Shown: positions 1 through 64,000 of the stretch, in pieces
How the letters are laid out: each line of letters begins with the position of its first letter
Numbering within the stretch: position 1 is the stretch's first letter
Assembly: GCA_950295325.1 (NCBI GenBank)
Contig: OX485804.1
Location: forward strand, 22,196,001 to 22,260,000
Direction of reading: 5' to 3'
DNA: 64,000 nucleotides
Origin: Polytrichum commune
Lineage: Eukaryota > Streptophyta > Polytrichopsida > Polytrichales > Polytrichaceae
Program-made: the position numbers and the translations under genes
Notes under the pieces: model-generated
The model's database searches: none
What the model saw: only the letters and a program-made list of their open reading frames with translations
Told to the model about the DNA's origin: nothing

Positions 1-2180
1 TGCCGGTACATAATATCAGAGTTCTTTTTCTTTTTCTTTTCTACAGGAGAAAAATGTTATGTGACACCGTTACTTAGTTGGGATATACAAGTTGGATGGT
101 CAATTCATGGGTGCGTTGCTTCCCTACTTCCTAGAGAGTACCATGGCCATTTAGCGCCCAAGTGGAGCAATTTAATGCATGGCTACAAGCGGTTTAGAAG
201 CAAGGAAAACAAATTCTTCCATATCACATGTCAAAACCTCCAAAAACAATTCCATGGATTTTTTTAATACACATATTGGCACTTGAATGTTGAAGCAAAG
301 AAGCTATGTATGACGGAGCTCGTGGTGGTGAGAGACTGCACCCCAATGTACTTTCCAAAGAAACATGGCCATATGTCAAAAATTCTTCCCCAAATCAAAC
401 ATGTGACAAAAGAAAGAGAAAATGAATGTGAAAAAGTGGGGAACTACTACATCATTTATGGTATTTAGTGTCACTTGCTGTTTGGAGTTATGTTGTGCTA
501 TAATTTTTTAACTATGGATCTCATTTCTACCAACAAAGGTCAACTTGGTTGTTATAACATTAAAAAATTTACTTGGTACAAATTTATAATAACTAAATTA
601 TGTTATAGCATGCATGTAACTCCAAATAGTAAGTGACACTAAATACCATAAACAAGTGTAGTGCAAAAGGTGGGCATGGTGGGGGGGGGGGGAACTAAGG
701 GGAGGTGGCATGCACGGAGCCAAGGTGGCAACGTGGCATGTGTAATAGGACAAAGTAAGACAAATTAATTAAAAAGAAGATAAAATACATTGTTTTTTGT
801 TAAAGTGCTCCATGGGGGCAAGATAGTGGGTCATAGGGGGGCTATGACACATGAACATGGACATGTATGTATATGATGGGTACGCACGGCATTGATAGCT
901 GATGACATGTGCGCATGGGTGTACGAGGTTGATTTCATCTGGGATTTAATTCATTTGGACATGTGCGATAGACTCGGATGACATGGGTCCAAGCCAGTAA
1001 ACTACAATATTCCTTCATGAAATCTACAAATGTTGGGAACAAAATGGAGGGAAGAAATCTTCATTTACCATAACAATGACACTTCAAGGAAAAAATTGAT
1101 TGGTATACCTTCCTACCATGTATGTTTGATCTTTTGCTTACTTACTCAATGAGAGCTTTTAAGGCATTCAGATGATTAGAATTATTGTAGTTGAACATAG
1201 TGCCTACGGAACCAAAATCAATAAGGTACAATGGTACACATTATATGATATTTTAATGGATTGTTGTTTAAAAAGAGACGTCGATGGACCATCAAAGTAT
1301 AGTCATGTCCACGTAGTCAAACATCATAAGTTTCTTAAAGAATAATCTTTAAAATTATAGTATTGATCATTTTACAATTTCAAAATACCTAGTCCTTGTT
1401 TTCACCTCAAGAATTGGTACTACAAGTGGCAAAAGAAGAGCGAAGAAAAATATATATGATGTTGCTTAGCATATTCCATACATACCTACTTCCTTTAGAC
1501 ACCGATATGTTCTATCTTTAATTGACATTTAAGTATATTTGGACAAACCACTTGTCCCAAAAAAGAAGGGGATGTGTATTTGTGGGGACAAAAACATCAA
1601 ACGGCGACAACAAAAACAATGACACAAAAAACATAACTTTGAATGTTTGTATGTCATGTTCACCAACCATCATATTTGTGTAGTTTCACAATCTAGTGTA
1701 CGTCATATTGACGGTTGGAATTATCCAATATTCATGCATAAATCCAGATATACTCAAATCCTAGTTCTTTATATAACCAAGAACCCTCTCATTCTCTTGT
1801 CACCTATGTGCACATGCATCTCTTTACTCATCTCACCACTTGTGTACTCCCCAAATATAAATCAAAATTTCTCAACGTTATGTTGCGTTATAACATAGCA
1901 GAACGACTGAACTTCCTGGTTATATATGAGTTGTTAAAACATGTGTTGAAAGTGACAAATAGATATGGAAAATTCCTTCAAAAAACTTGAGTCGGTCCTT
2001 TACGATTAACTCTATTGTAAAAGCCCCCCCACCCCCCCCCCCCCCCCCAAATTTTTTTTTTGAAGGACGTATTGATAACAAGTGAGTACCTAGTCCCTTC
2101 CAATTGTCACTTTTCTCCTTTCCTATTCCACGAGTGTTTATGATTGCATGTAAGGAGACCATCATCTTCCCCACAAAGAA
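1..2180. other. Intergenic, no gene seen
   Basis: AT-rich sequence upstream of the RSRC2-like gene. Only short unsupported open frames occur. It holds a MITE at 455-652, a G homopolymer near 680-692 and a C-rich run near 2024-2048. Nothing else was recognised. Confidence 0.6.
455..652. mobile_element. MITE, family 1 (TIR TTTATGGTATTTAGTGTCAC), copy 1
   Basis: Both ends carry the same ~20-bp motif in inverted orientation: TTTATGGTATTTAGTGTCAC on the left, its reverse complement on the right. The match continues less perfectly into TTTGGAGTTA. The element is about 198 bp with no coding capacity. A second copy is at 28651-29176 and a solitary end-like motif is near 32472-32490. Sequence just outside the ends (CTACA) may belong to the TIR, hinting at CACTA-like termini, but no target duplication is clear, so the superfamily stays open. 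Confidence 0.65.
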
Positions 2181-2498
2181 GAAAGCACACCAGCAACGAG
2201 CCCACAAAGCAGGAAGCCGAACCGCAGCAAAACACACATCTTACTTACGCATACTCTGCCCCCTCTTGCTCTTTCTTTCTCTCCCCCTCCGAAAGACTCA
2301 GAAGCGCAAGCCATCGCTGGAAGAAGCCTAGTCAGAGAGAGGAGAAGCTTTCCCATACACCCCCCCTCGCGCACCAGCTTTGTTTGCGGAGACGTAGGAG
2401 CGGGCATGGAAGAAAACAATTGGAAGTGGCTGTGCCGCTGAGAGGAGCAAAACACAACACAACAAGGACGCTGCTACTCGTGTCTGTCGGGCTCAGTA

Positions 2499-2509
2499 TT
2501 AGGGTTTAG
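2499..2509 (+). promoter_or_regulatory. Telo-box-like motif in the RSRC2-like 5' leader
   Basis: TTAGGGTTTAG lies 106 bp upstream of the proposed start codon. Telo-boxes (AAACCCTA in either orientation) are common near plant transcription starts of genes for translation and RNA metabolism. Function here is inferred from position only. Confidence 0.45.
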
Positions 2510-2583
2510 TGTAAGGAGTGTTCTTTGGGTTCTTGTCTCTGAGGGGACATTTTGTGCGACTGGCGAAATTTTGTGGAGCCGTT

Positions 2584-2608
2584 GGGGGGAGGAGGAGGAG
2601 GAGGAAGC
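2584..2608 (+). promoter_or_regulatory. G/GGA-rich leader tract just before the start codon
   Basis: A run of six Gs followed by five GGA-type repeats ends 7 bases before the RSRC2-like ATG, on the sense strand. Repeated GG runs with one-base spacers could form a two-tier G-quadruplex in the mRNA leader. This is seen in sequence; any effect on translation is inference. Confidence 0.35.
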
Positions 2609-2614
2609 AGAAGG

Positions 2615-5600
2615 ATGGAGGACACCGGAGGCGAGCGGCCTTCGTTCCGCAAGCCGGCGCATGATCCTTCGCATCGGAACTACAGGCGTCGGTCGCCAAC
2701 TCTGTCAAAGAGTCCGCCCTCACCTCAGCGCCGTAAGCATCCATAAAGATCTAGTCCTTTGCGTGAGTTCGTGAATTTGTGATCATGACGCAACCCTTGG
2801 CTTGCTTTGTCTGGAGATGAAATGGTTGTTGCGTTGGTTTAGGGTTCCGTCTTTGCCCTAGCCTTATCTCAGTCTTGCTTGAGATTTTCTATCCGTTTTG
2901 TGCACCGGCGAGCCCCTCGATAGCACTAGACAATCGTCCTCAATCACTTCACGGTAAGCTGCTCTAGGTTTGGTCTGGCTCATCCTTTTGAACGCAGCAT
3001 GTAGGTGTTTGAATCTTGATGTTTTATTGACCGCATGGCTAGGTGTTCCACGGGACTTTCTCATATTGACCAATTTTGTTTGCTATATCTTTGGTTGAGT
3101 GTGATTTATGTGAAGTTCCTGTTGTAGAGCTGGCGAACTCTGCTAAAAAAAATGTGGTGTCGGTCGAATTAAAATTTTGTCCAGCTGAAGTGTTGGTCGA
3201 ATTAGGGCTACGTTTCTTATTTTCAAGGTCGAAAGTCGAAGATGAGGTTGACGTGCAGATTTTGATTGCAACATATGCGAGCTGAATTGCTGAATTTTTT
3301 TTGCATGACAAGAATGTGACAATGCATAAGTTTGTGGTCTGTGCATTTGAAATGCTGTAGCCATTTGTGAAGGCCGTTTCTGTTTGAACTTGCGCATAAT
3401 TAGGGTTGATCGATGATTATTGTTATTAATTTGGACATGGTGAAGTTTCTGAATTGTTTCACCGGCACAGGTGGTGGAAAACGCAACCGAAGCACTTCAC
3501 TGTCTCCGGTTCGAGAAACAGCAGGTGGTGCAGGGCGTGTAGATCAAGTGAAGAAGGTGCGTAATAGTGGTTCTGAGAGGAATGACCTTAAAGAACGAAA
3601 TTATCGAAGTGGACGAGGAGATCATTCTCCAGTCTCAGAACGAACATTCCAGCCACCTCACCACACTCATCACCACGGTCGCAATCACAAGGTAGATTAT
3701 AATGACCATCAAGGGGATTCCAATGCTCATGCTGGCTCACGACATGAAACGTACAGGCGTGAACCTGAGTCTGACCGATCAGATTGGAACGACAGGCCTA
3801 GGGAAGACAGAGGGCACAGAGATAGAGAGAGAGATGTTGATAGGGGCAGGGACAGAGGAAAGGGTTTTGATAAAGATGATGATAGAGGTCGAGGAGGGGA
3901 GAGAGGTGGGGGAAGGAATGGAAGCAGAGGAAATATGGAAGGGAGGGATGACACTCAATCAAGAGTCCGGACGACCGAGTGGGATAGAGAGAGGGACAGA
4001 GACAGGAGGGGACCAAGAGACAGGGACCGGGGCTATAACCAAGGTAGTGATGGAGGAGAAATGAGGTATAAGGAGAAGGAAACACATGAGCATAGGTACA
4101 GGGATAATAACAAAGATGGCGACCGTCATAAAGGTTCAGGGAACTCCAGAGGGGATAGGTTGAAGGATGAAGAGGCTGCCAGAGTCACTGAATCTCGTAC
4201 TGAAAGAGATAAGTCTAAGGATCAGAGCAGCCAAAGAGACAGGGACAAAGATCGGTTGCGTCCAAGGGAGGACAAAAATGGCCGTTGTGTGTCCCAAGAG
4301 GTCGGAAAGTTGAATTGCCTTCCTGGCTTTGAAGAGGATGAAAGCGACAGGGTTTCGGATGAGGCTGGTGTGCATCCCAGTGCCACTCAAGGTGACCGAG
4401 GCAGAAATGAAGACGAAGGTGAGAAGGATAGAGGAAAGGACAAGGGTAAGAGGCATAAATCTGTTGTAACTAGAGATGAACGGGAACGAGGAACAACTGG
4501 ATGGGATCAGGTAGTAGTGCCTGGCATGTCAGGCCCTTCTGGTAAATCCAGTAAGGAAAAAACAGGTGTGAGCTCAGTTATCGTGTCTGATGTGTCTGGA
4601 ATTGGAGGAATAGAGAAAAGTGGTGGAAGTGAGGTGCGGGACCATGCAAATGCTGCAGGACAGCTTCCATTATCGGAGGGAAAGAGTGAGGTGGACATGG
4701 AAGGTAAAGGAGCTATTGACCTTAGTAGTGGTGCTCAGCAGCCAGAGGTTCATGACAGTGGGCTGAATCCAGGTGGAGTGGAATGCAGCAAATCAGCAAC
4801 TGTTGCAGGTGGAAAACCTGCAAAGAGCTCCAAATGGGGGCCTGCACCATCTACAGAGGGTTCTATGACAGAAGAAGTTGCTAATGATCTCAACGCTGCA
4901 AAAATGGCTGCCATTAGAGCAGCAGAGTTGGGTGAGTGTGTGAATATCATGGTCACATTTTTGTAGTACACTAGATTCTTTCAAACTGCTAAATCAATCT
5001 CCTGACAAGAAATGCTTGTGTGGTAACACTGCCAATGGATAGTGTGCAATACAAGTTCAAAGAATCATAGGAACCTGTCTATAGGGAATACAAAAATCTG
5101 ATATCTATAAGGTGGGTTAGACAGTACTCAGTGTGACAGGATTACATGGGGCATGTTTACTAGGAGCAAGTTGCATTCATCCTCTTATTGCTTTTGAAGG
5201 ATATTTTCATCTGAAACAATGTGGAAAGTTTTCAGCTACTTTTACAACAAGGAAACAATGAGTGATGTACACATGTATCACTGTGGGCATATATTATGTA
5301 GTTCTTATTTTGAATTGAGATTGGATGCTATTGTGGAAATCAAGAGGATCTTACAGGTATCTTGATGATGATGTGTTGCAGTCAACAAGAACTTGAGTTT
5401 AGCAGGTTTCATGACAGCAGACCACAAGAAGAAGCTACTCTGGGGCAGTAAAAAGGCTGAGGTGGAGCAGGTATCATCACAATTCTACCCTGGTAGGAAA
5501 AGATAAAACATGGGAATTGCTGGAAGTTCTGGAATGTCCAGCTTTGGGTATTGGAGACTCAAGTACAAGTAGGTCCTAGAATATGATCTGTTGGTCTCCT

Positions 5601-6297
5601 CCTGGTTAGCAATGTGGATTTGCCTAACAGCGTAGGCCCTGTTATGGGTAATTGAAATTTTTGGCATGGCCTGGAGATCAGTAGTCCTTTAGATGTATGC
5701 ACTGACTACTGTAATTTTTGTCTTTGATGAGATTTCAAGTCTTCACGTGAGGACTTGCACATACATAGCTATGAGGAGTACTTGTTGAACGTTGACCATG
5801 TTGAACAGGCACTGTGCTATTGGTACGGTTGCATGTGAGTTTTGTGTTGTGTAACTTAACCTGAAGCCTTTGCATGTTGGGACAGGAACCAGTGGTTGCA
5901 GCTGCTGGAACAAATCGGTGGGATACAGTTCATTTTTCAGATCGTGATCGGCGAGAAAAATTTCATAAGCTAATGGTAACTTCTGCACTGTCTTCTGAAT
6001 CTTAATAATGTGAACATCTTGTTTTGCTGTCAACCCTGAAATTGGAGTTTCTTTCTTGTTTCTGTTTTGATATCAATTTGTAAGTAGAGATTTTTAGTAC
6101 CTGAAATTGAGGATTTGTTGTTGTTGATCCCATAGGGTGTGAAGGGCGATATAAAAGAAGGTGAAGCACCACCACCACCAACTGGCACAGCGGTTTTTAC
6201 AGAAGAGAAGCAAAGAGAGCTTCAAGAAGATCTAGAGAAACAGTTCAGTCAGGGACTGCGAAGACGCGATGGGCGTACAGTTGGATTAGGCCTATAG
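2615..6297 (+). CDS. RSRC2: RSRC2-like arginine/serine-rich coiled-coil protein, 5 exons
   Basis: Predicted nuclear SR-related protein of 639 aa, likely acting in pre-mRNA processing. Exons: 2615-2732, 3471-4931, 5382-5470, 5886-5975, 6136-6297; all introns are GT-AG and reading phase is kept across every junction. The N-terminus is basic and Ser-rich, with SPPSP and RSTSLSPVRE motifs. A long RD/RE/DR-rich low-complexity region spans about aa 110-290. A conserved C-terminal block includes LVNKNLSLAGFMTADHKKK (about aa 525-545), FSDRDRREKFHKLMG at the exon 4/5 join, and ends QFSQGLRRRDGRTVGLGL. That ending is characteristic of RSRC2 and the SMAP domain. The start ATG has a good context (aaggATGg) and follows a purine-rich leader. 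Exon 2 could be read through as a 517-aa frame, but joining to exon 3 restores the family sequence. No truncation seen. Family call is strong; molecular role is inferred. Confidence 0.88.
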
Positions 6298-7476
6298 TGA
6301 GATTTCTCAATCTCATTCAGGGCGGCACAAAGTAAATTTAAATTATGTTGGGGTATGGCTAGTTGATCGGTTTTCTTGGCACATCATCATGGCAGCTTGT
6401 GCATGAATGTGAGATGATGAGATCAAAAGAAAAAGGGTTGGATGCAAGGAGGCAGGGGCTGACAGGTTTGGCCTTTGAGAAGGTTTTGTATTATGTTCAC
6501 TGTAGAAGGTCAGTCCAAGAGGCTGGCCACTACAAACTAAACTCTCCCTGTGGAGAGTTTTTTGTGGGATATTTTGAAGTAGACCTACATGGGACTGAAG
6601 GACATCTTTTGAAGTGACTTTTCCAGAAAGCTGGAGTGATGCCATGTTGAGCTTTTGATTGTATCAAGGAGTGTAAATAACCTGTATGTTTTTCTGACGA
6701 CATCTAGAAGTATATTAATTGGTGTAAGTTGTAGCTCCACTGGCAACAGATCGTAGGTTCTGAGATGCAGCTTGAAAGACAAGTTGTTTACTATGTGGAA
6801 CCATAATTATGGCTCTCTTGTGTAACAGTTCACAAGTTCTTTCCCTTTGTTTTAGTAGTTTTTTCACAGAATTCTGACCATGAAACTGAAAAGATTCGCA
6901 TAAGCAACTGGTGGAGAAGGCTAGAGGCTTGTTTATATTTGTGACTGAGCTGCTACACTGGGAGGTTTTGTATGGACAATTTTCTATGTATTTGAATTAT
7001 TGATTCAGTTTTGGATGCATGAGTGGCTACTCATTGAACATTTTCTTTTATACTTAAATCTTCTCGGAATTGAATATGAAAATGGATATATAGGCAAGGT
7101 GTGTTGAGGAAGTTGACAATATAAGGATCACGTGGTAATTCCACTGGACCATGTCACTGGGGTCAATATTTTGAAACAAAAATGAAAGTGGTTTAGGCCA
7201 CTCTTGTGCCCACGTGATTTCTGGCACAATTTGGCAACTTCGCAATAAGTTACTTGAGCCTAAAAGCGACACTTCGAGAAGCTTTTTCTATTTCAGAAAA
7301 TTAGCATGAAAATTTAAATTCTTTCCATAGATTTACAAAACTATAAAAAGTCTGCACAACTGTTTTCAAAATATAGAGAAATTCATACGTAACCTACATG
7401 AATTTGCAGAGTCATGTTAAGAAATGAGCCTTTAACTATCTACTGGGGGGTCCATGGATGTTGAAGTCTTGGGCTG
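6298..7476 (+). other. RSRC2-like 3' UTR and following intergenic DNA
   Basis: No coding potential is seen. The first ~600 bases after the TAG are T/G-rich and probably 3' UTR. No single strong AATAAA signal was found, so the polyadenylation site is not fixed. Confidence 0.4.
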
Positions 7477-8494
7477 GGGAGAACCGGCAGTTAGTTACAG
7501 ATGAACCGGTTGAAGTTCAAGACTGCAGGAAAATTACTGATCAGTTTAGAGGAATTTATAGAATATACCCCAATTTAATAAAGGAAAACTGAAGGATGTC
7601 AACATGTAACTGGTTGGACTTGCAAACACTAGGATCTCAACTGATTATGTCCAAAAATCTTCTCAAACACTGGTTGGATTGCTAGGCAAGAATCATCACA
7701 AAATCAACCTTATTGCAGGTGGGAGTCTTCTATTGAATGAGGGTGTTGTCCCCCTTTTGTAAACTGCCTCGTTGAGCGGGTAGATCCTCAATTAATTATT
7801 GTGATTGGTCAAAGTTGGTGCTCTTCTTAAAGTGTTCTTGCATCCTTCTTACACCACTACTATGAATGGCCAAAGTGGTGTAATTTTGTACTTGATGCAT
7901 ATTATTAATTGCTTTGAACAATGGCTTACTCAATGGCACCGTTGCACTCACTTGTTGACACTTTAAGGGTGAAAAATAGGTGTTTCCAAAAGAAAGGTGT
8001 TACTTTAAGGCATTGCAACCTTATGTTCCCAAATTAGGGGGTAGGTTGGCTTCAGTGAGGACAACCATGTCAATACATGCATAAAAGTAGTGTTAGAATA
8101 AAATAACACTATTACTAACATAACGTAATACGAATGTGACTTTTTTCAATGAATGCACACAAACTCTTTAATGGTGCTTTGAACAAGAATACCCACGGTG
8201 GGGAACCACTTTTGAGCTCATTTGAGAAGCTCAAGTGAGCTCAAAGAAGGTTCCCACGGGATCATTATTGTGGCCGACAATGATCGGGGAGATTTTTGGG
8301 CATAATCGGTTGAGATCCTAGTGTTTGCAAGTCCAACTAGTTACATGTTGACATCCTTCGGTTTTCCTTTATTAAATTGGGGTATATTCTATAACTTCCT
8401 CTAAACTGATCTATGATTTTCTTGCAGTCTTGAACTTCCACCAATTATTTCTCAAACTCAACCGGTTCTTTTGTAACTAACTGCCGGTTCTCCC
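7477..8494. mobile_element. Long-TIR DNA element (about 200-bp inverted arms)
   Basis: The left arm (about 7477-7664) and right arm (about 8286-8494) are imperfect reverse complements over roughly 190-210 bp. Shared landmarks are outer GGGAGAACCGGCAGTTAGTT, an inner TTTAATAAAGGAAAAC block and a TTGCAAACACTAGGATCTCA block. The ~620-bp centre has no long open frame. Long TIRs beginning with G suggest a non-autonomous Mutator-like or foldback element. I could not find a convincing 9-bp target duplication. A third arm lies alone at 19307-19515. Confidence 0.65.
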
Positions 8495-9497
8495 TGATCA
8501 TCATAGGTGGCCGACACTAAGAGGTGAATTAATTACACCTCACTGAGTCGGCCTCTCATTTTGTGCCCCCCTTGATACCTCAATTTAAGCATGGCTACTG
8601 TAAACTGATCAATAAATTGGTTAATAAACTCAACGTGTGCATATGCCATGAGTGGAGTTGATGGCTAGGCTAGTTGTTTGGGAGTGGTGAGGTCCCAAGT
8701 GTGAATATCCTAGTTGGCCCCCATAGCACAATTATGTATGCCTGGGTAGGCTCCACACTATGCGGTGACATGCCTAGATAGACATAGACATACTAATTGG
8801 TGGGAGTTTTTGATTTTGTATGTTTAATGTGCACAACTATTTTGATTGGTGTTTAACAGAACTACTAGAAGCCTTCCCCGTCTCTATCTATGTACCCCCT
8901 AACGATGTGCACCAAGTAACTATTACATACAAAGGTATACGGGCCTTAAATGGACTCTTATTTTCTGTCAACACCCACTTCTCGTAGGATATGAAACATG
9001 CATTTAGTGTGAGATGATTAGCAAATCCAAATTGTGCATGTAGCCACTTTCCTCTAAATGTCCAGAGTTCGTATGGATTTCCTAGTCATTGTCCAAGTGA
9101 AGATTCTTTGAGTTATTAAATGATCACCTAGATCCTCCCCCTAACAGTTATAATGACTATTGCATCTACGATGGTTAACAAATTGTGGGCATGTAGTCCA
9201 CTTTCATTTCAACACATGCCTTGTTGGTGTCCATTCTTCGATTTGCATCGAACTATATACCACTTGAATATGGATTTCCGTTTAAGATCACAAACCGAAT
9301 TAGGCATGTCTACCTTAACTCTCGAGGGCCAAGTGAGGTTATTGGACATAACCATTTAGGCGCCCTCCCCTCTTGACCCTATGATCAAGGAGATCGATGG
9401 CCTAGATTGAGGGGGGAGGAGAACAAGAGTTACTTTTGCAGAAGTCGTCATCTTCCCTAAACCCAGAATGCCACGTCATGCACCAAATGGTTATAGA

Positions 9498-9910
9498 CGA
9501 CTAAGGGAGACATGCCTAATTCAACTACTTATCTTTATCGGACATCTATATTGAAGTGGTATGTGGGTTAGGTGTGGCTCCAAGAACGGATACCAAAAAG
9601 ACTAGATTGTGTTTAAAAGAGAATGGACTACGTGCTCAAAACACGATAACCACTCTGAGCTCAATCGTCAACATAATTGGGGAGACCTTTATGACCTTAA
9701 TGACCTTCATGAACACAAGAATCTTCACCTTGATAATGAATAAGATATTCATATAAGCTCCGAAGATGAATCTGAAGAAAGTGGCTGTGGCCTCAGTTTG
9801 GATTTGCCAATTATCTCGTGCTAATCGCGGGTTTCAGATCCTAGGAGAAGTGGGCTAAATGGAAAAAAGTCAACATTCAAGACCCATCTACCGTTACACC
9901 CATTGTTCCT
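9498..9910 (+). repeat. Dispersed repeat R5, copy 1
   Basis: Shares an ordered series of blocks with 14800-15175, 20915-21245, 50245-50870 and 60370-60590: a GACATGCCTAA-type start, a GATAACCACT...CTCAAT block, ACCTATATGACC-type and AGAATCTTCAC blocks, AAGTGGCTACGGCCTC-type and GGATTTGC blocks, and CAAGACCCATCTACC near the end. All five are in the same orientation. No open frame is shared and no termini were identified, so the class is unknown. Confidence 0.6.
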
Positions 9911-12900
9911 CAAAACATTTGTTTCATGTTCAATCATGGATGTTTTTCTCGTGTGAATTGCGCTCTCCGATGTAATTCACAAATGATCAATCTACATGTG
10001 CAGGTGGTCAATACTGGCAGTGCGGATGTGCATTTTTATTCTGTTTTTCCAAGGCCTCCCATGAGACCATGAGTGCCACTGACTTTCCTTTGCAACTTTC
10101 GACTGCTCTTTGAAACCAATCAAACCTGTAATAAGAGTTCCTGTTGACACATTCCGTAAGGATGTTCTTTCCATACTGTATATCTACACATCCAAAGTTT
10201 TTCAGATATCCGGATATTCTCAGGTTTGCAATGTAATGAGGATGTTTTAAAGCAAAGAAGAACTTTCAAAAGGTCATGGACTCTGTTTTGTAAGAATCGA
10301 GGTAGCTTAAGATGAAAGACTTTCAGTGCGCAAGTGTTGGACTTAACGTTAGAAGAAAAGTTGGTACAAATTTAGTGACTACATCCACAACACTGGTCCT
10401 CACGACAGAAGAATGTGATTCAAATTCACATCTGCAACCTCGTCATTTGTTTACACTCTGCCAAGAAATAAAATCTGATGAGTACACTAAATATTTAGTC
10501 CTATTAGTGCAGGTGGAATATTAGCATGGGCAGAAGACCAAGGGGTCTTGGACCCACGTTATTTCCACTTCAACTAGACGATGCTTGAGACTTATGACCA
10601 ACACCTCACAAAAAAATAAAAAAAATTGTTGCCTAACATCAAAACTAACACACAATAAAAATATTCACCCACATGAATTTCCTAGAAGAAACAATCAACT
10701 TTAAACTACAAATTTGGCATGGGTTGAAATTTATGTGAGCTTTAGAGGCTCACTATGCACACACTAATAAGACTATGTAAGGTAGAAATACCATAACCCG
10801 TTAACCACCCTCTAGCCGTGCACTAGACCGCCGTCATAATGGTGAAGTGCCATTTCTAAAACGGATCATGGCTCGGCAACAACTTCAATGCGTGTACACT
10901 TAGTGTAGTCAATGGGAGTCAAGTGTTAATGTACTCATGAGGTAATCGATTTAGGCGATGTTCTGTATGGAAATGTGGATTACTGTGTTTGGTGTAGGGA
11001 GAATCTAGTGAACGAGTAGGGGGTTGGACAACTTTCCACTTTGAAAAATTGTAGCATTTTTTGTATAGGGCAGAAAAATATGTAACAACTTACATTCTTC
11101 ATGAATCCTTCTCATCGATCTAGGAAAATTATCTCATGATTGCCACACCAGATCCTCAATGCGAATCACCTTATTTTCATGGGTTATGGTATTTCTACCT
11201 TATGTAGTGCAGTAGTAACTGTCACTAATTTTCATTTTATTTTCTGTTATGGGCTATGCAGTTTTGTGTACACAGAGTGGAGTACTCTACACGCAGAAGC
11301 TAAGGAGACGTTTCCCATAACATTTTATCAGCTCAAGCTGGATGCCCATGCGAAGCATGATGAGCTTTGAGCACCGGGGTTGCAGATGGTGAACTCTTGT
11401 GGCAAGCCTTATGTTGACAATGTTTAATCTGACATGAATGTATAGAAGCTATTTGCACTTTGCACAGGAATTTCTCTGCGGCAGGATGGATGTGCCAACA
11501 GAAGTGACGTGTTTCTGAGTCGAGCTTTTTTTTCCAGGAAAGTTGGGAGAATGGTGTGTAATCTGATATAAACGCCATAAAGCGAGCTTGTCAAATTCTT
11601 GCATGCAAAATTTTCCTTCAAACTTAACCCTTAAAGGATGCAGGGTCTCAATATATGGCCATATACATGGGCATCACCAAGTTCAGAAATCTTGTTTTAT
11701 ATATTTATGAGTATGCAATCTTATTTTATATATTTTCTCATGTTGAGGTGAAATAAGAATATACCTATACCTGACATTGGCAATTGATATATAACATCTG
11801 TATTTGCATCAAAGGGCAGCCAGATTGCGTATTTGGGCTTAATCTTGTAATAACATTAAGGTATTCGATTGATTTGAAGAGTGCACTTGAGAAATAAGTT
11901 AATTTTAGATAGAAACACTTGTGACATAATTAGCTGAGTTTGAAAGTATGTCGTTCAAATATGCATATTTGTGTATGGAGAGGTCCAGTGTAGGCTTCTT
12001 GGACGTTTGAGGGTTAAAACACTCGGGGAGATTTTGATGTGTTAACGAGGGGACATTCTATTATGGAATTCTCCCTATTTCAAGGTAGGAACTAGCAGAG
12101 GAAGAAGGACATTACAGGTGGCTTGGTATGCACCGTGTCACATGAATCTTCCTCGTGTCTTAAACATGGGAAGGCCATTCGTGTCGGGCTTTTTGAAACT
12201 CTCACGATCTGTCTTTTGGTCGTGACTTTTGATTTTTGGAAAGCCCGACATTAGAGCCTTTCCCGATACATAATGCACTCATGAGATTTACGCAGGTGTG
12301 GCCATACATTCTACATCACATAAAGTCATTGTCAGAAATTTCAGCTTTCGTAGCGGGCATATGCAAGACAATTAGGGGAGTCATGACAATTAATGAATGC
12401 AAGGCGAAAACAAGGTTAAGTATTTAAACTAGATTGACAAATCTCTAACAACAATCACTATTTAGCACTGGGCTCCGGTAATTTTAGACAACTCAGACCC
12501 AACATGAGTGGAATACAGTAAGAAGAGGGAGGTGGCCAATTGCCCCATCAAGATTGGCCTAGAGGCTGAACGGCTTCAAGAGCTTCTGGTAGCCAAAACA
12601 CACTGCAAGCATTTCAAGCAACTCCTTGAACCCACGATGGAGCGATCATCACTCTTGCAAAGCAAATTGCAATCAGATACAGGAACATGCTTTACATTCA
12701 TAATCCTCTATACTCAGCCAAGTAATCGCTTTTGAAATATGTATTGCTAGTATTTATTATGGAGGTAATTTGCTGCTTGAGACCACTTTATTGGTGTACC
12801 TTGAGACATTCCCTGCCGTGTCGCAAAAGAACATCGTGAGAATTGACGTGCCCTCGATGCATAATTTTCTACCCCTGGCGAGTGGCCTCTAGTATAGTAA

Positions 12901-13028
12901 AAGTAATGTACAAAATCCTCTTGCTATGACCAAGTGGTTTCCTAGAGGGGGCCTAAAACTCATCCTACTGGTGGTGGCGCCACCCACAATGGACCATTGT
13001 AGGCTTCATTGATTTGGTAAGCATGCTC

Positions 13029-13100
13029 TCTAATTTAATTGGGCTTAATTAGAATTAATCAGGATTAATTAGACTTAATTACATTCAATCACACTTAATC
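13029..13100. repeat. Short tandem repeat of a TTAATTAG/ATTAATC-like unit
   Basis: Imperfect units of about 12 bp built around TTAATT follow each other five or six times. No function is apparent. Confidence 0.45.
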
Positions 13101-14799
13101 AGTTAAAATGCGTATGAAAACTTTGTGAAAGTAGAAGGTCTTAACTAAAATATTATAAAATAATAAAAATTACAATATGTGATTGATTTTGGTTCTGTTT
13201 TAGAATGACAAAGACCCTTTCAATGGTAAAGTCACAAAAATTATAACCTCAGTGCTAATGAGGGTTTTGTAACATTTTTGACCTCCAAGTTACTTACATG
13301 TTTTTTTGGCAGTTTCACTTTGAAAATGAGATACCAATCAATTGCTTATTTACTTAATGAAAGTGAACATGTATATTGAATTTTGGACCTTGAAGGTGAA
13401 GTACATTCAATATGGGATTTGTGGATAAGTGGCCTTCAAGAATGCCAGGGCAATGGTTTTTTCGAAGTCGGGCGGGCTGACAACAGTTTTCGGTCAGGTC
13501 CAAAAAATCTGGATTTTCTGGACGGGCGGCTGCCCCTACCCGAATCTACCTGCCCCGGAAAGTTCATGGGCCAGAGTTTAATGTCCCCCATATTCCAAGA
13601 TCATTGAACCAGCTGACATGGTTGAATAACGTTACGAATACTCATATATAAATTATGATAGATTTCACTGAAATATTGCATAGAATTGTATAATCTATGC
13701 ACAAAATCTACCAGCAGCTTACAGGCAAGCTACCAAGTTCTTGAAGCAACCTGACATGAGAAATGGCATCGACCATCACGAGCTGCCTATTTATGTCCCA
13801 AAAAATACTCACTTGACATGACTATAAAACCACCAGTTTAGCTACGGAGGTCGTATACCCTTGTAACATAATATTGACCTTCTATACAATATTTTCATCC
13901 TTCTGATGATATCACTACAACAGAATTATGATCCCACAAATCTTGTTGCTGGCAGGTACCATGAATATACACGATAAGAGAGAGCGTCTCAAGATGCAGT
14001 AGTCCTGCCTGCAGTTCACAGAATTACAGAAAGGTCAAAATCCACAGCTCCACCGCCTCACATTTATCATTGCCAATTGCATATCAAATCGCACTATTTT
14101 ATGAGGTATACGGGCCTCAGGTTGTCACAACCATATACCTATACTTGAGTGGTATATATTGGCAAGGTGTGTAGTTAGAATGGACACGAAAAAATTATCA
14201 CATGTTATGATGAGATTGCACTACATATGTGCACAAACTATATCAAACGATGTACATTTATCGACACAATTGGGAGGGCCTTTGCCATGGCGGTTAACAA
14301 GAAAGAGCTTCTTCTCCTTGGACACTGATTCTGAAACTTGCAGAAATGTCAATCTCCGTGACTCGCAATTACAAACCAAATGAGGCAATTTCTGAGCTGA
14401 TCCAATGTCTGTGGAGATGGAATTAATGCCCATAACAAGCCATCTACCATAGATAATTATCTGCACGCAATGCAGCAAAACTGCAAGCAATAATCTCACA
14501 CTACCACCATACGCGTCACATGCAACACATCCGTTGTCCCTGAATATATATGTTGGAAATCTATCAGTCTTATGGTAGATGTTCAATTATTTCAGTGAAA
14601 AAGGACATGTTGCACGGGAATCCTACGATGGTAATTAATGTCATCTCTCCAAAGCCCTGATGAATTCAAGAGCTTGTCGAAATTAACCATACCTTGTTAA
14701 ACGAGCAAGAGAATCAATTGATGACTCTTTGGACTCTTATAAATCTGCATCTCTACTCTGATTCTGCAATTGGAAATGACAATCTTCATGACTCGCATC

Positions 14800-15175
14800 T
14801 AAGGTAGAGGTATCTATTTTGGTCACCTATCTTAATCGGATACCTATGGTACCACGGTATGTGGTAAGGTGTGGCTCAAAGCGGATATTACCAAAACGAC
14901 ATGTGTTTGAAAGTGACGGGACTATACGTGCTCTGAATATGATAACCATTATAGGCTCAATAATCAACATAGCTGGGGGACCTATGTGACTATGTATTGA
15001 GCACAAGCATTCTCACTCTGACAATGAACATAAGATATAATTCATAAGGAAAGTGGCTACGGCTTTGATTTGGAATTGCTAACCATCTTGTAAGAATCGC
15101 GTGTTTCCATTATCCTTGGAGAAGTTGGCCAGTCAGAAAAACGTAACCATTCAAGACCCGCCTCAGACCATTTGA
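14800..15175 (+). repeat. Dispersed repeat R5, copy 2
   Basis: Has the same ordered blocks as the copy at 9498-9910. It lies downstream (3' side) of secreted-protein gene A, in the position matched by copy 3 beside gene B. Confidence 0.55.
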
Positions 15176-15394
15176 ACCAAATAGATTCGATAATACTCGA
15201 GCTGATCTAATGTCTGTAGAGTTGGAATTGCCCACAACAGGGCCACAATCCGCTCAGAGATCTATCTATCTGCAGGCTTGAAGCGGCACCAAACCTGCAA
15301 CTATCTCATCTCTCAAAAGCCTCGATCGATTTGAGATTCATTAGTATGTACCTGTCAATCTTTCACGCTACAAATGATACCACATGTTGTCAAT

Positions 15395-15781
15395 CTAGAG
15401 AACGACGACGATGTTGGCGAGCACGAGGCCGAGCAGACTGTTGAGCAAGCCTCCCACAAGGCCCGTGACGACGGCAGTCACCTTGATCTGGATGGTCGTC
15501 CCCACATACACAAACACGAGCGCGGTGACGTCCGCGGGCACAACGCAGGTGCCCTTGACAACGTTGCCGGCTGCGTCCACGACCTCCACGACGGCGGGCA
15601 CATCCACAATCACGTCGACTGTCACCGTGGCGCCCACAGGAATGGGCACGCCCTGGCATGTGAGGGGCGCCGGGGTGTTGTTGGTGCACAGCACATTGTA
15701 TCCATGCGAGCCGCTCACCGAGGCCGCCAGCAGCATCACGCAAATCAGAGCATTCCTAGTGGCGACCAAAGACGAAGCCAT
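15395..15781 (-). CDS. Secreted hydrophobic 128-aa protein, paralog A (unrecognised family)
   Basis: Intronless frame of 128 aa, far more GC-rich than its surroundings. It has a signal peptide (MASS, then a hydrophobic core ALICVMLLAASVSG, predicted cleavage near SHG-Y28). The mature part begins YNVLCTNNTPAPLTCQG and has three cysteines (about aa 32, 42, 78). The middle is Val-rich with alternating hydrophobic residues, suggesting beta strands. The last ~27 residues (TGLVGGLLNSLLGLVLANIV) are strongly hydrophobic and could be a membrane or interaction segment. It is 82% identical to paralog B (105 of 128 by my alignment), with cysteines and C-terminus conserved, which argues for selection. 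Upstream lie a TATA box and repeat array. I do not recognise the family; secretion is inferred. Confidence 0.8.
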   Translation of the reverse strand: MASSLVATRNALICVMLLAASVSGSHGYNVLCTNNTPAPLTCQGVPIPVGATVTVDVIVDVPAVVEVVDAAGNVVKGTCVVPADVTALVFVYVGTTIQIKVTAVVTGLVGGLLNSLLGLVLANIVVVL

Positions 15782-15862
15782 TTAAGATAACTGTTGTTGA
15801 AACTTGTTGCTCGGGAGCCTAGTAAGTGCTGTGATGATGATCAAATGGGGAGACGAACCGAT

Positions 15863-15907
15863 GAAGAAACCGAAGAAACCGAAGAAACCGAAGAAAGTGA
15901 AGAAACT
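15863..15907. repeat. Five 9-bp tandem repeats (GAAGAAACC)
   Basis: Three exact GAAGAAACC units followed by two variants. They lie between the TATA box and ATG of paralog A, so in its transcript they form a pyrimidine-rich leader. The paralog B leader lacks them. Confidence 0.7.
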
Positions 15908-16005
15908 GGTCACGGACAAGCTGCTGGAGGAAAGCGGATCAACTACTAGTAGCTCGGGTTGCTATGAAATCAGAGCATTGAGGTTCCAAGGAGCTGCAGC
16001 TCTGA

Positions 16006-16012
16006 TTATATA
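16006..16012 (-). promoter_or_regulatory. TATA box of secreted-protein gene A
   Basis: TATATAA on the minus strand, 225 bp upstream of the ATG. The surrounding AGCTCCTTGGAAC-type block is conserved at paralog B, where the flanks otherwise differ. Conservation of this block supports it as the core promoter. Confidence 0.65.
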
Positions 16013-16019
16013 TGCTCCC

Positions 16020-17010
16020 GTGATGTGATTGCAACCAATGTGCGCCAGGAGATTCTTTGCCGTAGGCTTGTCCATGTGCTTGAACCTAAATTTTGTGTGT
16101 AGGTGTAAGGTATGACGTGGGTGTTAATCAGTACGTTTTTCATTTCCTCTAACTTTTACTGATTAGATTTACACAACGAAATTTGTGTTGCCTTAGGAAA
16201 TCTATGATGAAGCAAATTTAGCAAAACTTCAATTGAAAATCAGATGTCCCCTAGTTATGGGAAGTGCATGTTTGTTGATTTCTTAACTGGGTATATAGGT
16301 GCTCCCAATTGTAGTCACTTTTAAGTGTGAAGTAGTTTAATAATAAAGTTCAAAGAGTAGTCCAATCTCTGTTAATCATATGTTGTTATGATGTTTGTTC
16401 TTTGATCCTCACCTAACCACACACCGATCAAATGTAGAAGTCCTATTAAGAAAAGTAACTGAATAACACCTGCATACGTTGGGTCTCACGGAGTTCTCCA
16501 TTTCGGAATTTTTGGTGTGCTGGTTGAAGTCATTGTTTCACTGCCCTGATTTCATAGCCTCTGTTATTGTGATTTGAGCTAATGTGCAGCAGATTTGTCA
16601 TAGCCTTGTCCACGTACCTGAAGCTACATGACTTGCATGTAGGTGTATTTCACAAGAAATTTTCGACTTCAAATTGTTTGATGTGCTGGTTAAAGTCACC
16701 GAATTACATATCCTCTGGATTAATGTGATCTGAACCAAATGTATTATTAGCAAAATCGTCATAATTTGTAGGCTCCTCCACGTACTTGAAGCTACATAAT
16801 TTGCATGTAGGTATGTCTCGCAAATTTCTGGACTTTGTAATTTCTGATGTGCTGGTTCAAGTCATGGATTCACTCCAATTGCACAGCGGCCTCTGGGATT
16901 GATGTGATTTGAAGGTCCAATGTGTGCCAGCAGTTTCGTAGGTTAATTTACGTACTTGAAGCTACATGATTTGTGTGTAGGTATAGATCTCATGAGATGT
17001 CCCACTTCAA
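16020..17010. repeat. ~165-bp tandem repeat array A, upstream of gene A
   Basis: Four diverged units share the order AATGTGCAGCAG, then CTTGTCCACGTACTTGAAGC, then ATTTGCATGTAGGTATA, then GATGTGCTGGTTCAAGTCA. The landmark CACGTACTTGAAGC falls near 16066, 16609, 16775 and 16943, a period of ~167 bp apart from one gap filled by a TIR element. Confidence 0.7.
16108..16478. mobile_element. Probable short TIR element inside array A
   Basis: Ends are imperfect inverted repeats of about 25 bp (GGTATGACGTGGGTGTTAAT on the left; reverse complement of TGAATAACACCTGCATACG on the right). The ~370-bp interior is unlike the array units, so it looks inserted. The exact boundary and target duplication are not clear. 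Confidence 0.45.
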
Positions 17011-17460
17011 AATTCTTGATGTCCTGGTTAATCTAGTCATCAAAATTATCCAATCACTGTCGAGACACGGTCGGACTGGGTGGAGTGATGTTGTGCAAGA
17101 TGCTTTTGGCACTGTAGGCTGGGGAGACCTAGATTGCCAAGTTGACAGTCATGACCATACATCGCGCATATTTCATATCAAAGTGGCTAGAGCTTCAAGG
17201 CATCTAGTAGGTAAACTCATCCACTATGAAAGATGAAAGCTTAGAGAGCTACTTTATAGCCTGGTTAATTAGAATCATTTCAAATTCTTGCAGATTTGCA
17301 TCAAAGACCCTGCATCACTCTAATGGACCTTAATTGAGATTAAACGGGCCTAATCTTATATGGCGCAAGCTGACTTTTGATAAAGCCGTTCCACCCATAA
17401 TAGATGAGCTTCATTACCTACTAGATGCGATCAGGGATCGATATTACTAGTCAAGAATCG

Positions 17461-17790
17461 AACACGACGAATTAGTCAAGGAACACATCACCTCCTGAAA
17501 CATCCCTTTCCCTTAATACCATAATAACTTCACTTGCATGACTCAGAAATAAATCGCAACAGAGGAATGCCTGGCCGCCCCGGACCGAGTCTTGACAATG
17601 GTTGATTCGCTTTTCATGACAAGCGGCCTTCTTTCTTGTGACCCTGAAATTCTTCAAGGACAGGTAGATGTCACTACCCATGTCGGGCTCTGCCCAGTAC
17701 CCATGTGCTCAGGCAAAGCGGTGACAATGAGCTTGTCGATGTGTTTGTCTCGCAATATCTGAGATTCTTCAAGCATGCAACCTTTGCCCA
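17461..17790 (+). repeat. Dispersed repeat related to 27078-27410
   Basis: Shares blocks with 27078-27410 in the same order: GAATTAGTCAAGG, ACATCCCTTTCC, CGAGTCTTGACAATGGTTGA, GTCGGGCTCTGCC, GTGACAATGAGCT and GCAATATCTGAG. The 27-kb locus then continues as a tandem array; this copy does not. Confidence 0.65.
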
Positions 17791-18122
17791 TTGGCAAGTT
17801 TTTACGTAGTACTAATTCATCTCAACTTACTTTCACCTCCACTCTCAATAGTGGAACCCCCTTAACAATATCCCATAGATATAATATATTTAGAAGAAGA
17901 AAAAAATTAAAAAGAGTTCCATGACATTTGAAAGATGACTACATAACTTAGTCCAACAAAAATAAATATAATGCACCTGGTATTAATGTGTTTCAATTGC
18001 GTTAATGTCAACTTATTGAGCACAATAATGTCATAAATATGACATTTTCTCTCAGTGGAAACTAAGAATATCACTAAGTTGACAAATGAATATGACATCA
18101 AATCCACTGAATTCCAGTAGTG

Positions 18123-18126
<4 letters not shown>

Positions 18127-18171
<45 letters not shown>

Positions 18172-18187
18172 GTTTTGTTTTGTTTTT
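18127..18187. repeat. (CT)n microsatellite followed by (TGTTT)n
   Basis: Twenty CT units run from 18127 to 18166, then four TGTTT-type units follow. Simple sequence only. Confidence 0.9.
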
Positions 18188-19306
18188 TCATACTTTATAT
18201 ATTCATTGAGTCTTACAAGCTTTCCCTCCCATGCATTGTATTTAAGGATGTTTGGATAGTGCTCAAGTATCAAGAATATGATAATTATGTGTTTTGAAAT
18301 AAATTATTATATAGACATGCAAGAAGTGATGAAATAACTGAGAAAAGTAAAACGCACATAATTGTTGGCTAGCACAAAAATAACTCACGACAATAGTTAA
18401 CAAAGCAATGGCCATGTCAAGGTTAAGTCTATTTTAAAGGCTATGAGCAATGGGCTTTCAATTAGACTAGTAAATGAGCTCATCTACATTTTCTTCTAGA
18501 ATGACACCTCAATGCCACATGTCTAGTAGTACGTGTCATTTCAATTTCTAACGTGTGACTTTTTTCTTCACAAGTCACGTTAAATGTCAAATTCTAAATT
18601 GTGTGTGAGTTAATGTGCATTTTATTTTGTGCGTGTCAAATGTCAAAAACTTGCAAAAACCTTGTCAAAAATACACACTGCCCCTATTTTTGCCAACTTT
18701 CCTTGCCTCCTAGCCCCGCGGACTGGTTCCTTCTTCTACCCCCTAACATTGGCCATTCCTACATAAACTTCTTATCATTTAGGGCTGCCCAACCCCGCCC
18801 CTAATTTAGGGCCATATATGAATAAAAGGGTACACATCTTTTGAGGGATTTGAGGATGATTTGGCAATGCCCCTCCTAACTGATCCTAAGTGACATATTT
18901 TATGATTGAGTTTTCAATCTTTTTTCATGAACATTAATTAGCCTCAACGTTCTCTTTCCAAATCTAAGTTGCAATTTAGGCATGAGATTTCTAAATGGAT
19001 TTCAGCCCAAAACCTGGCTTGCCCAGGATCCTTCATGAATAAGGCCGGTAAGCACTAGAGAAATAATCATGGCCCCTACATCACACCTAACACAAGCTTG
19101 GTATGTAAGATGTTTTTTAATTGGAAAAGAAATGTATGTAGGTATTCTCCACTTTGTGTGGACCACATTGAACTTCTCACACCCCACTGCACTTTGAGTA
19201 GGTCAGTTCCAATGGATGGATAATTACTTTAAAAACAAAGTTACACAACAACACCGAAAAGAATAAGGATAACCCCTATGCCCTGCCTATGTTTGCCACA
19301 GTGTCT

Positions 19307-19515
19307 GAGGAGATTTTGGCCATAAACTGTCAAAATCTTAGTGTTTCCAAGTCCAACCGGTTATATGTTGTGTGATTTTTCGGTTGTTCTTTATTAAATT
19401 GAGGTATATTCCATGGATTCCTCTACAGTGGTTGGTAATTTTCCTGAAGTCTTGAACTTCAGCCACTTGTTTCTCAAACTCAACCGGATCATTTGTAACT
19501 AGTGGTCAGTACTCC
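19307..19515. mobile_element. Solitary arm of the long-TIR element
   Basis: Matches the right arm of the 7477-8494 element in the same orientation: AGTGTTTCCAAGTCCAACCG, TTTATTAAATTGAGGTATAT, CTTGAACTTCAGCCACTTGT, AACTCAACCGG, ending ACTCCC. No partner arm was found nearby, so it is a remnant. Confidence 0.65.
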
Positions 19516-20914
19516 CAGCATAAATTAGTGACTCTCTCTGCCCCCAGGTTATTGCCTCAATTAAGAGATAGCATCTCTTTAAAGGCCGTAAAGGGGTCCA
19601 TCATTATAAGTGCATATGATCACTTTGAAATACTAATAAGGCAATGGAATATATGATACTTGTAAGTATTCATAAGCGATTGTGAAAATTCAGTTATAGG
19701 TACTTTGAGTACATTTACATTTGGAATACAATACTATCGAAATGACTTCCTCATATATATACTGAGTGTTTGGATGAGGTCATATGAAACAAATTATAAA
19801 AGTGAACTGTAAAACCGGACTTTTGAGAAGTCCTCAAATCCTCCATGGAGACATTTCAGTTATAATACTGAAGTTCTTTGTGCATTATTTGGTTCTTGTG
19901 GAGAAGAAACGTGCCTAAAATCCCAACGACTGGTTTTGTACACAGAGTTGTCCTAATACTAGCTCCACTGATTGTTACGGTCAAATCAAATATTATGATT
20001 CTATGCCTATGTTTGACTTCACTCGAAAGGAAAACTTGCATGTATTCAAGAACATGTACAATCTTATTTAGTTCAAATTTCCCCCATTAATCATATTGAA
20101 GTTCTTGAATCTCAATTATAAGACACTGAATGACGGTCGTGTTGTTACATCTGTGGATCCGGCATTTGCAGTGAAGTTTGCATAGCCAAAACCAGTATCG
20201 AACCTAAAACCAACACTACGTACCACCACAATGGGACCGCCATACATTTAGGAGCTTCAAAAGATCAAATGGCCTTGATAAGCTGCCATGGTTTTATTCC
20301 ACAGTAAATACTAGCCTGACATTAGTAACAAGATCACAAGTTCGGCTTCAGAGGTGGACGACTACCTGCCCTGCACTTCACGATCATGGGAACTTAACCC
20401 TGCGACATAATATTAATCTTTCTGATACAAATTACATCATCGTCCTCCTGATCAATTCACCGTCACAAAATTTTCAATCCCGCAAATGTTGACTGGCAGG
20501 TATTATGTGCACATGATGCGAGGGAGTGCCTCAAGACGCACGAGTACGTCCATCAGGCCTGCCTGCAGACTGCAATTCGCAAAATCACAAAGAAGGTCAA
20601 AAACCACAGCTCAATCTCCTGATATCAATATTGTATATTATCGACACGCACAATTACATGGTATGTGGGCCTTATGTGGTCACTCTTTTTATTCCGACAC
20701 CTGTAGTTGAGTGGTATATGTCAAGGCATGTAGTTTAAAAAGGGCTAACTACGGACACCCAAAGACCACCAAGGATGTGTTATGGTTAGATTGCACAAAC
20801 TAGTATATGAACAACCAAATTATCTAGGTTCAATAGTGAACGAAATTGGGAACAAGAACCTAGAGCTTCTAGTGAATCACTTTGGACTCTGATTTTGCGT
20901 CTCTACTTTGATTT

Positions 20915-21245
20915 TGAATCTTGTAAGGTAGACATGTCTAATCTGGCTACTTATATGTGTTACAAAGAGAATTTTAGAGTATGTGCTCAAAATATAATAA
21001 CTCTTTTACGCTCAGTAAACAAAATACTTGGGGACCTATATGACCACTTAATGAGCATGAGAATCTTCACTTTGGTGTTCAATCAGGTATGCATATCAGA
21101 TCCAAAAATTATGAGGAAAGTGGCCACAGCCTCGGTATGGATTTGCTAACCATCACATACGAATTGCGTGTTTTAAATCCTCATCCGAGAAGTGGCCAAG
21201 TCGGAAGATGTAACCATTTAAGACCCACCTACGTTAGAAATGATG
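20915..21245 (+). repeat. Dispersed repeat R5, copy 3
   Basis: Same block order as the other R5 copies, including AGAATCTTCACTTTG and AAGTGGCCACAGCCTCG. It sits ~200 bp downstream of secreted-protein gene B. Confidence 0.55.
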
Positions 21246-21442
21246 ATCTCCATCATGACTCGCAACTACAAACCAAATGAGACTAGTATTCCCACACCGA
21301 TCCAATGTCTGTAGAACGAGTTGGAAATACCTCAGATATCTATCTTCAAGCAACGCAACAAACTGCAACTTCTCATCGCAGCATCTCTCAATGCCTCGAT
21401 CTATTCGAGTCGAGGTTATCGAGAATAATAATACCTGTCAAT

Positions 21443-21829
21443 CTAGAGAACGACGACGATGGAGGCGAGCACGAGGCCGAGCAGAGCGTTGAGCAGCCCT
21501 CCCACAAGGCCCGTGATGACGGCAGTCACCTTGATCTGGATGGTCGACCCCACGTACACAAACACGAGCGCGGTGACGTCCGCGGGCACAATGCACGCGC
21601 CCTTCACAACTTTGCCGGCTTTGTCCACAACTTCCACGATGACGGCCACATCCACGGCCACATCGACAGTCACTGTGGCGCCCACGGGAATGCGCTTGCC
21701 CTGGCACGTGAGGGGCTTCGGCGTGTTGTTGGTGCACAGGACATTGTAACCGTGCGCGCTGCTCACCGAGGCCGCCAGCAGCAGCACGCAGATCAGAGCA
21801 CTCTTAATGGCAGCCGACGACGAAGCCAT
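21443..21829 (-). CDS. Secreted hydrophobic 128-aa protein, paralog B (unrecognised family)
   Basis: Intronless 128-aa frame, same length as paralog A and colinear with no gaps. The signal peptide has the core ALICVLLLAASVSSAHG with likely cleavage before Tyr28. The same three cysteines, the IPVGATVTVDV and VPADVTALVFVYVG blocks and the hydrophobic C-terminus are kept. Differences from A cluster in the signal peptide and at variable sites such as 38, 45-46 and 58-70; several give B extra lysines, so B is more basic. GC content is high against AT-rich flanks. A TATA box and repeat array lie upstream. Two intact copies argue for a working gene. No family recognised; an extracellular or cell-surface role is inferred. 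Confidence 0.8.
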   Translation of the reverse strand: MASSSAAIKSALICVLLLAASVSSAHGYNVLCTNNTPKPLTCQGKRIPVGATVTVDVAVDVAVIVEVVDKAGKVVKGACIVPADVTALVFVYVGSTIQIKVTAVITGLVGGLLNALLGLVLASIVVVL

Positions 21830-22009
21830 GATTTTTGTTGTTGTAACTTGGCCCTCGGCCCTCGCTCAAAAACCTACGTGCGCCGGCTGTGATAAATGAT
21901 GAAACTGAAGGGCTGGACCTGGTCAGTGACAAGCTGCTGGAGGGAGCGGATCATCTGCTGCTCAAGTTGGAATGAATGAGCGTTGAGGAGTTCCAAGGAG
22001 CTGCTGGTA

Positions 22010-22016
22010 TTATATA
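22010..22016 (-). promoter_or_regulatory. TATA box of secreted-protein gene B
   Basis: TATATAA on the minus strand, 181 bp upstream of the ATG, next to the same AGCTCCTTGGAAC-like block seen at gene A. Confidence 0.65.
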
Positions 22017-22019
22017 CGC

Positions 22020-23340
22020 CTGGTCGATGTGATTTAAACCAAATTATGTGCAGCAGGTTCTTTGTAGGCTTTGCCACGTACTCGAAGCTACATGGTTAAT
22101 TCTGCGCAGGTATAGATCTTGCGAGTTTATCTGCAATGTCAATTCTTCTGACTTCGGGATGTTTGGAATGCTGATTCAAGTCTTGGAATTCTTTCTCTGA
22201 TTAGCCCATATAGCCTGAGTCAGCTGATGTGAATTGAGGCAATGTGTGGCAGGTTCTTTGTAGCCTTGTCCATGTACTTGAAGCTACATGGGTAATTATG
22301 CATAGGTATAGAACTCGCGAGTTCATGCGCTACTTCAAATATTTTGACTTCGGGATGTTTGATGTGTTGGTTCAAGTCATTGAATGACTGCTCTGATTAG
22401 CCCATTAGCCTTAATCATTATATTCGTTAATTGGAGACTTTTTCATGATTTGGAGACTAATAAAAGACTTCAAGTCTCATATTGTGTTTAGTGCATGTTT
22501 TGATTATGATATAGATACTTATTATATTAGAAATATATATACTCCTCATGCATGAGTATGTAGAAAGGTCATTACCAATGTTCTCCACGTTCACAATATT
22601 GCATCCCAAACTATGAGTAAAGTTTATTTTGAGACTTTCCAAAGTCTCCAATTAACGAATATAGATATTAGTTAGTTAAATTATTTCATTTACAGAGATG
22701 TGCAGCAGGTTCTTTGTAGGCTTGTCCACGTATTCAAGGCAACATGGGTAATTCTGTGTAGGTATAAATCTCGGGAGCTCATCAACTTTGGAATTTTTGG
22801 CTTCGGGATTTCTGATGTGTTGGTTCAAGTCACTGCTCCAATTAGCCTATGTAGGCGAACCGTTTATGTGATCTGAACCAAATGTGTAGCAGATACATTC
22901 TAGGCTTGTCCATGTACTCGAAGCTACGTGATTTATAAAGAAACAAGTCTTGAAATCTTGAAAGTTTTCATCCACTTTGAGATTTTTTATTTGCTGGTTT
23001 GAGTCATCAAGTCATTGCTTGGATTATAGACTAGCCTCGGTTAATGTGAAGCAGATATGCCATAATTAAGCTTGTCCACATACCCGAAGTTACAATAATT
23101 GCGTGAAGGTATAGATCTTGTGAACTTTGCACTTCAAAATTTTCGATGTGCACGTTCAAGTAACCGAGTCAGTACTGTTCCATTTACATAGCCTCTGGTA
23201 AAGTGATTTGTACCAATGTGCCGCAGATTCGTAGGCTCACCTAGGCACTCAAAACTACAGTTGTGTGTAGGTATAGATAATAGAACTCACATAATTTTCC
23301 AAGTTCGAAAATTGTGCTGTGCTGGTTTGAGTCATAGAAT
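22020..23340. repeat. ~165-190-bp tandem repeat array B, upstream of gene B
   Basis: Six units with the landmark CTTGTCCACGTACTCGAAGC near 22076, 22266, 22722, 22907, 23069 and 23236. After subtracting the inserted 241-bp element, the spacing is 162-215 bp. Units match array A in internal order. The array begins beside the TATA box and extends away from the gene. Confidence 0.7.
22421..22661. mobile_element. MITE with 21-bp perfect TIRs and TA target, in array B
   Basis: The left end TATTCGTTAATTGGAGACTT is repeated exactly, inverted, at the right end; 21 bases match. The 241-bp element is flanked by TA on both sides, consistent with a Tc1/mariner-type target duplication. No coding capacity. 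It lies between array units, so it came after the array formed. Confidence 0.75.
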
Positions 23341-23560
23341 CACTGTTGGTGTCACAGTCGGTTGGGGATGGAATAGTGCTGTGTATGATTTATACTTGCA
23401 TGGTGCAGCCGAGTAACTTACAAGATGTTTCAAGTTTGTAGGCCGGTGGGACCTCGATCGCCTTGACAGTCATGACTGTAGTTGTTTATTTCATACCAAA
23501 GTGACTACAGCTTCATGGAGTCTAGTAAACTCATCTAAGGTAGACGAGGCTAATGTGGAC

Positions 23561-24597
23561 ACCTCGAGCTCTAAGGAATCATCTAGCCGATGGATTTGAG
23601 CATTAGAAGCTTCATCATGTTAGCAATTACGAATGAGGACCAAAGAAAATTGAAATCTATGAAATCGGAGTTGAGGAAGGTGTTGATCTAGGTTTTAGAA
23701 TCAAAGATTCTTTGCTTCCCAATTTGGTGTCATAAGGGGAACTCTTGTATTGTTCAATGTTGTGTAAGTGAATGACATCATTACCAACTCCTACATGGGT
23801 CATTTGCCAACAAAAACCAAGTTTAATGTCAATATTGGTTGTCATGTCTCTAAAGTGGTCACATGTAAGAATAAATGTTACCCAATTGGCTTTTCATTAT
23901 TAGAATACCCACAATACAAGTTAATTAGCACCTCACAACCACATGTTTCCTTCTAATTTTCCCAAGTTGCCGTCTCCTAATTTGCCCACCTTGCACATGA
24001 AAATCAAGTGTGTCATAGCTCTCCTAATTATGTAGGATGATGGGTATAGTTTGTCTTTTGCAAAAGTGACTAACCCAAATATCATCAAGGCAGCGGCTAA
24101 ATCACCATGTATTACTCACCCACTAAACTAGAGCATCATACTTGGGTGCCATCAAGTTAACCGTTTTGCGTGTCTTTATATGCGGAGTAGAATATTTTGA
24201 TGTTTAGATTAAGGAGACTCTATTATACAAGTAGGGGGTTTTACTTACTTGCCTCTTTAAAAAAATATAACTAATCGTTTACAAGGAATAAAATCACGAA
24301 ACAACTTGCATTCCTCATCATTTCTTCTTCTCCGTCTCTGAAAAACATTGCACAAAATTTCAAGCCACTTGTTCTAGCCGAATCACCATATTTTCACAGG
24401 TTCTGGTATTTCTACGTTACATCTCATCCGTTGTTAGATCTTTATGTGCACAGAGTCCTTTGCTAGGACAAATATGTGGGCCCTTATTCCAGCAACGCAC
24501 ACGGTGCCCTAACCTCTCATGCTTGTATAGGTATATATCTAGACCTAAGTTTTCCTCTGTATTCAATAGACATTCATTCTCAAGAAGAACACGATCC
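23561..24597. other. Intergenic, no gene seen
   Basis: AT-rich DNA between the duplication and the hAT-like element. Only short unsupported frames were seen. Confidence 0.5.
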
Positions 24598-24605
24598 AAA
24601 TCCTT

Positions 24606-25783
24606 CATAGCTTGGACAACTGCCAAAATAACTATAGTTAATTAGATTTTTCTATTACATTTTAGGGAATAACTATATGTCGAGTAAATAGCGATCGTGT
24701 GTCACTGTAGCTCGAGTACCAACCACCACTAACAAACAACACTAAAACATAGCAAAGTCACACATAAAGAACACACCTCGACAAAGAAGGAAGAGAGTAG
24801 AACACTCATAAGAGCTCTAATTTCTCTCCAAATGTACACAACTAGTCAAGCTATCTCTCACTCCACCAAGGGAGAATCCAAGAGTGTAAGTAGGGGAAGA
24901 AGAACTCAAGATTTATTGCAAAATCATGCAATCTACACCTCACACAAGCTCTCTCCACACACTAATTCACAAGACTTGACTTGGCAAGAATGCCAAGCCA
25001 AGGAGGAGGCTCCTCACTTAGGAGCCTTCCTCTCCATATCTAGATTCATCCATCCAAATCTAGATGGATGAAACCCAACGGATAAGGTGCGGTCGTCGAC
25101 GCCGCATACCGTGACATATAGTTAACTAGAAAAATTTCAAACCGATTTGAAAAACAACTATAGTTAACTAAAGAAATTTTAGACCAAATTCAAAAACAAC
25201 TGCAGTTAACTAGAAAAAAAAACTTAGACAACTATAACTTGAGAGTCCCAAAATTTGTAAGGAGCCAACCGGCAAGTTCTTTCATTTATCTTAAAAAATG
25301 AAATGAAATATAATACAATAACTTTTTTAAGAGACCTTATGTAAGAATCAATGCTTGTCACTCATGGCGGCCCATCCCAAGAAGGAATAGAACCCATTAT
25401 ACTCTAAGTTATACCCATTTTTACTGCTCCTTGCGGCAAATGAACCCATTATACTCTAAGTTACTTATAGATAATGAGGTCGTGCTCAGTGGGTGTTGAT
25501 TGAGTCCGAGTCACAAATGGAATCAAGTCCCAAATTTTAAATTTTAAATAAAAGAAAAAGAAAGGATATAAATGCTCTAAATTGTCATGGTACTATACTG
25601 CATGTTGCGCTCAACTTTAGTTAACTAGATATAACTATAATTAACTAAATTTATTGGCAGACCAAAATTAAAACAACTATAGTTAACTACATTTTTTGGC
25701 AGATCAAATCACAAACAATTTTAATTACAAAAGGCAACTAGTTAACTAATAGTTGAATTAGTTGGTTAGTTGTCCAAGGTCTG
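24606..25783. mobile_element. Non-autonomous hAT-like element, copy 1
   Basis: Ends are CATAGCTTGGACAACT and the inverted TTAGTTGTCCAAGGTCTG. Eight bases, AAATCCTT, flank both sides (24598-24605 and 25784-25791). An 8-bp duplication with CA...TG ends fits hAT. The interior is rich in AACTATAGTTAACTA motifs shared with the copy at 53121-53597. A solo LTR is nested inside. No transposase. Confidence 0.75.
24678..25116. mobile_element. Probable solo LTR nested in the hAT-like element
   Basis: A 439-bp segment begins TGTCGAG and ends CGTGACA, flanked on both sides by TATA. It interrupts the sequence AACTATAGTTAACTAG that is continuous in the other hAT copy (near 53190-53205). TG...CA ends, a short target duplication and no coding content fit a solo LTR. 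The retrotransposon family is unknown. Confidence 0.6.
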
Positions 25784-25791
25784 AAATCCTT

Positions 25792-27077
25792 GGAAGCTTG
25801 TTCATCCACTCTATCTAACAAGCTTTCTAGATCTATCGATGGCACAAAAAATCAACAACATTATATTCTCTGCGAAGGAAAATGGCACCTGCCTTTAGCC
25901 CTTCTAGAGATTTTGGGCCAAGTCACCCTTAACTTAAGAGTTTGTCATTCTCTTGTACAGAACTGGAATTATACAATCTATTGGAGTTATTTTGCACCAC
26001 AGGTTGAATGAGAGCCAGAGTTATAAATACCTGTTGTTGGCAATAAGATGTATTCACAACAAACCAAATGGAGACTCTTAGACTAAAGTTTTTAGTATCA
26101 TATTGCTATGGACTTACTTTCAAATGTATGATGATCATAATAATAACTCAATGGCTCATTCTATCTTCCTTCATTCTACACAGGCTATGGACTAAATAAC
26201 CAATGAGAGGAGAGTGGATGACAAGCCTCGAGAGCAACGAGTGATCGACCTACTTGAGTTGGTTATTAATCATAATTGGTCGATTCATGGATAAAAATTA
26301 ATTGGAGAGGTATGGATGATGTCATGCCTATACATTGGATGACAAGTGGTTGGTTATGAGCCCAGGATGAGATGAGGCTTGTAATTCATTCAAGAAGCTC
26401 AAGTATATCTCTTCCCCTCCTTCATGCGGGCTTAGTCAGCTTACCCATGTGCCATGATGTTTAAAGGGAAAACAATTGTTTGTTGATTCACACTCTTTAA
26501 CCCTGAACTTCCCCAAAGGCCCGTTTTGCGTTTATGGACGACTCTTGAAGGCAAATTCATACAAAAGGAAAGTGCTAGGAAGGTCATAATAGGTATCACT
26601 ATGTTCCTCATGAAAAAATTCTTGTCAATGGCGATGCTCCCATTTCAATATGAAACAATGGTTGTTCATAAGAGCCTAAGAGGATTTTAAAATCGAGAAT
26701 GGACATTTTTTTTCTTTGATGATATATTACTATATAGAAAATTCATATTAATCTGATTGGAGATTGTCAATTTTCTATGAACTATTTTTTCTTACCTCAA
26801 AGTGTATATCTTTTCTAAATATAATCTTGATATTTTGGAATATTATTTTATTGTATATACCTATCACATTTTCTTGAAATTTAGTGATTCTAAATTGATT
26901 ACAAAAAAATCATGAAAATCACTAAACGTTGATGTTGTATTGATGTGATTTTAAAACCATGAGCAACAACTTTCCTTTTAAATACAACAAAAATTGAGCT
27001 CTCTCTAAAAAGGTAACTTTTTAAATAACCTAATGAAACGACAATACACTCTAGGAAGGTAAGGGTTAAGGCATCAT
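25792..27077. other. Intergenic, no gene seen
   Basis: AT-rich. A segment near 26195-26290 resembles 32780-32860. No genes or complete elements were recognised. Confidence 0.45.
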
Positions 27078-28063
27078 TCGGACATGGCGAATTAGTCAAG
27101 GCCCACACATCACCTCTTCAACATCCCTTTCCTCCTACGGAAACGACCTTTGCATTTGGACTTGGTAGAATAAATTGCAATGGACTTATCATGGGTGGCC
27201 CCCGGGGACCGAGTCTTGACAATGGTTGATTTGCTCTTTGTGACAAGTGGCCTCCGGCTTCCTCGTGACCCCCAATCGCTTCGGGGACAGTCAGATGTGA
27301 CGACCCATGCCGGGCTCTGCCAATACCCAGGACGGGCTCAGCCAAAAGTGGTGACAATGAGCTCCTTAATGTTTCGCAATATATGAGTTTCTTCATGCAT
27401 GCAACCGGCTAGTGATTTGTGATGTCTATGTAAACTCATCCATTGCGGAGGTGAAAACATAGTGCATTATATAATAGCTTATAAATGTCTACTTTTAGAT
27501 GTCCCGGGCTAGATCACATCTTCATTTGGTTGGGTCCTGCCCCTCCCATGCCTCCTTCACCGCCTCGTCTTAGGATGTGCTCAGGCAAAAGTGGTGACAA
27601 TGAGCTCGTTAATGTTTTGCAATATCTGAGATTCTTCGTGCATGCAACCGGCTAGTGATTTGTGATGTCTATGCAAACTCATCCATTGCGGAGGTGAAAA
27701 TGTAGTGAGTTATATAATAGTTTATAAATGTCTACTTTTAGATGCCCCGGGCTAGATCACATCTTCATTTGGTTGGGCCCTGCCCCTCCTACGCCTCCTT
27801 CACCGCTTGGTCTTAGGACGTGCTTAGGCAAAAGTGGTGACAATGAGCTCGTTAATGTTTCACAATATCTGAGATTCTTCGTGCATGCAACTGGCTAGTG
27901 ATTTGTGGTGTCTATGTAAACTCATCCATTGCGGAGGTGAAAACATAGTGAATTTTATAATAGCTTATAAATGTCTACTTTTAGATGTCCCGGGCTAGAT
28001 CACATCTTCGTTTGGTTGGGCCTTGCCCCTCCCATGCCTCCTTCACCACTTGGTCTTCCTGCA
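27078..28063. repeat. 243-bp tandem array with leader
   Basis: The landmark CATGCAACCGGCTAGTGATT recurs near 27396, 27639 and 27882, exactly 243 bp apart. Each unit includes AACTCATCCATTGCGGAGG, a CCCGGGCTAGATCACATCTT block and GTGGTGACAATGAGCTC. Units are highly similar, so the expansion is recent. The leader (27078-27330) also occurs at 17461. Confidence 0.8.
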
Positions 28064-28327
28064 TGCACCAGCATGGAAACTCTTCCTCGTTGGGAACCAA
28101 AGTGATAATACCCGGTCACTCAAGCCATTAAGCGTCTAGTCATTTAAACCATTAAGCTTCTTTGGTATGTGAAGGAACTCCAGTAATCAACTTGGGAATA
28201 TTGAAAGTGATGTCACATTGGTTTCCAACGAGGAGGAGTTTCCACACAAGTGTGCGCAGGAAGACCGAGCAATGAAGTTTGGGAGGGGCAGGGCCCAGCC
28301 GAATGAAGATGTGATTTAGCCCGGGGC
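27985..28327. repeat. Inverted repeat at the end of the 243-bp array
   Basis: The array-side arm (about 27985-28103, from CCCGGGCTAGATCACATCTT to TTCCTCGTTGGGAACCAA) is matched in reverse at about 28213-28327. The ~110-bp spacer could be the loop of a large hairpin. Confidence 0.7.
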
Positions 28328-28650
28328 CTTTTAGATGATTTGGGTCTGGTCCAACCCATACACTCGTTCCTTGTCGGATGCCTAAACCCTTGCCTCCAAG
28401 GAACCAATGTACCAATCACACGAATGGTGTGACTTTGGAAATAGCATCAAAGACTTGAATTAGTTTTGTGGAGTCTAGTTTGAATGAATCGGCCATCAAC
28501 TTTGTAGGGGACTTGTTTTTATTATCCTGATGGATAAGTTTACATAGACGCCACAAATCCCAAGCTCATGCAACCCTGCGAGTGCCAATATACTTCTAAA
28601 TTGTATTTATTCACCTCTACTTGTTTTTCAACTCTACTTCCAGTACATCA

Positions 28651-29176
28651 TTTATGGTATTCAGTGTCAAAGGTGTAATAGTGTCACTTAGTTTGTTTGG
28701 AGGTGTATGGTAAGGTTTTACTAATGATCTACAGCTTCACCATTAGTGTTACCCCATGACACTTGGCGTTCTATTGTGCTTATTAATCGTGGCATGAGTG
28801 TGTTCGACAATGGAACGAGGTGTATGCCTATTTTACATAAAAGTTTACAAGTTCACTATAAGTGTGCACAAATGACAGTTGGCATTGGTATGCTAAGGGA
28901 AATCTTTCTCTTGCATACTAAAATGCAAGCACATGACACTTGCCATCAGTCTGCCTAAAAAATAAATTCATGTTGCATACTAAAACGCATTATGAATATC
29001 AAATAATCTAATGTGGTACGCTAATTGTCATGATGTAAGTGATATGTCACTTCAAAAAGTTACTCATGTTGACGAATAGTATCATGTTGAAAAGTAGTGG
29101 ACGTGACACTTTGAGACCTCTAAGCATCTAGTTTAGACAGTTCTCTAATAGTGTGTGTGACACTAAATATCATAAA
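28651..29176. mobile_element. MITE, family 1, copy 2
   Basis: TIRs TTTATGGTATTCAGTGTCA (left) and the inverse of TGACACTAAATATCATAAA (right) match at 17 of 19 positions. The interior is longer than in copy 1 (526 bp) and repeats CATGACACTTGGC-type motifs. No coding capacity. Confidence 0.6.
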
Positions 29177-32100
29177 CGGTGCAGTGGCCTCCTCAACATT
29201 GTCCCATAAATATCTAGAATACAAAAACTCATGTAGTTGGTGTCACATTAACAGTAAGATGACTACACTATTATGTGCAATTAGGTTGCCCCGCACTAAT
29301 TCCACGACATTCCATACTAATTTTGCAAATTAGTTACCACAAAAATAATAACACATAATTTTTTTTTAATTGTGGTGGCCATATAGATTGATACACAAAG
29401 TTATAAGTTATTGTGATTTTATTTTGACCCAAGGTTATCTGCATGGGTAAAGAGGCAACCTATTTGAGAAGGCTACCTAATTGCACTTATTAGTGTACAT
29501 ATAGTCTTCATGTAGTTGCTTAGCAATGTTATGTGAAGTTGGGACTTTCACCTTTTAAGTAGCCCATTTATGGAGAGTACTCAAGCTATGTACTATAGAG
29601 CTTTTAACAAGCATCTATTACTTATAATTTTCTAAAATTCACAGCGACTTTCTTTGAAAGTGGCCATCATTTAACTTCTTAGTGATGTTATCTTTTTTTG
29701 TCAGAGTAAAAGCGTATTCTACAATAGAGTGTCAATTTCAATGTGGATTGTGGAGCCAATCCTTGCAGTAAGGTACATATACGTAAAACACTAAACTCAA
29801 AAACTAATAGTATTTACCACAATTAGACATATGGGGGTTTCAAATGTATGACTATGGTACATAGTGTTAGTTTTGCGTGTGCTACCTTGGTTCTTTAAAA
29901 TTCAATGCAATTGAAGACCTGAGATGGCCTTCCTTGGTATATAAAATATTTGAAGTAAAAAATAAATAATATCAAATAAAATTGATGAACTATTGACATG
30001 TTGCTAAGACAGTCATATTGGCATTCTTCCCAAGGGGTGACTTGAAAATTTTAGATGGAATGGTGCGATCAAAAGATACGGTGTCTTTTTTTATTTGTAC
30101 AAAAAAAATTGAAATTCTTTAGAGGTAATATACAATGGGGAAAAAAATATGGCATATTGGATTATAACTAATATAAGGACCTATGTGACAAATCCAACTT
30201 GGTCTTTTTAGATTAAATATATTGTGTGGGATAAATCATCTCATGTTCACAATGGAGCATTTGTGTGTTCTTTGTGTCATTGAGTGTGTAATGACAACAT
30301 TATTGAATCCTAAGATACTGAATTTTAGTATTTTTGGTCGTCAATACAAAAGCAACTGACATTTAGAACTCAATGTTTCATGGTGTTATTCCTTGAAAAC
30401 TTAGTCTTAGTTTTGGCACTCAAACTGATAAAAACTTCTTTGTCTTAAGTCTTTGGATTTCACATTTCCATCTAACTCAATATATTATAATGAATTAAGG
30501 GGCTAAGAAAAATACCTCCTTTCACAGTTTGTAAGTAGTTATATGGAGTCAACATAGTATTTGTGAAAATGTCACATTCACATGTGACTTTCTTTCTTTC
30601 TTTTTTCAAGGCCGAGTTAGTTTCTAGTCTTGTGGAATGCACTTGAAGTTTGGTAAAAGTTGTAGCTAGCAAAAACTTGTGTATTTGGCAAAAGCTACAT
30701 GCAAAAACCAATACAAGTTGGCCTTCCTTGCACTCAAGAAAACGACATGTATGACATTTACGTGCACATGACGTTTTCACAAACACCATGTTGGACCCTT
30801 AAAACACCACGAATTAACTAATTAGGTGATTGAATGGTCCATTTAATAAGTCCGGGCCATCAAAATACCCCCTACAATAATACCCCTGGGTCAGATACGA
30901 TATACAACCCTCCCCAAGGAGACCCCCTCCCCTCCACCTTGACATTCTTATGTTGTTTTCATCTGTTGGAAAAAAAAATGGATGACCTACAAGATCAATG
31001 TACACAAATTTTTAATGTAGTGGACGAATATAATGGAAATTCTCATGCTACTAAATTGAACATTTCTTGATTGATTGCCATGAATCTAGTAGCTAATCCT
31101 CATGTACCACATACAACATTAATATGAGATAAATTGTTCTAACTCATGAGTCATGACTATATAGACTTGTGAAGTTTTATTTTTATTTCAATTTTCTAGG
31201 TCAAATCACAATACATTCACAAATATATATATATATATATATGTTTTTGTTTTGGACTACATTACCATACTGGTCAAGACCATATTGAATCTCACTCAAG
31301 GAAATTATCTTTGGCTCCCTTTTTGGCTCTCTAAGTGTTGAGCTATGCAAGTGACTCTACAACAACATACACTATCTAATATTTTAGACTTGGCAAAATA
31401 GTGCATGTTTGGGAATAAGTACCACACACATTAAATGTCATAATCAATGTAGTCAGCATGACACCATAAGCAACCCCTTGGAATTGCAAAAATATTTATG
31501 ATATGATAGGTATTTATCGTAGCACATTGGAGAGCTTGAGATGATATTGTAGAGGGCTCTTTAGTTCATCTTTAGTTGTGCCAAATTGTAGTTTTCAAGT
31601 GGGCCTTAGCAAATATGAGCATGACACGTGGCATTTTGAGGAGATTTTTTTTTTTTATCCAACAAGAGAGCCCTCTACGGTAGTTTTCACGTTTTAGTAT
31701 GCAAGAGGAAGATGTATATATTGACCAAACTTATGCCAAGTGTCATGTGTTCAAAATCTAGTATGCAAGAGGAAGATAATATTGAGCATACTAAAGGACA
31801 CTTCACACACGAGACTGAGAGCCCATGACCATTACACTTTAAGCACTCTCATTGGTGGAAAAGGCGGAGCCGGTCCAAGTTCGCTTCACACTACGCTTGA
31901 GGGACCAACGGAGTATGTGAATGCAAGATGGATGTAAAGTCTACATGGATTCCTACATGCCATCAAATGGATCATGTTTCATGGTCACTTGGATTATTTT
32001 CAAAAACCACCTCTTGGAGATAGGCCCAACACAAAACCAGGAGACCATGGAACTCTGAACGCTCACAATTATTGATTTATTCTATTTTATCATGTGTGAG

Positions 32101-33300
32101 GACCCGCATGAATAGAAATTCATTGAGATAGCATTTGGTTGAGGGCCCGGGCACATATGACTTCACACTACATGATTTTGGATGTGTCTTGGGACGGCCT
32201 TTGGACACTTTCTTTTGGGCACTCCCAATTTCATGGTCACGGCTCTTGGCTCAAGTGTGAAGTGGCCCTAATGCCAAGTGTCATGATTCTACATTTACAG
32301 TCATTGTTGACCATTGTTTAACCTAGGCATAGACCTCGTAATATTATAAAGGATACTAATGCCAAGATTTAAGTAAGCACACTAATGCCAAGTGTCACAT
32401 TGAGGTTACACTAATGATTTAAGCTAGGATAGGCTCATAAGAGGGAAAGTGACACTATTATGCAAGTGACACTAAATACCAATATATTGTGTAACTTGTT
32501 GCACACTTTTATGTTATTGATTACAAATTACCACATTATATGCCAAATAAAACATCAATTGTTCAAGTTAATCATCAATGAAACTGCAAAGACTCAACCC
32601 AAACTTGGGCCCTTTTGTTAGTAGAGGTTTGCTATTTTGAAAATATGCAGAGAGTGCATTATGATTCATGCAAAGCATTACGTTTTTTATTCATGCAAAG
32701 CATCACCTTTTGGCAAATCACATAAAATTGTGGAAATTCGGCATGTGTCTATACATTTGATGATGCATTTGGAGGAATGCCATTAGGGACTGAATATTAA
32801 GTAGTGAGAAGAGAGTAGATCGTTAAGTTGGTTATCAGTCATAACCAATCAATTCATGCATTACCTATTATATTAAGCCTTAGAGTGTGACCTTGTTCAT
32901 ACAAATGTTGGTTTGGCATCATCTTTTTCCAATACCATTGAGGTATGGGTATGTGACGAAAATATTGTTTCCGATACCATTCGGGCCTACATTATCATGC
33001 AAGAACCCTCATACCTATGCACAATCACCCTAATATCGATATGGGTTAAAATGGTAGTAACCCAAATAATAACTCATGTATACAAAGATTTTCTCACATT
33101 GACATAATTACCAAATGTCAAGTCAAATGTTTGACTGGTATCACAAATTTAATACCCATTGGAAGGTTTTTTATATCCTTATTATTTTGATGTTGGTTAT
33201 TAATACCATGCATTCATCTGCACATCAGACCAACTGGTTCATCCATCCAAACAGTTATCATCCACCCATCCATCCATCTATCTCTCTATCCATCTCTCCA
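29177..33300. other. Intergenic, no gene seen
   Basis: AT-rich, with an (AT)n tract near 31223-31243 and a TIR element at 31799-32264. Frames such as 30472-30789 (-) show no recognisable protein and are judged chance. Confidence 0.45.
31799..32264. mobile_element. TIR element, family 2 (CACTTCACAC ends), copy 1
   Basis: The left end CACTTCACACACGAGACTGA and the inverted right end CACTTCACACTTGAGCCAAG are followed on both sides by a GAGCC(C/G)(A/T)GACCAT block. The ~466-bp element has no gene. A related 258-bp copy is at 51750-52007. Target duplication is not clear. Confidence 0.5.
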
Positions 33301-33392
33301 GCCTTCCGAAGCATGGTCTTGATTCTTGCTTCGTTCCTGGCTTCGCTTCCTCGGCTTCACTTTGAGAATAAAGCAGGAACTTTGCAAGGACC

Positions 33393-35447
33393 ATGGCAGG
33401 ATCCACCGAAGTGGGCATGGAGGAGGAATTGCAGAAGAAGGATATGGGACCTCTAATTGTCAGGTTTCCCAGACAAGTTCCTGTAGTGGAGCCAGTGAAA
33501 TTGGAGTACGAGGACGACGAGGCTGGAACAGGGGCCGCGGACTCCAAACCTCGTAACATGATTCAGGTATGTTGCACGCAAATTTCAGTTTTCAAATGTC
33601 TAATTCAGGGATGTTTTCCAAATAAAATGAATTTCAGTCGTGGGTTTTGGGTTTTTGGGTTCATGTGGATTTAGGATTTAGGGTTTATGGTTTATTCGCG
33701 AAATTCCACTTTGAATTGCACAGTCTGTGTGACTGCAAATAAAGAAAAATTCAATCCAATTAAAATTATTCTCAACTTGTCTACGCACTGGACGGTATCA
33801 CTCAAGATTTCCACATAAAAATGCTCATAATTAGGGTGTTTTTCCATGATGGCAAGCCTTCAGTAGGCTAGGCGTCCTCTAGTTCGTGCTATTATCCAAG
33901 GTTTACCCTATGTATCGCTTTATGAAGCCAGTAAAGATGTGTATGTGGATTTTCCAAACAGAACGTATTCCAGTGGTGGGGTTTTGGGGATCCATGGGGG
34001 TTTAAGGTTTTCTCACTTCGAATTGCAGAGTCTTTGTGGCTGCGGACACATTAAATCTTTCTTTTCTCAATTTTTCTTTGTGATTCTATCCACTGGTGGG
34101 ATTTCACTCAACATTTGCACATTGAAATTCACATAAGTAGGGTTCTGTTTTCCATGATGTCAAGCCTTCATGAAGTTGGAAACAGAACTTGTGAAATAGC
34201 GTTGCCAATTTTGTTTGAAGCTTGTTTTCCATGGCTGGATTCATCATGTCATGATTTTGGGGTTTTTGGGGGTTTGGGGTTTATGATTTGTTTACGAAAT
34301 TCCACTTTGCATTGCGTAGTCTTTGTGACTGAATAAAATCAATCATTCTTTTCACAATTTGTCTTTGTGATTCTACATACTGAAGGTGTCACTCAACAGC
34401 ACATTGAAATTTAGATTATTAGGGATCCTTTTCATGATGTAAATCCTTTGTGAAGTTGGAAACACAACTGTGAATCAGGGTTCCCAATTTTGTTTGAAGA
34501 TATTTTCCTGTGGCTGGATACATCCTATCAAGATTCTGGGATCTTTGGGTCCACGAGGATTTGGGGTCTTATGGTTTGTTCATGGAATTCCACTCTGAAT
34601 TGCGGTCCTTGTGACTGCCAATAAAAGTAATCATTCTCTTCTCAAATTGTCTTTGTGATTCTGCGTAGTGGTGATTCTACATACGTTGTTCACTCAAGAT
34701 TTGCACATTCAAATACTCATAAATGGAGTATTTCTCAATGATGTCAAGCCTTCATTAGGCTTTTTCCTCTATTTCATGTATATCTCCCAGGTTTACCCTT
34801 TGTATCAAACTTCTGAAGCCAGTAAAGATATGTATCTGGATCTGCACTGAATTCTGGAAATTAGAGTAATAAGATGTCAAGGTGCTTGTAAAGTTGGAAC
34901 AAAAACTGTGGATCAAGGTTATCAATTTTGTGATCCTCTATACCTCATGAAGTGCTCACATTCAAAGAGACATGCTGACAGTTTGATCACTCCAAGATTA
35001 GAATATGTTTACTACTTTCCACCAATCTCTAGAATCTATGATTTCAATCAATCGTATCAAGTTTCTCATTAAAACAATGAGATTTGTGAGTATGATGAAT
35101 TTTCAGAGGTTCTACCTTCTAAATTTATTGTGGGAGGACCAATTTTTTTGGTTTTTTTGGTAAACTCTGTGGATGTGATATTTGATGGGAACTCACAACT
35201 TCTCATCTGTAGTAGTTCTCAAGAAATCCTTGGAAATGTTATTGCATAGGATAATGTCTTAGACAATGCTTTACCCCCAGGCCCTCAGGCATGTAGGGGT
35301 CCTCATATTCCAGGTTTGATTTTTGAATTCCTGTGTGTGCAGGTCTATCTGTTGGGTGGTTATTTAGTAGCGCGTTGGGCCTGGGCCAGGTTCCAGGAGA
35401 GGCAGAATAGGCGTGACCCCAATAACAGGAATAACCCAAAGGATTGA
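33393..35447 (+). CDS. Small 92-aa protein with an aromatic C-terminal hydrophobic segment, 2 exons
   Basis: Exons 33393-33566 and 35343-35447; donor CAG/GTATGT, acceptor TGTGTGCAG, phase 0. The ATG context is strong (aggaccATGGC). The N-terminal half is acidic (MEEELQKKDMGPLIVRFPRQ, then EYEDDEA). Exon 2 begins VYLLGGYLVARWAWARFQER, a short hydrophobic/aromatic segment that could span or sit on a membrane, then a basic Asn-rich tail RQNRRDPNNRNNPKD. I do not recognise the family; it resembles small conserved plant proteins of organelle membranes in general design only. Exon 2 is chosen because the acceptor is good, phase is kept, and the stop follows soon after a compositionally sensible tail. 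A different downstream exon cannot be excluded. Confidence 0.6.
33655..34640. repeat. Four diverged ~300-bp tandem repeats inside the intron
   Basis: Four segments share the order GGGGTTTATGGTTTGTT, GAAATTCCACTTTGAATTGC, GTCTTTGTGACTGC and TTCTCAA...GTCTTTGTGATTCT. They start near 33655, 33985, 34260 and 34555. The companion block TGTCAAGCCTTCATGAAGTT recurs between them. All lie in the single intron of the 92-aa gene. Confidence 0.65.
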
Positions 35448-36213
35448 GGTCCTTCGTCATCATTTTTGCTAGAGGTAGCTAGACTTTAGGAAACATCATC
35501 TTGGCAATTACGGTGAGGTTAATATGAAACATTCCCGGATCCACTTTCATCTTACGAGTTGAAGGTCATTGTCCAACCTTCAAATTTTTGACAATGAAGA
35601 AATTTCAGAGATCAGACAGGTTTTGCTCAGGTTTCACCATGTCTTTGAAAGTTGGATTTCCTTTACACATATTAGAGTTATCCATTAATTCAACTGGAGT
35701 TTTGGTAGGGAAGTGGTTGTTTCGCATGCATAACTTTCCATGTTCAATAAGTTTTGGGTGCATGCTTGGAGTCAATGTGGAGGTTTGAACAAAGGACATT
35801 CCATATTGGTTCATTGAGGGCCAAACTCATTTTGGCATGTTGGACTGAGTTTTGAGCTCAACTCTCATCACTCACAGCTGCTTCAGAGTCCATAATCTCT
35901 AATCCCACAAGGCCACAAAAGTGTGTATATACATATAAATAGATAGATAGGTATAGATAGATATATATATATGCTTGCTACAACTAGGAAAGGAACTCTA
36001 AAAACACACGACCAGTCACACCCTCAAGAAAGGGCAGGAAGCAAAGAGATACAGATTATGCTTACTCGAAATGAATAAAACCAGCAAATACATGACATGT
36101 CACATTTACCTTCCCACAAAATCTCAAGTTTGTAATTGAAATGGTGCTTTCTTCTTGATTTCAATAGCAGCAAAGGCTGAATTATCTCTTACAGGGCAAG
36201 TATGCCACTAAAA
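35448..36213. other. 3' region of the 92-aa gene and intergenic DNA
   Basis: No second gene is seen. A GATA-type simple repeat lies near 35936-35972. Probably contains the 3' UTR of the upstream gene. Confidence 0.4.
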
Positions 36214-37080
36214 TCAGAACTTCACTTGTCTGGCATTCATGCCAAGGAAGTCCACATTGTGTCCACGTATCAGAAATCCAAGGTTATGTTTCAATGCTAT
36301 AGAATTTGATGCTAGACAATGGGCAATTGTAAAACAACTCTGCACTGGTGACTGCCATGAGGAACACAGCTTTTGAATCTTCTTATAATCCCCATAACTC
36401 ACCGAACCTTTAGATCTTCCACCATCAAAAAAATGTGAAAAGACACATCTGGAACAGAAGAAAAGTGTCATTGCCACCAATAATGCAACCGTCTTGTTGA
36501 AAAAAGATTGCCTTGTCCAAATCTGCTTCCTTCCAATAAGCCCCCACAAGGCCAAAATTGGCAAAAGAAAATGGTCTAGGGTGAAGGTCATCTAACCATT
36601 TTCTGAACTTTGTGGCCCCCTTCACGCTTACTAGCATCGTTACTTTGCCAGCCCCATCTGTTAACGGCCTGATGTTTGAAAAAGAAATAAGGATAAGGAA
36701 GCCACAAAAGAGAACAAATCCCTGCAAGCCATTTAGAACTATTGATGTAATGGAGCTCCATATCCAGAAGAGCTTCTCAGAGGCCACCCACTCTATAGCT
36801 GTATAATCCACTTGTAATATCACCCGCCCAGAGATAACCACCCATCATCAATAAATCAAGAGAAGGACCGCCCAAGTCTCCAAATCCCTGCACCAAATCC
36901 CTGAGTTCACATCAGGGATGGCTTCAGTATCATTCTTGCGAACCTCTGAATTGCTTCCAATAGCACATGGATTGATTGGTAGCCCTGCACCATGTTGCTT
37001 GATTAGCATCATCACCAAAGCACCATCACGCCTTGAACCATCCTTATCATAGCCAGCTGAGTCGCTAACACTGCCTCCTC
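36214..37080 (-). pseudogene. Decayed or fragmentary gene with membrane segments, unrecognised
   Basis: The minus strand holds coding-like sequence in pieces. An open stretch at about 37079-36890 reads ...GYDKDGSRRDGALVMMLIKQ.... The frame then hits TGA TGA near 36850 and continues open to 36425. That part has a hydrophobic stretch near GFVLFCGFLILISF, then NIRPLTDGAGKVTMLVSVKG and NFGLVGAYWKEADLDKAIFF. Another frame stays open to 36214. The composition looks like a real protein with one or two membrane passes and a soluble domain. Stops, frame changes and lack of clean splice sites favour a pseudogene. I do not recognise the family. It is not a continuation of the GTF3C6-like gene, which ends at 37596. 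Confidence 0.4.
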
Positions 37081-37595
37081 GTTGTCACTAGGCACATGAC
37101 TACACTAGACACCTGTTCTAATGTGGCATTAGAATTGGTGTCCATGGCAATTTGAGTGGTCTTCAAGACTTGTCATGTAGCACCAAGTATCACATGCCAC
37201 CCACTCTACCTGCCACTCGGTGCTTGCAAGACAATTAGTGTGGCTCAATGATGACTAGTGTGGACCACACTTTATCAGATGTTTAGTGTAGCTTTCCTGA
37301 TACTTCTCTCCTATCACTTTCCACCGACATAAATGAGGGGCTCTAGAGCAAATTACTCCATCCAGACCCATTCAAGGGCCGCAATCCTGCTCTCCTCCAC
37401 ATCTAGTCTCACATCATAGGCTGCAGAAATCTCAATCTCAACATCAATCCGAAGGACCTGCCTGCAGCCTGGCTGGAACTGTGGATGGTTATGCTAGAAA
37501 CCCTGTCATACTATGCGTCAGGTTGATATTCAAACCCTTGATGGAAAAAAAACCCAATGGTATTGTCAGTGATAACTTAGGTGTCATCTGCCTCG

Positions 37596-39275
37596 TTAAG
37601 CCTCTGCATTCCGAAATTTCAGTCTCCGCTCCAAAGTACACATGCCTTCCACCTTTTTCACCAACTTCTTTTCATTGTCTACAATAGTTGGTGTTGCGAA
37701 GTCTGCAGAATGAATAGTCGTTTCTTGATTATTTTCCTCTGCAGTTAGACCACAAATTGATCACTCCGTGTACAATCTGTAGAAACCTAAAAAACATGTC
37801 ATAAACATTATTTGCCTCTTCTGCAACCATGGCTACTGAACTAGAATACATAATACATGTCTCTCAAAAAAAGATATCTTGTATATGCACAGCCTTGTGG
37901 ACAGACACACTGTTTAATTCCGAAATCTCCCATAACAGACAAGGCATATGGATCCGATGCAAGAGAACCACAATACAGTCTTTGGACATACCTCTCTCGG
38001 AGTAGACAAGAACAGAGCCTACAGTCTCCACATACTCACCAATCTGCATCCATGTAGCAGCTTGTGAATCAGTCTCTAATTATCAGATGAATGTGTCTAG
38101 CTTTGGCACCACAATTGTCGTCACCAAATATTTTCAAAGTCAATGAATTCTTCTAGTGGTATCAAAACTTTCAACTTGACATTCCTTTTGAGTTGAAATT
38201 CTTGCACAGCATGTAGATACCAGAACTGTGGATCTATCAGAATGAAGCAGTAAACCTATATACAATTTTTTTATGTGCTGACACGTTTCTGCTTGATTCT
38301 GCACATCGCAAATAACAAAATTTTATTTGTAGACTGCTGTAACCTTCAGTAGGATAGTGAGATTGTGTCAAATCTAACAATCAATTCATCCATGTCACCT
38401 TTCACCAAGAGATTTCTTACCAGCTTTATGCCATTAAGAACTAGAATAGGGTTCATTGTATCCAAACCCTGCAAAATCAACATGTGGAGAAACTGGTCAT
38501 ATACATACACCTTGTAAGCAAATGTAAAATAGAGGTACTTTGGCAGGCTAAAATCCAGAGTGCAGATCAAACATTCAGCCCACACTTACAGAGAGAACAT
38601 AGTAGGCATTGGCTGGCACAGGTTGACCATGGAAAACACTGTCCAAGTCAAGGATCACATACTCCTCTTCCTCTTCCTCTTCCACTTTGTCTCGCCCAGG
38701 CTCATTGCTCCCCTTTGATTTCTGCACACGCTTCAAAATTCCCAATTACAACCACTGCTACACTAAATCAGATATTCAAGATTTGGATAATTTGTTCATC
38801 AGCGAAGGAAAAAGGCCTACAAGTGATCACTAGATTTACATAAATGGACACAAAAATCATGGGTAGCTCTGTGAGAAAGAGCAATACAGGCGGAATTTTA
38901 CAGAATTTGAATCAAAAACTTCAACATCCACATTGAGTCACTGAGTTTCACAGATAATTAACAATTGGATCATCTCTTGTTCATCAGTGCAGGAAAAAGG
39001 CCTGCAAGTGATCATAGATTTGTTAATGCAACACAGCAAGCTTCGTTGTGTAAACCTAATTGGTAAGACGTTGGAGAACATGAAAAACGAACCGAATAAC
39101 ACCCACATACCCTAGAATAAAACAAGAATCAGGAAATGAAAATGCTTACCATGTTTTCATCAGGAGAGGTCCCCCCTTGGACAGCGGTTTGCAACAGCTC
39201 CTCTGCACCATCTCCAAAGTCGAGCATGTACTCGTCATCCGTCAGCTGCACAGCAGCATCTGGCGAGTCGCCCAT
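37596..39275 (-). CDS. GTF3C6: General transcription factor 3C subunit 6-like (TFIIIC), 5 exons
   Basis: Encodes a 154-aa homolog of the small TFIIIC subunit (TFIIIC_sub6, tau91/GTF3C6), part of the factor that binds internal promoters of tRNA genes for RNA polymerase III. Exons in transcript order: 39275-39150, 38721-38590, 38468-38421, 38043-37992, 37702-37596; all introns GT-AG with phase kept. The acidic N-terminus MGDSPDAAVQLTDDEYMLDF leads to a Glu run and the family core EEYVILDLDSVFHG, then YYVLSGLDTMNPILVLNG across the exon 2/3 join. The block IGEYVETVGSVLVYSERG (exon 4) is the other hallmark. The C-terminus DFATPTIVDNEKKL...RLKFRNAEA is near-complete for the family. Each core exon was found by its conserved motif, so the call is firm; the short 3' exon is the least certain. 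Confidence 0.85.
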
Positions 39276-39446
39276 CCTCAGTTATTATCTGTCCAAAGTG
39301 AAGAATAAGTAACTTATTAGCACCAATGCTGCGTCGGACAGCTCTTCAATTCGCCCAATTCGGCAATCACTGCACCGACCATCTTGAAGAACTTGCAACC
39401 AAATGTGAACAGATGACGAGAGAATTGGTTTAGGGTAAACTCTATT

Positions 39447-39456
39447 TTAGGGTTTA
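39447..39456 (-). promoter_or_regulatory. Telo-box upstream of the GTF3C6-like gene
   Basis: TAAACCCTAA on the gene's sense strand, about 170 bp upstream of its ATG; a related TACCCTAAACC follows near 39427-39438. Telo-boxes are frequent in plant promoters of genes for the translation and transcription machinery. Inferred from position. Confidence 0.5.
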
Positions 39457-39510
39457 AGGTAAAGTATGTTCAAGAATCTAGGGTTTTACGATGAAATCTG
39501 TATTTGGTTG

Positions 39511-39937
39511 AGGCCCTGTATTACTCAAAAGCCATTTAGGCCATGGCTCTTGAGAATCCTTGAATTCTCATTGGTTGAGAGTTTTGTGGGTCCCACTTTA
39601 GGTTTACATGAGGTTAGTTTTGGACCTCTGTCCATAATATCTTCACTAGATAAAAAATCTACATACAATGGTTTCGCCTCCCGCTAAAATAAGAAAAGAG
39701 TTCACATGACAAATATGAATAATGTTGGTTGGGATTGTAAGGATTTTTTTTCATGATGGCTCTTGAAGGTACTCATGACGAAATTTGTGGCGGGAATTTG
39801 GGTATAAAGTTAGGGCTTGTGCCCTCCAAAAACCTTTGGGTTGTAGCCCATGGACTTCTCTATGGTCTCATCCCAAAGGCCGGTAACCATGGTCACTTAA
39901 GAGCCATGGCCTAATGCATTTGGTGTAAACTAGCCCT
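39511..39937. mobile_element. Possible TIR element upstream of the GTF3C6-like gene
   Basis: The two ends share a GGCCATGGCTCTT(G/A)AG block in inverted orientation, about 35 bp in from possible termini AGGCCC and AGCCCT. About 427 bp, non-coding. No target duplication was identified, so the boundaries are tentative. Confidence 0.35.
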
Positions 39938-41194
39938 AAAGCATTTAGTTGACATTAACTATATAAGTAGATGGGTCTTATAAGTAGATGGATCTTGATT
40001 GATTGCTTTTTCCAATTAACCCACTTTTCCTACGATATGCAACACATGGTTAGCACAAGTTGGTTAGCAATTCCTCATAGTTTTGGAGCTCACATGAATC
40101 TCTTAATTGTTATCAAAGTGAAGATTCTTAAACATTCTTAATCTTGATAGTTCATACTCGATAAAATACTCCTCCTAGTTTGAGAAACCAATCTTCCGGA
40201 AGTGAGGTATTTTGGACCCTAAATTAGGGTCCCTAGCCCCTAAATGCCCATCCATTGGAGGCCCCAAAATGACTCTCAAGGCCCTTTTATGATACAATGA
40301 TCTTTAGTGATTTGATTCATCACATCTGGTATGCAAAAAAAAATCAAAACAAATTAAAAAAAATAGAAAAATAAATTCAACCGTATAGATGTTTATATCT
40401 TGTAGGTTAATAGTACATCAAAAACTATTAGCCATCTAAGTATTTCTAATGGGATATAATTGCAAATAAATGAAGAGGTGTTCCTAGATGTGAAAATTTT
40501 AGACCCTAATTTCTTCTCAAATTTTATACCTCATGGATCCAAACCAACAAGCAATACAACATTGGAAATCTAATGATATTTTCTATCATCTGAAACTTTA
40601 GGTGGCCACATTTTGAACTCTTGACAAGATTTCCTATGGAAACTAGAAATTGCTAGATTAAATCTCAATCTATTGATGGAGGCATATGTGGACCTTATAT
40701 TTCATATCTCCACTGTAGATAATGCATAAGCAATATAGTATAAGAATCATAAAACATTAATGTATTATCTCCAAAATCAAAAGGTGATACGACCCCCGAT
40801 AGTTAACACCCCAAACAAATCAGTTGGGTGAGCAAATACACTAGAAATCCCAACTAGTGAAGGTTTGAAACAATTTCCAAGTCCATGTCCTTAACGAGTT
40901 CGACTCTATGTGGAGGGTCAAAAACCTCATTGTGACTTGGAGTAACTTTGTTGTCACTTGGATGGATACCGTAGACCACACACGAGCATCATTTCTTGAT
41001 TTCAACTCAGGTTGCGCTGGTTCGCCCGGGTTAGTGTATTTTGGGTTACCTTTGCAATTGATTTTTTTCAATTTGTGCAAAAAACAAAAAAAAGGAAACA
41101 AACAAACTAAATAACTAACTAAATAACTAACTAACTAACAAACAAACAAATTCCAAGTCTTATATCTAGTCTAACGAGAAAAATACAAAAAAAC

Positions 41195-41229
<35 letters not shown>

Positions 41230-42529
41230 TTGCTTGCAATTCCAAATCTATAGCACCTAACTTACTAAATTATAACACATCTAATATTTGATCAGACACC
41301 CACATAAAACATGCATTGTGCACATTTGAATTTCCGAGTCATGTGTACTTAGGGGCTAATGCTACCCACTGTGATTTAGTATGAGCCACAATAGTCATCA
41401 TCTACCCATGACAACGGACACATCACACAAACCATGAAGCTCATATTTGTCGAATGCATGGACAATGCAATAAAGCAACTTAATCTTATGAGAGACAAAC
41501 AACCCACCATAACACTCACCTATGTCATCTCGACAAAACATTCACATAATATCACCTACTCAATAGGTAAACTGACCCATCAACCAACAACATATAAACA
41601 TCCCAACACAACCAAGTAATATGTTGATACATAAACTTCTACTAGCTCACTTCAACACCCAAAGCCTTATATTGATAAACACGTGCATTTGTAAGAGCTA
41701 ACCCACATACAACATTATCCCAAGTTGGCTACATTTATGGATGTGCACCTCCATATGCACATGCATGCACGCAAGAAACCAAACATCATCCTCCCCCACC
41801 TCACCACTTCAACCAAAAATACGAATGGAATATGGTTCACTAAATTTGCCATTTTGCCACAATAAATTCCGTAGAATAGCATACACCCCCCCCCCAAAAT
41901 ATATATATATATATATGAATTAAAAATATTATTAAAATAAATAAAAACTTTCATAGACAACCTTGAAGACAAAGGATGGCATACCCGCTTTACTACCATC
42001 ACAGTTGGGGACCAGGGTGGCATCCACATTGTAACCATTTATGCCCGCCACGACTACCTTCATATCTCCTTAAGGATATACAAATATGCATGGAAAAAAA
42101 TACACCTCCTCACCCAAATACCTCAATATGCTAATGCTCAATAAATGTTATTCAAATAGCCACCAAACCCTTATCCTTTAAGAATAATTATAACATGAGG
42201 GAAGCTAAGACATGAGTGATGAGCAATGAGTAATGAGCAATGAGCGGTAACACATGAGTAGTGAGCATTAAAAACTACCAAATTTAGCAAATAATAACAG
42301 TTGTAGGGTACACATTCTAAATTTGGTATGTATATTGGTCAAAAATATATATTACAAAGTATGTGCATTTTGGGAGAAAGAAGGGGGTCTATTACCATGG
42401 ATAAAAAAAAAAAACCATCAATCCATTGTTGATTTTTATTATAATAATCCACACTAATACATGTCACTTATGAAAATTGTCAAACATGCGGTTGAATACA
42501 ACCTTTGTAATATTACTCACAGTCTACCA
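39938..42529. other. Intergenic, no gene seen
   Basis: AT-rich with simple repeats: AAC(T/A)AA-type tracts near 41095-41150, (CA)n at 41196-41225, (TA)n near 41900-41918, and short TGAGCAATGAG repeats near 42210-42270. Confidence 0.45.
41196..41225. repeat. (CA)n microsatellite
   Basis: About 15 AC units in a row, followed by CTTGCTTGCTTGC. Simple sequence. Confidence 0.9.
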
Positions 42530-42532
42530 TAC

Positions 42533-44042
42533 CTACAAGTTCAAGTAGCCACATGACCTCATTATAGGAGTACATTGGAGCGTGAATGAATTTGTCACTA
42601 TTGTAATCCACCCTGCACAAAAATCTAAACACATAATGAAGATGTTTATAATACATTCATTTCCTTTTTCTTCCCAAAGATTGAGCAAATGTTTTGAGAA
42701 GTCAGGGCATGTGCATTGTCGTATATCACCAATTGTGACACGGTATGCAATATCCTCCTTGGAGACAATATTGATTAACACTCCAAATCCGAGATATGGA
42801 ATGGCAGTTACTCCAACCACATAATAACCGTTCATGAGCCCAACACTCTCTCATTTGTTTTTGTGTTATGCCATTGGTGTTGCTAGATTACGGCACACTA
42901 TTTTTTCAAACTTGGAAGTTGGGTGGACATCCAGGTTCAGTGGAGCACAACAACCCATTCGAGGGATTGGAAGTGTGGTGATCGTGGAAATTAAAGCATG
43001 CGGCGAGAAGAGAGAACCTCCCTCTGGTGCAATTAAAACCCAACATCTTCAAGTGCCAATACCAGTATCCTCCCGCTTAAGTACGCATCTTTTGGCAAAA
43101 AAATTAGGGTTCAAGATTTCTTAATTGAACATGTCGTGAATCGTCATTTGGCGTAAGTTTTGAAGTTTTGAAGTTTGGCTTTAAGGCCGACCACTCGGAT
43201 CTTGCTCTGTAATGATTCAAACGATTTCTTAAGGCCATAAAAAATTTCCTCTGCTTCTGCTTGAACTTCAAGGCAGAGCAACTAATCCTCGTTGTCAAGA
43301 ACCTGCTTATAAAGAGGACAAAATCCTAGAATATAACTACGTTTTCTAAACTGACATTCAATTTATAAGTGTTAACATCGCCTTCACTAACGATGTACTC
43401 TCGGGCTAGAGCCGTTTTACTTGGAGTATTCGTTCTGCTAAGCTTCAAGATGATTTCGCAACGTTGATGCTCTTTGAGACGTTTTCCGTTTGGTTTCTTC
43501 GACATTGTAGTGAAACACAAGCGATTAGGGAAACCTTAAGCCCTAAAGTACACACCTACCGGCTATAGCGAAACACAAGCGATAGCGATTTGGGAAACCC
43601 TAAAGTACGCACCTACTAGCTAAGTACGCACAAACTGCGCATGTTCAAGTTGCGTACTTAAGCGGGAGGTTAGTCTACCTCATGCTTTGAGAAATTGGTA
43701 CATATCTTCACCGGCCATGTGTTGGGTACTACAAGCCAATCCAACACAAGGTTTTTTTCTACCATTTACACAACGTTTGATGTCATCCGGGCAAAACCAA
43801 AACTCGTACTCCACATTGTTGGTGGAGCGATACTCCTTCTTCAATCCCTTGTACGTAGGAGCAGGGGAGCCATGTTTTCCAATCCCGACTTTGACGTTGC
43901 AAAGAGCCCCGGTATTAACTTGCATGGCCCAACATCTTTTAGCAAAGTTGGGTGGCAATCTTGCAATGTGCCAATGGAAAGAGACACGATCAATCTCTAA
44001 CACGGATGGGGTATGTGCCACACCATGCTCTGCATAATTCAA
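42533..44042 (-). pseudogene. SWIM zinc-finger protein pseudogene, split by a Tigger-derived element
   Basis: Read on the minus strand, a 120-codon piece at 44042-43680 (FHWHIARLPPNFAKRCWAMQ..., FWFCPDDIKRCVNGRKKPC) is followed, after the inserted element (43068-43670), by 43067-42533. The second part reads LDVHPTSKFEKIVCRNLATP, then MNGYYVVGVTAIPYLGFGVL, then YRVTIGDIRQCTCPDFSK, the CxC half of a SWIM zinc finger. A shifted frame supplies HLHYVFRFLCR and FIHAPMYSYNEVMWLLEL, giving the expected C-terminal continuation. At least two in-frame stops (near 42870 and 42855) and one frameshift break it. SWIM domains are common in MULE/FAR1-type transposase-derived plant proteins; whether this is host-derived or transposon-derived cannot be told here. 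Confidence 0.6.
43068..43670 (-). mobile_element. Tigger/pogo-derived short element keeping the HTH domain, copy 1
   Basis: TIRs CCTCCCGCTTAAGTACGCA, identical in inverted orientation at the two ends, with TA on both sides (43066-43067, 43671-43672), as for Tc1/mariner/pogo elements. Subterminal AAGTACGCACCTAC motifs repeat inside. The minus strand encodes an N-terminal domain (from 43505): MSKKPNGKRLKEHQRCEIIL, ..SRTNTPSKTALAREYIVSEG. This matches the CENP-B/Tigger type of helix-turn-helix DNA-binding domain. The frame then ends and the DDE catalytic part is missing: an internally deleted copy. It sits inside the SWIM pseudogene. Confidence 0.75.
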
Positions 44043-44049
44043 AGACTCC

Positions 44050-47000
44050 TCTAAGCATGCCCTTTAAGCTCTTGTATCCGGGCAAGGAATTGAATAGTTC
44101 ACTTTGTCAAATCAATGTGAATCACAATCTGCACCTAGTGGCAGATTAAACTTTTATTTGGTAGATCCAAAAAGCTCAGAACCCTCCAAAGTAGAATCCC
44201 TAGTTTTGAGAATTTATGCCCTTGGATAGGACTTTTGCCCTAAAGAAGCTTTTGCACTTTACGATTTTTATTTTTTTGAATTGAACATTCTCATCAAGGT
44301 GGACCCAAATGCACTCAACCTTGGCCAACTTTTGCTGATTATATTAAGTTTTGAAGATTGACATGTTGGAAAACGGTTTGTTTTCACATGTTCAAATCGA
44401 TTGATGGCGTTATGAAAAAAATAACCTTTGAAAAACAACCTGGTAGTTTTCAAACTATGAGACGGGTTATTTACATGTAACCTCATATATATTGTATTTT
44501 TTCTAATTCATTTTTATATTTAAAAATAATTATTTTCGATCTTTTTAATTTTATTTTTTTTCCTTCACATATACTTTAAGCACGTTTTGCTTCGTCTTAA
44601 TACTTTAGACAAGATACCACCGTTTGTTGATAGTGTCGAGGATCTTTAATCAAAGAATTTCATGTTTATTCTTGAGATCATCAAACAATATAATGAGGTT
44701 TTCTTGTACAAATGTAAATGGTATACGGATTGTTTACTTAATAAAAGTCCACATTATTGCTCTGTTTTTATTTTGTATGCAATATTTTCATAAAGATGGT
44801 ATATTCTTGATGTTTTATTTTAATGATGCGAATGGACAAAAATATTGTTTTCTTATTTTTTCAATCATAATTTCAAGGTTGGCTATGAACCTTAGACTTG
44901 TGTGAATCCACTTTGTTCAGCCAATCCCCGCAATTCCAACAAAACAATTTGTCTCCCAATTCTTTCTTTCATATTTTCTTTCATTTTCATAAGTAATTTT
45001 GATTTGTTACATTAAATTATCATTGGTTTATAATTTTATTTTACTTTCATTATTTTTGCAAATAGTTAAATTCACAATACTTTTGCTTGTTCATTCTTTT
45101 TATACTACTTCCGGATGGAAATGTTTGCCTTTGCCTTTTCAAATGAATATGCACAAAAATCTTTCAAATAAAGGTATGAATTTCGATGATGATGTTTTAT
45201 ACAACTTTACAGAAGCTACTTTTCAACTTATGAGAAATGATGATGTTACACCTTGGAGGGATCCACGAGAAAACGTCCATTGTTCTTTCAAGATTTGATT
45301 GATGATTTTTCAAAACCTAAGGGCATTGTTGCAAACCTCAATGCATCGACATGTACAAATTCATTTATTTTATTTTTGAATATGTTTTCTTCGTAATATC
45401 GCAATATCAACTACTATATGTCATTGATCGTTTTGTTCATAATTATGTTCAATTATGTCTTTGATAGGACCCTCCATACATGCTTGCCACACTTTGAAGC
45501 GTCACCTCTTGGCATTGGAAGGCGACAAAGATGTTTTTGATTCCATCTTGAAGCCTTTGATTATGCAATCTCTTTTACTTATCGGCAAAGACATCAATTA
45601 TGAAGAGTCAGATGATTCTCCAATTGTTAATCGCGAGGCCATCAATCGTGAGTTTTTTTCTTCTCCTTTTATTGTTTTATATGGGTGGTTTTTTTAAGCA
45701 TATTACACATATATTTCTCTAAACTCATATGAAGTAAACAATAATTATTAATATATTTATGTGATCATGTTGTAGCAATCTGATATCACAATGTCACCGA
45801 CGTTGGCAACCATTTTTTGAAGATTCAAGATTTTTATCAAGTTCATCTCCCCCTCCACGCCACCCTTCTATGTTGAGAATATGACATCTTTTTTTGTTGC
45901 TCAACCTTCTCTTTTAATGCATAAAAACACTAAACATTATGATCGGTGGGTTTGGATTTCATAGATTTACAAACTGATTCATGTTCAAGATTCATCACAA
46001 CAAGTTCTAATGATGGTTACTCATTTGGTAGCACTTGTTCAATTACCATAACTGAGGCTTTTATTTTTGTCATCAAATTTTTAATATACTTTCATTTATA
46101 TCTTGGAGTTTCACGTGTTTTCTATCCACTTTTATCTTCCTTGCATTTTCTATGTTTGTATTGTATTGTTGACTTATTGTAAAATCAAGTATTTCATGTA
46201 ATATGTTGTGTTTCACTTTTTTAAGTTGGTCTTACTATGAATGTCAATGATAATTATTATTACCATGTCATAAGGGATGAAATACAATTATTAAAAAAAT
46301 TATATGATACATATATATGCCCATTGTCGTTTTCACTTCTCAATGTTCATTTCTTGCTACTCATGATCTAGAATTTTGTTGTTCTTCTCCCCACCCTTCT
46401 TATTTTTAGCCCTGGAATTGTGCCAAAATACCACGGTTATAGGATACCAATGGGCCTATTACCAAATATTTTTCCTTCCTCACCACTCATATGTTATAGC
46501 TCATTGTTCACCTTTCATTGGTCATTGCTCACAAGATAGCACTCCCCCTATAACACCATGATGTATACACATTATATTTCTACCCAACTACACCACCCCA
46601 CCATTCCACCTACTTCAAAAACCCAAAGTTGCACATGTAGTTGAAACGCCCCGCCAATACTCTCAACCAAGGGATAGCAATTAGGGTGAAGTGATCCTCA
46701 TTCACACCAATCTTCGGTAACTTGGCCTTATCTCTCTCTTATGGATACCGAGGGGCTTGGCAAGCTTAGTAGGGGAGAAACAATGAGTGATCAAGTTGCC
46801 CCGCTTACGCCCATTTTGAAAAGTCCACTTCCTAATTGAGGCATCAATGTGTGGTCAACCAAACTTTATATCTCATGTTAGGGTTGGCAAACACATTCAT
46901 TATTCTCTTTTGTCTTTAATTTTTGGAGTTAACCCTTAAAGGTTAGCGAATGTCTCTTTGAAGCTTAATATAACTTCGTAGGAAAGGCTTTTAGTGCTCA

Positions 47001-47965
47001 GAAAAACTTTACACTGAAAAAATAAGAATGAGTTAAAAATCGTACAAAATTACATCCATATAGAAAATTACATCCATATAGATGAAAGCTAAACTAGATG
47101 TCTTGACATGTGAAAAAAATCACCTTTAAGATTTTGATTGAGAATTAGAGTAGTATGCTTGTATCAAGGCATTATTTGATGTGTCCCAAATTGCAAAACT
47201 AGCTTTTGTGCAACATAACTTGAAGGATTCAATTACAAATACAATCTTGTGTAAAAACATTGGCTAGTGATGTTAGATAATGCATAGTTATGCATTGTAC
47301 TCTTTCACGTATTCGGTTGTGTTTGCACCCTAATTTCGATTTAATTTTGTAGCAAAGGATATTAACTAGTTGGAATAGTATATAAAAATAAACATATTTA
47401 AATAAGTGTGTATACTTTAAACATCTAAGAACTAACTAATGTTGAAGTTATCGCAACATAAGTTCATTTTTCTTATAAGATTGAGGCCTTCTTATCAGAT
47501 GTCATGAGAAACAAGAAGATCCTAACAACTATCACAACTACACTATAAATCTTATTTAGAGTAACCCACTCTATTTTACCATCGACCCACATTCTTTGTC
47601 TTGTACTTGTCGAACAACAACTAGAGAGGGTATCAAATGCCACTTGAACTTGCATGACATGTCATGAAAACTACTTTAAATAGCACAAGACACCAAATTA
47701 ATGCCACACTAAATAAGAGGTTTAGTGTAGTGTCAACAACTATTAAAGGACATATATTTGGTGTAGACATGGGTCCATACGTCATTACCAAGTTTCCTAC
47801 AAAATAAGCTACACCTAAGCTTAGTCATAACTTAGTTTATAGCAAGGCCTATGTTACGTCCTTCCTTCACATGCACTAAGCTTACCCTAGCATGTCATGA
47901 AATGAAGCACGCTTGCAATGCAATAGAGTACAATGCCTACTTGGCAAGGAATGGATTCTCACTTC
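44050..47965. other. T-rich intergenic DNA with weak coding-like relics, no gene called
   Basis: Very AT-rich. Two short stretches look more coding-like than the rest: about 45130-45297 (MNMHKNLSNKGMNFDDDVLY...) and 45470-45650 (HTLKRHLLALEGDKDVFDSI, later GKDINYEESDDSP), both on the plus strand. The second is preceded by a possible splice acceptor near 45469. They may be exons or relics of a transposon gene; I do not recognise them. Confidence 0.35.
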
Positions 47966-47968
47966 TTA

Positions 47969-48365
47969 GGGCCGGTTCACATGGGTCCCAAATCCCAAGT
48001 CCCAACGTGAAGGGCAATTCCCAACATGGAGGCAAAGTCCCAACTTGTGAGCCTCAAGTACTCACTAAAGTATGGTTAAATGTCATCAAAGTTGGATCTT
48101 TATTGTTTTATGCAAAATATTCGCAAGACTTGGATTGAGAGTTGGGTCTAATTTTTTGCTTGACCCAACTCGCAACACAAGTCCCAACCCTCACCTCCTA
48201 AAAGCGTCATCATATAGGCATCCATGTCATAGTTGGGACTTAGGAATTGGGACCCCGTGTGAAGTGGTAAGTCCCAACTTCCATGCTCTTAATGGTTAAG
48301 ATTGCATGGATTGACCTTGTGTGACTTGGGAATTAGGACTTGGGGGGATTGGTGTGAACCGGCCC
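47969..48365. mobile_element. Tourist-like MITE (PIF/Harbinger), copy 1
   Basis: TIRs GGGCCGGTTCACA and its inverse, flanked on each side by TTA (47966-47968, 48366-48368). A 3-bp TTA target and GGGCC ends are typical of Tourist/PIF-Harbinger MITEs. The 397-bp interior is rich in AAGTCCCAAC/GTTGGGACTT motifs that let the element fold on itself. No coding capacity. Confidence 0.8.
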
Positions 48366-50244
48366 TTAGAAAGACAAACAATCTACACTAAACACTTGAT
48401 TTAGTGGGCCACTCAAACTAGTGTGCGATGTTGATTAGAATGGCCTTTGGGATTTGTCATCTCAAACCAAGTGTCATGTGGCATCTGATGTAGTTATCCC
48501 CTAGTGATAAATAGTGTGGGTCACACTAAATTAGATGTTTTGTATACTTAAGGAAGACAACGAACGAAACTGCAAAACCATAAATGTATAGAGACTTCAA
48601 AGGTTGGTTGTATGATGTCTCAAGGATGCATGTGACAATCAGCATTAGGTAATCCAACATAGAACCTACCTTCAAAAGGGGGCAATAGCATGCGGATAAA
48701 GAAACCCTTCATTCATGTTTTCCGTATACACTAGAAGAAACATGTCCATATCAATCATTTTTGCATCTGGCCACTAAGACGCAATTGTGGACTTTTGGGC
48801 AAATGCTACCAAAAACAATTGTTAATACCCTGAGTTTTGTGTTGGCAATAATTTGCGCATGCTACCTCGCCATTGCAACCGTATGTGGGTGGGATTCCTA
48901 CACCATGCATGTGGCAATTGCAATCACACTACCCCTTGTAAAATTTTAGGTGCCCGCATATGTGGCACCAAAGAACACCGTAAACAACAATAATGTTGCC
49001 TTCTGGCATTATTCTAGATGCATTTTACAGCGGTGGGCAACCATTTTTGTAGTATTCACAACATTTGTGCCAACCCTGAATTTGACATGAATGATGTGCA
49101 TCTAATGTGACCATCTCAATATACGTTACAAGTTTTCAATTTTAGACAATTTTCCAACCTTTATGTGTACACATGATTTTATGTATCACACCGAAATTGC
49201 AACGCCAACCTCACATTTTGTAGGTTTTGCTATGGTGTTAGACCAATACCTTGCTACAATAACAAACATTGTTTACCCCATCACATCTCCATGCTACATG
49301 CAACAAAGGGTGTGATAGCTGGGACTTTGCAACCCTCCATTCACTGCTCCTCTCACATTAGTCATGGAACCCCGATTTAGCATAATTTAGCACAGAGCCA
49401 TTCAAATTTTTACATAACTCAATGAATATGGTTTGCTAAAAAAATCACATCTTATTAAAAAGTATTTTGTTATTGAAATTTGACATTGGCCCCGAGGTCA
49501 AGAATTGGCCTTCCATTTTGGGTGCACCCAATTTGATGAGCTCGGGCCGTGTCATACCATGCATTTTTTTATTAAAAAAATTATACCACCAAATCAGCCC
49601 AGCCTCTAGGTGTAAAGGGGTTGGGGCCGATTTTAGCCTTTTGGCCAATCACAAGTCATGATTTCAAGCCTCTTACACAATGAATTGGCCCGGCCTCTAG
49701 GTGGAAAGCGGCCCTAACAAAGCACTTGCTTCCATACAATCACCAACAATAACAAATGTTATGGTTTGTGCCAATAATTATAAACCTCGGCCAACCTTTC
49801 ATTGAACATTTTCCATGTGGAGTACATGCAATGCCAACATGGATGTGTGGGAACCATGACCATGGGGATGTTTGCCTCTACTTCCAATGCCTACATATGG
49901 AAGCAAACATGTGTCCACTGTAGATAGATAGATAAAAACTCCGGACTTTTCGCAAGGCCCGCGTGAATAAAGTGTTGGTTCGTAATGTTAATGGCCCAAT
50001 GCCCACCGGACAAAGGGCCATTGGAACAATACTACTCTCCTTTGTGTGTCCACCGTACTATCAGTACTGCAACCTGTGATCAATATTCAATGTCACGCTT
50101 CTGCCCACATCATCCCCCATGTAGTCAGTCACCTCCGAATTGGTTCATTTGCCAGTGCCGCTTTAAGAGTGGACCATGCAATAACTCCCACCAGGTTGGG
50201 TGTTTGTGGTATGGGTTGAGAGAGATTCCAATCAATCGGCTTGT

Positions 50245-50870
50245 GTCACACGATAAGGTGGACATGCCTAATTTGGTCACTTATCTTGATGGGACACCTA
50301 TATTTGACTGGTGTGTGGCTAGGTCAAGATCTAAGAACATATGCCCAAAAGACACGTGTTTCAAAGAGTTGGACAATACGTATTTAGAACTTGTTAACCA
50401 TTTGAAGTTCAAGAATGACATTAGATATGATTATATGATTATATAAAAATAAAAATATAATAATTTTTTTTGGGGGTGTAAGTCCCTTGCAGAGATATGA
50501 ACCACATACGATAACGGAATTATTTTTTGAAGGAATAGGGCTATGAAGTAATGTGCATATTCATGGGATATGGGATATCCCATGTATTTGGTGAATAACA
50601 TTGAAATGGACCAATCGTGCTCTCAATTGGATTTCTAGCACATTGTCCTTTACAAACTTTAAAACATAAAATTATACCCTATTTTTTATTGCACCACATT
50701 CTATATTGTAACACTAACCCCCCCCCCCCCGCGGGCAATTCATATGAGCTCCAAATAGTGTGAGGAAAATGGCTATCGCCTCAATTTTGGATTTGCTAAA
50801 TTTCCTTGTATCATTTGCATGTTTCAGCCAAGTAACCAATTAAGATCCCTCTACCCTAATCAAAATTGCA
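50245..50870 (+). repeat. Dispersed repeat R5, copy 4 (split)
   Basis: Starts with GACATGCCTAATTTGGTCAC and ends with AAGTGGCTAC-type and GATTTGCTAA blocks, as in the other copies. About 330 bp of unrelated AT-rich DNA near 50400-50735 separates its two halves. Confidence 0.5.
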
Positions 50871-51749
50871 CCATGTGCAAGTCAAAATATTTGTTGTTGT
50901 GATACCGTAGCTCTCTAGTAGCTTGAGTAAAAAAATTAAAAAATAGAGGTGCCTAAATTTATAGGAAATTAAATCCGTTGAGTGTTAGAAAAGAAAGAAA
51001 GAACATTCAAAGAGTGCCTAGAATTGCAATAATGCAAGTGACATTCACTGGAATCCAACAAAGCAACATCAAATAACTTCAACAAGTGACATACAAGTAA
51101 AAGACGAACTTTAGGGTAGGGAATGTTGGTTAAGGGAAGTGTTTAGTTCAATCGTAGCCGCCATAGATGAAATTAGGAAAACCATTCATGAATTATAGAA
51201 ATGACTTGGACGAATGTCTAACTTATTTTAGATTACCTTTTGAATATGCCCACTTTTAAATACTATGTTTTGAGCTGCCTAACTTACTTTCGCACTTTAA
51301 TTAATTATTAGGCAGAATGGTGCCCGAGTTGCTAGAGAACTTGGTACTTGGTAAGCAGAGGATGCCCAAATCTACTACTGAGGTAGATTTGAGCCTTTTG
51401 ACAAAGAACGAGGATGTGACCATGACAAGTCCACAAAGGTGGGAAACAATATCTCAAAGGTGATGCGTATTTCTGACCGAAACATTAAAAAAAAGTCAAT
51501 TGGAAGTTCTGCTATGGATGCATGAACATGCAAACGTTGGAGCTTGTTGCGGTTTAATGATTGCGTGGCAAGTAAAAAAAAAAAAAAAACGATGGTTGGG
51601 TGGGTGATGTAGAAAGGGTAAAAGTTTGGACAATCGTAACTTATTGGATCACTTGCACTATGATAAAGTTAGGCCATCATGAAGAGATAAAGAGAATGCA
51701 ACGATAGCATGGCCCGTGTTTGCCAAGGGGTACTTGAGTGACCTAGGGC

Positions 51750-52007
51750 CACTTCATACACAACCCAAGGGCCGTGACCATGTAATTGTGAGGGCCTTGA
51801 CTTCTCATCCAAAGGCCATACCAACTATTTAACTTACGTGGTTTGCCATGTAGGAATCTATGTAGACTTTTCATTCATGACAAATTTCTTGGGCCCTTAG
51901 ACCTTCATTGTCCAGTGTGAAGTGAACTTGGATGGTCTCGGCCTTTTCGACCGATGAGAGATTTTAGAATGCAATGGTCACGGGCCTTCAATCTCATTTG
52001 TGAAGTG
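51750..52007. mobile_element. TIR element, family 2, copy 2
   Basis: Left end CACTTCATACACAACCCAAG and inverted right end CACTTCACAAATGAGATTGA, each followed by a GGGCC(G)TGACCAT block as in the 31.8-kb copy. The interior (AAGTCTACATAGATTCCTAC on the minus strand) also matches that copy. About 258 bp, non-coding. Confidence 0.5.
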
Positions 52008-52739
52008 ACATGTAGGCAAGTGCATGGTGGATTGCATTGCCATGACCCATCCATACCTCCATCAACACACTACACTAAATATTGTGTTTAATGATTTTTT
52101 TTTCCATGAATGATTGAAATTTGGATGACGAAACATTGAGTAAGTGACAATAATTGTAATGTTGTACATCTATAATGCTCGACTTCTTTTTAAAAAGGAA
52201 TTACAAATAATGTTAGGTTTACATTTAGGGTTGGTGACACTACACATGCGGTTTACAATTAGTCTCGAGCAAGACAAATTGAATTGGTGACACTGAATAC
52301 AATATTTGGTGTACTCAATTTTACTATGTAAGAGGGAAAGGGGGGGGTTCCCAATTTCGAGGTCAATTGGGAATCGGGATAAAGTATGTAGTAGTGGACT
52401 CCAATTTTGCAACCTTTATGAGAGTGAACAAAAAAAGTGCCCCTTGTCACTTGCATGATGCCCTCTCCTTTTGTCCTTTCCTTTTACTCATCACCTTGCG
52501 GTCCCATGCCATGCATTCTCCCCCTCGTTGACATAGGTATAACTATATTTAGCACCAAATAATGCAAGATCCCAAAGTCTTCACAACTTGTTTGTTGGTG
52601 CCCCTTTGTAGATGGCAAACTCAAATCCTTACATGAATAACTCATGGGATCAAGAATATAATTGTGTTGTTTTCAAAAAAATAAAAAATAAAAAATAAAA
52701 AAAATAAACTTATGTATACTTATAATTCTCGGTTATTTA

Positions 52740-53026
52740 GGGCCAGTTCACACGGGGTCCCAAGTCTTAAGTCCTAAGTATGACATCGATGCATGCCAAC
52801 ACTTTTGGGAGGTGAGGCTTGGGACTTGTGTTGAGGGTTGGGTCAAACAAAAAAACTAGACCCAACTCTCAACACAAGTCTTGTGAATATTTTTGCAAAA
52901 AATAATCAAGATCCGATGTTAATGATAATGAACCGTATTTTAACGGTTCCTTGAGGCTCAAAAGTTGGGACTTGCCTCCATGTTGGGACTTGGCACTTGG
53001 GACTTGGGACTCCATGTGAACCGGCC
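52740..53026. mobile_element. Tourist-like MITE (PIF/Harbinger), copy 2
   Basis: Left TIR GGGCCAGTTCACACGGGGTC, right end CATGTGAACCGGCC, with TTA at 52737-52739 and 53027-53029. It shares the GTTGGGACTTG motifs and the AGACCCAACTCTCAACACAA block with the copy at 47969. 287 bp. Confidence 0.8.
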
Positions 53027-53120
53027 TTAGATTCTTGAATGTCTTAATCTTTGCGAGAGTTTTTATGTTGGCTTGTTTCCTAAGCAACTAAGCATGGTTT
53101 GAGGTAGTTGAGAAGTCATG

Positions 53121-53597
53121 CATGCCTTGGACAATTTCAAAAATAACTATAGTTGAATCATATTTTTTTCAATACATTTTAGGGGAACAACTATAGTTAA
53201 CTAGAAAAATCCAAGTATGATTACATATTCGAAGAAGTTTGCCTCTTGATTTGCTTCAGTTGAGGGTCTTTAATATGCTTAGGCCACTGAGGATCATCAA
53301 GAAATGCCTTTATACAATCACTCACAATGTTGGGCTCTAGAATGACCTCCATGTACATCACCAACACTAATAACAGACTAGTGACACTACAACATTACAA
53401 CAAAATTCTGTGAATAGGTTGTGCTCAACTTTAGTTAACTAGATACAAGTATAGTTAAATAAAGTTTTTGGTAGACCGAATAAAGAACAACTAAAGTTAC
53501 CTACATTTCTTAGCAGGTCAAATCACGAACAACAATAGTTACGAAAGGCAACTAGTTAGATAATAGTTGAATTAGTTGATTAGTTGTCCAAGGTCTG
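53121..53597. mobile_element. Non-autonomous hAT-like element, copy 2
   Basis: Ends CATGCCTTGGACAA and TTGTCCAAGGTCTG; the 8-bp duplication AAGTCATG lies on both sides (53113-53120, 53598-53605). The interior AACTATAGTTAACTAG motifs match copy 1, but it lacks the solo LTR and is only 477 bp. Confidence 0.78.
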
Positions 53598-53834
53598 AAG
53601 TCATGTGAGATATTTAATTATCTTGTCAATAAATAATGATTTGAAAAATATAGGAAAAACTGCATTTTCAATGTTAAACTCGTTTTTAATGGGTCTCACT
53701 CAGCTGAATAGACTGGTTGTAGATTTAAACAACATGCATTTGTGATGTTATTTTAATAAACAATTTGAATATAAACAATTTCGATTGCATGAGGAAGCAG
53801 GCATGTGGAGGGAAACTATATGAGTATGCACTGG

Positions 53835-54860
53835 CCCCCCCTTACAAACCAACCTTCTAACACTCCTATATACATAAATTACGACATATGCCTACCCCTC
53901 AAATACCACCCACAATTTTGCTACTACACGGATGGATCATTCATACCACCCAAAGAAATCACCCGAGGGCATTGGAAAAGAGAAAAAGCAGGGTATGGTA
54001 TATATAACCCTTTCAAACACCTCAAAATCACAGAAAGACTACCCGGACTCCAAAATATACTTAGGGCAGAACTTATGGCTGTACACCACACCCTCCACCT
54101 CCTCACTACCACATACCGGAACGAACCGGCGCACATCTTTACAGACTGTCTCAATGTCTTATACCTCCTAAACACGCAAACCAAACACCCAACTCTACAC
54201 AACAACCACCCGGACAAAAAGATACTAGAGTCCATAATCAAGATGTTGCAAACTCGCACACAAACCACCACCCTTCACAAAGTCAAAGCCCACACAAACA
54301 TTCAGGGTAACGAACAAGCTGATAAATTAGCCAAACTGGGCTGTGAATTAGAACATAGAGACGCTATAGCCACACATGAACATGCGCACCCAACGCCATA
54401 CTACCTCCACAAGGACTGGTGGCATTCAATGCAAGAAACACCTGACAAAGGCCCCATCCGCCACCTTAGCAAATACATCATCAAACACGATAAACAACAT
54501 AACCTATCCATTCTAGCAACCCAAACCCACCAATTACATAAATGGCTTGATAACAAAGATATTGACAAAACATTATCAAATGATTTTTGGACCAATCCGG
54601 CTATCTCAGACAAACAAAAAACGTGCTTAGTAAAATTCCGAACCGGCCAATATATGGGACAAGCTAGAAAGCAACTCTTCTTCGGTAGAACTGCATACCC
54701 ATCCCATACATGTAACATTTGTACCTCATTAGAGGTGGATACATGGCTACATCTACTCCTTAAGTGCAAACAACAACACATCCACGCACTAATAACAAAA
54801 AGACATAACAAAGCGGTATGGGAAATTCGCAAACTTCTCGTCTCTAATAAAATAACATGA
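53835..54860 (+). pseudogene. LINE ORF2 fragment: RNase H domain and Cys/His knuckle
   Basis: This frame is open through the 5' truncation point, so it has no true start of its own; the upstream ATG at 53805 lies in the flanking DNA. RNase H residues are in place: Asp in CYYTDGSF, Glu in ILRAELMAVHHTL, Asp in HIFTDCLNVL, and the His/Asp pair in VKAHTNIQGNEQADKLAKLG. Downstream, HTCNICTSLEVDTWLHLLLK followed by C is the C..C...H...C knuckle typical of the end of such polyproteins. RNase H would remove RNA from the cDNA hybrid. A TGA ends the frame, but coding continues in the same frame 12 bases later. Confidence 0.8.
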
Positions 54861-54872
54861 CACTACATACTC

Positions 54873-55385
54873 ATGAACGCATGCACGTATAATGACTTAC
54901 CCCAAGATAACACCATACCTACATGGTTACTTCCCTGCACGTGTGGCATACAAAGATGTCATTGTAACGCCAGACTCAAACCCGACATACTATGCATTAT
55001 AGGACACCCCTATAATTCCCCGCCACCAGAAACACCTACACCAACCACCACTATCCAATTTATAGAATTTACATACTGTAATGATAGGTTCTCTACAGAA
55101 ACACTTGAAAGAAAAACCACCAAATATCAACCACTCATTAACAACATCAAAGCACGGGGGTGGAATGTCGCCCCACTCATAGTACTTGCCTCAGGCGCTA
55201 GAGCCACAACACACATCCCATCAATGACCGAACTAGAAACGAAACTTAAACTCCCTACAACACAAATTAGGCACACATTTAAACAAATTAATATTATCGC
55301 CACACAGTATGCACACTCAATACTCATCCATAAACGAAGAATTGAAAATAACCAACCCATAAACGACCTACAACACCACACATAA
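54873..55385 (+). pseudogene. LINE ORF2 C-terminal region with KPD nuclease-like motif
   Basis: A 170-codon frame in phase with the preceding RNase H frame, separated only by TGA and four sense codons; the two were probably one protein. It has a Cys-rich motif LPCTCGIQRCHCNARLKPDI followed by LCIIG, then, after a spacer, FIEFTYCNDRF. A CCHC-like knuckle followed by (K/R)PD and an acidic residue is the signature of restriction-like endonucleases (REL) of R2- and Dualen-type LINEs; the acid may be in PPPE (14 residues on) or in FIEF. The rest is helical with a basic C-terminus. The REL assignment is inference from motif order. Confidence 0.55.
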
Positions 55386-55904
55386 AACTTTGAACGCTCC
55401 ACATACTTTCACAAACCCACGACATTGGTTACCGGTAAAAGTCACTAGTTACCTATATAGTGTCTACTCCCTGCAAGGGGTGAAGTAGTACTACATCCAA
55501 CACCACTACCCTAGGGTATGGTTAAGGATGTCTTATGAACAGACACTTTATTCACTCCGGCCCCTCTTTAGAGACCGGAGTTCTTCTTCTTCTTCTTCTT
55601 AGTATGCACTGGACCATTATTCTAGTAACTACTGTAGTATCTATACTGATTCGATTACTTATAGACGATTGATTAGTATCGTTTCTAATTGTAGATTCGA
55701 CAATCATGGATCCAAAGGAACAATTTTTTTTCCCATATTAAAAAGATTGGGTTTTAAAAATATAAATTTCAAAAGTTTTGGTTTTCATAAGAATAGTTTT
55801 ATTGGTGCCGAAATGGTAAAGGTAGTACAATCTAACCTTGTTAGTACTACAACACCCTTGATATTACGACACATTCTTGCGCGACCAAACTTTCTAGTTC
55901 AAAA

Positions 55905-57507
55905 CTCCCTCTTTTATACGACTACGACACTCGATAATACGACATTTAGAATCTCCGTTTTGTCATATTAAAGAGGTAATTAATGCTAAGTTTTATTTCA
56001 TATATGTTATGTACATCTAAAATACATCCATTTTCACTTGGGAACTACTTGGGAACTTCACGTATCACTGGGAATTTTGCTGATAATTAGGGTTACTAAT
56101 GTAGAATAGACCTGGTTAGGGTTAGAGTGGCCTCCTTCCTATTCTTTTACCATATTATGAGCTTGAAGATGCTTACAACATGGATGAGACTGGATTGTAT
56201 TTTAGACCACATCCTAGTAAAGCATTAGCACAAGGGGAGGTGAAGTGTCAGAAGTTATAAATGGAGCACGTAACACTTGCTCTTGTTGTCAACTCAGCTG
56301 GGACATATAAGTCGAAGTTGCTTTTGATTTATGCGTCTAAGCAACCATGATGTTTTGGAAGGTGGCAGCCTCATGAGTATGTTTGGTGGCACTCAAATAA
56401 AATAGCTTGAATGAAGGGGGATATATTTGAAGCTTGGAGTTTGCAGCTCAACAATCGGTTCAAAGGCCAAAATTGAAACGTGACTATGATTTTGGATAAT
56501 GCATCTTCACATGTTGTTAGCTTTGCCAAAGTTGGTAAGTCTCGTGGTTTTTCAACCTTGGAATTGAGCAACATGACTTTGGTATTCCTTCCTCCCAAAG
56601 GTCAACCTTTGGATCAAGGTATAATAGCATCTTTCAAAATTTAATACAAGAATAAACTTTTGCAGTGGATTTTATCACACTATGATGATGCTACATTAAA
56701 GGACTTAAGGAAGGTGGTGCCCAACATTAGACATGCTATCATGTGGAGTTATGAAGTATGGAATGAGTTGGATGCACAAATAGTCAAGAATTGTTGGAGG
56801 ATGGCACGTATATTCCCTGCAACATGGAATGTTGATTTTGCCTTAGTTGATGAAAGGGAGAAGAATAGAATGCAAGAAGGTTCAAATGAACTTAGTGCTT
56901 TGATCTCAAAGTTGCAATTGGGTGATGATGAGATGTCAATCGAGACTTACATTCAGATGGAAGGGAAAAATATGTATGAGCTAGAATTGAGTATTGATGA
57001 GTTGGTGGATGTTGCTTTGGGAATCAATTATGCACACGGCTTTGATCTTAATGTTGATCTAAATTCAATAGATGTGGATAATGTTACTCCACGTACAGTA
57101 AAGCTTAGTGATGTTGAAAGTCATGCATCATTGTTGTCTAATTTCTTATTGGACAACTCTTTAAATTTGGGTGTTAATGAAATTATTAGTTTTCAAAAGC
57201 TACTAGGGAGTTTAAATAAGATGACAATTGCTAACTTGGGTAGGCAACAATAGAGATCTTTGAACTCTTATTTCAAGAGTTCTTGAGAATATTTGTATTT
57301 GTTCGGAGTTATAAATTATTATGCCATACCATCTATATTGGTCAAAGTCGTTGTATATAAATTTAAGTTCGTACCAGTTGCTTATGTTTTTGTATTCCCT
57401 CGATAGTACAACAACTTTATGCCATTTGCCATATTAACGAGAAGACGACACCTCGACAATACGACATTTTTTTTGCGTTTCCCAAACATGTCATACTAAA
57501 GAGGGAG
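55905..57507 (+). mobile_element. Decayed Tigger/pogo-like element
   Basis: Inverted ends CTCCCTCTTTTATACGAC (left) and the inverse of GTCATACTAAAGAGGGAG (right) match at 15 of 18 positions. Subterminal CGACACTCGATAATACGACA-type motifs occur at both ends in the same orientation. They enclose a Tigger transposase remnant. No TA duplication was found at these limits, so the true ends may lie slightly outside. The N-terminal DNA-binding part is missing. Confidence 0.6.
56147..57253 (+). pseudogene. Tigger-type DDE transposase pseudogene
   Basis: One frame runs the whole length with five in-frame stops and no frameshift. The DDE_1 family landmarks are present: NMDETGLYFRPHPSKALA (first Asp), MTMILDNASSH (second Asp) and VFLPPKGQPLDQGIIASFK (third Asp), then a helical C-terminal region with RHAIMWSYEVWNELDAQIVK and NCWRMARIFP. 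Stops such as TGA for CGA/TGG and TAA for CAA suggest decay by C-to-T transitions. The last 197 codons (56660-57253) are open. The N-terminal HTH/CENP-B domains are absent. Inactive by any reading. Confidence 0.8.
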
Positions 57508-58464
57508 AACAATACAGTATGTGTTTTTCATTCCAAACGATTTCTCAATTAGAGAAAAGTCAACATCTTGGCACTTTTTTGGGGGGGTTGTCTCATAGAA
57601 TCATTGAGTACCTTAACTTATCCTTTGTAACTCAAAAAAGTAAGATAATCATAACACAAAAAATACTCAATCACATTAGCATCAAGCTTGCATAACATTA
57701 CTAAGCAACTACATGATGGTCTCTTTGCAAAGAACGAGTATGCCATTTGATAATTATGTTAACTCAAAGTCGCTTGTTGAAGAATGCACAGTTTATACAC
57801 ATGAGTACTCCCCATAAATGATAAATCTTTAAATTAAAGGGAAATTATGCCTATATGATACCAAATCTCTCAAAACGCAACCAAAGAGTTGTGTAACGTA
57901 GTGTGTATTAAGTTGCATCTCTTGTCTACCCTAACTGGGATCACTATGTGATTCTCTACATTATCATATTCAAAACCTACAATTGTAAATACTAATTGGT
58001 GGTGAGACTTCATGGTGTCCACCTTCAATCAATGGTAGCGACGTGTGACATTATTGGACTTTAGTCCATCACGGACACCGTGCCTTAACAAACCTTCCAT
58101 GTCGCTAACCAATGATCGAAAAGTACGATTGTATGCTAAGCAATCCCTTCACCGTCCACCCCTTCACATGGTGCAACCCGTTAACTCATTGCTTGGTCTA
58201 CAATCCACGCGTTGCCAATAGGTTTACAACCTATGGGCGATTATGTACAATCCCTATAGATTTGCGGCCGATACATCCCGCATTTGTCATCTTAGATTAA
58301 TTCTTTGAGGTTCATGATGTTTGTTTTGAGATCAAATGAACTATGTGCATATGAATTTTCAAGCTAAAAGAGGTTTCCAACATTTTCACCTACATCTTAC
58401 ATGGTTGCCGCAAATCCTTGGTCACCAAAGATTGGCAGATTCACATACTTCACTCTTTACAATA
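57508..58464. other. Intergenic, no gene seen
   Basis: AT-rich, no recognised coding sequence or repeat ends. Confidence 0.45.
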
Positions 58465-59141
58465 ACCTCCCACTTAAGTATGCACCTGTTTAAGTACGTA
58501 TTTTTGGCAAAAAAATTAGGGTTCAAGATTTCTTAGTTGAATATGTCGTGAATCGTCATTTGGCGTAAGTTTTGAAGTTTTTTGCGTTTGGCTTTGAGGC
58601 CGATTGCTCAGATCTTGCTTTGAAATGATTCAAACGATTTCTTAAGGCCATCAAATTTTCCTCTACTTCTGCTTGAACTTCAAGGCATAGCAACTAATCC
58701 TTGAAATCAAGAACCTGCTTATAAAGAGAGTCGGAACCCTAAAATATAACTCTGTTTTCTAAACCAACAATCAATTCTTGAGTGTTAACATCGCCTTCAC
58801 TAACGATGTACTCTCGGGCTAGAGCCTTTTTACTCGGAGTATTCGTTCTGCTAAGTTTCAAGATGATTTCGCAACATTGATGCTCATTGAGACGTTTTCC
58901 GTTTGGTTTCTTCGACATTGTAGCAAAACACAAGTGATTTGGGAAACCTTAAACCCTAAAGTACACACCTATTGGCTATAGCGAAACACAAGCGATAGCG
59001 ATTTGGGAAACCCTAAATCCTAAAGTACGCATCTACTAACTATAGCGAAACACAAGCAATTTGGGAAACCCTAAAGTACGCACCTACCAGCTAAGTACGC
59101 ACAAACTGCGCATGTTCAAGTTGTGTACTTAAGCAGGAGGT
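58465..59141 (-). mobile_element. Tigger/pogo-derived short element keeping the HTH domain, copy 2
   Basis: TIRs ACCTCCCACTTAAGTA and a near-perfect inverse (one base differs in the CCC tract), flanked by TA (58463-58464 and 59142-59143). Colinear with the copy at 43068-43670, with one extra subterminal AAAGTACGCA(C/T)CTAC unit. The minus-strand frame from 58918 again encodes MSKKPNGKRLNEHQCCEIIL, ..PSKKALAREYIVSEGDVNT and stops soon after. The retained HTH domain differs from copy 1 at only a few residues. Confidence 0.75.
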
Positions 59142-59584
59142 TACTGTAGTTCATTGTTTTGATGTTGAACCTTGTGGACTTCCATAGGGTCCCAACCAAC
59201 ATGTTGATGATTGGGTGATGTTTAAGGAATAAGAAACAACCATTTTGTACCAAACACATGCCTTGTCGACACAATAGTTTTGATTTACCCTTTGAATTCA
59301 TGATAGGAAGATGTATCATAAGGGACTGAAATAGCAAAGATGTACGCCGTGATAAAAATAGCCTATTCCTCAACCACATAGGATTGAATGCAAAATTTTG
59401 ATCATTTACATAGGTGCCAATGAAAAAGTCCTCTTGACGAGGGTTGCTCTTTTACATGTGTGCACACAACCAACCTCCTTCCACTTCTCCAATATCTAAA
59501 CAAGTATTAAGTAAACAAGTATGATGGAGACTACCTACTCGAGAGTTATTTCTTTTATTGGCTATTGAAAACTATTCACACGCC

Positions 59585-59620
59585 GCTTTCAAGTTCGCTT
59601 TCAAGTTCGCTTTCAAGTTC
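59585..59620. repeat. Three exact 12-bp tandem repeats (GCTTTCAAGTTC)
   Basis: Three identical units in a row, followed by a variant ACTTGCAAGT. Minisatellite, no function apparent. Confidence 0.85.
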
Positions 59621-59659
59621 ACTTGCAAGTGATCACTTCTTTCTCATGATTCACGTGAT

Positions 59660-60790
59660 GAAATGAACCGACAACCAATGGAAGTTCCCAGCTAAACCCC
59701 CCTCCCCCATGTCATACCCCCGACCACATAATGAATGTATGTATATTCTTGTGTTTTTTGTATTCTTCTACTATGCCATTATCTGGGTTTTTTTCCAAGC
59801 CACACATGCTTCTAAAGGATGGGGAGATCCAAGCTTAGATCTATGAAAAATGCCATGTAATGTAGCCGTTGGGTGCATTTGGCTAAATATATAGTTCACG
59901 AGCAAGTGACACTTCCTCCTTGTAGTTCATATAGGTAAATGAACCAACAACCAATAAAAAATTGTTAGTTCCTCCACTTCCAATATTCACACTACAAAGA
60001 TTAAACTCATGTCCCATTGGGACTATGGCCCCCATAGCCTACACCAAAGGTATACATATATATGTTTTTCCAATGCCATTATTTGAGTGCCTTTTAAGAC
60101 CACACGCACATCCTTGAAAGGGGGGGGGGGCGAAAAATGGGGAATGATAAAAGCTTAAATCTACAAATTTATCCTATAATGTAGCCAATATGTACACTTA
60201 GCTAAACCTTGTTGTCGTAAAGGGAGGGACTTTGGCTTTAGGCTATGTCATGAACCGACGACCAATATGATATCATTTTTTTTCCCTCCGCTTCTAGTGC
60301 CCCTCTTTATTAGACCAAAAAGCCTATCTCACATCATCAAAACCCTACCTTGGGAGGGGGAAGGGGGAGGAAACCTATATGACCATTCAATGAGCATAAG
60401 AATCTTCACTTTGATGATGAACAAGATATTCATATGAGTTGCAAAAACTATGAGGAAAGTGGCTACGGCCTCGATTTGGATTCACTAACCATCTCTTATT
60501 GATTGTGTGTTTCATATCCTAGAAGAAGTGGGATAGTTGGGAAAAATAACCATTTTAGACCCATTGACCTTAACTTCTTTCACCGAAGGTAAGTATTGAT
60601 GCCTATTCTTTTGTTTTGGTTGGTTTTTTGGCCATGCCATCATTTTGGGTGCCTTTCCAGGCCACAATAGGCTTAAAAAAGGAGGAGAGGACGGATATAG
60701 AATCTACGAAATCGAGCCTTGAATGTACCTAGCGGGAACATTCTGCTAAACCCTGTTGTCAGAAGGAGAGGGGCTTTGGCTTTAGCCTAC
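59660..60790. repeat. Three diverged direct repeats (~300 bp and longer) leading into the glycosyltransferase promoter
   Basis: Three segments share GAACCGACAACCAAT (near 59665, 59941, 60253), GCCATTAT(C/T)TGGGT-like and CCACAC/CCACAA blocks (near 59780, 60075, 60640), and a TTGTC...GGCTTTGGCTTTAG-type end in the last two. Copy 3 has R5 inserted (60370-60590). The last copy ends at about 60790, inside what is probably the 5' region of the glycosyltransferase gene. Confidence 0.55.
60370..60590 (+). repeat. Dispersed repeat R5, copy 5
   Basis: Carries ACCTATATGACC, AGAATCTTCACTTTGATGAT, AAGTGGCTACGGCCTCGATT and GACCCATTGACC, matching the 3' half of the other copies. It interrupts the third repeat upstream of the glycosyltransferase gene. 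Confidence 0.55.
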
Positions 60791-60926
60791 ATGGCCCTCC
60801 CTGCGTGGCTCCTCCCGCCGCACTGGGTGCCAGCAGCAGCGAGCACGCCATTTCCATTGCCATTTGCATTCTCGCAAACTCCACGCCCTCGGATTCGCTC
60901 ATCATTCCTTTTGCGCTTTCTTTTCA

Positions 60927-60928
<2 letters not shown>

Positions 60929-60976
<48 letters not shown>
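60929..60976. repeat. (TC)n-(GC)n microsatellite in the glycosyltransferase 5' region
   Basis: About 18 TC units run directly into six or seven GC units. (CT)n tracts near transcription starts are common in plants, so this may mark the promoter/leader of the downstream gene. The 115- and 108-codon frames across it are artefacts. Confidence 0.8.
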
Positions 60977-61930
60977 TTGCGCTTGCGCTTACTGGTAGCA
61001 GGTACGTTAACAGACGGGTCCGAAAAGCAAGCTTTTCAAGTTTCATTGCCTTCAATGGACGAGTGAGCTCTTTAGTTCTGTCGTCGATTGCGCTCTGGGC
61101 CAGCTCGAGATCTCGTTGTGGCCGGGGATGATCCAGGTAGGCCTCTCGTCACGCAGTCTTTTGAGGTTCACGTAGCAAGGAGTTCGCAAATTCGAGGCGC
61201 TGGGACGAGTGTGGCGGGGCAGTGTTATCATTGAGCTGTGTGCTGTTGTTTTATTGTTTTTTGATTTGTCCTCGGTTGCCGTGTCGAGAGCTTCACGCCT
61301 CCGTGAGATCTGTGGAGTTCGCAGAGATTTCGCAGAGTTCAGGGGGTTTAAGTTAAGGGAATATTACCTTTGACTGGGCTGGGCGGTAGTTACCTGCCTA
61401 GAAGGTAGGGTGAAAATTTCAATGTCTCTTCTACTTCCAGCAGGCCAGCTGGGAAACGGAATGGAAGTTCAGGAGGATGGTGTGAGGGATGCTTCAATTC
61501 TGTGACCATGGAACGAGTCATATACACACTTAATTTTCTGAATACAGACAGGCGACTTCACCCTAAGCCTCTGGATTGGTACTCTGGCATCCGTGTTTCT
61601 CAAAGTTGGCACGGTTGTAGGAAATTTGGTGAAAGAAAGGTGACTGGGCCATCTGAGAGGCGAATGAGTCATATACGTACTTAACCTATTGAAAACGAGT
61701 CTGGAAGAAAGAGACAGACTGGCGACTTCACCTAACTTAAGCCTCTGTTGGTGTCTGAAATCTCTGTTGTTGTTTTTATTCTTTAAAATTTTATATCAAA
61801 GTTGGCATGTTAGTGCCGTGATTGAAGAAACTTTGGTGAAAGAAAGGTGACCGAACCATCTGAGACGTAAAATTGATTTGGCAGTGCGGGCGAAGGATAT
61901 CGCCATCATCACCGTGGTGAGGGCAAGGTA

Positions 61931-61951
61931 GGGTAGGGTAGTAGGGTAGGG
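61931..61951 (+). promoter_or_regulatory. Potential G-quadruplex in the glycosyltransferase 5' leader
   Basis: Four GGG runs with loops of 2, 5 and 2 bases lie on the sense strand, 59 bases before the ATG. This meets the standard three-tier quadruplex pattern. If transcribed it could form an RNA quadruplex that affects translation. Motif seen; function inferred. Confidence 0.55.
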
Positions 61952-62009
61952 CTGGCCGCGGGGAAATGTAAGGGGGTAGTTTGGGAGAGGAGGCAAGGCA
62001 GGCGCAGCC

Positions 62010-64000
62010 ATGAAGAAAAGAGCGCACGGGTACTCGCGCTGGAGATGGAGGTCAGGCGGATACCTGTTACTGGGGGTGGCTTTGGTCATAATTGTGTTGA
62101 TGAAACTGCAAGAAGTGGTGCTTCGTGACACTTTGGAGTATCCAGAGCCCACCTTTAGTGAAACCTTGCAAATTACGAACAACAACTCCACCAAACCCAA
62201 GCTGGCATTCATGTTTCTAGCGCGCCGAAACATGCCTTTGGACATCCTGTGGGACCATTTCTTTGAGGTACCTACCTAAGTCGGCACACACTTTCAAGTT
62301 TTTTATTTCATTATTAATACAACCATGTATTGGAATTGAACTTTAGGGTTGCCAGTCAACATTTGCATATGGGGTGCTATGCATATGGCATTTGGGAGAA
62401 AGAACTGGAAACATGTGGCATGGGTGGTTATGAGGGTTTTTGAACAAGCGGTACTGCATTTGTATTATTAGATGTCGCATCTCTGTGTAACCGTGCAGTA
62501 AGGTTTTAAAAATTTCTAAGAGCTTGATGCTACTCTGCGTTCTCTCAGGGATCTCGGGAAGCAGAGTTTAGTGTCTACATTCATGCAAGGCCTGGATACT
62601 CTTACACCAAGGATAATACCGACTGCCGCGCTTTTGTAAATCGGCAACTGCAAAACCCTATACAGGTAACGACATCTTTGTAGTAGTGGTCGTCTTGCAA
62701 ATCACCAAGGATGAATGGCAAGAAATTTTTTTCCATCTATGTTAACATGGTTGCAAATGTTTCTCAGGGGTGGTGTAATTTCTGGTATTTTGAGGTTGCC
62801 TCCAATTTTATGTTTGTCGTGTAGTGTAATTCAAATGTGTTGGTTGTGATAGTGTACCTGCTAGGCTAGGATTTTGTAGTCACCATTATTCATTCTTTTA
62901 AACTCAGTCCATTTTATGCACTGGCGGATGCAGGTAGTATGGGGCGAGGCAAGCATGATTCAAGCAGAGAGGCTGCTTTTAACTGCAGCCCTGCAAGATC
63001 CATTGAATGAGCGATTCTTTCTTCTCTCTGACAGGTACTTTGACAAAGCATTGTTAGAGAGGTTCATATGCTCTGGCCAAGGAATTTTTAGAACTGCTTT
63101 GTTGTTTGCATATAATCTTGTCAAAGTTACTGACGGAGGATAGGTATTTGTTGCAAATGCAACACTTTAGTCACCATGTAATTAGAATTTTGGTTTATAC
63201 ATTAGACCTATCTGGAAATCATGCTGAAATTGGGCAGGAGTGAATGTGGTTATTTGTTGTGGCCATAATTATTGTCTTTGGTTGTGTGTTTTGCAGCTGT
63301 ATTCCCCTTTACAATTTTAACTACGTTTACAGTTATGTAATGGCGTCTCAGAAGAGTTTTGTTGACAGGTTTGTGATTTGTTTCATTTCTGTGCTTGAAC
63401 TCATACTTACAATTATTATAGTCCGGTGTTTAGAGCTCTCAAAGCAAGCAATCTGGAGATGCTCATTGCACTAACTTGTCTATCTGGTGGGAAGCAGTTT
63501 TGTTGATTATGCAGATGAGCAGTATAACATCCTCATGGGATCTGTTATCCCACAGGAAAAATGGCGCAAAGGATCTCAGGTATTGCAGTAAACATGCAGT
63601 GTGTATTGCATATCAATGAGATCAAATATATCTGAATATGTATGTGCTTGGGATTTTATTAGTTTTGATGATTTGAGGCTCCACTTTCAGACGAGTTGCT
63701 AAGAAATGATGATTTCTGTGGACTGACATAGACTGGGTCTGGGTGTTTTTGAGCAGTGGTTTGTGATAATACGAAAGCATGCAGAGGCTGTAGTAGCAGA
63801 TTCTACTGTGTTCCCAGTTTTTGTTGACTACTGCAAGGTTAGCTCCTCCACTTACCATTCTGTTAGTAAACCTGAGGCAAAAGGGGGTCTTGAGCGCTAC
63901 TAATGGTTATTTTTATCATAATTCAAGTGTGTAGGAGCTGCTGGGATTGAGTAGTGCTGTCAATGGCATGTACAGTGTCCCGCAATAGCAGGAAAGAGTG
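62010..64000 (+). CDS. BC10-like glycosyltransferase (DUF266, GT14), 5' part, 6 exons in window
   Basis: Core-2/I-branching beta-1,6-N-acetylglucosaminyltransferase-like family protein, relatives of rice BRITTLE CULM 10, predicted type II Golgi membrane enzymes of cell-wall or glycoprotein glycosylation. Exons: 62010-62267, 62549-62665, 62934-63034, 63297-63368, 63498-63579, 63757-63837; all GT-AG, phase kept, giving 237 codons. The rest lies beyond the window. The basic N-terminus (MKKRAHGYSRWRWRSGG) is followed by a membrane anchor (YLLLGVALVIIVLM). Family motifs: KLAFMFLARRNMPLDILWDH, FSVYIHARPGY, VVWGEASMIQAERLLLTAAL, FFLLSDSCIPLYNFNYVYSY, ASQKSFVDSF, WRKGSQWFVIIRKHAEAVVA and FPVFVDYC. 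These follow the family order without gaps. Upstream lie a (TC)n tract and a G-quadruplex motif. Acceptor substrate unknown. Confidence 0.88.

Follow-up and report, generated by a model that had tools for sequence, protein, structure and literature searches.

A Duplicated Pair of Intact, Probable Genes

As summarized in Table 1, two intact ORFs that are probably genes, copy 1 (P0001) and copy 2 (P0002), were found in the analyzed stretch of DNA (64 kb, hereafter the window), each with a TATA box and a tandem array on its upstream side. The first-pass annotation had described two intronless genes for 128-aa proteins of 82% identity, and this was borne out, 105 of the 128 residues being identical and both ORFs being intact; the term intronless holds for the coding part, whereas the UTRs may contain introns. 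At the nucleotide level, 338 of 387 positions of the coding sequences were identical, with zero indels.

Table 1. Coordinates of the features of the two gene copies within the window.
Feature	Position	Strand	Basis
Copy 1 (P0001) CDS, 128 aa, mature pI 4.05	15395..15781	-	intact ORF
9-nt tandem repeat, 4.9 copies, between copy 1 TATA box and ATG	15863..15906	.	TRF and alignment
TATA box TATATAAT, copy 1, ~231 nt before ATG	16005..16012	-	promoter alignment
Copy 1 array: units start 16038, 16582, 16749, 16920; partial unit 16485-16579	16038..17095	-	nhmmer, core and full-unit profiles
Copy 2 (P0002) CDS, 128 aa, mature pI 8.56	21443..21829	-	intact ORF
TATA box TATATAAT, copy 2, ~187 nt before ATG	22009..22016	-	promoter alignment
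Copy 2 array: units start 22046, 22242, 22698, 22882, 23044, 23216	22046..23386	-	nhmmer; partly repeat search, TRF
MITE-like insertion splitting copy 2 array; 30-nt inverted arms, 90% complementary	22412..22670	.	inverted arms

The surrounding ~3.3 kb was aligned colinearly and split into 39 segments of 100 columns. The four wholly or mostly coding segments showed 77-93% identity with 0, 0, 0 and 3 gap columns, whereas 28 of the other 35 segments fell at 47-77% and 34 of the 35 contained gaps; outside that range were one segment at 39%, a pair at 34% and a group of four, at the far 3' end, in which hardly any bases aligned. Between the copies, local BLAST matches reached 13866 and 20405, respectively, at 66%, and a duplication of ~3 kb or more is thus a fair estimate. 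These values agreed with the earlier description of the coding parts as the best conserved portion of a duplication of more than 3 kb. Their description as GC-rich islands in AT-rich DNA was likewise sound: GC at codon positions 1, 2 and 3 was 0.64, 0.42 and 0.81 in both copies, and 57 of the 64 one-kb bins of the window had a GC content below 0.45. No third copy was found in the window by tblastn (next best E 0.54).

Elsewhere in the window, gene pieces with a Branch domain (PF02485, 62880-63471) and with a SMAP domain (PF15477, 5865-6294) were identified, one piece scoring above and the other below the Pfam cut-off in each case, and a LINE-type RNase H was located at 53793-54857. Together these features give the impression of a land plant, although the Branch and SMAP domains are not confined to plants and are present in other eukaryotes. 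Scans of the whole window with Rfam (gathering scores) and for tRNAs gave no match.

TATA Promoter and Promoter-Like Arrays

Alignment of the upstream regions revealed that blocks on both sides of the TATA box are conserved between the copies and that leader blocks occur at matching positions. The 9-nt repeat of the copy 1 leader was absent, as an array, from the copy 2 leader by TRF and alignment. The TATA-proximal promoter of both copies is adjoined by an array of units of ~165-196 nt, four plus one partial at copy 1 and six at copy 2. An nhmmer core profile recovered four sites ahead of copy 1 and six ahead of copy 2, ten in all; elsewhere in the 64 kb the best-scoring site had an E-value of 0.075 in the last round. 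A full-unit profile recovered the identical ten sites and one partial (E 2e-38 to 4e-11) and no further site up to E 0.1 in the window; these units score high by construction, since the profile was built from those ten, and the absence elsewhere is unaffected by this.

In order to compare the units with the promoter, the TATA-proximal pieces beside the gene-adjacent units served as queries, and the spacers after the other eight units were tested. Compared with 3000 random pieces of the window, seven of the eight resembled the TATA-proximal promoter (p <= 0.012), and seven also matched when 500 shuffles each served as the background (p <= 0.044; better of two queries in both cases); the non-matching eighth, after unit 22698, borders the MITE-like insert. 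With the TATA half of the promoter alone, four of the eight reached p < 0.05 (best of two queries). These matches indicated kinship between the array units and the promoter region, and their sequence suggests that each unit may once have held a TATA box. Similarity between the copies extends to the far flank of the array (17113-17221 vs 23437-23535, 75%), and the array therefore probably predates the gene duplication. Between the copies the units pair off unclearly. The copy 1 array is interrupted between ~16225 and 16484, and both arrays were broken later, that of copy 2 by the insert with 30-nt inverted arms.

Compatible with any reading of the proteins, and a serious contender although somewhat short of even odds, is the explanation that the arrays represent a local satellite of the ordinary kind, which lies next to the gene by chance and plays no part in its expression. 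A period of 165-196 nt is typical of plant satellites, the units are just 43-78% alike overall, and the disruption of both arrays, one of them by a MITE-like insert, points in the same direction. The sequence shared by the units with the TATA-proximal promoter, together with the position of the arrays next to the promoter in both copies and nowhere else in the 64 kb, argues against it.

Properties and Affiliation of the Encoded Proteins

The signal peptide, three conserved cysteines and hydrophobic C-terminus proposed in the first-pass annotation were all present in both copies, the signal peptide as a prediction: the N-terminus read from the sequence is signal-peptide-like in both proteins, C32, C42 and C79 are conserved in the mature part, C14 sits inside the signal-peptide-like part, and the C-terminus carries the small residues G107, G111 and A/S115. 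Counted from G27, the 102 mature residues include 28 Val in copy 1 and 25 in copy 2, with GRAVY values of 1.28 and 1.17, respectively. The hydropathy of residues 109-127 was 2.2 (copy 1) and 2.4 (copy 2), and the last 28 residues contain no charged residue in either copy. The mature proteins are of opposite charge, acidic for copy 1 (-3.3) and basic for copy 2 (+1.7), and this property and the promoter-like arrays are additions to the earlier annotation. The difference in pI (Table 1) arises from five positions (38, 45, 46, 70 and 73) that carry Lys or Arg in copy 2 but no charge in copy 1; at three of these positions the codons differ by two bases.

The Pfam listing, which ran to E 10 but from which HMMER filters drop most matches above E ~0.1, contained no match for copy 1 and two unrelated, insignificant ones for copy 2 (E 0.11 and 0.12). 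NCBIfam listed zero matches, the PDB sequences gave one unrelated match to copy 2 (E 1.9) and none to a two-sequence profile, plasmids, GTDB contigs and viral contigs yielded no relative of copy 2, and viral contigs yielded none with the two-sequence alignment of the pair. In PHROG, P0002 matched phrog_32763, of unknown function, at E 0.0011, whereas P0001 reached only 0.14; the other three rows were phrog_38157 (E 0.05) and phrog_21580 (E 0.23 and 0.047). Seven controls made from the mature part only (one reversed, six shuffled) gave no match in five cases and E-values of 8.6 and 0.97 in the others; they never reached 0.0011, and the phrog_32763 match is thus not plainly one of composition. 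Kinship was nevertheless disbelieved, considering the value for P0001, the phage origin of the family and the overlap of the match with part of the signal peptide. The proposal of an unrecognised family accordingly holds against Pfam, NCBIfam and the PDB sequences; relatives were otherwise sought in prokaryotic, viral and plasmid collections, and the family may well be already known to plant databases. Among the papers listed for secreted Val-rich or hydrophobic plant proteins, none was recognised as an account of this protein.

AlphaFold models built on the two sequences were of low confidence (pLDDT 43.8 for the full and 45.0 for the mature form). Both were strand-rich, the strands occupying the central part of the chain, and a C-terminal helix longer than a few residues appeared in the first (full) model only. 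Foldseek against the PDB with the first model returned 691 matches at E <= 10 and none at E <= 0.001; the best was a laccase (E 0.0084), with amicyanins among the next, and these matches were disregarded in view of the poor quality of the model.

The Ole e 1 family has a beta-sandwich fold with conserved cysteine pairs, and the phylloplanins are small, Ole e 1-related proteins. That the pair is a divergent member of this or a similar secreted beta-sandwich family, lying beyond the sensitivity of profile searches, seems unlikely. In its favor are the similar size, the predicted signal peptide, the hydrophobicity and the strand-rich, low-confidence models. Phylloplanins are described as proteins secreted at the leaf surface (PMC3980785) that are hydrophobic and highly glycosylated (PMC12758173). 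On the other side stand the Pfam listing, which to E 10 includes no such family for either protein, the PDB sequence and profile results given above, and the Foldseek result (0 of 691 at E <= 0.001), although the model is too poor for the latter to count.

Slightly less likely still is a membrane- or GPI-anchored cell-wall protein, in which the signal peptide is combined with a hydrophobic tail reaching the exact C-terminus. GPI anchoring follows rules in which an omega site with small residues is followed by a spacer and then a hydrophobic tail. The two-signal layout, the hydropathy of residues 109-127 and the uncharged last 28 residues are as such a protein would have them, but G94-S/T95-T96, the best omega site on visual inspection, leaves 34 residues to the C-terminus, which is longer than usual, and a hydrophilic spacer is hardly present.

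Selection on the Coding Sequence

Protein-level selection had been considered likely in the first-pass annotation, with dN/dS between the copies as a check. Estimates obtained with Biopython for P0001 against P0002 were 0.53 (NG86), 0.38 (LWL85), 0.48 (YN00) and 0.42 (ML). In the pairwise codon-model fit over all 128 codons, omega was 0.42 and omega = 1 was rejected (LRT p 0.009), which moderately supports selection over the whole protein; codons 27-128 gave 0.38 (p 0.010) and codons 27-80 gave 0.29 (p 0.007). For codons 81-128 alone, which include the tail, omega was 0.67 and did not differ from 1 (p 0.60). These codons are the best conserved part of the protein with three silent-only codon changes, and since they are conserved at silent sites as well, protein selection alone cannot explain their conservation; partial gene conversion is a possible cause of their low divergence. 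The dS of 0.21-0.31 looks low beside the flanks, mostly 47-77% identical, the latter being percent identity and not a distance.

When the same number of changes was placed at random, a mean of 31.5 amino-acid changes resulted, compared with the 23 observed; 15 of 5000 runs were as low as 23, and a stop codon arose in 46% of the runs. The differences by codon position (16/13/20) were weakly periodic. Both copies also have an open frame opposite the gene, whose NG86 ratio of 0.57 is similar to that of the sense frame, so that dN/dS alone cannot choose the strand. The sense frame was taken as coding because both copies share its ATG, its N-terminus is signal-peptide-like and it has the TATA box. 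Antisense coding was judged less likely, as the ATG-started antisense ORFs begin at different places and are of unequal length (138 vs 195 aa) and the antisense frame carries 31 amino-acid changes. Of six poly-A hexamers sought within 750-800 nt downstream, one variant (AATGAA) was present at copy 1 and none at copy 2, which counts against the reading favored below.

That there is no gene, the GC-rich ORFs being chance frames in a duplicate conserved for another reason (an antisense ORF, a non-coding RNA or gene conversion), would suit the open antisense frame with its similar ratio, the silent-site conservation of codons 81-128 and the weak periodicity, but is very improbable in view of the ATG and stop identical in both copies, the signal-peptide-like N-terminus, the TATA box on the sense side, the 23 sense changes against 31 antisense and 31.5 expected at random, the unequal antisense ORFs and the window without an Rfam match at gathering scores.

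Proposed Role of the Pair

Taken together, we favor, with a probability of roughly 45%, a genuine paralogous and probably expressed plant gene pair that encodes a lineage-restricted secreted protein in two charge forms and carries amplified promoter modules. The pair is intact, the protein as a whole is under selection against amino-acid change, and the copies have a common TATA promoter with a promoter-like array at each. The predicted signal peptide, cut near AHG|YN or SHG|YN, would direct the protein into the secretory path, where the mature ~101 residues may fold as a Val/Thr-rich beta-sheet domain, one of the three cysteines being left free or used for inter-chain pairing. The C-terminal ~22 residues, including G107, G111 and A/S115, could form a hydrophobic helix that anchors the protein at the membrane, cuticle or wall, or in oligomers; we infer such a membrane or surface role from the composition. 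The acidic and basic forms, split through the five Lys/Arg positions of the 38-73 region, might thereby bind different surfaces, and the repeated promoter modules may boost or tune expression. The likeliest role would be apoplastic or surface protection, phylloplanin-like in action without implying membership of that family.

More doubtful than either the beta-sandwich or the anchored-protein alternative is the specific proposal, made by analogy with rDNA spacer promoters, that tandemly amplified promoter modules drive an unrecognised hydrophobic secreted-protein family, each gene being preceded by four to six degenerate copies of its promoter region, an array older than the duplication that would serve as a built-in enhancer. 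If real, the favored reading would provide a compact case of a duplicated secreted protein that shifts its charge but hardly alters its hydrophobic tail, and a test case for tandem copies of promoter DNA as an enhancer of a protein-coding gene; otherwise, the pair would be another orphan secreted plant protein.

Relation to Other Systems

Phylloplanins, of the Pollen Ole e 1/phylloplanin family (PF01190), offer the nearest functional comparison. They are described as secreted leaf-surface proteins (PMC3980785), highly glycosylated and hydrophobic (PMC12758173), and deployed on tobacco plant surfaces (PMC12758173, PMC3980785). The present pair resembles them in being small, hydrophobic and, by prediction, secreted, but lacks an Ole e 1 profile match in Pfam and is extreme in its Val content (28 and 25 of 102) and its hydrophobic C-terminal tail. 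The three mature cysteines also differ in spacing from those of phylloplanins.

With the orphan small secreted proteins of plants, the pair shares a short length, a single coding exon, a signal-peptide-like start, a local duplicate and the lack of a recognised domain. Such proteins are usually Cys-rich or basic peptides, whereas the mature protein here is very hydrophobic and its gene is preceded by a promoter-like array. The promoters of rDNA intergenic spacers are repeated, degenerate and located upstream of the main promoter, and the arrays described herein are similar to them in having tandem degenerate promoter-like units upstream of one intact promoter; in contrast to the rDNA case, the array here precedes a gene that codes for a protein and has a TATA box, and its action as an enhancer is putative.

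Weak match of P0002 to a phage protein family

When P0002, the hydrophobic, Val-rich protein encoded by copy 2 (21443-21829), was compared with the PHROGs, a weak match to phrog_32763, a family annotated as of unknown function, was obtained with an E value of 0.0011, which none of the control sequences, prepared by reversing or shuffling the mature part of the protein, reached.

Repeats surrounding the two genes

The features located in the window are summarized in the table below. Units of the promoter-like arrays were found nowhere else in the 64-kb window beyond the two arrays upstream of the genes, and the dispersed repeat family (68-78% alike) has members 3' of both copy 1 and copy 2. The segment 27078-27406, which adjoins the 243-nt tandem repeat, was 73% alike to 17458-17782.

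Features located in the window
Feature	Position	Details
Arg/Asp-rich ORF (3410-4963), then SMAP-domain pieces	3410-6294	PF15477, E 0.0015 and 6.9e-08
Dispersed repeat family	8932-9896, 14825-15163, 20956-21236, 60362-60571	68-78% alike, both orientations
Tandem arrays, promoter-like units of 165-196 nt	16038-17095, 22046-23386	Upstream of copy 1 and copy 2, respectively
MITE-like insertion	22412-22670	Inverted arms of 30 nt; within copy 2 array
Tandem repeat, three 243-nt units	27329-28057	92-94% identical
Repeat pair	43064-43622, 58477-59042	89% identical
LINE-type ORF with RNase H, then second ORF	53793-55385	RNase H ORF: PF00075, E 2e-16
Tandem repeat, period ~64 nt	58921-59075	Contains telomere-like AAACCCTAAACCCTAAA
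Two Core-2/I-branching pieces	62880-63471	PF02485, E 5.1e-08 and 0.00066

Other coding regions

Pfam searches returned no match for 3410-4963, 54861-55385 or 61980-62276. The piece at 61980-62276 looks, by eye, like part of the Core-2/I-branching (PF02485) gene. The Arg/Asp-rich ORF (3410-4963) and the SMAP pieces following it (to 6294) perhaps represent an RSRC2-like splicing protein. In the ORF at 54861-55385, next to the LINE-type RNase H ORF, visual inspection suggested a PD-(D/E)XK endonuclease-like motif, of the kind present in Dualen or Utopia elements.
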